NCBI GenBank assembly: GCA_036874045.1
Contig: CM072336.1
Location: 18,471,001 to 18,535,000, forward strand
Length of the DNA stretch: 64,000 nucleotides
Origin: Cymodocea nodosa
Taxonomy: Eukaryota; Streptophyta; Magnoliopsida; Alismatales; Cymodoceaceae
Reading direction: 5' to 3'
Positions 1-64,000 of the stretch are shown here, piece after piece. The notes beneath the pieces are model-generated. The model did no database searches. It saw nothing but the letters and a program-made list of their open reading frames with translations, and was not told the DNA's origin. Positions within the stretch are counted from its first letter, which is position 1, and each line of letters starts with the position of its first letter. The position numbers and the translations under genes were made by a program.

Positions 1-519
1 AATGTGTGTAGTTATATTAACTTAACGAGTTAAACATGTGCAACTCACATGATACAATATAACATTCGTAACCTTTAATTTCACCACGTGTACAACACTA
101 ACTTAATGAGTTTGTCTCTTCTTTTACTCACTAACTTAACAAGTTCTCATGTGACCTATTTTAACCTTTAAGCCTCTAACTTAACGAGTTCTCACATGAC
201 CTCTATATGAGTAAAATTCTAACTTAACGAGTTGTCTAAATGTACACTATTTATGATATAGAAAATATAACTTTAAAATATATCATGCTTTGCGATAAAA
301 ACACACGTTAACTTAACGTTTAGTTAAATGAGAAATTAATGCAATGAAACGACTAGTTATTTACTTAGTATAATTTCAAATCCATTGTAGACAAGTATTT
401 ATATCAGTAAACTTTTTCTATATTAATTGATGTTCTTAAATTACTTTCACAAACAACAGTAATTGAGTAAATATGATTATATCCGTTTATCACATATCAT
501 CAAAACAAAATACTCAACA
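1..519 (-). repeat. SIRE-type LTR, 5' (U3) end, cut by window edge
   Basis: In minus orientation this starts with TGTTGAGTATTTTG and carries the ladder of AACTCGTTAAGTTA-type near-palindromes and CACGTG boxes seen in the other copies (6833-8439, 8834-10428, 32870-34620, 36263-37931, 52712-54363). Only the U3-side end lies in the window. It interrupts the H-family ORF3 fragment that starts at 520. The target duplication cannot be checked because the other LTR edge is outside. Confidence 0.9.
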
Positions 520-869
520 GCTTTCCTTTGTTGCTCCCAGATTTCCCACTAGGCATGTCCAGCAATATGTCTTACAAACTATAATCGTGCCTTGCACCAG
601 ATTAACTCTAGGGCAACCTCATTGTTTGGTCTTGTTTTCCTTTCTCTATCCACAACAACCTCTGTTGCTACTTTAATCCTCATTTCCACAATCTGAGGTA
701 TTCTAATATCTGAATCTACTAAAACTTTTCTCTAGTAGAAGATGTCAAATTCTACATTTTGTAGTTCTTTCTCTCGAGTTGTGTTCTTGATCTTTTGTCT
801 TGTATGCCATTCTTCTGATTCTTTGAGAAATCTTGTGGTGTCAACTTCCACCTAGAACTCTGGTGTCAT
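520..869 (-). pseudogene. ORF3 N-terminal fragment of a gypsy H-family copy
   Basis: Read on the minus strand from the ATG at 867-869, this matches the start of the plus-strand ORF3 at 23919: a charged, probably helical segment with REKELQ and RPNNEVALEL in the same order. It has in-frame stops and is cut at 520 by the LTR. The function is unknown; it is the N-terminal half of the accessory ORF that follows integrase in this family. The shared TATA-like box and motif cluster just upstream support the chosen start. Confidence 0.7.
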
Positions 870-1612
870 CTTGACTTCGTGGTGTAATGGAATGGAATAG
901 AATCACTCTGATCTTTACTGTTTTAAGTTCTAAATGATTCTGCGGATAATGCCCCCAAATCCTAAGTTTTAGTATAATAAACCCCAAGTTTTAGGTGGGT
1001 AATCGGGTCATTTTTCCGTGCAAACTCTCGCTATCTCACTCACTTCTCTATGGAATTACTATTAACTCCATGGATTATGTCCGTGGACTTAACTACAGTA
1101 CTCTATTGAGTTATCATTAACTCAACGAAGTAAGCTCGTTAACTTATCTTAGACTCAATGGAGTAAGTTCGTTGAGTTAAGCATAACTCAACAGACCTCC
1201 CATAAAATTATAACTAAAAAAAATATTTAAAATAATAATTTTTAATTCGATTTAGACTGAAGAATTTCTAGTCTAACTGACTCTTAATTTTTCAACCTTT
1301 TAAAATTTTGGTCAAACCGTTATATTCCTCGGTTGAACTGAAATTAAATACTTTTTTTTTTACTTTTTTTTTTGCTACTAGTTGAACTGATACCATACTT
1401 CGATGAAAACAACATTTTACTTGATATAATATATAGATTTTTTTTATATTTTTATGTTTCGGTCAAATTGATGGATCCTTTCGTTGTGACCGTAATAATA
1501 TTTTTCTTTTAATATATGTTTCAGTAAAACTGATAATTTCTTTCGGTTGAATCGTGACTAACTTTAAAACAAGTGTTTTTTTTTTTAACAAACAATATAT
1601 ATTTATTTCTTA
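870..1612 (-). promoter_or_regulatory. Integrase-ORF3 spacer with palindrome cluster and TATA-like box (H-family copy)
   Basis: There is no coding potential here. On the minus strand, 1055-1196 holds alternating AACTCAACG / CGTTGAGTT near-palindromes, followed by a TATA-like TTTATTATACTA at 970-981, about 106 nt before the ORF3 ATG at 869. The same order occurs in the H copy at 23597-23918. The stretch 1240-1600 holds T-rich sequence with repeated ggttcaaccga-like words, also shared with 23220-23560. A promoter role is inferred. Confidence 0.55.
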
Positions 1613-2529
1613 CTAAGTAAAGCTCGAATAGTCTTCTACTCTTACTTCTTCTATAATTCCAAAGGAACTTTTTGGAATTTTCAGAATAGGTCTAAGTCTT
1701 TGTCCATTTACTTTAAATATATTCTGATTTTTAGGATTTTCAATTTCAATTGCTCCATAAGGATAAATATTTCAAATTATGTAAGGTCCTGCCCATCTAG
1801 ATCTCAATTTTCCTAGATGGTTATAAAGTCTAGTCATGTAAAGATATACTTCTTATCCTATTTCAAAAGTTTTTGGAATAATTTTCTTGTCATGCCAAAA
1901 CTTCATTTTCTCTTTTTCTTATACAGTTTTCGAATAAGCTTCATTCCTAAATTCTTCTAACTCAATCAATTACATTTTTCTATTTTTTAGCAACTTGATT
2001 CAAATTAGTGTTCAGAGCTTTTAATGCCCAATAAACTTTATGTTCAATTTTAGCTGGTAAATGACAACTTTTTCCATATACTAGTCTAAAAGGTGACATA
2101 CCTAAGCTTGCCTTATAAGCAGTTCTATAAGCCCAAAGTGCATCTATTAATCTATTAGCCCAATGTGTTCTAGTAGGATTTACTACTTTTTCTAAGATTA
2201 ACTTAATTTGTTTGTTTGCACTTTCTACTTGACCACTTATTTGCAGATGATATGATGTTGCAATTTTGTGATTTACTCCATATTTCATCATTAAGGCTTC
2301 AAAACTTTTATTACAGAAATGAGTTCCTCTATCACTAATAATAGCTTTAGGTATTCCAAATCTAGCAATTATATTAGTTCTTATAAAATGTATTATCACT
2401 TTGTTGTCATTAGTTTTTGTAGGAATAGCTTCTATCCATTTAGATACATAATCCACCTCCAACAATATATAATTAAATTGATTAGACATAGGAAATGGAT
2501 CCATAAAATCAATTTCCCACACATCAAAG
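1613..2529 (-). pseudogene. Ty3/gypsy integrase, core and C-terminal part (H-family copy)
   Basis: The minus-strand reading gives the integrase core: DVWEIDFM (first catalytic Asp), IISDRGTHF (second Asp) and a GQVESANKQIK segment carrying the Glu. The C-terminal [21 protein letters not shown] and LRSRWAGPY blocks and a final stop at 1613-1615 follow. Stops occur in the C-terminal part. It is closely similar to the plus-strand integrase at 22260-23197. The zinc-binding N-terminus is missing because the coding sequence is fused at 2529 to a SIRE-type ORF3 fragment. The GP of the usual DFMGPFP motif is changed to DP. Confidence 0.9.
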
Positions 2530-3178
2530 ATATGAGAAACAAAAATATCATACCAGTTCACCTGTATATGGTTAATTAATGCATATGTAGCGTAAAGACA
2601 ACATCTGCCAACCTTTGCACCATGACCAAACCTCTAAAAGAGTGAAGCATGCAGTATTTTTGCAATAAAATGTGCTTGGCCATTTAAATCATTTAGTAAT
2701 CGCATTAGATTGTTGGCAATCAAATTTTTGGCTAAACTTTTAATGTCCCATCCCAACTGATAAACTTTTTTTTTTCTAATAATTTAACTCCATTTTTCAG
2801 ACCAAGTACTTGATAAAGTAATTCTGGAGTTAAATATATATTGTAGTCTTGTATATTGGAAATAGGAATATCTTCTTCCATTGTTAAGTTTGAGTAAAAA
2901 CAACTTATAAGTTCTGAAATAACAAAATGACCTAGCTGTTGTGGAAGTAGAGTCAACAAGCCTTGAAATTCAAACATTTCTCATATATGTGCCATCCCTT
3001 CAAACTTAACTAGTCTTGAATATAAAACTGTAAAAGTTTTATATGTTTGAAATTTTTCATAATAGGAACAATTTCTGAACCATAATAATGTATTTTTGTG
3101 TAAATTCTGTTCAGGATTAGGTATTTTCCTATCATGATGTTCTAATGTGAGACTTGTTTCAAAATTATCAGTAACATC
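2530..3178 (-). pseudogene. SIRE-type ORF3 C-terminal fragment (element B family)
   Basis: The minus strand encodes FEFQGLL, an FYSNL segment, LTPELLYQVLGLKNG and, after stops, INHIQMNWYDIF. These are the landmark blocks of ORF3 in element B at 54364-55130. The domain looks like the putative plant transposon protein domain found in plant retroelement accessory ORFs (from memory, not searched). It is truncated at 3178 by the G element LTR, and at 2529 it runs in frame into gypsy integrase. The product is unknown and the copy is dead. Confidence 0.75.
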
Positions 3179-5798
3179 TAAAATTGTGCATTTTTATGTG
3201 ATATTATTTTTGCTTCCTATGACTTAAATGTTAAATAATGCATGATTATAATTGAAATATCATCACATAGGCATTTACATGAGTATGCATGATTATGGGA
3301 TTTAATGACTTAAATTTGCGCAACTTAGCCCTTTTGTTGATTATTGACTTAATGATCATGGGAATGAATAGTGATTATTTACTTAGATGTCTTAGATGTT
3401 TTCTTCTTGTTATATTTTAATTTGTTTGCTTAAGTTTTAAAGGTTATCTAAAGGAAATAAGATGGATGAATCTCAACGGTTGGATCTACCAAGGAAGAGA
3501 TCAACTAGCAAGTCTATTTAAAAGGAAGGACAACCCAAAACTAGGTTTTGTCTTCTCCTCTCCAAGCAAAAACGTGGCTCCTTCTTCTCCTTGGATTTCT
3601 AGTGGCCAAAGCTCCTTGGAAGCAAGTCACTTCCTCTCCAGTGTTGCTGATTTTGGTGGTGTGCGGAGAGAGCAAGTTGGACCCAAGGGAGGCATGTTCG
3701 TGGAAGCTCCAAGGAAGGACGTGGGTGCATAGAAGATGATTTTATTGGGTGCAACTCCCCTTCTTCTTCTATGTACAACTTTCTTGCATGGAGGACAGTA
3801 GGAACCTCTTGTGGAGAGGCCTCTTCATCCGGTTTGGAGGTGATATGCATGTTGAAAGCAAGGAAGGAGCCAACTAGGGCTTGGTTGGTGGACATCCATG
3901 AGAAGGAAGCTTGTTGCCTTCATCCTTTGGTGAAATCTTGAAGCCCCTTAGTATTTCAAGAGGAAAACGTGGTGTGACAGGCCATGTTGGAATCTTGAGG
4001 ATGTGAGGGAGGCCAACTTCAGGAGCTTACTTCAAGGTGTTGGAGATTTAAAGGTATAACTTGGAGTGGGTTGACCAAAAAAAAAAACTATCATTATGTT
4101 TGCATATGTTGTGTGTTATCATTATGTTTGATGTTGTTTTTGTATTGCATATGTCTTTGCATGTTTAGGTTTATTTTTAGTAGTATAATCTTCATTTTTA
4201 TGTTGTAAAACTCTTAGTTCGTTTAATGAAACTTGCCTTTGAAAATGAATGATTTTCGTGTAGATATGTGAATACATGTAGTCAAGGTGTTTGTTTACTG
4301 TAAAGACAAAAGTTTCCTTGTGTTGTTTTCTTTGTAAATCGAGTTTTTATAAATGTTTTTCATTGATTCTTAAGTTTTTTTTGTAGAGAAATAAAAGAGA
4401 TTCTTTCTATATACTTTGTTTAATTTTTTGAGTACTTTTGGTTTGATTTTTCCATTTTATACGAAGAGTGTATTCTCAGTCCGAAATCACATTTTCGATG
4501 AGTAGTTTTTTGGAAATGTCTGATATGATTTCTCCCTCTATACAGTATGTTTTTAAGATCTATAAATTGTGTTTATTAGATTGATGAGTCTACTTTCGTT
4601 CAGCGGTGATTTCATAGACTTTTATGAAGAATTGATAAAGTTCTCGAGTTTTTACTGTGAGTGTGCGTTTTGCATTATTTTAAGATCGTTTTGCGCACCT
4701 TACTAGGGCTTAATGTTATTTTCAACTGAGGATGATTTAGACTTTAAAATCACCGTGTCATGTTAGATAACTTGAAACCATTTCAAGTACATATTTTTAC
4801 ATGATTTTTCATTGCCTATTTTGGGAGAAATCATTATTATAATTAGAGATATTTTTTGTGATTTCGGAGAACAAGTTAGGAAGGGAGCAGATTTTTGTAG
4901 TTCCGGATTCTAGCCAAACAGAATCCTACCCTACATTATTCCTTTCTTAGAAGACGTTTTTCATAGAGTTTTTTAGTGTTTCTTGATTCCATTTTGTAAG
5001 AAATTTTGTGTTTATTACAATCATGTAAATTTTGTATTTTTCCAGAATGTATTTCGTTGGTTTTTGATTTTTTCTTTCAGAGGTCGCAGCAATTTTGAAT
5101 TCATGTTCCACTGCCAGTTTCAGTGCTCGACACTTGAGTGTTTCCTGCATTGCAAACTTTATGGAAAGTTATTTTGTCAATTTTCCATGTTAGTAGTATG
5201 AGTATTTGTTCAAAGCCCTCTAATTTGATAGGATTTCATAGAGTTTTGATTGAGATATGATTTTTGCACCAAAGGTGCGTTTTTGGAAAGTTTACAGAAC
5301 GGTTCTACACCCTGTTATTAAATCCAATACTTCTAGAGTTTTCTAATGATTTAGTCCATGAAATTACTGTCAATTCGAAGATAACTTGAGGATCTTTCCA
5401 ACCAATATTTTCTCTAGATGTTTCAATGTCTAGGTTGGATGTAAGGAGAGTTAGAAGTTGGACTTAATTTTTGTAATTTCAGAGACGAAACCATTAATTC
5501 TCTTGAGTTTCCTAAGGTTTAACCTTAGGAGCTTATTAGATTTTAGGAGATATTTGAACTCTTTATTGTATTTATGTAATTATTACGTATTAATTTGTAA
5601 TTAAAGTTTTATCATGGATTTAGTGATGTGAATATTTTGCTAAGCATTTATTTCCTTAAATTCGTTTAAAACAAGCTTCTTGTGGATCGACCTGCTCTTT
5701 CATATACTTAATACAATTGGTACCGTGCGCTTGTTGTTTATAAATGTAAAATTTGGGATTTTCGTGTTTTAATTCTAAATACAACAAATTTCCTTACA
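3179..5798 (+). repeat. 5' LTR of gypsy element G
   Basis: It aligns with 17927-19997 over nearly its full length, ending TTTCCTTACA before the PBS. Relative to the 3' copy it has about 550 extra bases (about 3240-3790). Aligned stretches differ at roughly 1 to 8 positions per 60, so the insertion is not recent. The expected TGTAAGGAG start is replaced by flanking sequence at a short similarity near 3176-3183. ORFs at 3466-3895 lie in non-coding LTR sequence and are not called. Confidence 0.9.
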
Positions 5799-5804
5799 AG
5801 TTTT

Positions 5805-5822
5805 TGGCGTCGTTGCTGGGGA
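5805..5822 (+). other. Primer binding site of element G
   Basis: TGGCGTCGTTGCTGGGGA lies 6 nt after the LTR end. It differs at two positions from TGGCGCCGTTGCCGGGGA, the PBS form of the H2 element in this window and common in Athila/Tat-type elements. Both differences are C-to-T. It would prime minus-strand synthesis from a host tRNA. Confidence 0.85.
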
Positions 5823-6832
5823 GCTTGGTGTTTTAACTATCTTTGAAATTGTGTTTAGTGAATATATTCCTTTGTGTATTGCATCTCTCTTCTAAGTATT
5901 TTACTTTCTTTTTCTTTTCCTTTTCTTGGAAACACCATATGAGCTAAATTTATATTTATGTGATGGTGTGAATCTCCTTTGGAATTGAAATGACAATCTT
6001 CGTGTAGTCAATTCATAGTGTTGTATGGTTTTTATTACAAAATTGTTTTAAGAATGTGATTTGAAAAACTTTTCTAGTTTTAAGCTAGGTGTAAAATCTG
6101 AGTTTCATGATTTTCTTGAGGTTCTAAAATGTTTAAAGTTTCATTTAAATCAGTATTTGTTGAATTTGGAATTGTATTGAGAGATTTATGAATTTGTGAA
6201 GATGATGGTGTTATGTAGTTTCAAAGCAAAACTAACCTAACTAAAGTTCTTCCTTTGAGAAAACGTTGCAACACCATGATTCAAAGTTTCTAGTAGTTAT
6301 TTTTCTATGAAAGTACACTTCTTTATCTATAATTTGAGTATTTTTGCAATAAATTTGGATGTGTAGGAATTTTTGTGTAAATTTTTAAAGTTGATAGATG
6401 AGATTGATTGCAAGATAGAGTACATTACACTTTAGAAATTGATAGTCTTTTAAATTTTTATGCATACTTTTGCACAAAAGTAGGACTACAAATTTACATG
6501 AATAGATCTTGCTAAGTTAATAAATTCTATGCTTTAATTTAGTCACATGCATATATGTTGTAAAACCCTTTCATCCAAAGTTATATTTGTGAATAAGATA
6601 AATGCTTAAATATCCTTTTGATAAGCCTCTAATTGTTATTCATTGTTATATAGGCTGATCTGAAATAGATATGCATGATTTAAGAATTCGTAGTTAGTCA
6701 TGTTATAACTATTTTCCTAGTTGTAAAATGACTTCATTATTGTTGTCAATTAGAGATTGTGGCATTTCTAAGACACTTTAGCATAAGAATGTCCCTGTTT
6801 TAGACCTTATCATGTTTACGTTACATAAAGCC
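5823..6832 (+). other. Leader of element G, no coding signal
   Basis: About 1 kb of AT-rich sequence lies between the PBS and the nested solo LTR. I find no capsid-like or other recognisable ORF in any frame, although this is where a conventional gypsy gag would begin. The last five bases (aagcc, 6828-6832) are the target duplication of the solo LTR. Confidence 0.7.
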
Positions 6833-8439
6833 TATAGGATCGTATGACTACACAAGAGGGGGGTGAATTGTGTATTTTTAATATTTTTTGAAATATAATT
6901 GAAACTTTAAAACTCAAAAACAAGTCGAGACATTGTTTTCATAAAATCATTTTTATTCAAGGTTTCAATTACAATATACAATTCAATTCTCCTCAGAAAT
7001 TGTAGATGCAATTATATTTCGATACCATGTATCATCTAAACAATTTCATAACTACAAACAGAGAAACCTAATTTACGGAATTTAAAACTTTTCTCCCTGT
7101 TTGAGATCTTTCTTCTTCTTCTTTTTCTTCTTCAGCAATTCTTCAGTATATCTTGTCTTTTCATGCTTCACCGAATTTGCTTTCTTCTAATACTTCAAAT
7201 CTTCAGTGACGAAAATCTTACCTTTTTATGCTTCACTGAACTTTCTTCCACTTGAGAGATTTTCCCCGAGAAGGTGTTTTTGATCCCTAAAAAAGATTTT
7301 TCTTCTGGTGTGCAGGGATGGTTTGATCCTTGAAAAGATTTTTCATTTTTTGTGCAAGGATAAATTGATCAACGAGAATTCTATGCCTTTTATACTGTAT
7401 CTTCATTTCATGCATATCCTTCACGTTTAACCACTACCAGTTTTCCACTTCTCCACATCTTTTCTTTTTCCTTCATCGAAACACACACGTTCTAACCCAC
7501 GTTTATATTTCGAATTTTCTTTAATCATTAGTCCTGGATCTCTGAAAAATTTCCTGCAAAATAAACATTCTCGTCCAAAAGTTTTTCATCAGTGTAATAA
7601 GAAGTCGTTACTTTAATGTTAACTAAACGAGTAACACAAGTATATATATAACTTAACGTTTCTAACTTAACGAGTTCCTCATGTGCCATTTCACGTGACA
7701 AGTACTGTAGCTAACTCAACGAACTAAGTCCGTGGTGTTATGCTATCTCAACGAACCATCTCCGTTGTGTTATGATAACTCAACGAACCATTTCCATTGT
7801 GTTATGATAACTCAACGAACCATTAATAAACAAATGTTTTTATAATAAGAATTTTACCACGTGCAAAAATAACAACTTAAGTTTATAACGCTAACCTAAC
7901 GCGTTGCCTTAGTGTTCAATATAGCAACTCAACGTGTTTAGTTATGTTAACTTAACGAGTTAAGCATGTGCACCTCACGTGATACAATACAACATTCGTA
8001 ACTTATAATTTCACCACATGTATAACACTAACTTTACGAGTTCGTCTCTTCTTTTACTCACTAACTTAACGAGTTATCACATGACCTATTTTAACCTTTA
8101 AGCCTCTAACTTAACGAGTTCTCACGTGACCTCTATACAAACAAAACTCTAACTTAACGAGTTGTCTAAACGTGCACTATTCATGATACAGAGATATAAC
8201 ATTAAAACATATCATGCTTTTCAATAAAAACACACGTTAACTTAACGTTTAGCTAAATGAGAAATTAATGCAACGAAACGACTAAATATTAACTTTAGAT
8301 CCAATACAGACAAGTATTTATATCAGTAAGCTTTTTCTGTATTAATTGATGATTTCAATTTCTTTTCACAAGCAATAGTAATTGAGCAAATATGATTATT
8401 TTCATTCAGCACACATCATCAAAACAAAAATACTCAACA
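6833..8439 (-). repeat. Solo SIRE-type LTR in the G leader, target duplication aagcc
   Basis: A full-length 1.6-kb LTR in minus orientation, from a TATAGGATCG edge (normally TGTAGGATCG) to the CTCAACA edge. It is flanked by perfect aagcc repeats at 6828-6832 and 8440-8444. There is no PBS or PPT on either side, so the element left by LTR-LTR recombination. A TATA box (TATAAAAGG on the minus strand) is at 7386-7394. It is of the subfamily with three tandem ~34-bp units (7700-7820) in place of the GGATAGTTA block of elements A and C. Confidence 0.95.
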
Positions 8440-8563
8440 AAGCCATAAATTGTATGTAAAAAAAAAAGGGGGGGCACATAGCTCACACACTCTTACAACT
8501 CCTTATGTAGATTCGACTTGTATTTTGTTACTTCAATGAATTAATTGAAAAACTCGCTAGTAG

Positions 8564-8833
8564 GTGTGTTATTTGACTACTATTTCATTGTTAAGCATGG
8601 ACAAACATAATACTTTTCATGCTATTATTAAGAAACCTCTTATGCCTACATGTAGTAAGTGTATGTTATTTGATCATGAAAATGATGAATGCCCTTTTTA
8701 CATGTTGAAAGAAAATGCAAATTTGCATGAGACGAATTGTAATCTCATGGGAAGTGTAGTTGGGCCTAGTGGGAGCACTTTTTCTCATCCTTCATGCTTT
8801 AGTGAAGATTTAGCTAAAGTGGAAGAATGTTTG
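8564..8833 (+). pseudogene. Zinc-knuckle/linker module at the start of G pol, first part
   Basis: This ORF contains a CX2CX4HX4C zinc knuckle (CSKCMLFDHENDEC, about residues 28-41) in a low-complexity context. It is interrupted after ...EECL by a solo LTR and resumes at 10434 in the same frame, leading into LRSGRDY and the protease. In conventional Athila/Tat elements such a knuckle and an LRSG linker follow capsid in one polyprotein. Here no capsid lies upstream. The stretch 8445-8563 before it is non-coding and includes an A-run followed by seven G. The start is uncertain: ATG at 8564 or 8597. Confidence 0.65.
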
Positions 8834-10428
8834 TGTTGAGTATTTTGTTTTGATGATGTGTGCTGAATGAAAATAATCATATTTGCTTAATTACTATTGC
8901 TTGTGAAAAGAAATTAAAAATATCAATTAATATATAAAAAACTTACTGATATAAATACTTGTTTGTATTGGATCTGAAATTATACTATTAAATAACTAGT
9001 CGTTTCATTGCATTAATTTCTCATGTAACTAAAAGTTAAGTTAACGTGTGTTTTTTATTGAAAAGCATGATATGTTTTACAGTTATATCTTCTGTATCAT
9101 GAACAGTGCACGTTTAGACAACTCGTTAAGTTAGAGTGTTATTTGTATAGAGGCCATGTGAGAACTCATTGAGTTAGAGACTTAAATGTTAAAATAGGTC
9201 ACGTGAGAACTTGTTGAGTTAGTGAGTAAAAGAAGAGACGAACTCATTAAGTTAGTGTTGTACACGTGGTGAAATTATAAGTTACGAATGTTATATTGTA
9301 TCACGTGAGGTGCACATGTTTAACTCGTTAAGTTAACATAACTAAATGTGTTGAGTTGCTATATTGAACACTAAGGCAATGCGTTAGGTTAGCGTTATAA
9401 ACTTAAGTTGTTATTTTTGCACGTAGTAAAATTCTTATTATAAAAACATTTGTTTATTACTGGTTCGTTGAGTTATCTGTAATACCATGAAGTTGGTTCG
9501 TTGAGTTAGCGTAACACCATGGAGATAGTTCGTTGAGTTAGCTATAGTACTTGTCACGTGAAATGGCATATGAGGAACTCGTTAAGTTAGAAACATTAAG
9601 TTAATATCTACTTGTGTTACTTGTTTAGTTAATATTAAAGTAACGACTTCTTATTACACTTGATGAAAAATTTTGGAAGAGAAAGTTTATTTTATAGGAA
9701 ATTTTTCAGAGATCCAAGATTGATGATTAAAGAAAATTTGAAATATAAACGTAGGTCGGAACATGTGTGTTTCGATGAAGGAAAAAGTAAAGACATGAAG
9801 AAGTGGAAAATTGGTAGTGATTAAACGTGAAGGATATGCATGAAATTAACATACAGTATAAAAGGCATAGAGTTCTCGTTGATCAAACTATTCCTGCACA
9901 CCAAAAGAAAAATCTTTTCAGAGATCAAAAACACTCTTCGGGGAAAAGCTCTCAGGTGAAAGAAAATTTAGTGAAGCAGAAAAAGGTGAGATTTATGTCG
10001 CTGAAGATTTGAAGTATCAATTGGAAGAAAGTTCAGCGAAGTAGAAAAGGTAATATATACGTCACTTAAGATTTAAAATATCAGAAGAAAGTAAATTTGG
10101 TAAAGTAGAGAAAGACAAGATATTCATCACTGAAGAAGAAAAAGAAGAAGAAAGATCTCAAATAGGGAGAAATGTTTTAAATTCCGCAAATTAGTTTTCT
10201 CTATTTGTAGTTATGAAATTGTATAGATAAAACATGGTATCAAAATATAATTGCATCTACAATTTCTAAGGAGAATTGAATTGTATATTGTAATTGAAAC
10301 CTTGAATAAAAATGATTTTATGAAAACAGTGTCTCGACTTGGTTTTAAGTATTGAAGTTTCAATTATAATCAGAAAAAGTTGAAAAACACAATTCACCCC
10401 CCCTCTTGTGTAGCCATACGATCCTACA
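8834..10428 (+). repeat. Solo SIRE-type LTR inside the G coding region, target duplication gtttg
   Basis: A full LTR from TGTTGAGTATTTTG to CGATCCTACA, flanked by perfect gtttg copies at 8829-8833 and 10429-10433. There is no PBS after it. TATAAAAGG at 9857-9865 is the promoter box and AATAAA near 10303 is a possible poly(A) signal. It sits in the linker between zinc knuckle and protease of element G; removing the LTR plus one target copy restores an uninterrupted frame across the site. Confidence 0.95.
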
Positions 10429-10433
10429 GTTTG

Positions 10434-11480
10434 AAACAACTTAGCTTGGGCAGAAGCAACCACTATCAATTGGAAAATACTTTTGAGGGTTAACCACATT
10501 TTGGGTGGAAAATGCATAGTGGCCATAATGTTGAGGTAGATACCTTTGCTCTTTTGAGGTCGGGAAGAGATTATTGTGGGCCTAGTGAAACATCTCAACC
10601 ATCAATTATAGAACCACCCAAAGTAAATCAACCTGCTACCATCTTAGACTCTAATCAAGGACTAGATTCCTATCCACATGGTGATAATGGACTTGCATAT
10701 AAAGAATCAAATAACAATCAACCTGCACCTTATCCCCATAGATTAAGATCTAGGACTAGTTCAGATGAGTCCTTAGACAAGATTAAAGAGATTTTTGAGC
10801 AAGTTAGAGTAAACATTCCCTTGCTAGAAGCCATCCAACAAGTCCTTGCTTATGCAAAATTTCTTAAAGACCTATGCACTAGGAAAAGGATTAGTAGGAT
10901 CCAAAGGAAAGTTTTCCTAACTAAAATTTCTAGTTCTCATTTCTCTGATTATGTCCCAAAGAAATATGATGACCCTGGAACCCCTACTATCTCTTGTGTC
11001 ATAGGGAACACTTGTTTTGATAAAGCCTTAATAGACTTAGGGGCAGCCATCAATGTTATGTCTTTTAATGTCTACATGGACTTAGGACTTAAGGAAATTA
11101 AACCTACTAGGATGGTTATCCAATTAGCAGATCATTCGATTAAAACCCTTTTAGGTGTAATAGAAAATATCTTAATTAAAGTTCAAGACTTTATTTACCC
11201 AATTGATTTTGTAGTACTAGAGAGTCATCCTATCGGCGAACCCACTAAGAGAAATACTTCATTAATTTTGGGGCGACCTTTCTTGGCAACAACCAATGCT
11301 TATATTGGTTGTAGGAATGGGTCCATGCAAATTTCTTATGGAGATTTAAGGGTGGAGTTGAATATTTTTGAACAAAATAATCAAAATGAGGAGCAACTGG
11401 ATGAGAATTATGAAGTTAAGCTTGTAAATGTTTTTGAGGAAATTGACATAGAATGTGAAGAAGAGTGTGTAAATGTGTAA
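10434..11480 (+). pseudogene. Gypsy aspartic protease with upstream linker (element G)
   Basis: The linker has ALLRSGRDY at about 10545, then a proline-rich spacer ending APYPHRLRSR. An FLKDLCTRKR helix and the retropepsin domain follow: catalytic ALIDLGAAINVMS at about 11025-11065, the flap region, and LILGRPFLATT at about 11265-11295. DLGA in place of DSG/DTG is usual for the Athila/Tat group. It would mature the polyprotein. One TAA lies in the linker near 10490; otherwise the frame is open to 11480, where it ends in an acidic tail before RT. Confidence 0.88.
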
Positions 11481-11513
11481 GAGATATATGTTGTTGTTAA
11501 CATAGATGAATCA

Positions 11514-13158
11514 TTGGAAGATAGTAATGAAGCAGAAATCAGTGTAGTGAACTATGTGGCACCATTGGATTATACTTTATTTGAACCTCAACCAATTAAG
11601 AAACCATTAATTGTGGAACCTCCAGAGTTAGAACTTAAACCTTTACCCCAAGAGCTTAAGTATGTTTACTTAGGGGAAGGTGAAACTCTTCCCATGATCA
11701 TTGCTTCTACTCTAGCATTAGAGCAAGAAGAGGAATTACTTGAGGTTCTAAGAAGAAATAAGGAAGCTATTAGTTGGACAATAGCAGATATTAAGGGGGT
11801 GAGTCCTACTATATGCCAACATCGGATCTGAGTGAATGAGGAGGTTCGACCTTTTAGAGATCCATAAAGAAGACTTAACCCCAATATGAGTGAAGTAGTA
11901 AGGAAAGAACTCCAAAAGAGGCTAGATCATGGAATTATTTTTGCTATTTTAGATAGTATTTGGGTTTCACCGGTCCAAGTGGTCCCAAAGAAATTTGGAA
12001 TAACTGTAGTAGAGAACAGCTATAATGAACTAGTACCAACACGTGTGCAGACAGGGTGGAGAGTTTACATCGATTATAGGAAATTGAATGTAGCCACATG
12101 GAAAGATCACTTCCCCTTGCCCTTTACAGATTAGATGTTAGAGAAATTAGCAGGGCAAGAGTTTTATTATTTTTTAGATGGCTATTCAGGCTACAATCAG
12201 ATCCCTGTTGCACTAGAGGACCAAGATAAGACGACATTTACTTGTCCCTTTGGAAATTTTACTTTTCGACGAATGCCATTTGGACTATGCAATGCACTTG
12301 CAACCTTTCAAAGGTGCATGACAGGTATTTTTTTTGATATGATTGGAAGATTCTTAGAGATATTTATGGATGATCTTTCCATATCAGGGTCCTCTTTTAA
12401 GGAATGTCTACATCACTTAGAGTTGGTACTTCAATGGTGTATAGAATATGACCTTGTACTAAATTGGGAAAAATGTCATTTCATGGTGCAACAAGGTGTT
12501 GTACTTGGTCATATTGTATCAAAGAGGGGCTTGGAAGTAGACAAAGCAAAAGTTGATTTGATTGCTAATCTTCCAACTCCAAAGTCTGTGAGGGATATTA
12601 GAGCTTTTCTCAGTCATGCTGGATTTTACCATAGATTTATTAAGGACTTTAGCAAAATTGCCTGTCCATTGACTTCATTGCTTGTGAAGGATCACCCTTT
12701 TGAGTTTTCTTAACTTTGTCATGATTCCTTCAAGCAATTAAAGAGAGCTTTAATGACAACACCTATAGTGCATTCCCTAGATTGGAATGAACCATTTGAA
12801 CTTATGACTGATGCTACAAATTATGCATTAGGAGCTGTACTTGGACAAAGACTAGATAATTTACCACGGGTAATATATTATGCTAGCAAGACATTGATCG
12901 ATGCTCAATTGAATTACACTGTTACTGAGAAGGAGTTCCTGGTTATGGTTTTTGCTTTAGAAAAGTTTAGACCTTACTTTATTGGGTCTCATATTGTAAT
13001 CTACAGTGAGCATTCTGCTATTAAATATTTGTTAACAAAGAAGGATGCCAAGTCTAGGTTAATTAGGTGGATTCTATTACTACAGGAGTTTGACATTGAA
13101 ATTAAGGATAAAAAGGGATGTGAAAATGTAGTCGTTGATCATTTGTCCTGCCTTAGTT
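11514..13158 (+). pseudogene. Reverse transcriptase-RNase H of gypsy element G
   Basis: RT blocks appear in order: [59 protein letters not shown] (catalytic Asp pair) and VLGHIVSKRGLEVDKAKV. RNase H follows: [23 protein letters not shown] and [13 protein letters not shown]. The usual Asp of YTDH/YMDH in the last motif is Glu here, which would impair RNase H. There are stops at 11829, 12132 (TAG where the H copy has a Lys codon) and 12711, and the region around 11830-11890 is disrupted. Inactive. It is similar to, but clearly diverged from, the H copy at 20450-21825. Confidence 0.93.
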
Positions 13159-14466
13159 CACCATCTATAGGCCCACCTATCAATGATTCTTTCCTTGATG
13201 AACAGGTATTTGCCATCAACCCTAGCCCATGGTATGCAGATATAATCAACTATTTAGCTGTTGGGTTAATACCCCCACATTGGTCATCTAGGGAGAAAAA
13301 GAAATTTTTATTTCGAGTTAGAGATTTTAATTGGGATGACCTATATTTGTTTAAAAACTGTCTTGATCTAATAGTACAAAGATGTATACCTGACTCGGAG
13401 ATTGCAAGTGTGCTAAATTTTTGCCATGACCAACCTGGAGGTCATTTGAGCTCAGGGAAAAATAGCAGCTAAGGTCCTTCAATGCGGCTTCTTTTGGCCG
13501 ACAATTTTTAAGGATGCCTTTAATCACTGTAAAACTTGTGAATCATGTCAAAGAGTGGGCAAGATAGGAAGGAAAGATATGATGCCACTCACGCCAGCAA
13601 TTGAAGTTGAGATTTTTGATTTGTGAGGGATAGACTTTATGGGCCCTTTTCTGAATTCTAGAGGCTATTTGTATATCTTATTGGCTATTAATTATGTGTC
13701 TAGGTGGATAGAGGTCATCCCTACTAAATCTTGTGATACTAAAGTAGTAATTAATTTTATTAGGTTTCATATTTTCTCTCGCTTTGGCACTCCACGTGTA
13801 ATAATCAGTGATCGGGGAACTCATTTCAATAGCAAGAGTTTTGAGGCTCTAATGGAGAAATATGGAATAACGCATAAAATGGCAACCCCGTATCACCCTC
13901 AGACTAATGGTCTAGTGGAGAATGCAAATAAGCAAATAAAGCAAATTCTTGAGAAAATAATATGACCAAATAAGAAGGATTGGGTAGAAAAATTAGACGA
14001 AGCTTTATGGGCATATAGAACTGCCTACAAGAGTGTCTTGGGAATGTCACCATTTAGAGCTATTTATGGTAAAACATGCCATTTGCTAGTTGAGATAGAA
14101 CATAAAGCTATGTGGGCAATTAAGAAACTTAACTTGGATGAGTATGCAATTAAACAAGCAAGAAACCTATAGATCATGGAATTAGAAGAATTAAGGAATG
14201 AGGCCTATGAGAATTCTAGAATAGCTAAAGAAAAGGCCAAAATATTCCATGATAAGAAGATTTTGAGGAAGGAATTTCAACTAGGCCAGTAAGTGCTACT
14301 TTATAACTCTAGACTCCACATTTTCCTTGGGAAATTTAGCTCAAGATGGAGTGTCCCCTATATTGTGAAGAAGATGTACCCTCATGGAGTGGTGGATATA
14401 GAAAACCCAAAAACAAGGGATGAATTTAAAGTCAATGGCTATCGCCTAAAGCTGTTTCTGAACTAG
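13159..14466 (+). pseudogene. Integrase of gypsy element G
   Basis: It starts with the [16 protein letters not shown] linker. The HHCC region is broken near 13458 by an extra A in an A-run. The core has GIDFMGP, VIISDRGTHF and GLVENANKQIK, so all three DDE residues remain. The C-terminal [25 protein letters not shown] and [13 protein letters not shown] blocks follow, ending at the TAG at 14464-14466. Further stops are TGA at 13624 (a Trp codon position), TGA near 13963 and TAG near 14170. No protease or capsid follows directly; gag begins about 400 nt later. Confidence 0.92.
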
Positions 14467-14869
14467 AAGATGGGACGACCTTCTATAGAGCAAGATCTGT
14501 TGGAACCCATCTATGGTTAGGGTAGTGTTAATATATTTATTTATTTACATACTTATTTTTTCCTTATTAGTTTATGCTTATTGAGTTGTTTAGTTTTTAT
14601 CTTATATTATTTGATTATGTTGTAACTTCTACCATTTTTGTTGTATCATTAATTCTTTTCTTTGAAACTATTTAATAGAGCACTACCTATTCTAATGTGT
14701 TTTTCTTAGCAAGACTTGAAGACAATATATAATTGGTACGCTTTTCCTTTTTACACTTTTGTTGCACTTCATATTACTTTAGTTATTTGTTACACTGGAT
14801 AGTCATTGGAGACAGACGAGGGCAAATAGACTAGTTAGGATAGAGAACTTAGACCCACCAGTTGTAGAA
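14467..14869 (+). other. Spacer between integrase and gag in element G
   Basis: AT-rich and non-coding for most of its length. GTTAATATATTTATTTATTTAC (split by eye at 14526-14547) is TATA-like. I see no LTR edge, no PBS of the TGGCG type and no palindrome cluster. From about 14800 the gag frame is open upstream of its first ATG (RANRLVRIENL), so the gag N-terminus may begin earlier than 14870. Confidence 0.6.
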
Positions 14870-16212
14870 ATGGCCAACCAAAGGGGACTTAGGCCTTTAG
14901 CAGATATTTATTATCCACCCCAAGTTGACCAATCATCTTGCTTAGTTCTACCTCATATTGAAGGTCAAAAATTTGAGTTACACTCTAGTTATATAAGTCA
15001 ATTGTCAAGATTCTTAGGTCGAGAAAATGAGGACGTTTATTTGTTTTTGCAAGAATTCAATGAAATCTGCAGACTAGTGCACATCCCCGAGGTACCCATG
15101 GATGCTGTATGATTAAGATTCATACCATTTGCACTTAAAGATGATGCTAAGTGTTGGATGAATAGTCTTGTGCCATCTTCTATAAACTCTTGGGCAGAAT
15201 TCTGTGCGGCTTTTCTCAAAAAGTATAACCCCACCCATCGCACTATTCAATTAAAGAATTCCATACTTAGTTTTAAATAGAAAACTGATGAGACCTTTTG
15301 GAGATTCTTTGAGCGTTTCAAAACCTTATTAGCAAGATGTCCTAATCATGGCATTGAAAAAGCAAAGAAATGTACTATTTTATATGAAGGATTGAATGCT
15401 TCTTCAAAGCAGCTATTGGAATCCACGTACTCTAGAAGTTTCTGCAATTTAATGAAGACGAAGCTTGGGATGCATATGAGCGTTTAGCGGAACAAACTAT
15501 CCAATGGGAAGAACCATCTCCTACATCATCAGGAGATAGGAGTATAGGTGCTACATTGAGTAGAGGGGTTCATGCTGTGGAACCCCTAACAGCTCGAATG
15601 AGTTCTAAAATGACTAAGCTAGAGGAACAAATGCAAGAAGTTCTAAATCTTCATAAGAAGAAGGATCCCATTGTCAACATTTTTGAGATTCATTGTGAGG
15701 GGTGTGGCCTTGATGACCATAGTATTGATCGATGTCCTGTGATTTATGGGCAAGCTGAGCTAGTCTGTGCTGTGTAGAATTTTCGAGGAGGTTATAACTC
15801 TCAATATTACAACCCAAATTGGAGAAACCACCCAAACTTCTCTTGGAAGATGCAAGATAATCATAGGGGTGGTGGGCCATCAATTCGATTAGGAGTTGGA
15901 ACATCATAGTCTAGTCACCCTACCCAAACTTTACCAACTTTGCCAGCCCCTCCCCAACCTTCTATTATGGACTTAGAGAAGAGATTAATTGAGATGGAAA
16001 AAGGCATTCAATTGATGCTAAAGATAACACCTGTTCTGATTGAGCATTCACTCGTGATTTAGCATATAGAATCCCAACTTGCGTGGTTGTTGCCTGCCTC
16101 TACACCATCCATGGATAGGCAATCATTGCCTAGTCAGCCTGTGCCCAACCCTAGAACCAATCATGGGGGGGGGAAGTACTTCTTGATTTTATTCTCACAA
16201 GTGGTAGTGTAA
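14870..16212 (+). pseudogene. gag (capsid + zinc knuckle) of element G, located after integrase
   Basis: The N-terminus MANQRGLRPLADIYYPP is followed by a retrotransposon gag (capsid) domain: FELHSSYISQLSRFLG, the LQEFNEICRLVHIP region, AKCWMNSL, the WAEFCAAFLKKY block and ETFWRFFERFKTLLARCPNH. Then come a coiled region, a CX2CX4HX4C knuckle (CEGCGLDDHSIDRC, about 15702-15743) and YNPNWRNHPNFSW (about 15810-15848), the classic tail of Athila/Tat gag. Stops at 15110, 15278, 15774 and 15907 and a frameshift near 15440 inactivate it. In related elements this domain precedes protease; here it lies 0.4 kb after integrase and 1.7 kb before the 3' LTR. Confidence 0.9.
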
Positions 16213-17910
16213 AAAAATAAAAATAAAATAAAAATTTCTACTTTATATGTCTTTATTTCATATGCTTTGTATTCTATTTTCTTTAGTTTTGATCTATTTG
16301 TTGGTTTTGTAGTTTCTTTTGTGTGTCCAAGAGTAAGGTACATGATGCTACATCTCTCTACTCTCTATTGCATTTGCATGAATTTTATAGTATACATTTT
16401 TCTATGGATATGCTACGCAATCTCCATTACATGTCTTTAGGAATGAAACTTTATATGCTTTATGCTTATGTTAGCACATCTCGAAGAGACATCTGTTTGC
16501 TTACCTTGCCTTTTACTTCTTATTTGTTCAGTGTAATAATAGATCATCTACACTCATAACATTTCCATACTTAAGTGTCATAATAAATTCATTGAGGACA
16601 ATGCATCATTTAAGTGTGGGGGGGTGGCATGTAGATTATTCTCGATATTTTTATTGTGTTTTCATGTATTTTTTGTGATGTTAGTGAATTTTCATGTGTT
16701 TTTCTTGTTATTTTTGTTGTTATTGTTCTTACATTGTGTTTTGATTAGACCCAAGTGATGAGATTTTGAAACTCAAGAAATGCTATTAGGATTTATGGGT
16801 TTAGCCCCATTTCTTTTTGAGTGGACTCCAGAACCTAAAGCGTGGACCTATTGTTATGTTCTTTAGAGAAAGATGAGTCTCATGTTAGTTGCGCCTTGAG
16901 TGAAGTCTTCTTTATCACTAGGATTAATGCCTTGTTTGATGCACCTATTTGAGTGATCCCACAAAGAGGTTTGCATATTATGTAACCTTAAGGTGAGATT
17001 TTTTTTTAGGATCCTCTCAAACTTTTATGAGATTTTGAAGGATATGCCTAAGAGAGTACCAAGGTTATCATTACTAGCATGCTAAGCAAGTTTTGTTGGG
17101 AATCAAGGTTCTGAAAAAAAAAAAAAAAGAATGAAAAAAGAAAGAAAGAAAGAAGAAGCAAGTAATGTTGAAAAGGGAGCTTAAAGATCATATGGGAAGA
17201 AAGAAAGTAGTTGACTTTCTTAAATTTTTAGCTTTCCCTTCTTCTATGTATATGGGTGTTTGGCATGCTATGTAGTTGGTACCTTTGTAACTTGTACTAG
17301 ACATTTTTTAACATTTCTCAGTAGAAGAGAGGGAGTTGTAGTCACTACCTATTATTTGGTTATTATTGCATATTCATAGTCATGTGCATTATATGTTCTT
17401 ATGTGTAGTGAGGGTGAGATTCTTATTGTATCAAGGTAGATGGTCCTTTTGATAAGGTGACTCTTCTTACACTCTAATATGGGCTTATTGGAATCTAAAG
17501 AACTAGTGAAGTTTCTTTTCTACTAAGCCACCATTATGCCTATTGACCTTAATAGCACCATTGAGCTTAATAATTTCTCATTCGAGTTTGATCTTTGTCT
17601 TTGTTTTGTTGTGTATCTTATTTACTTGTCTTTTGATTGCTTTAAGTTGTGTTTTCTTTTTATTTTGATTTGGACTTTATGGGTGTATCCACTGAAAACC
17701 CTCTGGAGACAAAACTCTGCCACTAGGGCAACCTAGAGGTTTAACAGCTTATTACATATGCTAAATGTAGTTGTTACGCCTATGAAAAGGAGCACTAGTT
17801 AAGATTTCCCTTTTGTTTTGTTTTGTATTTGAATAAAAGCTTCTAGTAATTGTCATTCTAATCATTTCCTAGTTTATATACTTGAATACTTGCTAGGGAC
17901 TAGCAAGACT
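16213..17910 (+). other. 3' non-coding region of element G
   Basis: I find no convincing protein. It contains GAGGACAATGCATC and TTTAAGTGTGGGGGGG at about 16594-16626, a PPT-like word typical of the 3' regions of Athila/Tat-type elements. A purine run of A then GAAA units lies at 17113-17160. A T-rich region with a short ORF at 17536-17736 has no recognisable domain and is not called. Confidence 0.6.
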
Positions 17911-17926
17911 TAAGTGTGGGGGTATT
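17911..17926 (+). other. Polypurine tract of element G
   Basis: AAGTGTGGGGGTATT lies immediately before the LTR start TGTAAGGAG at 17927. A longer similar word occurs 1.3 kb upstream at about 16609-16626. It would prime plus-strand DNA synthesis. Confidence 0.75.
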
Positions 17927-19997
17927 TGTAAGGAGTAAAATTGTGCATTTTTCTGTGATATTATTTGTGCTTCTTATGACTTAAGTGTGGAGGACAGTAG
18001 GAACCTCTTGTGGAGAGGCCTCTTCATCCGATTTGGAGGTGATATGTGTGGAGAAATCAAGGAAGGAGCCAACTAGGGCTTGGTTGGTGGACATCCATGA
18101 GAAGGAAGCTTGTTGCCTTCATCCTTTGGTGAAATCTTGAAGCCCCTTAGTATTTCAAGAGGAAAACGTGGTGTGACAGGCCATGTTGGAATCTTGAGGA
18201 CGTGAGGGAGGCCAACTTCAGGAGCTTACTTCAAGGTGTTGGAGATTTAAAGGTATAACTTGGAGTGGGTTGACCAAAAAAAAAAACTATCATTATGTTT
18301 TCATATGTTGTGTGTTATCATTGTGTTTGATGTTGTTTTTGTATTGCATATGTCTTTGCATGTTTAGGTTTATTTTTAGTAGTATAATCTTCATTTTTAT
18401 GTTGTAAAACTCTTAGTTCGTTTAATGAAACTTGCCTCTGAAAATGAATGATTTTCGTGTAGATATGTGAATACATGTAATCAAGGTGTTTGTTTACTGT
18501 AAAGACAGAACTTTCCTTGTGATGTTTTCTTTGTAAATCGAGTTTTTCTTAATGTTTTTCATTGATTCTTAAGCTGTTTTTGTAGAGAAATAAAAGATGA
18601 TTCTTTTTGTATACTTTTCTTAATTTTTTGAGTACTTTTGGTTTGATTTTTCCATTTTATACGAAGAGTGTACTCTTAGTCTGAAATCACATTTTCGATT
18701 AGAAGTTTTTCAGAAATGTCTGATATGATTTCTCCCTCTATACAATATGTTTTTAAGATCCGTAAATTGTTTTTATTAGATTGATGAGTTTACTTTCGTT
18801 CAGAAGTGATTTCATAGACTTTTATGAAGAATTGATAAAGTTCTCGAGTTTTTACTGTGAGTGTGCATTCTGCATTATTTTAAGATCATTTTGCGCACCT
18901 TACTAGGGCTTAATGTTATTTTCAACTGAGGATGATTTAGATTGTAAAATCACTGTGTCATTTTAGATAACTTGAAACCATTTCCGGTACATATTTTTAC
19001 ATGATTTTTCAGTGCCTATTTTGGGAGAAATCGTTATTATAATTAGAGATATTTTTTGTGATTTTGGAGAACAAGTTAGGAAGAGAGCGGATTTTTATAG
19101 TTTCGGATTCTAGCCAAACATAATCTTTCCCTACATTATTCCTTTCTTAGAAGACATTTTTAGTAGAGTTTTTTAGTGTTTCTTAATTCTATTTTATAAG
19201 AAATTTTGTGTAGATTACAGTCATGTAAATTTTGTATTTTTCCAGAATGTATTTCTTTGGTTTTTGATTTTTTCTTTCAGAGGTCGCAACAGTTTTGAAT
19301 TCATGTTCGATTGCCAGTTTCAGTGCTCGACGCCTAAGTGTTTCCTACACTACAAACTTTATGGAAAGCTATTCTGTCAATTTTCTTTATTAGTAGTACG
19401 AGTCTTTGTTCAAAGCCCTATGTTTTCGTAGGATTTCATGGAGATTTAATCGAGATATAATTTTTACACCAAAGGTGCGTTTTTGGAAAGTTTACAGAAC
19501 GGTTCTGCACCCTGTTAGTAAATCCAACACTTCTAGGGTTTTATAATGATTTAGTCCATGAATTAATATCAATTCGAAGATAACTCAAGGATCTTTCCAT
19601 CCAATATTTTCTCTAGATTTTTCAATGTCTAGGTTGGATGTAAGAGAGTTAGAAGTTGGGCTTAATTTTTGTAATTTTAGAGACGAAACTCATTAATTCT
19701 CTTGAGTTTCCTAAGGTTTAACCTTAGGAGCTTATTGGATTTTAGGAGATATTTGAACTCTTTATTGTATTTATGTAATTATTACCTATTAATTTGTAAT
19801 TAAATTTTTATCATGGATTTAGTGATGTGAATATTTTGCTAAGCATTTATTTCCTTAAATTCGTTTAAGACAAGCTTCTTGTGGATTGATCTGCTCTTGC
19901 ATATGCTTAATATAATAGGTACTGTGTGCTTGCAGTTTATAAATGTAAAATTTGGGATTTTCGGGTTTTAATTCTAAATACAACAAATTTCCTTATA
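17927..19997 (+). repeat. 3' LTR of gypsy element G, internally deleted
   Basis: It starts TGTAAGGAGTAAAATTG and ends TTTCCTTATA (ACA mutated to ATA). It matches the 5' LTR except that about 550 nt equivalent to 3240-3790 are missing, with the join near 17990-17996 at the shared TGGAGGACAG. The right flank at 19998 is in the middle of an H-family protease gene. Confidence 0.9.
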
Positions 19998-21825
19998 AGG
20001 GCTCTTATAAATTATAAAACTAGAGTGATGAAGTTAGCATATGGTAATGAGGATACTCAATTAAACATTTTCAAACTAGAAAAGTTTGAGGAGTTAGAAA
20101 TGTCCTTATATACTATAAACTTTCTAGAGGATGAAGGAGATATGTTAGATGATGTGATTCAAGAAGAATTAAATAGTCAACTAAATTTTGAAAATTTAGG
20201 AGTAAGTGAAAGCATAAATGTAGTAGGAGATCAAGAAGAGATTATTATAGAAAATGATGATGTTTAATTAGGAGCTCTAGCTTTTGATGGTCAACATTTA
20301 GAATTAAAACATTTACCTCCTGAATTAACCTATACATTTCTGGAAGAAAAATGAACATGTCCAATCATTATTGCTTTAGATTTAAAATAGGATCAAATTG
20401 CTAAATTAAAAGATGTAGTAAAAACTTATAAAGAAGCAATAGGATGGACTATGATTGATATAAAAGGATTAAGTGCAACTTTATGTTGTCATCACATATA
20501 TTTAGAAGAGAATGCTACACCAGTTAGAATTCTTGAGAAGAGATTAAATCCAAACCTTAAAGAAGTAGTCAAGAAAGAAATAGTGAAATGGTTAGATAAT
20601 GACATAATTTATCCGATTTCTGATAGCTCATGGGTTAGCCCAATCCATGTAGTTCTCAAGAAATCAGGATTAACAATTATTAGGAATGAAAGTTAGGACT
20701 TGATACCTACTAGAATTCAATCAGGCTGGAGAGTGTGTATAGACTATAGAAAACTGAATGCTGTGACTAGGAAAGATCATTTTCCCTTACCTTTTATAGA
20801 TAAAATGCTAGAGAAATTAGCGGGGCAAGAATATTTTTGTTTCTTAGACGGGTATTCAAGATATAACCAAGTTCCAATAGCATTAGAGGATCAAGAGAAA
20901 ACAATTTTCACCTATCCTAATGGAACTTATGCTTTTAAGAGAATGTCATTCGGATTATGTAATGCACTAGCCACCTTTCAAAGGTGTATGCAGGGCATAT
21001 TCATCGGAATGACTGAAGATTTTTTAGAAGTATTTATGGATGATTCTATTATTTATGGAACTTCATATGAAGTATGTTTAAACAATTTAGACCAAGTATT
21101 AAAATGCTGTGTGGAAAAAAGTCTGGTTCTAAATTGGGAAAAATGTCACTTCATGGTTAATCAAGGAATAGTCTTGGGACATGTTGTTTCAAAGAAAGGG
21201 TTGGAAATAGATAAAGTTAAAATAGAAGTAATTTCTAATCTACTAGAACCTAAATCAGTAAAAGATATTAGATCATTTCTAGGACATGTAGGATTTTATA
21301 AAAGATTCATTAAAGATTTTAGCAAAATAGCTAGACCTTTAACTAATTTATTAAAAGATGTCCCATTCAACTTTGATAAAAATTGCAAAGAAGCATTTTT
21401 CAAGCTTAAAACTAGCTTAATTTCAACTCCTATAATACAAGCACTTGATTGGAGCCATCCATTTGAATTAATGTGTGATGCATCTTATTTTGCTGTAGGA
21501 GCAGTGTTGGGACAGAAGATAGAAAAATCTCCTAGAGTGATTCATTATGCAAGCAAAACTTTAAATGATGCTCAAGTTAATTATACAACTACTGAAAAAG
21601 AGTTGTTAGCTATTGTGTTTGCCTTAGAAAAGTTTAGATTATATCTGATTGGAGCTAAAGTGATAATATACATGGATCATTCAACTTTAAAACACCTAAT
21701 ATCAAAGAAAGAGACTAAACCTAGATTGATCCGATGGATATTATTATTACAAGAGTTTGATCTAGAAATTAAAGATAAAAAAGGTTGTGAGAATGTAGTA
21801 GCAGATCATTTATCAAAATTACAAA
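19998..21825 (+). pseudogene. Protease end, RT and RNase H of gypsy element H
   Basis: The first codons match the end of the H2 protease (VMKLAYGNEDTQLNIFKLE). An acidic linker follows, then RT blocks [51 protein letters not shown] and [10 protein letters not shown]. RNase H has [35 protein letters not shown] and [11 protein letters not shown]; its catalytic residues look intact. The frame is open from 20700 to 22061. Stops upstream include 20265, 20352, 20388 and the TAG at 20694 just before IPTRIQSGW. This is the best-preserved gypsy RT in the window. Confidence 0.93.
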
Positions 21826-23197
21826 TAAAAAAGTCAAATATTGAAATTAAGGATAATTTTCTTAATGAACAATTAATAACCATCAACACAATGCCTTGGT
21901 ATGCAGACATAGTTAATTACTTAGTTACTAGTTTAACACCTAAGGATTGGAATAGACAGGATAAGAAATTGTTCTTTTCAAGAGTAAAATATTACTACTG
22001 GGAAGACCCATACTTATTTAAGAAATGTCCTAATCTAGTTTTAAGGAGGTGTGTTCCATAAACTAAATATCAAAGCATATTGTCTTTTTACCATAACCAA
22101 GCATGTGGAGGGTATTTTGGTTTAGGGAAAACTACTGCCAAAATTCTGCATTGTGGATTTTATTGGCCAACACTATTCAAAGATGCTCATAAATATTGTT
22201 TAAGTTGTTTAAGATGCCAACAAATAGGAAGAATATCAAAGAGGAATATGATGCCTTTTAATCCTATTGTTGATGTTGAAATCTTTGATGTGTGGGGAAT
22301 AGATTTTATGGGTCCATTTCCTATGTCTAATCAATTTAATTATATATTATTGGGGGTGGATTATGCATCTAAATGGATAGAAGCTATTCCTACAAAAACT
22401 AATGACAACAAAATGGTAATACATTTTATAAGAACTAATATAATTGCCAGATTGGAATACCTAAAGCTATTATCAGTAATAGAGGAACTCATTTCTGTAA
22501 TAGAAGTTTTGAAGCCTTAATGAAGAAATATGGAGTAAATCACAAAATTGCAACATCATATCATCTGCAAACAAGTGGACAAGTAGAAAGTACAAACAAA
22601 CAAATTAAGTTAATCTTAGAAAAAGTAGTAAATCCTACTAGAATAGATTGGGCTAATTGATTAATAGATGCACTTTGGGCTTATAGAACTGCTTATAAGA
22701 CAAGCTTAGGTATGTCACCTTTTAGGCTAGTATATGGAAAAAGTTGTCATTTACTAGTTGAAATTGAACATAAAGCTTATTAGGCATTAAAAACTCTAAA
22801 CACTAATTTAAATCAAGTTGTTGAGAATAAGAAAATACAATTAATTGACTTAGAAGAATTTAGGAATGAAGCTTATTCAAAAACTGTAAGAGAAAAAGAG
22901 AGAATGAAGTTTTGGCATGACAAGAAAATTATTCCAAAAACCTTTGAAATAGGTCAAGAAGTATATCTTTACATGACTAGACTCCATAACCATCCAAGAA
23001 AATTAAGATCTAGGTGGGCAAGACCTTACATAATTTGAAATATTTATTCCTATAGAGTTATTGAAATTGAAAATTCTTAAAATCAAAATATATCTAAGGT
23101 AAATGGATAAAGACTTAGACCTATTTTGAAGATACTAAAAAGTTCTTTTAGAATTATAGAAGAAGTAAGAGTAGAGGACTACTCGAGCTTTACTTAG
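21826..23197 (+). pseudogene. Integrase of gypsy element H
   Basis: The [21 protein letters not shown] linker leads to the zinc-binding region (FYHNQACGGYFG, CLSCLRCQQ). The core has GIDFMGPF, an ISNRGTHF segment with the second catalytic Asp changed to Asn, and GQVESTNKQIK. C-terminal blocks end at the TAG at 23195-23197. A stop at 22059, a one-base loss near 22452, and stops near 22660 and 22783 (TAG at a Trp position) inactivate it. The next 0.7 kb is a spacer that leads to ORF3, not to an LTR. Confidence 0.92.
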
Positions 23198-23918
23198 TAA
23201 GAAATTTTCTAAATATATATAAAAAAAACCTTATTTAAACATAGTCATGGTTCAACCGAAAGAAATTATCGGTTTTACTAAAACATATATTAAAAGAAAA
23301 AAATCGTTGCAGTTCATCCGACAAGATCCATTAGTCGGATCGAAACATAAAAACATAAAAATTTTATATATAATATTAAGTAAAAATATCAATTTTTCAA
23401 AAGCATGGTATCAGTTCAATTGGTAAGAAAAAAGGAGAGTATTTAGTTTTGGTTCAACCGAGGAATATAACGGTTTGACCAAAATGCTAAATGATGAAAA
23501 AAAAAAAAATTAAGAGTCGATTAGACCGAAAATTCTTCGATCTTGACCGAAGTAAATATTATTATTTTAAGTATTTTTATTAGTTATAACTTTACGAAAA
23601 GTTCGTTGAGTTACGCTTGACTCAATGAACTTACTCCGTTGAGTCTAGGATAAGTTAGCGAGTTTACCCCGTTGAGTAAACTATAACTCAACGGAGTACT
23701 ATAGTTAAGTTAACGGACTTAGTCTATGGAGTTAACTGTAACTCCACGGATAGATAGAGAGAGAGCGAGAGTTTGCACGAGAAAATGACTGGATTACCCG
23801 CCTAAACTTAGGGTTTATTTATACTAAAACTTAGGATTTAGGGGCATTATCTGCAGAATCATTTAGAACTTAGACCAGTAGAGATCAAAGCGATTCCGTT
23901 CCATTTCGTTACTCCACA
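23198..23918 (+). promoter_or_regulatory. Putative ORF3 promoter of element H: palindrome cluster plus TATA-like box
   Basis: 23597-23758 packs repeated GTTGAGTTA / TAACTCAACG near-palindromes with both orientations alternating. A GA-rich stretch follows, then TTTATTTATACTA at 23814-23826, about 99 nt before the ORF3 ATG. The same cluster-TATA-ORF order occurs in the H copy at 870-1196. 23220-23560 holds repeated ggttcaaccga words and A-runs with no coding signal. The promoter function is inferred from this layout and from the like-built H LTR promoter (46363-46472). Confidence 0.55.
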
Positions 23919-26161
23919 ATGACAAAGATGACATCAGAATTCTAGGAGAATGTAGTGGACACGTCAGAATTTCTTAAAGATTCGGAGGAATGGCACATGA
24001 GACAAAAGATTAGAATTACAACGAGGGAAAAAGAGCTACAAAAGGTAGAATCTGAACTTTTCAACTAGAGAAGAGTTTTAGTAAATTTAGGCATAAAGAT
24101 ACCTCAGATCATGGAAATGAGAATCAAAGTAGCAATGGAAGTTGCTGTTAACAGAGAAAGAAAAATCAGGCCAAACAATGAAGTTGCCCTAGAATTGATC
24201 TAACATAAGTCTCGACTCTGGTTCAAAAGACGCATAGGTAGACAGACTCAGTGGTCGATCTAGGAGCAAGAGAGGAAAGGAAATGAAGAACAGGCAGCCA
24301 AGAACAAGAGGAATCGGCTACTAAAAGACCTGTCCCTGAGGAACAACAGCTAGGACCTTTAGTTCCACCAACCAAGCCATTACCACAAATAGCATTTGTT
24401 TGGCCAAGAACTGAAGTAGAAGATAAAGAGTTTGCTAGCTTAGACAAAACAGTAAAAGACCAAGGAGATAATGAAGAAATGGCTATAGCCAAGGCTCATA
24501 TTCTGTATGATACCATAAAGAGAAGGCAGGTAGAAGAAAAGTTGAAAGGTCAATATAGAATTAAAATAGAGCAACATCAGGAAGTAGTTAGATCAAGTGT
24601 TGCAAGAGAAGCTGAAGTTGGTCCTTCGAGACTAGTAATTATAGAAGAAGTTAAATAGGAAGAGCCAGTACTTTTGGCTCGAGGGCCTGTAGAGCCCATT
24701 TTTGTAGATTTAATCTTAGAAGAAGAAGAGGAAGATCAGACACAATTAATTAGAAGAAGGAAAGGAAAAGAGATAGTGCTTGAACATCAAGACGAGATTA
24801 AATCTGAAAGGCAAATATCAGTAGGACATGCAGAACCAATTTTTGTAAACCTATTATTTGATTCTGAGGAGGAGTAGGAGCAGCAGCAGCAAGAGAAAAG
24901 AGAAGGAGAAAAATAGGCTAGAACTAGTCTACATCCTATACAAAGAGAAGAAACAGAAATTAGGGTAGAAGCTGATTTGCCCATAACTCCATCCCAATCT
25001 GCCACAGAATCAGAAAGAATAGTGACAATGTAGATTGGTAGTCAGGAGGATGAAGAAAGAGAAGAAGCTAAAGAAGAGCACATTGAACAAGGAAGGAATG
25101 ACACGACAAATTCCACTAAAGAGGGAGAAACTCTTTAGTAATTAATTAAAAGAATTCAAGATAGAGTGGAGAGTTCTGCCGACTCTCCACCATAGACAGA
25201 AGTAGAAGCAAAAATGCAGGAATCTCCAAAACATTCCCAACAAATTCTAGTTCAGCAAATTGAAGAGGAAATTCAAGAACAAACCCCTCTAGAGCAACAA
25301 ATGCAAATTCCTAACCCGACTAAAGCAATAGTTCCGAATGAAGTATACTTTTGGAGTTAGGAAGCTTATAATAAATACCAAGAGATTAGGGGTTATGATA
25401 TCATATACAGTAGACTAGTAAACTAGGATGGTATGCAAGAAATTAAGGATTTATTTGAGTTCTAAGGTCTACTGCAATTCATTTCTTAGTAGAGAGGGCA
25501 TGTAGTATATGAGAATCTAGTGTCCTACTTCTATGCAAATTTAAGAGAAGAAGAAAGTGGATTAATTTCCAACATGGAGCAAGCTGATGTACAGATAACA
25601 CTAAAGCTTCTCCATAACATTTTAGGATTGAGAAATGAAGGGAAAGAGATTATAGAAAGCACAACTGCCGTTGAGTGGACAGAACAGGAAATCAAAGACA
25701 GTTTAGCTATCAATCCTGGTGTGCCATTATTAAATAGACTAAAGCACTTAAATGGTAAAGTACACATGATAGCTAACATTTTGATTAAAAATGTCTACCA
25801 ACGACAAGGCCATGATATTGAATTAAGTCAATTTGTCAAATAGGCCACATATGCAGTTGTAAACAAGATTCAAGTTAATTGGTTTGCAGTTTTTATCTCC
25901 AAACTAAGGGTAGTAAAGAAGAAATTATTTTATGGAGATATAATTTCACTACTGATGGTGGATAGTATGGATTTCACGAAATAGACATCCAAAAGGATAA
26001 GATCTAGAGCCATTTCCGTGAAAGAATACATAAATTATGCTACTGTTGAGATTGCTGCACCTTTTGGAAGCATTATAGGAGTTGCAGAGAGGATAGATCA
26101 ATTTGAGCAACAACTAGAAAAACTCTAGAAGGAAGTAGATGAACTTAGGAGAAATGATTAA
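23919..26161 (+). pseudogene. Accessory ORF3 of gypsy element H
   Basis: The frame is followed from ATG 23919 to TAA 26161 through many stops. The N-terminus is charged and helical (TTREKELQKVES). The middle is acidic and Glu/Gln-rich, with duplicated EPIFVDL / EPIFVNL. The C-terminal domain (about 25330-26060) has IKDLFEF, YENLVSYFYANL, LGLRNEG, HMIANILIKN, NKIQVNWFAVFI and KKLFYGD. The same landmark blocks occur in ORF3 of copia elements A, B and C. It resembles the putative plant transposon protein domain (from memory). I see no signal peptide or membrane segment, so env-like is not justified. Most stops are TAG. Confidence 0.7.
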
Positions 26162-27293
26162 TTATCTTGTTTGTCTACTTATACTTGTATTAAAAATATC
26201 TGATTGAATGTAAATTATTCATATAAATGAATGAATATTTTTTTTAGATGTTTTTGAATTCGTGTTAGAGAATGAATGATATAATTGAGAACTGTATTGA
26301 ATATTATATAATTGTAAACAATGTAAAAGAATGTTTAAAAGATTTACAAATTTTCTAAATGACATGATTAAATGCACGATAATTGGTTAATGCTTGAATA
26401 TATCTACATGCTGAAAAGTAAAATGTAAATTCTGCATAACAGGAAATGAACTGTAAGTTAAATATGCATATAATGTTCAGATTTAAATGAGTTAAATTAG
26501 AACACTACATTAATGATAGGTATTTAACTTTATTTAAGTTGATAAAATGTAGGAAAAAAAATATATATATAGAAGTTAATATGAGGAGTAAGTTTTAGAA
26601 AATTTGCTAAGTGTTAACTCAATGGAGTAAGTTCGTTGAGTTAACCTTAACTCCACGAGGTCAATAATAAAATATAAGGTTACTCCGTTGAGTTATCTGT
26701 AACTCAACGAAGTTAGTCCGTGGAGTTAGCAAATAGAAACTGAAGCTAGTCTGTTGAGTTAACTATAACTCAACAAGGTTAGTTTGTGGATTAAGCTGAA
26801 CGGTTATTCTTTCAGCCATGAATGAAACTTCATGGGTTTAGTAGTTACTAAAATTTAAAATTAGAAGTGAAACACGTATCCATAAAAATAGGAATCGCAT
26901 TGCACGTTACAAGACACATTCTTGCAACGAGATTCATTTGCTTTATGGATGTGCATTATAAATATAGAACAGAATGTTATTTACAAGTTACCAACACTTG
27001 AGAAAAGAAAATTCGTTGGGGAACTAGAAGGAGAAGCAGCTGATTCAACTTCATTCGTCAACAACTATTTATTGAAAACAAAGCTTCAGACTGGAATGTA
27101 ATTAATCTTCTGCTATTTTACTTTATGTTAAGAGTTTATGAGTACATGGATTCATTCTCCTAGCACTAAACAATTAGTAAGAATACCTACACAGGATTAT
27201 TCAACACAGAGGTGTATTGAAATATATTCTGAATAGGACTTAAACGAAATCCTTAGGAGTGTAGCTAACCTTTCTTTAAAAGAGAACGAAGAT
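26162..27293 (+). promoter_or_regulatory. Spacer before H gag with palindrome cluster and TATA-like box
   Basis: 26612-26802 carries the same motif type (GTTCGTTGAGTTA, TAACTCAACGAAG, CCGTGGAGTTA). TTATAAATATAG at 26956-26967 follows, 330 nt before the gag ATG. The gag frame is open from about 27150 with one stop. I looked for an LTR end and PBS here, which would make gag the start of a second element, and found neither. A promoter role is inferred. 26162-26600 is plain AT-rich sequence. Confidence 0.5.
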
Positions 27294-28496
27294 ATGACTA
27301 CTCCAGTAGAAAAACCATTAGGGGAAATTTTGTATCCTTAATTAGTTGATGAACCTTCATGTATTCGATTACCAAACTTTGAGGGAGATATGTTTGAATT
27401 GAAATCTAATTATATTAGTCAATTGCCACATTTTCATGGATTAGAAAGAGAAGATGCCTATTATTTCCTTAGAGAATTTAACAAAGTTTGTCAAATGATG
27501 AAAATGCCGAACATGAGTATTGATGCTATTAAACTTAGATATATCTCTTTTGCTTTAAAAGACAAAGCTAAGAGATGGTTATATACTCTATCGCCTGATT
27601 CAATTTTTGCATGGACTGAATTTTACTCTATTTTTCTAGAAAAATATTATCCAACACATCAAACAATTAAAAAGAAAAAGGAAATATTAATGTGTAGCCA
27701 AAAACAAGGAGAATCATTCTGGAAATATTTTGAAAGATTTAAAGATTTACTAACTCAATGTCCACAACATGCAATGAGTAAAGCACAATTAATAGGTATA
27801 ATTTATAAAGGCATAGATGTTTCAACGAAATCTTTATTAGAATCTACTTGTCAAAATGAATTTTTAAAACTATGTAACGAAGAAGCATGGGCATATTTAG
27901 AAAACTTTGCAAAAAGAACTACATAGTGGGAAAATTCAATTGAAGCTATCACAGATAAAAGAATATTACCAAGAGAAATGCATGAAATAGATTCAAGCAC
28001 TATGCTTAAAGATAAATTAACTGAATTAACAACGAAAATAGAAGAGTTATCATTAAATCAAAAACTAATAGAAAAGAATGCAAACATTCATGATTTAGAT
28101 ATCATTTATACTAGAAACCAAAAAGATAACTTTGGAAATTCTTATAACCCTAATTGGAGAAATCACCCAAATTTATCTTGGAGAAACAACAATTTCCAAG
28201 GAGGAGAAAATATAAATGACAAAAATATAAGTTATGAAGCATTAATTGAACAAGGATCTAGAATAGAGAAGTTAGAAAAGATAATTCAACAATTGAACAA
28301 TCGTCTAGATCTTGTATTTGGAAATGCTGCCATTCAAAATCAAAATATGAATAGAAATATACCCCTAGACAAAAGGAATCAATGGAAGTTAGACCTATTG
28401 GAGGATTGCCAATGCAAGCAGTACCTAACCCTATCAACAGAACTGTTAATGAAATTGATACTTCCTATGGGAGGGAAGCTGAATGAAGTAGTATAA
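27294..28496 (+). pseudogene. gag (capsid) of gypsy element H, located after integrase and ORF3
   Basis: Homologous to G gag: PSCIRLPNFEGDMFELKS, the FLREFNKVCQMMKMP region, LKDKAKRWLYTL, FLEKYYPTHQTIKKK, ESFWKYFERFKDLLTQCPQH and a long helical tail. The tail carries NSYNPNWRNHPNLSWR near 28138-28185 and a coiled coil (RIEKLEKIIQQLNNRLD). There are two stops: 27340 (TAA) and 27924 (TAG). The zinc knuckle present in G gag is absent; in this family one is found instead at the start of the pol module (46880-46925 in H2). It is followed by 222 nt and then the F-box ORF. Confidence 0.9.
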
Positions 28497-28718
28497 CTTA
28501 AGTAACTATGTATAATATAGTAAGTAGAAAAATATAAAAAGAAAAAAAATAAAAAGAAAAAAATGTAAGTTTAATTATAGTTAGTAATACTGTAGAGTTA
28601 ATACTTAACTCAACAAACTTAGTCTATTGAGTATGACCTAACTCCACGAGGATAAGTAAGTAGCTATGTTAAATTTGTCTCTATTAATTTTTGTTTATGT
28701 TATACAGAATCACAATAG
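28497..28718 (+). promoter_or_regulatory. Spacer with palindrome cluster before the F-box ORF
   Basis: 28594-28660 contains TAACTCAACAAACT, TCTATTGAGTATGA and CTAACTCCACGAGG, a short degenerate copy of the motif cluster found ahead of ORF3 and gag. A GTAAGT word near 28656 and a pyrimidine-rich TTTATGTTATACAG ending at 28707, 12 nt before the ATG, resemble splice sites. No clear TATA box. Regulatory meaning is speculative. Confidence 0.35.
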
Positions 28719-29216
28719 ATGGAATTGAAGAAATTACCACTAGATGCACTAAGGGAAGTACTAAGTAACTTATCAGCTAAAGATCTGTGCAAATTGTGTT
28801 GTGTATCAAAGGAAATTAAAGACTGTGTCAAAGAAAAATATTTTCATGGACTACAAGCTACAAAAATGACAAAGATTAGAGATGGATTTTTATGGAAGTC
28901 ATTTAATCGTAGTTCATTCAGCTATGAATATCTGAATATGGAAGAAACTGTTGGAATTCCACCCAAGACATTAGAAGGAATAGATCATATTATGAGAATA
29001 GACAAATGATTAATTATTTACAGAACCAAACCAAGGTATGCAATTTTGTTACCCGACATTTTGATTAGAAATCCTATCACTAGAGAAGAATGGAATATAG
29101 GAAGGCCTAATAGATTTGAAGTACCAATTGAAAATTGTGGGTCAACTTTAATATTTTCTGATAAAAATTCGACCATTCTTGAAAAATTGTATTATTGGAG
29201 ACCAACTAGAAATTGA
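28719..29216 (+). pseudogene. F-box domain ORF, possibly captured by element H
   Basis: The N-terminal 45 residues read as an F-box: LPLDALREVLSNLSAKDLCK, then LCCVSKEIKDCVKE, with the usual Leu-Pro start and the CxVSK core. F-box proteins bind SKP1 through this domain within SCF ubiquitin ligases. The frame runs to a TGA at 29007-29009 and stays open after it to the TGA at 29214-29216. That second half includes IRNPITREEW, which resembles the NP-S/T-x-x motif of plant F-box-associated domains. At about 165 codons it is far shorter than usual plant F-box proteins (300-400). It lies 222 nt after H gag and 18 nt before the SIRE element C remnant. It may be host sequence or an element-borne gene. 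Confidence 0.65.
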
Positions 29217-29233
29217 GATGAGGATTTATGCTT

Positions 29234-30103
29234 AAGTATTTTGAAAAAAAAAAAAAAAAGTTGTTTCATTAATTACAAATATCTTTGAATCGCATATAGT
29301 TTCTACCAATATGACTACTGATTTATTGAATCAACATTAGTACTTTTGAAAATGTTTATTTGAAATACATTCTTTTATTCTCCTAGAATTAATCACATTG
29401 AGTTCAAAGTTGTGTTTTGATTCATATACAGTAGGAATTGATTCTGGAAATCATTTTTGATGATGTTAGGATAACGAAGGTCTTTGAAAAGAAAATTTAA
29501 AAGTATAGTTATACTTAACATCTATTGTCACTACAAGTATATTTTGTATGTTGATTGAATATATTTGAAGTATATTTGTAGGGGGAGCATTAACAATGTC
29601 AAAAACAGATTAATATAATTTAGAATACAAATCTTAGTTAGTTTGAATTAATGTCCTCTTAAAATCTTGATGAAATAATTTAAAAAGACAAATAAACTAT
29701 TCTAGATTCAAAAGACAAAATGTTCAAATAGTTTACAATGTTCTCAAGATAATGTAAAGTTTAGCATGTGTGCTGTTTTCGGAAGGTTTCAATTGGAAGC
29801 ATCTGAAACTTGTTTAAGTGTACTAACTAAACGTTATATTAGATAAGGTAACGTGTAAAACTGCCTCTAGACAGCATTTTACTCGTTAGGTTAGTTAACT
29901 CAACGAGTTATACTTGAATATTTCAAGTACTTTGATTGAATAAGCTTTATTCAATATTTATTTTATTTCTAAACCCGACTTCTCTTCGCGTTGAGTTATA
30001 TGCCTAAAAACCCTATTTAAACACTTATTACACGGGCACTTAGGTTATTTGTAAACTTTGTCAAGAAAATCTTTCCCGCTTGTTGCTGTTACAACCTGCG
30101 ACG
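29234..30103 (+). promoter_or_regulatory. Region upstream of ORF3 in element C, candidate internal promoter
   Basis: Non-coding. 29780-29930 carries TTTCGGAAGGTTTC / GAAGCATCTGAAAC and the CTCGTTAGGTTAGTTAACT and AACTCAACGAGTTA near-palindromes. CTATTTAAAC at 30013-30022 is TATA-like, about 86 nt before the ORF3 ATG. The same arrangement is found in element A (40775-40995, minus) and, with diverged motifs, in B. The function is inferred. Confidence 0.5.
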
Positions 30104-32374
30104 ATGGTCTCCAAGTTCTACAAAGGTCGTGGCAGAGGAAAAGGCAAAAGCAGAAGAGATGCAAAAGGAAAAGAAATAGAGAATGATGAAGTTCCACGTA
30201 CTTGGTTCAAGAAAATATTTCAAGTGGACAAAAGGTTAGCAGAACTTTATAGAGATTACTTCTTTCCTCAGGGAATATTAGATGAAGTTAGACAAGAACT
30301 TCAACATACTGATGCAAATATTACATACATGGGTATTCGTAGTAAATTTGATAGAGAATACAGAATGAAATGTGCTAAGATTGCATTTTTGGAACAATAT
30401 GCAAAATATTTGGAAAAAGGTGTAGGTTCATCAAATAGAACTCCTCAAACTCCTATAAATGGTACAAGACTACATTCATTTGAGGAAGAGCATGAATCAG
30501 CTATCCCTACTCCTTTATATTCAAAACAAGTAGAATCAGATATTGCTGTAGACAAAACAAAAGTTGAGAGTCTTCGAAAGGCCGTTGCAATAGAAAGTGC
30601 CTTAGAAGAATTAAAGTAGAAAACTTTTATGGAGCAATTTGAAAAGAAAGCAGCAATACTTGAAAAGGAGAAACATAAATGTTATAGAAGAAGGAAAGTC
30701 ATAAAAATTATGTCTAAGGAAAGAAAGTCTATTGAAAAAGGAAAATCAGATGAAAATTTATTTCCAAAGGACAATGTATGTCTAGACAATGTACCTTATT
30801 ATGCATCTGATAAACTCATCAGTTCCGAACACACTGAAACTGATGAAGATAATGAGACTTTATTTTCCCTTGCTAGAAAGCTTGAGAAGAAATACTAGTC
30901 AAATATAATAAGCTCAAGTTTTTCTATTAGTACAAGCCTTGATGATGTAGAAATTAACAAATCAGAGCATCAAGCACCTGACATTGAACAAGTTATTGTA
31001 GATATAACTAACAATGTTGAGGTAGTAACTAGTTCAAAGGCTAAATTGTCTGGAGTAGCAGATATTGAAAATGTTAAGACTCCAGAAGAGATAAAAGTTA
31101 ACCAGCCTTCTACAGAATCTATAGAAGTAGAGTCTGAGAATTCACAGCATAAATCAATGGAAATATCTATTGAACAAAATGAACAATTACAGACAGATAC
31201 ACCGGCTATAGAATTTGTGGAAAAATTGAAATCTGAACATTCTATAGAGATTGAATAGATGAATGTTGAGCATATTGAAAATGTTCCTAACATTGTTGAA
31301 GCTAAAGAATCAAGCTTACTTGAGGAGCTTCAAGATAATATTTTGGAAGAGGAATAACATGACATTCATTTTGAAGAAGAGGTTCCTGAAGATGAATTAA
31401 ACTCTGAATCACGACTTCAGGTATCACCTTCTTTGTGTACAATATTACAAATTCAAGGTAATGCAATTCATTTTAGATCTGAAGAAGCATTGCAAAAATA
31501 CTATAATCTGATTACATGTCAGATTCTGTATGCTCGTTCAATAAAATTCAGAAATTTGATGGAAATAAGAGATCTGTTTGAGTTTCAAGACCTCATTAAA
31601 TTCTTGCCAGTAGGAATGAAATGGAAGCAATACATAGAGCTTATTGTAGCTTTTTATAGCAATCTGGTCAAGAATGGAAATTTTCTAAAAACTCAAATAA
31701 ATGAACAAGAGTTTATATTGTCTCCTGAGTTAATTTTTGAAGTTTTAGGATTAAAGAATGAAAGTGTTGTTGTTACCAACAAATTTGACATGATAAGACA
31801 ACTGGAATGGAACATTCAGTCTTTATCAAAAATTCCAGATGTATATTCTGAAATGAGATTAATGGAAAATCTGAATGTAAAGGCAAGGTTTATTGCAAAT
31901 ATATTGCATGCAAATTTATTTCAGAGAGTTGGACACAATTTGGAAGTTAGTAGAAACTATTTATATGCAACTTATGGCCTGCTGAATAAAATTCAAATAA
32001 ATTGGTTTGATGTTTTTATGTTTGAACTACAGCATATGAGTTCAAAGTTATTTTATGGTGATGCTGTATGTAGAATCATTGCAAGCCAATTGACTTTATC
32101 CGATTGGCCCTCTGAAACTAAAGGCATGAGAGCATTTAGTATCGAAGATTTGCAAAAATTCCAAGCCATGCATAAACCTCAACGATAACAACAACAACAA
32201 CCTGATACAGACCATATACAACAACAACAACAAAGTTATTCAGTTCAAGCAGAACAGCAAACATAGCTACCTCCTGACTTAGATGCAGTGCTTAACGACA
32301 TCAGAAATGATATTAGGCATCTAGGAGATAAAATATGTAATGCTATAAGTGATATACTTAGGAGGGGTCGATAA
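30104..32374 (+). pseudogene. ORF3 of SIRE-type element C
   Basis: Start chosen at ATG 30104 (MVSKFYKGRGRGKGKSRRD), since the earlier ATG at 30080 lies in a poorly conserved leader. The N-terminus is GR/K-rich and basic, suited to nucleic-acid binding. A conserved VPRTWFKKIF block and a coiled, acidic middle follow. The C-terminal domain has RDLFEFQDLIKFLPVG, IVAFYSNLVKNGNF, FILSPELIFEVLGLKNE, ARFIANILHANLFQR, WFDVFM and SKLFYGDAVCR, then a Gln-rich tail (CAA repeats) and a final amphipathic segment. Stops near 30617, 30896, 31256, 31356, 32186 and 32265 break it. The role is unknown; it takes the position called env-like in other SIRE elements, but I see no membrane segment. Confidence 0.75.
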
Positions 32375-32869
32375 CTGTTTTTGTTTGTTTCTGAATACAA
32401 AATGTAATGTTTGTATTACTTGTTTGATTCATTGAACAATACATTTTTTGTAAATGTGTTCAATTATTATTCTTGTTTACAGAAATCGTTGTTGTAATTC
32501 TCTTATATACATATATATATTCTCTGTAATTATCTTTTTGATTAATGACAAAAAGGGGGAGAAATATTATAAAAAGATGATTATGATCTTAATTGCATAT
32601 ATATATTATAAAAGGAGATGCTATTTAAATGGTTATTGTAATTTGACAAATGATAATTAAAAAACTGATACTTATATAATTATTGACATCTGAGAGTTTT
32701 AGTTTTGAGAGGTAAAATTTACACAAACAATAGAAATAAGCTTAAGTGAACTTAAGTCAACAAACAAGTTTGTTGAATTAAAAGTTAACCCAACGAAGGT
32801 GCTTTGTTGAGTTAAACATATTTCATAATTGATTTAATATGGTTTTGTCATCATCAAAAAGGGGGAGAT
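32375..32869 (+). other. 3' UTR of element C with two polypurine tracts
   Basis: AAAAAGGGGGAG occurs at 32550-32561 and again at 32856-32867, the latter directly before the LTR start at 32870. Between them are AT-rich sequence with TA repeats and one CAACGAAGG / TTTGTTGAGTTA motif pair (about 32760-32815). The same double tract occurs in element A. Confidence 0.75.
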
Positions 32870-34620
32870 TATTGAGTATTTTTGTTTTGATGATGTGTGC
32901 TGAATAAAAATAATCATATTTGCTCAATTACTATTGCTTGTGAAAAGAAATTAAAATCATCAATTAATACAGAAAAAGCTTACTGATATAAATACTTGTT
33001 TGTATTGGATCTGAAGTTAACAACTAGTCGTTTTGTTGCATTAATTTCTCAATTAGCTAAACGTTAAGTTAACGTGTGGTTTTATTGAAAAGTATGATAT
33101 GTTTTAAAGTTATATCTTCTGTATCATGAACAGTGCACGTTTAGACAACTCGTTAAGTTAGAGTTTTGTTTGTATAGAGGTCACGTGAGAACTCGTTAAG
33201 TTAGAGGCTTAAAGGTTAAAATAGGTCACGTGATAACTTGTTAAGTTAGTGAGTAAAAGACGAAACGAACTCGTTAAGTTAGTGTTATACACGTGGTGAA
33301 ATTATAAGTTACGAATGTTGTATTGTATCACGTGAGGTGCACATGTTTAACTTGTTAAGTTAACATAACTAAACGCGTTGAGTTGCTATATTGAACACTA
33401 AGGCAACGCGTTAGGTTAGCATTATAAACTTAAGTTGTTATTTTTGCACGTGGTAAAATTCTTATTATAAAAATATTTGTTTATTACTGAATCGGTGAGT
33501 TAAAGTTTTTCAGAGACTTACAGTCGTAACTATCCGAAAGGTAACTTAAGTCATGTTTTCAGGTCTTGACACGTGTCTCACTAGTTTTATAATATAAAGA
33601 GTTTTTCGGTGACTTACATCTATAACTATCCGAAACTTAAACTGTTTTCGGTGAGTTATCGTTTAACCTTCCGAAAGAAAGGTTAAGCTGGTTCGTTGAG
33701 ATAGCATAACACCACAGACTTAGTTCGTTAAGTTAGCTACAGTACTTGTCACATGAAATGGCACATGAGGAACTCGTTAAGTTAGAAACGTTAAGTTATA
33801 TATATATACTTGTGTTACTCGTTTAGTTAACATTAAAGTAACAACTTCTTATTACACTGATGAAAAATTTTTGGATGAGAAAGTTTATTTTGCAGGAAAT
33901 TTTTCAGAGATCCAAGACTGATGATTAAAGGAAATTCGAAATATAAACATGGGTTGGAACGTGTGTGTTTCGATGAAGGAAAAAGAAAAGACGTGGAGAA
34001 GTGGAAAACTGGTAGTGGTTAAACGTGGAGGATATGCATGAAATGAAGATACAGTATAAAAGGCATAGAGTTCTCGTTGATCAAACCATCCTTGCACACA
34101 AAATGAAAAATCTTTTTAAGGATCAAACCATCCCTACACACCAAAAGAAAAAACTTTTTCAGGGATCAAAAACACCTTCTTGGGGAAAATCTCTCAAGTG
34201 GAAGAAAATTCAGTGAAGCAGAAAAGGTCAGATTTATGTCGCTGAAGATTTGAAGTATCAGAAGAAAGCAAATTCGGTGAAGCAGAGAAAGACAAGATAT
34301 TCGTCACTGAAGAGTTGTTGAAGAAGAAAAAGGAGAAGAAGAAAGATCTCAAATAGGGAGAAATGTTTTAAATTTCGCAAATTAGTTTTCTCTGTTTATA
34401 GTTATGAAATTGTTTAGATGATACATGGTATCGAGATATAATTGCATCTACAATTTCTGAGGAGAATTGAATTGTATATTGTAATTGAAACCTTGAATAA
34501 AAATGATTTTATGAAAACAATGTCTCGACTTGTTTTTGAGTTTTAAAGTTTCAATTATATTTCAGAAAATATTAAAGATACACAATTCACCCCCCTCTTG
34601 TGTAGCCATACGATGTTACA
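32870..34620 (+). repeat. 3' LTR of SIRE-type element C
   Basis: It runs from TATTGAGTATTTTTG (normally TGTTGAG) to CGATGTTACA. U3 has five CACGTG boxes (33182, 33227, 33290, 33329, 33447) interleaved with AACTCGTTAAGTTAG-type motifs, then a ~190-bp block with TAACTATCCGAAA and GACACGTGTC (33490-33690). AATAAA at 34496-34501 is a likely poly(A) signal. About 1.75 kb long; the extra length over the solo LTRs is the TAACTATCC block. Confidence 0.93.
34055..34063 (+). promoter_or_regulatory. TATA box of SIRE-type LTR (element C copy)
   Basis: TATAAAAGG in the context ACAGTATAAAAGGCATAGAG. It is conserved in the other near-complete LTRs: 9857-9865 (+), 7386-7394 (-), 36771-36779 (-) and 53215-53223 (-). 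It is the best core-promoter candidate of the family, lying downstream of the CACGTG/AACTCGTTAAG ladder and upstream of the AATAAA. Confidence 0.75.
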
Positions 34621-34880
34621 GGTCTTGAGTTTTGTTCTCAAGAATTTGATAACTTTTGTAAAGATGAAGGAATTACACGGCATAACACTGTCAGGTATAC
34701 CCTTCAGCAAAATGGAGTGGCTGAAAGATTGAACAGAACACTCCTAGAAAAGGCACATTGTATGCTGTCTCATGTAGGTTTGAGCAAGAAGTTTTGGGCA
34801 GAGGTTGTTAACATAGCTTCCTATCTGGTGAATAGGTCCCCTTCTAGTGCCTTAGATGGGAAGATACCTCTTGAAAATTC
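34621..34880 (+). pseudogene. Tork-like Ty1/copia integrase fragment
   Basis: One open frame reads EFDNFCKDEGITRHNTVRYT, QQNGVAERLNRTLLEKA, CMLSHVGLSKKFWAEVV and ASYLVNRSPSSALDGKIPLE. These wordings are typical of the Tork lineage, unlike the SIRE integrases here ([20 protein letters not shown] in B). The Glu of DDE is in QNGVAERLNR. It is fused at about 34880 to SIRE gag without a stop until 34906. It directly abuts the C LTR, so it is either C's target or part of a mosaic. Confidence 0.8.
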
Positions 34881-35802
34881 ACTAAGTCACAAGAAATTAA
34901 AAATGTAGTAAGAAATAGCCTTCAAAATTAATTTAGATTCTGAAATATCTATTGATTCTAACGAGGATTTGATTTTGCTGACTAGGAAATTCAAGAAAGC
35001 ATGGAAAGCTAGGAAATAGCAAAGGAATAGAGATGATAAATCCTCAACGTCAAAATCACTGAATGACAAGAATTCTTCAACCAAAAGGTATATATGTTAC
35101 AACTGCAAGAAACCTAGACATCTTTCTCTAGATTGTCCTATAAGGAAAAATGAAAAGCATAGTAGGACAAATCAAAAGAAGACGGCTCAGAAAACTCAGA
35201 AAAAGTTTTACAAGAAAAAGGCTTTGAAGGTCACTTGGGATGACACGTTAGAAGAGTCTGAATCTGAGGAATTATCATCAAAATCTTCACATTCAGAAGA
35301 AGAACAAGAGTTAGAAGATGTTGCTCATGTGTGCTTCATGGTAGATGATTCTGAGGTAATATCTGATCCTGAAAGTCATTCAGATTTTAACTTTGATGAA
35401 TTATTATGTGCTTATCATGCATTATTATAGAAACTTAAAGCTTGTAAACAGGAAAATAAGAATATTAGAAACTCTTTGACCATAATGGAAGAACAAAATT
35501 GTTTCTTGTCTACTACTTTAGAAAAGTTTAAATGTGATAATGAAAATCATGCTAGAGATTTGCATAAATTTAGATTTAATGAATGTGTCTTGCATGAACA
35601 AATATAGAATACGAATGCTAAAAAATTAAAGATAGAATCTGAAAATGAAAAATTGAGAAACAATATAAATGATCTTGAGTTAGAAATTGATAGATTAAAA
35701 TTGAGAGAGCTAGATTTAAATTCCACCATGGAGAAATGGAATTTAAGTTAAACTAAGTTAGACAAACTAACTAGTACCCCTGTAGTGTCATATAAATTTT
35801 TG
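34881..35802 (+). pseudogene. SIRE-type gag fragment (zinc knuckle and coiled-coil part)
   Basis: It matches element A gag from SLSHNKLKM onward (51880 down to 50990): LILLTRKFKKAWKARK, a CX2CX4HX4C knuckle (CYNCKKPRHLSLDC), KKALKVTWDDT, an acidic Ser-rich region, FDELLCAYHALL, then a coiled coil. There are stops near 34906, 35018, 35428, 35606 and 35748. The capsid domain upstream is absent, replaced by the Tork-like integrase. Confidence 0.85.
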
Positions 35803-36020
35803 TAGGTTACTCTACTAGAAGTAAAGCCTATAGAGTATATAATAAGACTTCTAGAACTATTGAAGAAACCCTTCATGTAACCTTCAATGAAAATTCTTTT
35901 AGAGAATCTCAATCTAAAGCTGATAATGATGATATGATCAATTTCTCAAAAGAATTAGAGATCAATAGAGAGATTGAAGATTTATCTGAGAAAATTAAAA
36001 ACATGAACATAAATGATCAT
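35803..36020 (+). pseudogene. SIRE-type pol linker fragment (integrase C-terminus to RT)
   Basis: It matches element A at about 44165-43950: [12 protein letters not shown] and LHVSFNENSF-like coding in a different frame from the gag piece before it. It joins gag to pol directly, skipping protease and the integrase core, and ends at an LTR start (36021). Confidence 0.8.
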
Positions 36021-36262
36021 TGTTGAGTATTTTGTTTTGATGATGTGTGCTGAATGAAAATAATCATATTTGCTCAATTACTATTGCTTGTGAAAGGAAA
36101 TTAAGAACGTCAATTAATATAGAAAAAGCTTACTGATATAAATACTTGTCTATATTGGATCTGAAATTATACTAAGTTAAATAACTAGTCGTTTCATTAT
36201 ATTAATTTCTCATTTAACTAAACGTTAAGTTAACATGTGTTTTTATTGAAAAGCATGATATG
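36021..36262 (+). repeat. SIRE-type LTR fragment, plus orientation
   Basis: The first 242 nt of the LTR (TGTTGAGTATTTTGTTTTG to AAGCATGATATG), cut where the 3' LTR of element A begins in reverse orientation. The rest of this LTR is not found on the far side of A. Confidence 0.9.
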
Positions 36263-37931
36263 TGTAGGATCGTATGGCTACACAAGAGGGGGGTGAATTG
36301 TGTATCTTTACTATTTTATGAAATATAATTGAAACTTTAAAATTCAAAAACAAGTCGAGACATTGTTTTCATAAAATCATTTTTATTCAAGGTTTCAATT
36401 ACAATATACAATTCAATTCTCCTCAGAAATTGTAGATGTAATTATAACTCGATACCATGTATCATCTAAACAATTTCATAACTACAAACAGAGAAAACTA
36501 ATTTATGGAATTTAAAACTTTTCTCCCTGTTTAAGATCTTTCTTCTTCTTCTTTTTCTTCTTCAGCAATTCTTCAGTGATGAATATCTTGTCTTTCTCTG
36601 CTTCACCGAATTTGCTTTCACTTCAAATCTTTAGCGACATAAATTTAACCTTTTCTGCTTCACTGAATTTTCTTCCACTTGAGAAATTTTCCCCGAAGAG
36701 GTGTTTTTGATCCCTAAAACAGATTTTTCTTTTGGTGTGTAGGGATGGTTTGATCAATGAGAATTCTATGCCTTTTATACTATATCTTCATTCCATGCAT
36801 ATCCTTTACGCTTAACCACTACTAGTTTTCCACTTCTCCACATCTTTTCTTTTTCCTTCATCGAGACACACGTTCTAACCCACGTTTATATTTTGAATTT
36901 TCTTTAATCATCAGTCCTAAATCTCTGAAAAATTTCCTGCAAAATAAACTTTCTCGTCCAAAGAATTTTCCATCAAGTGTAATAAGAAGTCGTTACTTTA
37001 ATGTTAACTAAACGAGTAACACAAGTATATATATAACTTAATGTTTCTAACTTAACGAGTTCCTCATGTGCCATTTCATGTGACAAGTACTGTAGCTAAC
37101 TCAACGAACCAGCTTAACCTTTCTTTCGGAAGGTTAAACGATAACTCACCGAAAACAGTTTATGTTTCGGATAGTTACAGTTGTAAGTCACCGAAAAACT
37201 CTTTATATTATAAAACTAGTGAGACATGTGTCAAGACCTAAAAACATGACTTAAGTTACCTTTCAGATAGTTACGACTGTAAGTCTCCGAAAAACTTTAA
37301 CTCACCGATTCAATAATAAATAAATGTTTTTATAATAAAAATTTTACCACGTGTAGAAAATAACAACTTAAGTTTATAATGCTAACCTAACGCGTTGCCT
37401 TAGTATTCAATATAGTAACTCAACGCGTTCAGTTATGTTAACTTAACGAGTTAAACATGTGCACCTCACGTGATACAATATAACATTCGTAACTTATAAT
37501 TTCACCACGTGTATAACACTAACTTAACGAGTTCGTCTCTTCTTTTACTTACTAACTTATCAAGTTATCATGTGACCTATTTTAACCTTTATGCCTCCAA
37601 CTTAACGAGTTCTCACGTGACCTCTATACAAATAAAACTCTAACTTAACGAGTTGTCTAAATGTGCACTGTTCATGATACAGAAGATATAACTTTAAAAC
37701 ATATCATGCTTTTCAATAAAAACACACGTTAACTTAACGTTTAGTTAAATGAGAAATTAATGCAACAAAACGACTAGTTATTAACTTCAGATCCATTATT
37801 GACAAGTATATATGCCAGTAAGCTTTTTCTGTATTAATTGATGATTTTAATTTCTTTGCACAAACAATAGTAATTGAGCAAATATGATTATATTCATTCA
37901 GCACACATCATCAAAACAAAAATACTCAACA
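36263..37931 (-). repeat. 3' LTR of SIRE-type element A
   Basis: From the CTCAACA edge at 37931, preceded by the PPT on the minus strand, to the TGTAGGATCG edge at 36263. It carries the CACGTG/AACTCGTTAAGTTA ladder, the TAACTATCC block (37120-37300) and the TATA box at 36771-36779. Confidence 0.95.
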
Positions 37932-38425
37932 ATCTCCCCCTTTTTGATGATGACAAAACCATATTAAATCAATTATGAAATATGTTTAACTCAATAAAGC
38001 ACCTTCGTTGGGTTAACTTTTAATTCAACAAACTTGTTTGTTGACTTAAGTTCACTTAAGCTTATTTCTATTGTTTGTGTAAATTTTACCTCTCAGAACT
38101 AAAACTATCAGATGTCAATAATTATATAAGTATCAGTTTTCTAATTATCATCTGTTAGATTACAAAAACCATTTAAATAACATCTTCTTTTGTAATATAT
38201 ATGTAATTAAGATCATAATCATCTTTTTATAATATTTCTCCCCCTTTTTGTCATTAATCAAAAAGATAATTACAAAGAATATATATATATAAGAGATATA
38301 TTTACAACAACGATTTTTGTAAACAAGAATAATAATTGAACACATTTACAGAAAAATGTATTGTCCAATGAATCAAACAAGCAATACAAACATTACATTT
38401 TGTATTCAGGAACAAACAAAAATAG
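37932..38425 (-). other. 3' UTR and duplicated PPT of element A
   Basis: Minus-strand AAAAAGGGGGAG tracts lie at 37934-37945 (adjacent to the LTR) and 38237-38249. Between and around them are AT-rich sequence and one GTTGGGTTAAC motif pair. The layout is the same as in element C. Confidence 0.8.
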
Positions 38426-40695
38426 TTATTGAGCCCTCCTAAGTATATCACTTATAACATTACATATTTTATCTCCTAGATGCCTAATATCATTTTTGAT
38501 GTCGTTAAGTACTATATCTAAGTTTGGAGGTAGCTGGGTTTGCTGTTCTACTTGAACTGAATAACTTTGTTGTTGTTGTTGTATATGGTCTATATAATCT
38601 GGTTGTTGTTGTTGTTGTCGCTGAGGTTTATGCATGGCCTGGAATTTTTGCAAATCTTTAACACTAAATACTCTCATGCCTTTAGTTTCAAAAGGCCAGT
38701 CGGATAAAGTCAATTGGCTTGCAAGGATTCTACATACAGCATCACCATAAAATAACTTTGAATTCATATGCTGTATTTGAGACATAAAAACATCAAACCA
38801 ATTTATTTGAATTCTATTCAGTAGGCTGTAAGTTGCATATAAACAGCTTCTGCTGACTTCCAAATTGTGTTCAACTCTCTGAAATAAATTTGCATGCAGT
38901 ATATTCGCAATAAACCTTTCCTCTACATTCAGATTTTCCATTAATCTCATTTCAGAATATACATCTGGAATTTTTGATAAAGACTGAATGTTCCATTCCA
39001 GTTGTCTAATTATGTCAAATCTGTTTGTATCAACAACACCTTCATTCTTTAATCCTAAAACTTCAAAAATTAACTCAGGAGACAATATAAACTCCTGTTG
39101 ATTTATTTGAGTTTTTAGAAAATTTCCATTCTTGACCAGATTGCTATAAAAAGCTGCAATAAGCTCTGTGTATTGCTTCCATTTCGTTCCTACTAGCAAG
39201 AATTTAATGAGGCCTTGAAACTCAAACAGATCTCTTATTTCCATCAAATATCTGAATTTTATTAGACGAGCATGCAGAATCTGACATGTAATCAGATTAT
39301 TGTATTTCTACAATGTTTCTTTTGATCTAAAATGAATTGTATTACCTTGAATTTGTAATATTGTACACAAAGAAGGTGATACCTGAAGTAGTGATTCAGA
39401 GTTTAATTCATCTTCAGGAACTTCTTCTTCAAAATGAATGTCATGTTGTTCCTCTTCCAAAATATTATCTTGAAGCTGCTCAGGTAAACTTGATTCTTCA
39501 ACTTCAGCAATGTTAGGAACATTGTCAATATGCTCAACATTCATCTGTTCAGTCTCTATAGAATGTTCAGAGTTCAATTGTTCCACAAATTCTACAACCG
39601 TTGTATCTGTTTGTAATTATTCATTTTGTTCAACAAATATTTCCATTGAGTCATGCTATGAATTCTTAGACTCTACTTCTATAGATTTTGTAGAAGGCTG
39701 GTTAACTTTTAGTTCTTTTGGAGTCTTAACATTTTCAATATCTGCTACTCCAAACAATTCAGCCTGTGAACTAGTTACTGCCCCAACATTGTCAATTATA
39801 TCTGCAATAACTTGTTCAATGTCAAGTGTCTGATGCTCTGATTTGTCAATATCTGCATCATCAGGACTTGTACTAATAGAAAAACTTGAGCTCATATTTG
39901 ACTTGTATTTCTTCTCAAGCTTTCTAGCAAGGGAAAATAAAGTCTCATTATCTTCATTAGTTTTAGTGTGTTCGGAACTGATGAGTTTATCAGATGCACA
40001 ATAAGGTACAATGTCTACACATACATTGTCCTTTGGAAATAAATTTTCATCTGATTGTCCTTTTCCAATAGACTTTGTTTCCTTAGACATAATTTTTCTG
40101 ATTTTTCTTCGTCTATAACATTTCTGGTTCTCCTTTTCAAATATTGATGTTTTCTTTTCAAATTGCTCCATAAAAGTTTTCTACTTTAATTCTTCTAAGG
40201 CACTCTCAATTGCTACGGCCTTTCGAAGACTTCAACTTTTGCTTTGTCTACAACAATATTTGATTCTACTTGTTTTGAATATAAAGGAGTAGGAATAGCT
40301 GATTCATGCTCTTCTGCAAATGCATGTAGTCTTGTACCATTTATAGGAGTTTGAGGAGTTATATTTAATGAACCTACACCTTTTTTCAAATATTTTGCAT
40401 ACTGTTCCAAAAATGCAATCTTAGCACATTTCATTCTGTATTCTCTATCAAATTTACTTCGAATCCCCATGTATGTAATACTAGTATCAGTATTTTGGAG
40501 TTCTTGTCTAACTTCATTTAGTATACCTTCAGGAAAGAAATATTCACTATAAATTTCTGCTAACCTTTTGTCCACTCGAAATATTTTCTTGAACCAAGTG
40601 CGTGGAACTTCATCATTCTCTATTTCTTTTCTTGTTGCATCTCTTTTGCTTTTGCCTTTTCCTCTGCCACGACCTTTGTAGAACTTGGAGACCAT
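38426..40695 (-). pseudogene. ORF3 of SIRE-type element A
   Basis: Start at ATG 40693-40695 (MVSKFYKGRGRGKGKSKRD). The order is as in element C: basic GRGRGKGK N-terminus, VPRTWFKKIF block, acidic/coiled middle, then the C-terminal domain (RDLFEFQGLIKFLLVG, IAAFYSNLVKNGNF, ILSPELIFEVLGLKNEG, RFIANILHANLFQR, WFDVFM, SKLFYGDAVCR), the Gln-rich tail and ILRRAQ end. The frame breaks near 40213 (frameshift) and has stops near 39620-39660, 39308 and 39246. The last 273 codons are open. The function is unknown. Homology with H ORF3 is limited to the C-terminal domain. Confidence 0.78.
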
Positions 40696-42239
40696 CGTCG
40701 CAGGTTGTAACAGCAACAAGTGAAAAAAAATTTCTTGACAAAGTTTACAAATAACCTAAGTGCCCGTGTAATAAGTGTTTAAATAAGATTTTAGACGAAT
40801 AACTCAACGTGAAGAGAAGTCGGGTTTAGAAATTAAATAAATATTGAATAACGTTTATTCAATCGAGGTACCTGAAATATTCAAGTATAACTCGTTGAGT
40901 TAACTAATCTAACGAGTAAAACGCTTCGAAACACTTAAAACAATTTTCGGATGCTTCCAACTGAAACATTCCGAAAACAACACACATGCTAAACTTAACA
41001 TTATCTTGAGAACATTGTAAACTATTTGAACATTTTGTCCTTTGAATCTAAATTAGTTTATTTGTCTTTTTAAATTATTTCATCAAGATTTTAAGAGGAC
41101 ATTAATTTAGATTAACTAAGATTTGTATTCTAAATTATATTAATCTATTTTCAACATTGTTAATCCTCCCCCTACAAATATACTTCAAATATATTCAATC
41201 AAAATACAAAATATACTTGTAGTGACAATAGATGTTAAGTATAACTATACTTTTAAATTTTCTTTTCAGAGACTTCCGTTATTCTGACATCATCAAAAAT
41301 GAATTCCAGAATCAATTCCTACTGTATATGAATCAAAACACAACTTTGTACTCAATGTGATTAATTCAAGGAGAATAAAAGAATGTATCTCAAATAAACG
41401 TTTACAAAAGTACTAATGTTGATTCAATAAATTAGTAGTCATATTGGTAGAAACTATATGTGATTCAAAGATATCTGTAATTAATGAACCAACAATTTTT
41501 TTCTTCAAAATGGTGAATATTGATAATTTTCTTTAAAAGTTAGTTTGAAAAGCTTGAATCATACAAGAGCTTTCTAATGTACCCGTGTAATGAGCTTTCA
41601 GTCAACAATCCAAGATCTGATTAGGACCTTAGGTTGCCAGATTTAAAGAATCCTTTTTTCAGGACAACAATCCTTACATACCAATCTGCTCAAGTGCAAA
41701 AGGCTTGTGATCAAACCGATCAATAAACTCTTAAAGATTTTCACTTTGTAAGTACTTTTCATTTTAAGCATAGTATATATGTATTCCATTAATACAAATG
41801 TAATAAAACACAAATCTCATACAATTTTTACTTCTATGATTGTACTGAGAATATGAATAAGTTTCAATAAGCTTATACTTTTGATTAACAGTTTAAGATG
41901 AGTTACATATAACTTATTCTACAAGTTTAATCAATTAAGACAAATTTATGTATGATCATATGCATTTTCCTTGATTCAAAGAAAATATTTAATCAAAATT
42001 TCAGAATGTCAAAAGTATTTAATGTTTTTCATTTACACTTCCACTTAAAATCGTAAAAACCATTAAAATTGATAAACTACTTAAAATCAATTAGATACTA
42101 CTATGATTTTACAATAAATACATAGTATCTTAAGCAGCAGTTTAGATATTACTTTAGATATTTATAATAAGTATATAATATCTATGAGGTGAACAACATC
42201 ATCAATACTATTTATCTTTTTATGTGGAGTTTAAGCATT
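40696..42239 (-). promoter_or_regulatory. Spacer between pol and ORF3 of element A, candidate ORF3 promoter
   Basis: 1.5 kb without coding signal. On the minus strand a motif cluster (about 40995-40790: GTTTTCGGAATGTTTC, CTCGTTAGATTAGTTAACTC, AACGAGTTATACTTG, CGTTGAGTTATTCG) is followed by CTTATTTAAACAC (40775-40787), then the ORF3 ATG about 85 nt on. The LTR-distal part (41515-42239) is AT-rich and has no counterpart in C. The promoter role is inferred. Confidence 0.5.
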
Positions 42240-43890
42240 TTACACATCACATAGCCTACAAATACCTAAATTTAATCTAATGTTGCAGAATGTATTTTCG
42301 TCTAGAGGTTTTGTAAATATATCAGCTAATTGATTTTTACTAGACACAAATTCTAATTTAATTTTTCCTTTAATAACGTTATCTCTTAGAAAATGATGTC
42401 TAACCTCTATATGCTTTGCTCTTGAATGTAATACAAGATTTTTGGAAAGATTTATTGCAGAACTACTGTCACAATAAATCTCAGTTGTATCATAAGATAA
42501 TCCAAAATCTTCTAAAGTTTGCCTTATCCATAGAATCTGAGTGCAACACAGTGCAACAGTAACATATTCAGCTTCTGTAATAGAAAGTGCTACACAGTTT
42601 TTCTTTTTACTAAACCATGACACCAAATTATTTCCCAATAATTGACATGTGCCACTAGTACTCTTTCTATCAGATTTAGATCCTACATAATCAGCATCAG
42701 TATATCCTATAAGATCTATTGAACTATCCTTAGAATAATACAGTCCGAAATTTTTAGTTCCTTGTATATATCTAAATATTCTTTTAACTGCAATTAAGTG
42801 TGATTCTTTAGGATTAGATTGAAATCTAGCACAAACACACACAGCAAACATAATATCAGGTCTACTTGCAGTCAAATAAAGTAAAGAACCAATCATACTT
42901 CTGTATTTTCTTTGATCTATGGATTTTCCTATGTCATCAATATCTAACTTTAAAGTAGTACTCATAGGAGTTCCTCGAATCCTTGTATCATTAAAATTAA
43001 ATTTCTTAAGCATTTCATCTGCATATTTTTCCTGATTTAAAAATATACCTTTATCCATTTGCTTAATTTGAAGTCCTAGAACATATGAAAGTTCTCCTAT
43101 CATACTCATTTCAAACTGATTAGTCATCTCTTCAGAGAATATTTTTATCAACATATCAGAGGTTGCTCCAAAGATTATATCATCCACGTATATTTGAACA
43201 ACAATCTAATCTTTACCATCTCTCTTAATAAATAGAGTATGATCCACTTTTCCCATGATATAGCCTTTTTCTATTAAAAAAGTAGACAATCTTTCATACC
43301 ATGATCTCGGTGCTTGCTTCAAACCATATAAGGCTTTCTTCAATTTATACACAAAGTCAAGATTTTTAATATCTTCAAATCCAGGTGGTTGTTTTACATA
43401 GACTTCTTCATTAATTAAACCATTTAGAAATGCACTCTTTACATCCATTTGATATAATTTAAATTCCATATAACAAGCATAGGCCAATAATATTCTTATA
43501 CTTTCTAACCTAGCCATAGGAGCAAATGCTTCATCATAATCTAATCCTTCTTCCTGTGTATACCCTTGTGCAACTAATCTAGCTTTATTCCTTATAATTT
43601 GACCAGTTTCGTTAGTTTTGTTTCTAAAGATCCACTTTGTACCTATTATGGACTGATTTTCTAGTGGAGAGACTAATTCCCATACATCATTTCTGATGAA
43701 TTGATTTAGTTCTTCTTGCATTGCTACTATCTAATTTTCATCAGATAATGCTTCTTCTATATTCCTTGGTTCCACCATAGAAACAAACATACACATACTA
43801 TTTAAATTTATTGAAGCTCTAGTTTTAACTCCCTCATTAATATTACCAATGACTTGAGTAATGAGATGTGATGAAGAATAACGTCAATTT
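42240..43890 (-). pseudogene. Reverse transcriptase-RNase H of element A
   Basis: Ty1/copia blocks in order: [84 protein letters not shown] (catalytic YVDD), LGLQIKQ, GSLLYLTASRPDI, then RNase H with YTDADYVGSKSDRKSTSG, TEAEYV, ILWIRQTLEDF, YCDSSSAINLSKN and RAKHIEVRHHFLRD. It ends GICRLCDV at 42240. The main break is a TAA at 43206-43208 just before the YVDD region; another stop lies near 43734. This is the best-preserved copia RT here. Confidence 0.95.
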
Positions 43891-44529
43891 CTCTGATTTT
43901 CCTCAATATTCTCATCAACATCTGAAGGTACATCACTTTCATCATTAGTTTGATCATTTAAGTTCATATTTTTGATTTTCTAAGATAAATCATCAATCTC
44001 TCTATTGATCTCTAACTCTTTTGGAAGATTGATCAAATCATCATTATCAGCTTTAGATTGAGATTCTCTAAAAGAATTTTCATTGAAGCTTACATGGAGG
44101 GTTTCTTCAATAGTCCTAGAAGTCTTGTTATATACTCTATAGGCTTTACTTCTAGTAGAGTAACCTACAAAAATTCCTTCATCCAATTTGGCTTGAAATT
44201 TATCCCTTTTATCCTTAGTATTTAGAATAAAACACTTGCAGCCAAATGATTTCATATAGGAAATTTTTGGAACCCTATTAAACAAAATTTCAAAAGGAGT
44301 TTTATTAACATGAGGTCTTAAATGACTTCTGTTAATAACATAACAAGCTGTATTTACTACTCCAGCCAAATGACTCATGATTCTTGTTGGTCCAAATAGA
44401 TCTATATGTATAAGTTCTAAGACTCTCTTGCTTGAAATATCAGTTTTGGATTTAAAAGAGTTTTTATGAAGTTTACCTAACTCACATGCATCACATAGAA
44501 AGTCCTTTGAGTATTTAATCTTTGGTAAA
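43891..44529 (-). pseudogene. Integrase of element A, C-terminal part with core deleted
   Basis: It reads from the zinc-region end (CDACELGKLHKNSFKS) through RVLELIHIDLFGPTRI and then jumps straight to MSHLAGVVNTACYVINR at about 44378. By comparison with element B about 130 codons are missing, including the second Asp and Glu of DDE. It continues [36 protein letters not shown] and the linker to RT. The element could not integrate by itself. Confidence 0.9.
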
Positions 44530-44534
44530 CCTCT

Positions 44535-46725
44535 TGTTTAGAATGAAAAAGTGCATATTATTAACAGTTAAATGATGGTTAATTGCGTAATATTTAGCTT
44601 ATCATATAAGAATTAAGCCATTAAGTTATAATTGCACTGTTATATGCTTTAATTGAAGAATCTGCTTAATTTGGGGAAATTAATGTTAATTTAGTACATT
44701 TATGAACTGTCGGTAAGTTGCAAGCTGTGAAATTCTTAAGTATCTGAATTTTCTAATATTTTCCGACAGTTATGTCTAACATACCGAATATATTCGGACA
44801 GTTATGTTTAACAGACCGAAAATGTATCAGATAGTTATGTTTAAATTGCCAAACAGTTATGTTTTGAGAGAATATTTTATTATTTCCTGAAGTACACGTG
44901 TTGAAACCATAATGAATGACTTAAGTGAACTTTCGGTGAGTTATCTATAACTATCCTAAATTACAGCTGGGCATTGGATAGTTAGCCCTGTAACTCTCTG
45001 AAATCTCTTTTTATTTATAAAATAGTTGAGGACACGTGTCATGTTCTGGGAAATTGACTTAAGTGGATTTTCGGTGAGTTAGCTGTAACTATCCGAAATG
45101 CATCTGAGCATCGGATAGTTAGACCTGTAACTCTCCGAAATGTTATTTTATGATTAAACTGTTGCTGACACGTGTTGAGATCTGGTAGATTTACTTAAGT
45201 TATATATCAGTGAGTTATTTGTAACTATCTGAAATGCATCTGAGCATCGAATAGTTAAGTTTATAAGTATCCGAAATACACCTAAGCATCAGATAGTTAA
45301 ATTTATGCACGTGTTTTATAGTTAAATCAATGAAGAAAGTCCATTGTGTTATCTATAACTCCATGGACTATATATTTTCTAATATGCCACTATAGCGGTT
45401 GCAGGAATAGACAGTTGGAAGAGAAAAACCACGTTTGCACGTATCACGCAGGGAAAGAAATCATCACCGTTGATATGAATGAAGGAAATCCAACCGACCA
45501 TTCAAGCAGAAGCAGTTACTACTGAAGAATTATAAAAGAAAAGAAAAAAAGAAGAAGAAGTGTGTGATCGATGGGCAGACAGTGTGTGCAGAGGAGGATC
45601 GGCGACACAATTCTCTAAAGTACCACACCAACCATCATCATCACCACCATCACCACCATAATCACCAACCATCGGAGGTCTGTGAGGATACTTGCCTGAT
45701 GTCGGGTCGATTCCGCACCAAATACAGTGCTTGACAACCACTGTTAGGAGTGATCGCGTCGCAGGAAGTGAAGCCATTTTCACTAAGCGCCGGCTCATAT
45801 TTCAGGAGATCGTAAAGCTTTTAGCCTTGGCTTTGGGTTGATGCCTATATGCTGAAGAAGAGATCATCTTGCAATTCTAGACTCGCGATTCTATAGGGAG
45901 AGGAGACAGGATTGTAAGTGGTTTAATTTTCAGTGGTGTAATCGCGTTGCAAGTAGTGTCGGAAGTATTTATTGTCAAGTGAGATTATTTTACATTTCAC
46001 CTGTCACTCATTTTCATGTTCATATTAAAACAAAAATACCAAAAACAATTTATCTATGTTTGTATGTTGTATTTGAGTGTTGTATTATTTGTGTTGTATC
46101 GTGATTAATGTTATCTTTGTCAATGTTGTGATTGTTTTATTTTTATTTTAGTATTACAGTTTATTGAAATTGGTTCCTTCAAAAGACGTAAATATTTTAA
46201 TGGTTACTGTTTGAATTATCTGAATGTTAGTATTGCTCAATGATAAATCCAATGTTAACTAACATTAAAGAGCTTAATTGATGTTATTTACAATCTGTGG
46301 AATCGCCCAATGGTTGGCCGAATTCCTCTGTATATAGCAGTATTAAAAAGAAAAGTTAGGCCGTGGAGTTAACTTAAGTCCATGAGGTTAGTTCGTTGAG
46401 TTATCCATAAGTCAACGAACTTAGTCCATTGAGTTAGCTGTAATTCAACGGAGAGCTTATTGAATATATAAATTTGATTTTTAACAAGCAAACAGTTCTC
46501 AAGTTCGTTAGCAATTCCCTATGGGATCGACCTGTACTTGCACACTGATACAATAGATACTGTGCACTTGTAGTTAAAATACAAATTGGAATTAATATCT
46601 AAATTGTATTAAAGGTTGTTTGTTTACTTCTAAAAGAGAGAATAGGCATAAAGATAAATTAACTAAGTAAAAACAGAAGTAACAAATCCAAGTTTTTCTA
46701 GTGTAGTGTTGGGAAAACCCAAACA
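44535..46725 (+). repeat. 5' LTR of gypsy H2
   Basis: 2191 bp, starting TGTTTAGAATG and ending AAACCCAAACA. U3 holds the tandem ~138-bp repeats (44880-45320). Further on, 46363-46460 is a GTTGAGTTA / CAACGAACTTAG cluster, followed by TATATAAA at 46465-46472, the probable promoter. The 3' half is almost identical to 48752-49758. A minus-strand ORF at 45502-45798 is not called. Confidence 0.95.
44880..45320 (+). repeat. Tandem ~138-bp repeats with CACGTG core in the H LTR
   Basis: CACGTG falls at 44895, 45033, 45169 and 45308: spacings of 138, 136 and 139 nt. Each unit also contains a (GA)CTTAAGT(GG) word, GGTGAGTTAnCTnTAACTATC and GCATCGGATAGTTA-type palindrome arms. This is a likely enhancer array in U3; the binding proteins are unknown (a G-box plus GGATA words suggest bZIP/bHLH and MYB-like factors, by inference). 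Confidence 0.8.
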
Positions 46726-46732
46726 AGTTTTA

Positions 46733-46750
46733 TGGCGCCGTTGCCGGGGA
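46733..46750 (+). other. Primer binding site of H2
   Basis: TGGCGCCGTTGCCGGGGA, 7 nt after the LTR end; the standard PBS form of many Athila/Tat-type elements. It is unmutated, unlike that of element G. Confidence 0.9.
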
Positions 46751-46834
46751 ATTGAATTGAATAGATATAAGCAACTGTTAGAGCTGTTTCATTTTAATAG
46801 TCAGAGTTGTGTGTTTCCTTCTGTAATTGAGAAT

Positions 46835-48751
46835 ATGGCATATGCTTATGCCCAAAGATTTCTGAAACCTGTAATTAGCATATGTGAATTCTACAATTCT
46901 GAAGGACACGACATTTCTGATTGTTTGAAACTGAGACATTTGTAGATGGTTAGATCCCATGAACAACAAATGAATTATCCTCAATATAATAGAGCTGAGT
47001 ATGAGAATCCTATAGTTTACCCAACTGATGGTCAGTATAGAATGTGTAATATGATGAGAGACACTGAAGTTTGGGATAGCTATGATAGACTGGAGCATAG
47101 TATAGAGCAAAATCTGGACAAACTAGAATACTTTGTGTGTCAACAACAAGAAGTCAACCAATTAAACTATAAGGAGGCATATTCAGAACCTAAAAAGAAT
47201 ATAATTTATGAAACTGAAAAAACCATAAAGAAAATTGATCAAGTGAATGCAATGAAATTAGATGATCTGGAAACAAAATTAAAAGCATTAAACGAAAATG
47301 CAATGAAAATAGAAGTTATGCAACAGGACAATGAAAATTATAATGTTATAAACCTGCATAATTTACAAAATATACAGCAAACAGAAAATACTAATGCAAG
47401 AGAATTTAAAGAATGCACTTTAAAACTAAATACAATTGAAGATCATAATCACAAAAATGATATACAAAAACATCATGAAGGTAACGAAAATCTAGAAGAT
47501 GTATGTGTAACATTAAGATCTGGAACTGATATACCACCAAGAACTCAAAAGGAAAATGATATGAAGGTGGATAAGAGTAAAAATCAAAATGATAATGAAA
47601 ATGTAATGGCTGAAAATCTAGAAATCACTGAAGAACAATCTAAATTTGCGAATGAAGCTAAAAATGATCAAACAAATCAATTGAAAGAAAAAGAGTCTTT
47701 GAAATCAAAATCTTTAGCACCCTATCCTGAAAGATTACAACAAACAATTCCTGAAAAACAAGAATAAATCAGAGAAATTTTTGAAAAAGTACAAGTTAAC
47801 ATTCCTTTGTTAGATCTATTGTAGAAAATGCCACCTTGTGCTAAATTTCTTAAGGATTGGTGTACTAGGAAAAGAGGGCGAAAAGTTCTTAGAAAGGTCT
47901 TTTTAGCTGAGCAAAGTAGTTCCCTATTTCTGCCACAAATTCCTAAAAAGTTATCTGATCTTGGAATCCCTGTTATATCATACACCATAGGAAATACCAT
48001 TCTAGAAAGAACTTTAATAGACTTAGGTGCAGGTATAAATGTTATGCCAAGTGATATATTTGCATCCTTAGGATTAGAAGGCTTAACTCCTACTAGTATG
48101 GTTATTCAATTAGCTGATAGAAGTATAAGATACCCTAGAGGAAAAATAGAGGATGTCTTAATTAAAATCAAAAATTTTATATATCCTATTGATATTGTAA
48201 TTTTGGATTCCCAACAAATTAAGCATAAAAATAGTGATACATCTTTAATTTTGGGAAGGCCATTTTTAGCAACATCAGGGGCTGTTATAAATTGTAAAAC
48301 TGGAGTAATGAAGTTAGCATATGGTAATAAGGATACTCAATTAAATATTTTCAAACTAGAAGGTTTGTGGAGTTAGAAATGTACTTACATACCATAGACT
48401 TTTTAGAGAATGAAGGAGATATGTTAGATGATGTGATTCAAGAAGAATTAAATAGGCAAATCAATTCTGAAACTTTAGAAGAAAGTGAAAGCATAAATAT
48501 AGAAGGAGATCAGGAAGAAATTAATTTAAAAAATGATGATGTTCAATTAGGAGCTCTAGCTTCTGATGGGCAACTTTTAGAATTAAAACCTCTACCTCTT
48601 GAATTAACTTATATATTTCTGGAAGATAAACGAACCTGTCCAATCATTATTGCTTCAGATTTAAAAGAGTATCAAATAGCTAAATTAAAAGATGTAGTAA
48701 AAAGTTATAAAGAAGCAATAGGAAGGACTATGTCTGATATAAAGAGTATAG
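46835..48751 (+). pseudogene. Zinc-knuckle/linker, protease and RT start of H2
   Basis: Only about 80 nt after the PBS an ORF reads MAYAYAQRFLKPVI and a knuckle CEFYNSEGHDISDC, in which the second Cys is Tyr. A Lys/Glu/Asn-rich linker with VTLRSGTDIPP and LAPYPERLQ follows. Then protease: FLKDWCTRKRG, TLIDLGAGINVMPSDI (catalytic), MVIQLADRSIRYPRG, LILGRPFLAT, VMKLAYGNKDTQLNIFKLE. The acidic linker and the first RT residues end at the deletion join. Stops are at 46943, 47765, 47821 and 48374. No capsid domain is present between PBS and protease, matching element G. Confidence 0.9.
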
Positions 48752-49758
48752 AAATACAGTGCCTGACAACCACTGTGAGGAGTGATCGCGTCGCAGGAAG
48801 GGAAGCCATTTTCACCAAGTGCCAGCTCATATTTCAGGAGATCGTAAAACTTTTAGCCTTGGCTTCGGATTGATGCCTGTATGCTGAAGAGGAGATCATC
48901 TTGCAATTCTGGACTCGCGATTCTATAGGGAGAGGAGACAGGATTGTAAGTGGTTTAATTTTCAGTGGTGTAATCGCGTTGCAAGTAGTGTCGGAAGTAT
49001 TTACTGTCAAGTGATATTACTTTACATTTCACCTGTCACCCATTTCCATGTTCATATTAAAACAAAAATACCAAAAACAATTTATCTATGTTTGTATGTT
49101 GTATTTGAGTGTTGTATTGTTTGTGTTGTATCGTGATTAATGTTATCTTTGTCAATGCTGTGATTGTTTTATTTTTATTTTAGTATTACAGTTTACTGAA
49201 ATTGGTTCCTTCAAAAGACGTAAATATTTTAATGGTTACTGTTTGAATTATCTGAATGTTAGTATTGCTCAATGATAAATCCAATGTTAACTAACATTAA
49301 AGAGCTTAATTGATGTTATTTACAATCTGTGGAATCGCCCAATGGTTGGCCGAATTCCTCTGTAAATAGCAGTATTAAAAAGAAAAGTAAGGCTCGTAGA
49401 GTTAACTTAAGTCTACGAGGTTAGTCTGTTGAGTTATCCATAACTCAACAAACATAGTCTGTTGAGTTAGCTGTAATTCAATGGAGAGCTTATTGAATAT
49501 ATAAATTTTATTTTTAACAAGCAAACAGTTCTCAAGTTTGTCAGCAATTCCCTATGGGATCGACCTATACTTGCACACTGATACAATAAATACTATGCAC
49601 TTGCAGTTAAAATACAAATTGGAATTAATATCTAAATTGTATTAAAGGTTGTTTGTTTACTTCTAAAAGAGAGAATAGGCATAAAGATAAATTAACTAAG
49701 TAAAAACAGAAGTAACAAATCCAAGTTTTTCTAGTGTAGTGTTGGGAAAACCCAAACA
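48752..49758 (+). repeat. 3' LTR of H2, 5'-truncated
   Basis: Matches 45721-46725 with only a few substitutions. Its left edge joins the RT-start coding sequence at a shared AATACAGTG, so the deletion took the remaining body and the first ~1.2 kb of this LTR, including the 138-bp repeats. It retains the GTTGAGTTA cluster and TATA region and the CCAAACA end. Confidence 0.95.
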
Positions 49759-49763
49759 CCTCT

Positions 49764-50240
49764 CACTAAATGTTTTTTTGATAGATTATGTAATAGTTTC
49801 ATATTTATATGCCCAATCCTTCTATGCCACAGATATGCATCACTAGTTTCAGCTAGCAAACATGAATTTAAATCAACTGCACTAGAAGGTAAAGATAAAA
49901 TACATATAGAACCTTTTCTTTTAGCAATAAACTTAATTTCATCTGCATTTTTATCAATTATTTTGCATACATTATCTTCAAACACTACATAATATCCATT
50001 TTCAGTTAGTTTTATGACACTCAGCAAATTAAATCCTAGGTTTTCTACATATATTACATTCGAAATAACACAAGTAGGAGTTATTTGAACATTGCCCATA
50101 CCTATGATTTTATCTTTGCTTTTGTTTCCAAATGTTACACTTCCTTTCATGGTATTTGTAAAATTTTGTAATAGACTTTTCTGTCCGATCATGTGACTTG
50201 ACGCTCCACTGTCCAAGATCCATTTTGATGTTGTTTCCTC
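49764..50240 (-). pseudogene. Protease and integrase zinc region of element A
   Basis: Copia retropepsin WILDSGASSHM (catalytic DSG intact, about 50215), [18 protein letters not shown] and FNLLSVIKL, then the pre-integrase LWHRRIGHINMKLLHNLSKK. It is cut by H2 at the cctct target site; the reading resumes at 44529. The frame is open from 50216 to the H2 edge. Confidence 0.9.
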
Positions 50241-52511
50241 CTACAACATAAATTAAGAAAAACTTTTTCTTGGTACCCAATGTTGTTGAGGACCAAGTTC
50301 ATTAAATGCATAATTCTTCTTTTTGTTTAAAAATAGTTTAACATTATCATTTATATTCTTATTAGTTGTAAGTACTATTGATTTATCATTAGCTTCATAC
50401 TCACATATAGCATTATTGCTCTTATAATTATTCTTTTTGTTTTCAGATGTAGTATAATCAAGACCAAACAAATTTTTATCAGATTTTAATTTATTTTGGT
50501 CATGCTCATACATTTCAGTAAGTTCATACCAAGATTTTGTACTAGTATTAATATTTTCCGTACATACAAAATCTTTTTCTACACAAGAATTTTCAGATTT
50601 ATCACATGCAGAATGAGTAATTGGTCTAATACCAGTGTATTGAATTACATGCTCAGGTTTCTAAATTTTCAGTTTACTATAATTTTCTGAAATTTTAGAA
50701 ACATTAGAAACTGAATTTTCAGAATAAGAAACAAGATTTTTAGAAACATTAATAGTCATGTTAGAAGTACAATTTGACAGATCACAGTGATTTATATTAT
50801 TACTACATGATTCATCCCTTGAAGTCCCTACTTCTACATATTTATTACCTTGTTTCGCAATAAAAGGAATTTTAGTCTTAGATTTACTTGAACTGCAACT
50901 AATAAATCCTTTATTAGCTTGAGATTTAGGATATTCAGGATAATCAAATCCTAAGCCAAATTTATAAGACACTGCAGGGGTACTAGTTAGTTTGTCTAAC
51001 TTAGTTTGACTTAAATTCCATTTCTCAATGGTACAATTTAAATCTAGCTATCTCAGTTTTAATTTATCTATCTCTAATTCAAGTTCATTTATATTGTTTC
51101 TCAACATTTCATTTTCAGATTTTATCTTTAATTTTTCAGCATTTATATTCTGTATTTATTCATGCAAGATACATTCATTAAATCTAAATTTTTGCAAATC
51201 TTTAGCATGATTTTCATTATCACATTTAAACTTTTCTAAAGTAGTAGACAGGAAACAATTTTCTTCTTCCATAATGGATGAAGATTTTCTAATATTCTTA
51301 TTTTCCAGTTTACATACTTTAAGTTTTTGTAATAATGCATGATAAGCACATAATAATTCATCAAAGTTGAAATTTGAATGACTTTCAGGATCAGATATTA
51401 CCTCAAACTCATCAGCCATGAAGCACACATAAGCAATGTCTTCTAACTCTTGTTCTCCTTCTGAATGTGAAGATTTTGATGCTGATTCCTCAAATTCAGA
51501 CTCTTCAGATGTGTCATCCCAAGTGACCTTCAAAGCCTTTTTCTTGTAAAACTTTTTCTGAGTTTTCTAAGCCATTTTCTTCTTATTTGTCTTACTTTGC
51601 TTTTCATTTTTCCTCATAGGACAATCTGGAGAAAGATGTCTAGGTTTCTTACAGTTGTAACATACATACTTTTTGGATGAAGAATTCTTATCATTCAGTG
51701 ATTTTGACGTTGAGGGTTTATCATTTTTGTTCCTTTGCTGTTTCCTAGCTTTCCATGCTTTCTTGAATTTCCTAGTCAGCAAAATCAAATCCTCGTCAGA
51801 ATCAATAGATATATCAGAATTTGAATTAATTTTGAAGGCTATTTCTTTCTTCATTTTTAGTTTGTTGTGACTCAGTGATTCATTTAATTGAACTTCATAA
51901 GTTGTTAAATTTCCTATAAGTTCATTCATAGTATAAACATTTAAATCTCGTGATTACTCAATTGATGTTACTTTTTGAGATCATTTAGAACTTAGGGATC
52001 TAAGAATTTTCCTCACCAAATCCTTCTGTTCAAAATTCTTTCCAAAACATTCTAAAGAGTTTATGATATCAAGAAATCTGGAAAACATCTCAGAAATATT
52101 TTCGTCTTCATGCATCTTAAAGAGTTCATACTTATGAATCAACATGTTTATTTTAGTCTCTTTAACTTGAGAAGTACCTTCATGTGAAACTTCTAATGCA
52201 TGCCACACCTCATAAGCAGATTTATATGCCGATACTTTACTGAACTGTTCATAACTCAATGCACAAAATAAAATATTTAAGCCTTTAGCATTTAGAGTTT
52301 CATTTTCTTTTTCAGTAATTGTCCAAGTATTATAAGGAGTAGTTAACGGAGTATATGGTTTAGAAATCATGAACCACAACTTATGATCTATACTTTGAAG
52401 AAAAACAGTCATCCTATATTTCCAATATTCAAGATGTATTCCATCAAATAAAGGAGGACGATTAAGATTTTGGCCTTCATATAAAGAAAAATTACCATTT
52501 CCAGTAGCCAT
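50241..52511 (-). pseudogene. gag of SIRE-type element A
   Basis: ATG 52509-52511 (MATGNGNFSLYEGQNLNRPP). The UBN2-type capsid has FDGIHLEYWKYRM, LNILFCALSYEQFSKVSAYK, AYEVWHALEVSHEGT and INMLIHKYELFKMHEDENIS. Then come a CX2CX4HX4C knuckle (CYNCKKPRHLSPDC, about 51620-51661), the KKALKVTWDDT block, an acidic region, a long coiled coil and a Ser/Asn-rich spacer to protease, with PQQHWVPRKSF near its end. Stops near 51979, 51952, 51565, 51154, 51048, 50659 and 50251. SIRE gags are long, and this length (about 750 codons) fits. Confidence 0.9.
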
Positions 52512-52711
52512 TTTACTTTAGATTTTTCAACTTGTTTGATTTTAAACAATCTAAAAACTTTAAAATAATTTGAGCCTTAAATCAAGAAAGTTAAACGTAT
52601 GCTCAGATATTAATGTATGTTTAAAAACAAGGAAGGCAGAATAAGCAATGATAATAAAAAAGTTGGTATCGATTTTATATCAAAGATTATTAACAAAGCT
52701 CTAATACCACT
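52512..52711 (-). other. Leader and PBS of element A
   Basis: The minus-strand TGGTATTAGAGC at 52698-52709 follows the LTR end by 2 nt. It is the 3' end complement of initiator tRNA-Met with one C-to-T change. A short AT-rich leader to the gag ATG follows. Confidence 0.9.
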
Positions 52712-54363
52712 TGTAGGATTGTATGGCTACACAAGAGGGGGGTCAATTGTGTATCTTTACTATTTTACGAAATATAATTGAAACTTTAAAATTCAAAAAC
52801 AAGTCGAGACATTGTTTTCATAAAATCATTTTTATTCAAGGTTTCAATTATAATATACAATTCAATTCTCCTCAGAAATTGTAGATGCAATTATAACTCG
52901 ATACCATGTATCATCTAAACAATTTCATAACTACAAACAGAGAAAACTAATTTGCGGAATTTAAAACTTTTCTCCCTGTTTGAGATCTTTCTTCTTCTTC
53001 AGCAATTCTTCAGTGACGAATATCTTGTCTTTCTTTGCTTTATCGAATTTGCTTTCACTTGATACTTCAAATCTTCAGCAACATAAATTTAACATTTTCT
53101 GCTTCACTGAATTTTCTTCCACTTGAGAGATTTTCCCCGAAGTGGTGTTTTTGATCCTTGAAAAAGATTTTTCTTTTGGTGTACAAGGATGGTTTGATCA
53201 ACGAGAATTCTATGCCTTTTATACTGTATCTTCATTTCATGCATATCCTTCACGTTTAACCACTACCAGTTTTCCACTTCTCCACGTCTTTTCTTTTTCC
53301 TTCATCGAAACACACACGTTCTAACCCACGTTTATATTTCGTATTTTCTTTAATCATCAGTCCTGGATCTCTAAAAAATTTCCTGCAAAATAAACTTTCT
53401 CGTCCAAAGAATTTTCCATCAAGTGTAACAAGAAGTCGTTACTTTAATGTTAACTAAATGAGTAACACAAGTATATATATAACTTAACGAGTTCCTCATG
53501 TGCCATTTCACGTGACAAGTACTGTAGCTAACTCAACGAACCAGCTTAACCTTTCTTTCGGAAGGTTAAACGATAACTCACCGAAAATAGTTTAAGTTTC
53601 GGATAGTTACAGTTGTAAGTCACCGAAAAACTCTTTATATTATAAAACTAGTGAGACACGTGTTAAGACTTGAAAACATGACTTAAATTACCTTTCAGAT
53701 AGTTATGACTGTAAGTCTTCGAAAAAGTTTAACTCACCGATTCAGTAATAAAGAAATGTTTTTATAATAAGAATTTTACCACGTGCAAAAAATAACAACT
53801 TAAGTTTATAACGCTAACCTAACGCGTTGCCTTAGTGTTCAATATAGCAACTCAACGCGTTCAGTTATGTTAACTTAACGAGTTAAACATGTGCACCTCA
53901 CGTGATACAATATAACATTCGTAACTTATAATTTCACCACGTGTATAACACTAACTTAACGAGTTTGTCTCTTCTTTTACTCACTAACTTAATGAGTTAT
54001 CACATGACCTATTTTAACCTTTAAGCCTCTAACTTAACGAGTTCTCACGTGACCTCTATATAAACAAAACTCTAACTTAACGAGTTGTCTAAACATGCAC
54101 TATTCATGATACAGAAGATATAACTTTAAAACATATCATGCTTTACAATAAAAACTCACGTTAACTTAATATTTAGTTAAATGAGAAATTAATGCAATGA
54201 AACGACTAGTTATTAACTTCAGATCCAATACAAACAAGTATATATGCCAGTAAGCTTTTTCTGTATTAATTGATGATTTTAATTTCTTTTCACAAACAAT
54301 AGTAATTGAGCAAATATGATTATATTCATTCATCACACATCTTCAAAACAAAAATACTCAACT
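52712..54363 (-). repeat. 5' LTR of SIRE-type element A
   Basis: From the CTCAACT edge at 54363 (one change from CTCAACA) to TGTAGGATTG at 52712. The TATA box is at 53215-53223 and the TAACTATCC block at 53550-53740. Its outer side abuts ORF3 of element B with no target duplication shared with 36262. Confidence 0.95.
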
Positions 54364-56635
54364 GAGATCCTTTGCAGAGAAAGATCTTGACTTTAATCTT
54401 TTCTATGGCCAAGGTGTAATATCTATTTGACTTGCCGTAATTCTCAAAATTGTATCACCATAAAATAATTTACTCTGCAAATGTAAGATATGAGAAATAA
54501 AAATATCATACCAGTTCACTTGTATATGATTAATTAATGCATATGTAGCATAAAGACAACATCTGTCAACTTCTGCACCATGACCAAACCTCTGAAACAA
54601 TGAAGCATGCAATATTTTTGCAATAAAATGTGCTTGGCCATTTAAGTTATTTAGTAATCTCAATGGTTTGTTGGTAGCTGGATCTTTGGCTAAACCTTTA
54701 ATGTCCCATCCCAATTGATAAACCTATTTTCTTTCCAATAATTTAACTCCATTTTTCAGACCAGGTACTTGATAAAGTAAATCTGGAGTTAAATATATGT
54801 CATTGTCTTGTATATTAGAAACAAGAATACCTTCTTCCACTGTTAAGTTTGAGTAAAACAATTGATAAGTTCTGGTATAACAAGATAGCCTAGCTATTGT
54901 GGAAGTAGAGTCAACAAGCCTTGAAATTCAAACATTTCTCGTATATGTGCCATCCCTTCAAACTTAATTGGTCTTGAATATAAAATTGTAAAAGTTTTAT
55001 ATGTTTGAAATTTGTCATAACAGGAACTATTTCTGAACCATAATAATGTATTGTCGTCTAAACTCTATTCAAGATTAGGTATTTTCCTATCATGATGTTC
55101 TGATCTGGGACTTGTTCTAACATTATCAGTAGTATCTGAATTTTCAGATCTTTTAGAATTGGGGGAATTTCCATCAAAACTAGTATAAATGTCTGAAATA
55201 TCTGTTATTCTCGTATCAATAATCTGTTGAAATTCTTCTGTTTGTTCTTTTGGAAACATTTCAGTAGCAACAGTACCTGTAGTAATCTATCTATCAGCAA
55301 CATGTATGTCTATAATTGATCTATATAACAACTATCTCTGTATGAAAGAATGTTCTATATCTGTCTGTGTAATAGAATCATCCTGTATTTCTGAAATTTC
55401 TATTCTTGAGACATAGGTAGTGTGATATTCAATTTGTAACTGTGTATGTTGTTGATTATATACATTTATCAACAAGTATATTATATACTGTAACAGACAT
55501 AACCATATGTATAAACTTAGTATAAGCAACTATACCAAAAATCAAAATTTTCTATCCAAGATACAGTTAGAGGAAAAATATCTGTACATTCCTCTTTAGA
55601 TGAAATATCGTCTATATTCATAGACTCAGTGTCTATATCATCAAAATTGATATCATCTATATATGTATCATCAAAATTTCCTACATGTTCTCTGTCTATA
55701 GGAAAAGAATGTGTGCTTGCAGCATGATGTGAAAAATTGTCCATTGTATTAAAAGATACATTATGCACTAATGTGACACAATACCTTAGAGTATATGCTT
55801 GTAATCCAATATTGGTTACATTTGTTGGGATTCCTGACACAAATGTCTGTCCAGCTTCTGCAATGGAACATAGTTTTCCATTTTTCAATGATTCTTCTTT
55901 TTGTTGCATTATGCCTTCTACACCTGCAGTTAGTCCAAAATAGTCTAATGTCTTTTTCTTTTTCCGACTATATGTTTGTAGTGTTTCTAGTTGTTCAAGA
56001 GGTTCTAAAATTTTCTGAATTTCTCCTGTTAAAAGCACCTGGGGTCTTGATGGTCCTTCACCATGATGCCTAGGTTGTAATAATGGAATATAGAGTTTTA
56101 AGCTCTCAACCTCTACCATTTTTAGTTGATAAACTCTTTGTCCTTCACTTTGAAGGCCCATTTTCCTAATGGCAGTTTTTTGTTCATCTATATACTGTTG
56201 AATGTCATCTAAAATAGCCGAGGGAAAATAATGTTGGGAATACAAGGATTCTAATTCCCTGTTTGCATTTTCTATCATTGATCCCCATTTCTTTCCATAG
56301 TAAGTGATAGACTGTACCGATTTTTCTGATACATGTCCAAAACTTGTAACAACCGTAGGGTTAGGTTGTAAAGTTCTTTTCCATAATTGTAATGCAGAAA
56401 GTTTAGTCTTTTTTAGTCTAAATTGTGTTTCAGCATAATTGCGAATAAACTTCCAATAGAAATTTTTCTCGTCTTGAACAGATTTTCTAATTTCATGTAG
56501 TACTTCATTTGTAAAAGTATACCTTGAGTAGATATTGTTGATTTCACTTTCTATTTTCTGAAGTTTCAGCTCTCTTCTCTACACTTTTGTCATTCTACCA
56601 CGTCCTCTTCCACATCCTCTTCCACGTCCTAACAT
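54364..56635 (-). pseudogene. ORF3 of SIRE-type element B
   Basis: ATG 56633-56635 (MLGRGRGCGRGRGRMTKV): a Gly/Arg repeat N-terminus like A and C. A helical region (YFPSAILDDIQQYID, HHGEGPSRPQ) and an acidic segment with DDIN/DDID repeats (about 55600-55680) follow, then the C-terminal domain: FEFQGLL, LLYQVPGLKNG, LNGQAHFIAKILHASLFQRF, INHIQVNWYDIFISH and SKLFYGDTILR. Stops near 56580 and 55519 and several in 54720-55330. It is truncated by the A LTR just after the domain. A second copy of the same C-terminal part is at 2530-3178. Unknown function. Confidence 0.75.
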
Positions 56636-58637
56636 TGTCGATTAATCTTCGCTGTGCACTATAGAACTTAGTGGAAGTAAAGATTGTGAAGCTAGGGTTT
56701 TACCAAGGTAGAAACACGAAAGGTTGTTAGTAAAACATTTATAACTCTTCGAGTTTATAAACAGATAAACAGATTCAATCATTGAAATCATAAATATAAG
56801 ATCTGTTACTGATAAATAACTCGAGTGCTTACAATAACTGTACGAGTTTTACAACCAATAAAAGCAGAATATTTAGTGTAACTGTTCATGTAAAGAAAAT
56901 AACTTTGGGCTAAGTGAAAAGTGAGAAAACTCGAAGACTTATGTTAACTATTATAGTTTTGTGAGTAGTAAAGCACATAACTATACGACAAACAAGAATA
57001 GTTATTGTTAGAGATTAAGTCTTTTAGAAAAATATAAGAATATTAAGTTAATTGTTCGAGTTTCTTGAATGGATAGGTGTGAAAGTCGAAGAGTTAAACA
57101 TAACTGTTCGAGTTTCAACTGAGACATTATAAAGCAATGAAATTCAACACGTGCATAATTCTAACTTAAGGTGTTCAGATATTTTCGGATACTTATAAAC
57201 CTAACTATCCGATGCTTAGATGCATTTTAGAGAGTTACCAGATAACTTACTGAACATTCACTTAAGATATGCATTTAGGCTTCGACACATGTACTTCAGG
57301 AAATAATAAAATATTCTATTGAACGTTTAAAACATAACTGTCTGATATACATACAATATAGTCTTCTGAAATCATACAAAATTTGGATACTTAAGAATTA
57401 AAAAGATTGTATTTTACCGATAGTTCAGAAATGTACTGAATTAATGTTAATTTCCTGAAATTATGCAGATTCTTTCATGAAAACATATAATAGTTCATAA
57501 GAGTTGAATTATTATATGAGAAATTGCCCCCCTACATAAATGTAGTTTAAAGAATTTATAGCGTACTTAAACTGGGTTGCCAAGCCCTAAGTAGATTTGG
57601 CTTTAAAAGGTCAAATAGCTTACTTAAAAAGGATGCTAAGCCTTAAATAGATTTGAGTCTCTCTCTCTCTCTCTCTCTCTTTATATATATATATATATAT
57701 TTTAAATATGATTTAAATACAGAAATAAGTAGTAGATTTAACAATTTAGACTTTCTGGCTTTTATCTTATTCCGTTTACAAAAGATAATTCATAAAGATA
57801 TACCTTCAGGAACTTAAAAGAATTCAATAATGAGTACACGAACTTAAGATAATAAATACAGTACATTATGTGTAAATAGTAGATAATAACAAAGAAAAAT
57901 AACAAAGATTATATGCACAGATTATGGTAGGATTGTTATAACACCTGGAAAATAAATTAAGCTTGAGTACATTGCCCCCCCCCCCCCTTTTCTTTTATAT
58001 ATTCATATATATATATACTTTATGCATTACCTCCCACAATATCATCTTTTTACGTGATCACAATCCCTTGCTTAGGGGAAAGATAACTAGTTACTCAATG
58101 ATAAGTGAGAATAGGTAAATTTTTTATTTATAATATAATCTGAATTACTTGCAAAAATGAGTTTTCAGTCAGCACATCCCAAACCAGTTGGTTTAAATGA
58201 CTAGGATTTAAGATCCCCCAACGGACTTAATTACTCAAGTAATTGCAGACAAAAAAGAAATAAAACAAGATAGTAAATTAAATTAGAGGCAACCGCAAGA
58301 CTTAATTTTTCTAACAGAATGTTAATAACTTTCCTTTAATAAAAAATGCATACTGTCTATGTATTTTCCTATTAAAATCTCTGTAATAGCATATACATAA
58401 GTAACAAAATACAGTTGGCACTCACATTGAAGCAATTTAACTTTCCTTAAGTAATATTTTCTGAATTTTTCTTAAATAAATTGACTTCAATAAAACTCAG
58501 AATTTCATAAATTCTTAACTACTAGAAAACTGTAATTCGAAAATAGATATTTTGTTTTGTTTTGTTTTTAAAATAATACAGACATTAAGTTCTAAAACTA
58601 CCTTTATAACAAACCAAAATGCAATGAACAAGATAAT
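56636..58637 (-). promoter_or_regulatory. Pol-ORF3 spacer of element B with motif cluster and TATA-like box
   Basis: No coding signal. On the minus strand 57130-56740 holds repeated AACTCGAA / TTCGAGTT words (a family-specific variant of the AACTCAACG motif). 57310-57170 holds a CTTAAGTG...TAACTATCC block like that of the H LTR. GTTATAAATG at 56735-56745 is TATA-like, about 105 nt before ORF3. 57500-58630 is AT-rich with a (CT)n(TA)n tract and a run of 13 C (57975-57987). The promoter role is inferred. Confidence 0.5.
57658..57700. repeat. Microsatellite (CT)n(TA)n
   Basis: A CT repeat at 57658-57680 runs directly into a TA repeat at 57682-57700, within the pol-ORF3 spacer of element B. Confidence 0.95.
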
Positions 58638-60170
58638 TTAAACATTAGATAACCTATAGATACCAAGTTCTAATCGTAATTTTGAAAAAGTATTTTCATC
58701 TAAGGGTTTTGTAAATAGATCTGCTAATTGTTCTATTGTAGGAACAAAATTTAATACTATTTTTTATTTATAACATTATCCCTTAGAAAATGATGTCGAA
58801 CTTCTATATGTTTTGCTCGTGAATGTAAGACATGATTTTTAGACAAACTTATTGTAGAACTACTATCACAGAAAATCTTAGTTGGTTCATAGTCTAAATT
58901 AAAATCTTTTAAAGTTTGTTTGATCCACAGGATTTGAGCACAGCAAAGTGCAGCAGCTATATATTCAGCTTCAGTTGTAGATAATGCTACACAATTTTTC
59001 TTTTTGCTAAATCATGACACTAAAGAATTTCCTAATAATTGACAAGTGCCACTAGTGCTTTTTCTTTTAGACTTCCATCCTACGAAATCAGCATCACTAT
59101 AACCTACTAAGTTTAAAGAACTGTGTTTAAAGTAAAACAGTCCGAAATTGATGGTTCCTAGTAGATATTTAAAAATTTGTTTAACAGCAAGTAGGTGTGA
59201 TTCCTTAGGATTAGATTGATATCTAGCACAAGTACACACACTAAACATAATATCTAGTCGGCTAGCTGTTAAATAAAGTAATGAACCAATCATACTTCTA
59301 CATTGTTTTACATCTATAGTTTTTCCAAAGTCATCTTTATCCAACTTGGTGATAGTACTCATTGGTGTATTCTTTGTTTTAGTGTTGTCTAAACCAAACC
59401 TCTTTAATAAATCTTGAGTATATTTTTCTTGTGAAATAAAAGTACCCTGATCTAATTGCTTAATTTGTAAGCCTAGGAAAAATGATAGTTCACCCATCAT
59501 ACTCATTTCAAATTGATTAGTCATGTCTTTCGAGAAGGACTCAACCTATTTATCATTTGTTGCTCCAAATATGATGTCATCTACATAGATTTGAACTACC
59601 AATATATCTTTTTCGATCTTCTTGATAAAAAGAGTGTGATCTGCCTTTCCCATAGAATACCCTTTTTCCATAAGAAATTTAGATAATCTTTCATACCAAG
59701 ACCTAGGGGCTTGTTTAAGGCCATATAGTGTCTTCTTAAGCTTATAAACATATTCAGGATGTTTTGAATCTTTAAAACCTGGAGGTTATTTTACATACAC
59801 TTCTTCTTTTATATATCCATTTAAAAAAGTAGTCTTAACATCCATTTGATATAATTTGAAATCCATATAACAAGCATATGCTAACAAAATTCGTATTGAT
59901 TTTAGTTTAGCAACAGGAGCAAATGTTTCATCATAGTCAATTCCTTCCTCTTGCTTGTAACCTTGAGCAACTAATCTAGCTTTATTTTTAACTATATGTC
60001 CATCTTGATCTACTTTGTTTCTAAATACCCACCTTGTTCCTATTATGGACTGATTTTTAGGTGGTGGAACTAGATCCCATACCTCATTTCTTATAAATTG
60101 ATTTAACTCATCTTGCATAGCTAAATACCAAAATTCATCTTCTAAGGCATCTTCAATTTTCTTAGGTTCT
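58638..60170 (-). pseudogene. Reverse transcriptase-RNase H of element B
   Basis: [81 protein letters not shown] (catalytic), LGLQIKQLDQGTF, GSLLYLTASRLDI. RNase H has YSDADFVGWKSKRKSTSG, TEAEYIAAALC, FCDSSSTISLSKN and RAKHIEVRHHFLRD. Breaks: TAA at 59785, TAG near 59552, TGA at 59012 (a Trp position) and a frameshift near 58780, after which QLADLFTKPL and the end GIYRLSNV are found. It closely parallels element A. Confidence 0.94.
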
Positions 60171-61714
60171 AGTAAAGAAACAAATGAATAAGCACCACAA
60201 ATGTTGACTACTGATGACCTAGTACTAACTCCTTGATTAGGATCGCCTATTATCTGATCGATAGGATGAGATGAAGCATAACGCCAATTTCTATGTTGTT
60301 CCATATTTTCTATAGGTATGACATTATTTTCTTCTAAATTTTCATCATTCAAATTTATATTTCTTATTCTATCAAATAATCTCTCAACTTCTCTGTCAAC
60401 ATCATTTGGTACCATTTCTGGGAGAATTTCTAAATCAAAGTTTTCAGCATGTCTTAAATCCAAATGAGAATTTTCATGAAATTTCACATGCAGGGTTTTC
60501 TCAATGGTTTTTGTTGATTTGTTATAAACTCTATATGCCTTACTTCTAGTGGAATAACAAACAAAAATACCCTCATCTGATTTGGCTCTAAATTTGTCTC
60601 TTTGTTCCTTAGCGTTTAAAATAAAACACTTACAACCAAAGGGTTTTAAATAACTTATTTTGGGAACCCTGTTATACCATATCTCATAAGGAGTTTTATC
60701 TAAAATTGGTCTTAGATGTACTCTATTTATAACATAGGATGCTATATGAACTACTTCTGCCCAAAGAAATAGTTGTAACTTATTCTCATTTAACATAGTT
60801 CTTGACATTTCCTGAAGTGATCTATTTTTACATTCTACTATCCCATTTTGTGAAGGAGCTCTTGGAAATGAGTACCTATGATCTATGCCTAATTCTTCAC
60901 AAAAGGAGTCTATTTGATCATTATCAAATTCTGTACCATGATCACTCCTAAGTTTTTGAATTTTAACATTTTGCTCATTCTGAACTTTATTACAGAATAT
61001 CTTAAATATTTCAAAAAATTCAGTTTTATTAGCTAGAAAATAGACCCAAGTAAATCTAAAATTGTCATCAACTAGTACAAAAGCATAATGTTTACCTACT
61101 AGACTGGTTGTTCTAGTAGGTTCAAATAAATCCATATGCACTAATTCTAATACTCTTTTGCTTGTTATTTCATTTAAACTTTTAAAGGATGTTTTATGTA
61201 ATTTACCTAGTTGACATGCATCACACATAAACTCTTTTGAGTACTTAATACTAGGTAAACCTCTAACTAGATTCTTTTTAGACAGTTTTTGTAATAATTT
61301 TAAGTTTGAGTGTCCTAGCCTTCTATGCCATAAAATAACTTCATCTAATTTTGCAATTAAGCAAGCATTGTCTTTAATAATATCAGAAGGCAAATTCAGA
61401 ATACAAATAGATCCTTTCTTGTATGTAGTAAATAAAACTTCGTTTGTAGACATGTCCATAATTTTACAAGAATCTTTTTCAAAAATTACTCTGTAAAACT
61501 TCATTAAAACAGGAACACTCAATAAATCAAAACCTAAGTTTTCCACTAATAAGACATCATTTATAAAGCATTTCTCAGTTACCTGAACCTTGCTAGACCC
61601 AAGGATATTTGTTTTGCTTTTATTTCCAAAGGTAACTTGTCCGTTCTTGGTCTTTGTTATTTCTGTAAGTAATCGCATATCTCTAGTCATGTGGCTGGAT
61701 GCTCTACTATCCAT
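60171..61714 (-). pseudogene. Protease and integrase of element B
   Basis: The frame is open from 61714 into RT. Protease [10 protein letters not shown] has catalytic DSG changed to [16 protein letters not shown], then LLSVPVL. Integrase: [20 protein letters not shown] and [15 protein letters not shown] (HHCC), MDLFEPTRT (first Asp), [12 protein letters not shown] (second Asp), [20 protein letters not shown] (Glu), then [15 protein letters not shown] and [16 protein letters not shown]. Integrase looks complete, in contrast to A. Protease is probably dead by the Gly-to-Arg change. Confidence 0.94.
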
Positions 61715-63758
61715 TATCCATTTTGATTTGTGTACCTACAAAATAGTCAAAAAGAGATTTTATCTCTTGGAACCCATTTTTGAGTGGGTCCAAGAATTTT
61801 AGAGAGTGTCATATCAAAATTATCAATATTTTTAAACATCAACTTATCTATTTTCTGATAATTATTTTTACGTTTCTTTCTCTTAGTGTTATAATTATCA
61901 GAACATTTATCTCTATGTAAACCAGAGTTGAAATTTTCATTTCTGACATTTTTTTATTTCCAATATTTGATATTCTTTAAATATGAAGAAAATTGATCAA
62001 GAATATTAAGGTTCTCAAATGACTTAGCTTGATTTTTCTGAAAATTTCTTTTGTCATTCTTGCATCGTGTGCTATCATTTATATGCTGCATTTTATCAAC
62101 TTGCACATATTTTTCTCCCTTTTTAATCACACATGGAATAGTTTGTCTTTTACTATTCTTAGTACTAGAAATAAAGACATTATTTTTAGCAGTACCATCA
62201 TGCAATATATAATTTTCAGAAGATGCATCGTGTAAACCAATACCATGTTTTTCTACATTTGATATTTTACTACTATGTTCATTTGTTATAGTTTGACTAT
62301 TATTCCATTTACTTAATATAGTCTTTTGATCACTGACCTTAATCTTTAACATATCAATTTCTGAATTTAAATCAGTAATAGTCAATTCCAGTTTTTCAAT
62401 TTCACAGATCATTTCTTCTTATCAGCAATTAAATTTTCACAATTAGCATGCAATTTTCTTTCTATAGCAGTGAACTTTAAAATTTCCTGTGCATGCCTTT
62501 GATTTTCTTCTTTAAATTTATTCAACGTAGAGTTCAGAAAATCAATCTTATTTTTAGATTCATCTAACATTTTCCTAGTGTTCTTTCTTTCTATTTTGAC
62601 TTTCTTATATTTTCTGGCCAATCTATTGTATTCAATAAGTAATCCATCAAAACTATCAAAATTAGCATTTTGATCAGAGGATACCTCACTGGAATTTGCC
62701 ATAAAGCATACGTTTGCTAGATTTTCTTTTGAATCTGATGTTCATGAGGATTCATTGTCTGATGTTGAATCCTTTGTTTCTTCACTTTGTGAAGCTGAAG
62801 AGTCATCCCATGTCACTTTAAGTGCCCTTCTCTTTCTGAATTTCTTACTCCTAAAATTTCTCTTTGAATTCTTCTTATCTTTGTTGAGTGGACAATCAAT
62901 TTGAAAGTGACCCAGTCTGTTGCACTTGTAGCATATGATTTTGTCTTTCGTGAATGACTTTTTCTCCATATCTCCAGATGTCTTTACTGACCTAAAGTTC
63001 CTACGTTTCTTCAATAGATTTCTAAATTTTCTAGTCAACAATAGTAAATCATCGTTAGAATCACTAGTGACTTCTGAGACTTTATTAGCCTCAAAAGCTA
63101 GATCCCTTCTAGGATTTTTCCCTTTTGGATCTAAATGTTGTACTTCATAGGCTGTCAAATTTCCTATGAGATCATCGAGAGTATATGTATTTAAATCTTT
63201 GGACTCTTCAATAGATGTTGTCTTTTGAGCCCAAATTTTAGTTAAAGATCTAAGGATCTTTCTTACCAAGTCTTTTTCCTCGAATTTCTTGCCTAAAGAT
63301 TTTAATGAATTTACAATCTCAAGAAAACGAGAAAACATGTCAGAGATACATTTATTTTCGTGCATTTTAAAAAGCTCATATTTATGTACTAACATATTAA
63401 TCTTAGATTCCTTGACCTGGTTAGTACCTTCATTGGCAACTTCTAATGCATGCCATATCTCATATGCAGTTTGATATGCAGAAACTTCATTAAATTGATC
63501 ATGAGATAAAGCACAAAACAAGATGTTTAAACCTTTAGCATTCAGTGTCATTCGCTCCTTTTCATCAAAAGTCCAAGTATCATATGGAGTCGTAACTAAT
63601 ACTATAGGATTGCTAATTATATGCTATAGTTTGAAATCGATTGACTGAAAGAATACTTTCATCCTATATTTCCAGTAGCCATAATTGCTACCTTCAAACA
63701 TAGGAGGACGATTAGTGGTCTGTCCCTCAATCATAACTAAGATTTCAGTATTATCCAT
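61715..63758 (-). pseudogene. gag of SIRE-type element B
   Basis: ATG 63756-63758 (MDNTEILVMIEGQTTNRPPM). UBN2-type capsid: FEGSNYGYWKYRMKVFFQ, LNILFCALSHDQFNEVSAYQ, AYEIWHALEVANEGTNQVKE, NMLVHKYELFKMHENKCIS. The knuckle is CYKCNRLGHFQIDC (CX2CX4HX4C, about 62904-62945), then RALKVTWDDSS and a Ser/Glu stretch. A coiled coil follows (62700-62330), then a Lys/Asn-rich spacer ending GPTQKWVPRDK before protease. Stops: TAG near 63626 (Trp position), 62742, about 62409, 61954 and 61735. Confidence 0.92.
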
Positions 63759-63853
63759 TTTAAACAGATGATCCTGAGTAAATAATAGGAAAAAACGATT
63801 CCTAAATATAGAAATAAAAGCTCTTAATAAAGATAATATGCTCTGATACCAGT
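63759..63853 (-). other. Leader and PBS of element B
   Basis: The minus-strand TGGTATCAGAGC at 63840-63851 is a perfect initiator tRNA-Met PBS, 2 nt inside the LTR end at 63854. A short leader to the gag ATG follows. Confidence 0.93.
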
Positions 63854-64000
63854 TGTAGGATCGTCTGTATCACAAGAGAGAGGGTGAATTGTGTCTTTAG
63901 TAATTAAAATACTAGCAGATATAACAAGAGCACAAAACACTCGTAAATGAAATTCTATTCTTTATGTAAAGATAGAATTTACAATATCTTTTCAGCTTAA
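63854..64000 (-). repeat. 5' LTR of element B, inner (U5) end only
   Basis: Starts (plus strand) TGTAGGATCGTCTGTATCAC and shares the edge and the GTGAATTGTGT word with A-family LTRs, then diverges. The remainder lies beyond the window. Confidence 0.9.

Follow-up and report, generated by a model that had tools for sequence, protein, structure and literature searches.

Whether gag can lie behind integrase in a plant Ty3/gypsy retrotransposon, and whether such an order belongs to a lineage or to a single accident, is the question raised by one element, here called G, in a 64,000-nucleotide stretch of Cymodocea nodosa DNA (assembly GCA_036874045.1, contig CM072336.1, positions 18,471,001 to 18,535,000 of the forward strand; hereafter the window). 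LTR retroelements are described as having gag first and pol second, and the ratio of Gag to Pol is usually explained by that order. A preliminary description of the window had one pair of LTRs enclose the PBS, protease, RT, RNase H and integrase, followed by a gag capsid and the PPT, and Pfam matches, a gag profile and the alignment of the LTRs confirm this layout:

3179-5798, plus strand: 5' LTR of G (3789-5800 aligns with 17988-19999, and 3166-3231 with 17923-17988)
5805-5822, plus strand: PBS TGGCGTCGTTGCTGGGGA, found by exact pattern scan 6 bp behind the 5' LTR and taken to be of tRNA-Asp type
8597-8833, plus strand: head of the Pol ORF, with ATG and zinc knuckle CSKCMLFDHENDEC, a nucleocapsid remnant
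10494-11480, plus strand: PHFGWKM remnant, LRSG linker and protease (Asp_protease 4.5e-4, 10494-11477)
11868-12713, plus strand: reverse transcriptase (RVT_1 3.6e-24, 12135-12710)
12714-13472, plus strand: RNase H (RT_RNaseH 3.8e-32, 12714-13469)
13450-14466, plus strand: integrase (rve 1.2e-15, 13627-13962; Integrase_H2C2 3.7e-6, 13450-13623)
14783-16212, plus strand: gag, with N-terminus, capsid (14783-15484), zinc knuckle (15694), NPNWRNHPNFSWKM and C-terminal part, and several stops
16610-16622, plus strand: second, internal copy of the PPT 13-mer TTAAGTGTGGGGG, about 400 bp behind gag
17910-17922, plus strand: PPT TTAAGTGTGGGGG, 4 bp before the 3' LTR
17927-19997, plus strand: 3' LTR (alignment of the LTR pair)

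The main Pfam scan of G, which covered ten ORF pieces, found the PR-RT-RNase H-IN order of Ty3/gypsy elements, the protease match falling under the curated cut-off. The second, archaeal-type RNase H of the Tat clade gave no match in the pieces scanned within 10494-14463, nor did the chromodomain of chromoviruses in the pieces 13627-13962 and 14293-14463. The LTRs are 93.7% identical (2014 columns), the 5' LTR being about 560 bp longer, with the extra DNA at 3231-3789, and its first nine or so bases being unrecognisable. G is inserted in the DNA of a second, diverged element, H; its left flank does not match its right flank, and no target-site duplication was found. Since gag, pol and the head of Pol carry stops or frameshifts, G is a dead copy, and its gag is not intact, having first been described as complete.

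Retrotrans_gag matches G at 15113-15277 (9.4e-12) and 15281-15484 (2.5e-5), and a gag profile built from 15 database proteins and run on the 1795 six-frame ORFs of at least 20 aa in the whole window adds 14783-15109 (2.4e-21), so that the capsid region begins earlier than the gag start of 14870 given before. The protein search for gag was limited to proteins between 0.55 and 1.75 times as long as the query, and full gag-pol proteins were therefore beyond it. The profile matched G in three pieces, H at 27342-27923 (1.5e-79) and a further piece at 57011-57160, where the E value of 0.41 is at chance level; the other capsid matches all lie behind integrase. By tblastn, all 15 proteins match G between integrase and LTR and all 15 match H behind integrase, whereas none matches between PBS and protease of an H-type deletion copy, and the corresponding stretch of G is matched by two of the 15, on the minus strand, with E values of 0.2 and 0.35. 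A capsid hidden in the leader of G is thus rejected, the claim that none lies between PBS and protease is borne out, and the order integrase-then-capsid is confirmed in G. The gag-before-protease arrangement in one gag-pol ORF, a trait of the Athila clade, was not found in G; that it is the known arrangement agrees with the description of Diaspora, where gag and pol form a single ORF of 1892 codons, gag first, behind a leader of 873 bp (PMC1142308).

The stretch between PBS and protease had been described as a non-coding leader of about 1 kb and a zinc-knuckle/LRSG linker, but it contains two solo LTRs of one copia-type family, foreign to G:

6833-8439, minus strand: nested solo LTR, with target-site duplication AAGCC at 6828-6832 and 8440-8444
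8834-10428, plus strand: second nested solo LTR, with target-site duplication GTTTG at 8829-8833 and 10429-10433

Without them, about 1.2 kb separates the PBS from the ATG at 8597, and the Pol head, with the nested LTR taken out, shares its reading frame with the protease ORF. Both are flanked by perfect 5-bp duplications and hide no capsid, and the palindrome 6833-10428, considered as a foldback element carrying gag, was rejected as two opposed solo LTRs with such duplications. A copy of the same family is adjoined at 52712 by a PBS of copia type.

Could the gag of G be a separate element that inserted behind integrase? Such an insert would have edges of its own, and the internal PPT copy behind gag does look as if it were the old end of a gag-bearing element. 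No LTR or PBS was seen beside the block at 14470-16212, however, and no flanking pair among the repeats found in 14300-17930; the spacer 14470-14869, tried as a copy of the leader or the LTR of G, gave no signal above 60 shuffles. A separate insert would, moreover, leave unexplained both the missing upstream capsid and the recurrence of the same order in H, and we regard it as very improbable. The comparison of the G leader with the second spacer of H scored 40.6 against a shuffled maximum of 40.1, as one of 14 pairs, and nothing is built on it.

The bearing of H on this question depends on the following parts:

19998-23130, plus strand: end of protease, RT, RNase H and integrase of H
23919-26160, plus strand: decayed ORF between integrase and gag (58% DNA identity to 54991-54367 over 647 columns)
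27342-28493, plus strand: gag of H, capsid at 27342-27923 (Retrotrans_gag 2.7e-19, besides the profile match)
44535-49758, plus strand: H-type deletion copy, target-site duplication CCTCT, with 5' LTR (44535-46725), PBS (46733), ATG (46835), LRSG, protease and truncated 3' LTR (48752-49758)

In H, pol and then gag follow on one strand, in the same order as in G, and between integrase and gag neither an LTR nor an exact PBS match was found; we infer that the two genes belong to one element. H lacks both ends, its 3' end not having been found in the window, and its gag has no zinc knuckle that fits the pattern exactly. The intervening ORF resembles the env-position ORF of the copia elements, Transposase_32 matching at E 0.041 only. 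The deletion copy passes from PBS to protease with no capsid between them, its ATG lying about 100 bp past the PBS, TGGCGCCGTTGCCGGGGA, from which the PBS of G deviates at two places; both sites are putatively assigned to the tRNA-Asp type. The L repeat was rejected as the LTR of H, as one of its copies ends at 52712 and TGGTATTAGAGC comes next, which we take to be a copia-type PBS; for the same reason the sequence starting at 29248 most likely represents the 3' part of a copia element of the L repeat type. All copies are decayed, and G is the sole copy with gag and with LTRs at both ends. When proteins were searched with the Pol head of the H-type copy, one relative came up, P0016, which lies on a contig of 762 bases and matches at 91% over 56% of the query; a scan of viral contigs gave five matching stretches with no relative among them.

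An RT-RNase H tree with 39 rows places G and H as sisters (support 100/97), and in a capsid tree of 16 rows they group with P0004, a metagenome gag, against 13 others (support 100/100). The RT-RNase H tree has plant matches without lineage names as its rows. Among database rows that were the best 120 of 7982 by likeness to H, 74 of 121 score better than H with the RT piece of G, and 40 of 119 with its RNase H piece. Because both branches are long and the rows were picked by likeness to H, long-branch attraction may underlie the grouping of the two as sisters. Between the two gags, differences at codon positions 1, 2 and 3 are 0.385, 0.247 and 0.632 (182 codons, P 5e-13), a pattern indicating that the gags diverged as working genes. 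It also bears on the idea that, although the order is genuine, the gag behind integrase is a mere passenger and the element worked with capsid provided in trans by relatives that have gag first. For Athila, elements that lack genes have been described as cross-mobilised (PMC2410132), and a survey of plant LTR elements counts 159 Ty3/gypsy elements without a detected GAG (PMC6317226); the codon bias between the two gags behind integrase is nevertheless protein-like and equal in strength to that of RT, and a passenger gag appears improbable.

The head of G Pol tells how the order may have arisen. It matches the nucleocapsid of the downstream Gag at the knuckle (P 0.0015), with PHFGWKMHSGH in Pol corresponding to PNFSWKMQDNH in Gag (0 of 2000 shuffles), and the pattern CX2CX4HX4C occurs five times against 0.04 expected, two of them in G. 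The H-type Pol head matches the gag of G weakly (P 0.038) and shows no match to the gag of H (P 0.21) or to P0056 (P 0.23), nor does the C-terminal part of H gag match P0056 (P 0.74); a Pol head common to G and the H-type copy was weak (P 0.025 and 0.53) and was dropped as a claim. As G Pol keeps a nucleocapsid remnant, a plain move of gag looks too simple, and a second gag that was gained before the first capsid disappeared is the better fit. The pol-first lineage first proposed is supported by the order shared by G and H and by their sister relation in both genes, within one window.

It may be objected that there is no lineage, G being a one-off chimera in which the pol end of one Athila-like element was joined, between LTRs, to the gag end of another, and the pol and gag of H being fragments of neighbours. 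Nested insertions and rearrangements abound in this region, G has mismatched flanks and two solo LTRs, and H lacks both ends; the only LTR-bounded copy with gag has a damaged left edge and no target-site duplication, and the gag of H could be a neighbour's. Athila families also recombine in Arabidopsis (PMC2410132). Chance would, however, have to produce the odd order twice, together with loss of the upstream capsid in both G and the H-type deletion copy, and the relation of G to H agrees between the two genes, so that a chimera, though it keeps a real chance, seems unlikely.

We consider it fairly probable that G and H, both dead, descend from an Athila-like Ty3/gypsy lineage with Gag behind integrase, in which a second gag was gained and the first capsid lost. 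An ordinary gag-pol element would have acquired an additional, whole gag between integrase and the 3' end, either duplicated from its own or brought in from another Athila-like element by recombination. Afterwards the N-terminus and capsid of the original gag would have been lost, a direction of change that we infer. The remaining polyprotein would open with the nucleocapsid remnant, in G as zinc knuckle, PHFGWKM, LRSG, PR, RT, RNase H and IN, and would be translated from the genomic RNA of the 5' LTR, while Gag would be made separately, from another RNA that is spliced or starts at a promoter in the spacer. By binding packaged RNA, the nucleocapsid head may do what a Gag-Pol fusion otherwise does and carry Pol into particles. 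The number of TATA-like words is close to what base composition predicts (about 2.6 per kb), with one in the 403-bp spacer of G, five partly overlapping in 1134 bp of the second spacer of H and two overlapping in 1006 bp of LTR; a crude 3' splice pattern gave one match, without a control. A bolder reading, which we hold to be doubtful, is a long-lived multi-gene Ty3/gypsy lineage without Gag-Pol fusion, in which LTR-promoted Pol would carry a nucleocapsid head, and gag, in H the env-position ORF and perhaps an F-box gene would be separate units, each behind a spacer that has palindromic repeats in common with the H-type LTR and may serve as an internal promoter.

Changed domain order is known from Gmr1-like Ty3/gypsy elements, where integrase and RT are swapped and gag is still first, and spumaretroviruses make Pol without a Gag fusion while keeping the gene order gag-pol-env; the likeness to the latter is one of working mode only, and no kinship is claimed. 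Literature searches, which covered titles and abstract beginnings of open-access papers, found no gag behind integrase described for a plant Ty3/gypsy element, which is weak evidence. G shares with the Athila clade (Athila, Calypso, Diaspora) a PBS, of putative tRNA-Asp type, close to the end of a long LTR, the CX2CX4HX4C pattern in gag, the PR-RT-RNase H-IN order, no chromodomain match, a long leader and room for one more ORF after pol (PMC1142308, PMC6317226). Unlike Diaspora, it has its capsid behind integrase and a Pol that opens with a nucleocapsid remnant. Plant elements with env-like ORFs and Grande, whose gene23 lies antisense between pol and 3' LTR with its own promoter (PMC7264820), likewise carry one more ORF after pol. 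There it supplements an ordinary gag-pol, whereas in the present case gag itself takes that position and no upstream capsid is left. In the plant survey, unexpected domain orders were removed in every case as likely prediction errors, and a pol-first lineage could have dropped out of it (PMC6317226). If the order does mark a lineage, the Gag-Pol fusion would be dispensable, the lineage would offer a natural case of a Pol with its own nucleocapsid head, and the arrangement would be a search target for annotation pipelines.

Between its two LTRs (93.7% identity over 2014 columns), element G clearly shows RT, RNase H and integrase by Pfam and a weak protease, in the order protease, RT, RNase H, integrase, followed by a Retrotrans_gag match; all coding parts are decayed by stops or frameshifts. 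The features claimed in the preliminary description are found at approximately the same positions, and a capsid after integrase is confirmed, but its start at 14870 is not retained: a gag profile made from 15 database proteins already matches G at 14783-15109 (2.4e-21).

Features of the elements discussed.
3179-5798 and 17927-19997: LTRs of G
5805: G PBS, adjoining the 5′ LTR
17910: G PPT, adjoining the 3′ LTR
8651 and 15694: CX2CX4HX4C, both in G
35095, 51662 and 62933: CX2CX4HX4C, at or adjoining copia gag DNA
27342-28493, + strand: H gag (Retrotrans_gag, 2.7e-19)
28719-29006 (to 29213 in a side observation), + strand: F-box ORF (3.2e-11), directly behind H gag
44535-49758: H-type deletion copy, duplication CCTCT
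23604-23748, 26615-26775, 28606-28648, 46362-46450 and copia LTRs: CGTTGAGTTA palindrome clusters in element spacers and LTRs

The flanks of G differ, with H protease on the right (19998) and a copia-type ORF plus inverted integrase on the left (3178/3179); G also lacks the first bases of its LTR and any visible target duplication, which makes the left edge the site of a rearrangement. About 560 bp of the 5′ LTR (3231-3789) are absent from the 3′ LTR, and a second exact PPT 13-mer lies at 16610-16622, about 400 bp 3′ of the gag.

With all filters off, the gag profile was run over the 1795 stop-to-stop frames of at least 20 aa in the whole window, and matched only three pieces of G, all within 14783-15484, H at 27342-27923 and, with E 0.41, a piece at 57011. 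This agrees with tblastn, in which all 15 gag proteins match behind integrase in both G and H; between PBS and protease none matches the H-type copy, and two match G on the minus strand (E 0.2-0.35). The absence of a convincing capsid from this stretch of G, as first described, is thus upheld. Capsid identification rests on Pfam, with weak support from a profile match to HIV-1 capsid (E 0.005) and from an AlphaFold model of the H capsid (moderate confidence, pLDDT 66.7, pTM 0.55), for which Foldseek gave no match reaching E 0.001; the 50 rows shown are all chains of HIV-1 capsid, the best with E 0.02, at a TM of about 0.3. The database protein P0013 is a gag of plant type, although its 351-base contig is assigned to the bacterium Alteromonas stellipolaris; contamination is the probable cause.

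In the G leader, the palindrome at 6833-10428 resolves into a pair of opposed solo LTRs from a single family, flanked by the duplications AAGCC and GTTTG respectively, and 8445-8833 therefore belongs to G. Assignment of this family to copia follows from another copy, ending at 52712, behind which stands TGGTATTAGAGC, presumably a copia-type PBS. With the second LTR discounted, the protease ORF continues the frame of an ATG at 8597, with one stop (10491-10493).

A nucleocapsid remnant opens G Pol. At 8651 stands CSKCMLFDHENDEC, one of five exact CX2CX4HX4C motifs in six-frame ORFs of the window (shuffled mean 0.04); the Pol head matches the nucleocapsid part of G Gag at the knuckle (P 0.0015), and its PHFGWKMHSGH matches PNFSWKMQDNH of Gag (0 of 2000 shuffles). 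In the Pyrus protein P0056, what we take from motifs to be a gag C-terminus continues into LRSG. A second gag would have been gained and the first capsid then lost, an order of events expected to leave what G has, a single capsid but two regions of nucleocapsid. The ordinary state is a single gag-pol ORF, as described for Diaspora (PMC1142308), whereas in G the Gag capsid lies behind integrase.

From 19998, the 3′ flank of G carries the protease end, RT, RNase H and integrase of H to about 23130, with 66% DNA identity to G. Behind them lies a decayed ORF, which at 25393-26027 shares 58% DNA identity with the env-position ORF of copia elements in the window, a gene apparently common to two superfamilies (Ty3/gypsy H and copia-type elements). 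The pol parts, decayed ORF, gag and F-box ORF are all on the + strand; the last follows a spacer with palindromic repeats and may be a gene captured by H or a neighbour. H lacks both ends, and the exact PBS pattern occurs in the window only at 5805 and 46733. The H-type copy, 89% identical to H over 466 bp in common, has LTR and PBS, then an ATG some 100 bp further, LRSG and protease, without capsid; a large deletion has removed everything between the PR-RT linker and a point within the 3′ LTR, with AATACAGTGC at both borders, as might be left after microhomology repair. In an inverted copy at 521-2547, integrase is followed by the next spacer as in H, but the copy stops short of gag.

The RT-RNase H phylogeny (39 rows: G, H and 37 thinned to <85% identity from the best 120 of 7982) places G and H as sisters (100/97; 97 in a quick tree), and a 16-row capsid tree excluding P0014 separates G, H and the metagenome gag P0004 from 13 others (100/100). 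Against this relationship count the long branches of both elements, the choice of rows for likeness to H, the midpoint roots, and the rows scoring better than H with the G RT piece (74 among 121) and RNase H piece (40 among 119). Differences between G and H at codon positions 1/2/3 are 0.385/0.247/0.632 in gag (182 codons, P 5e-13) and 0.237/0.153/0.511 in RT; the two gags diverged as working genes.

Palindromes of the CGTTGAGTTA type occur both in the three spacers of H and in the LTR of the H-type copy (alignment scores 43, 49 and 31; maxima of 60 shuffles 24, 33 and 27), and the G spacer has none. As one H spacer also aligns with a copia LTR (57 versus 40) and the motif is clustered in copia LTRs too, it may simply be a repeat widespread in the source genome, which is that of a plant by the relatives and the types of element. 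Of the rearranged, pol-first lineage originally proposed, the order is confirmed and the lineage, with capsid behind integrase, is likely, though the single window supplies for it no more than a bounded, an unbounded and a deletion copy; gag may plausibly be expressed separately.
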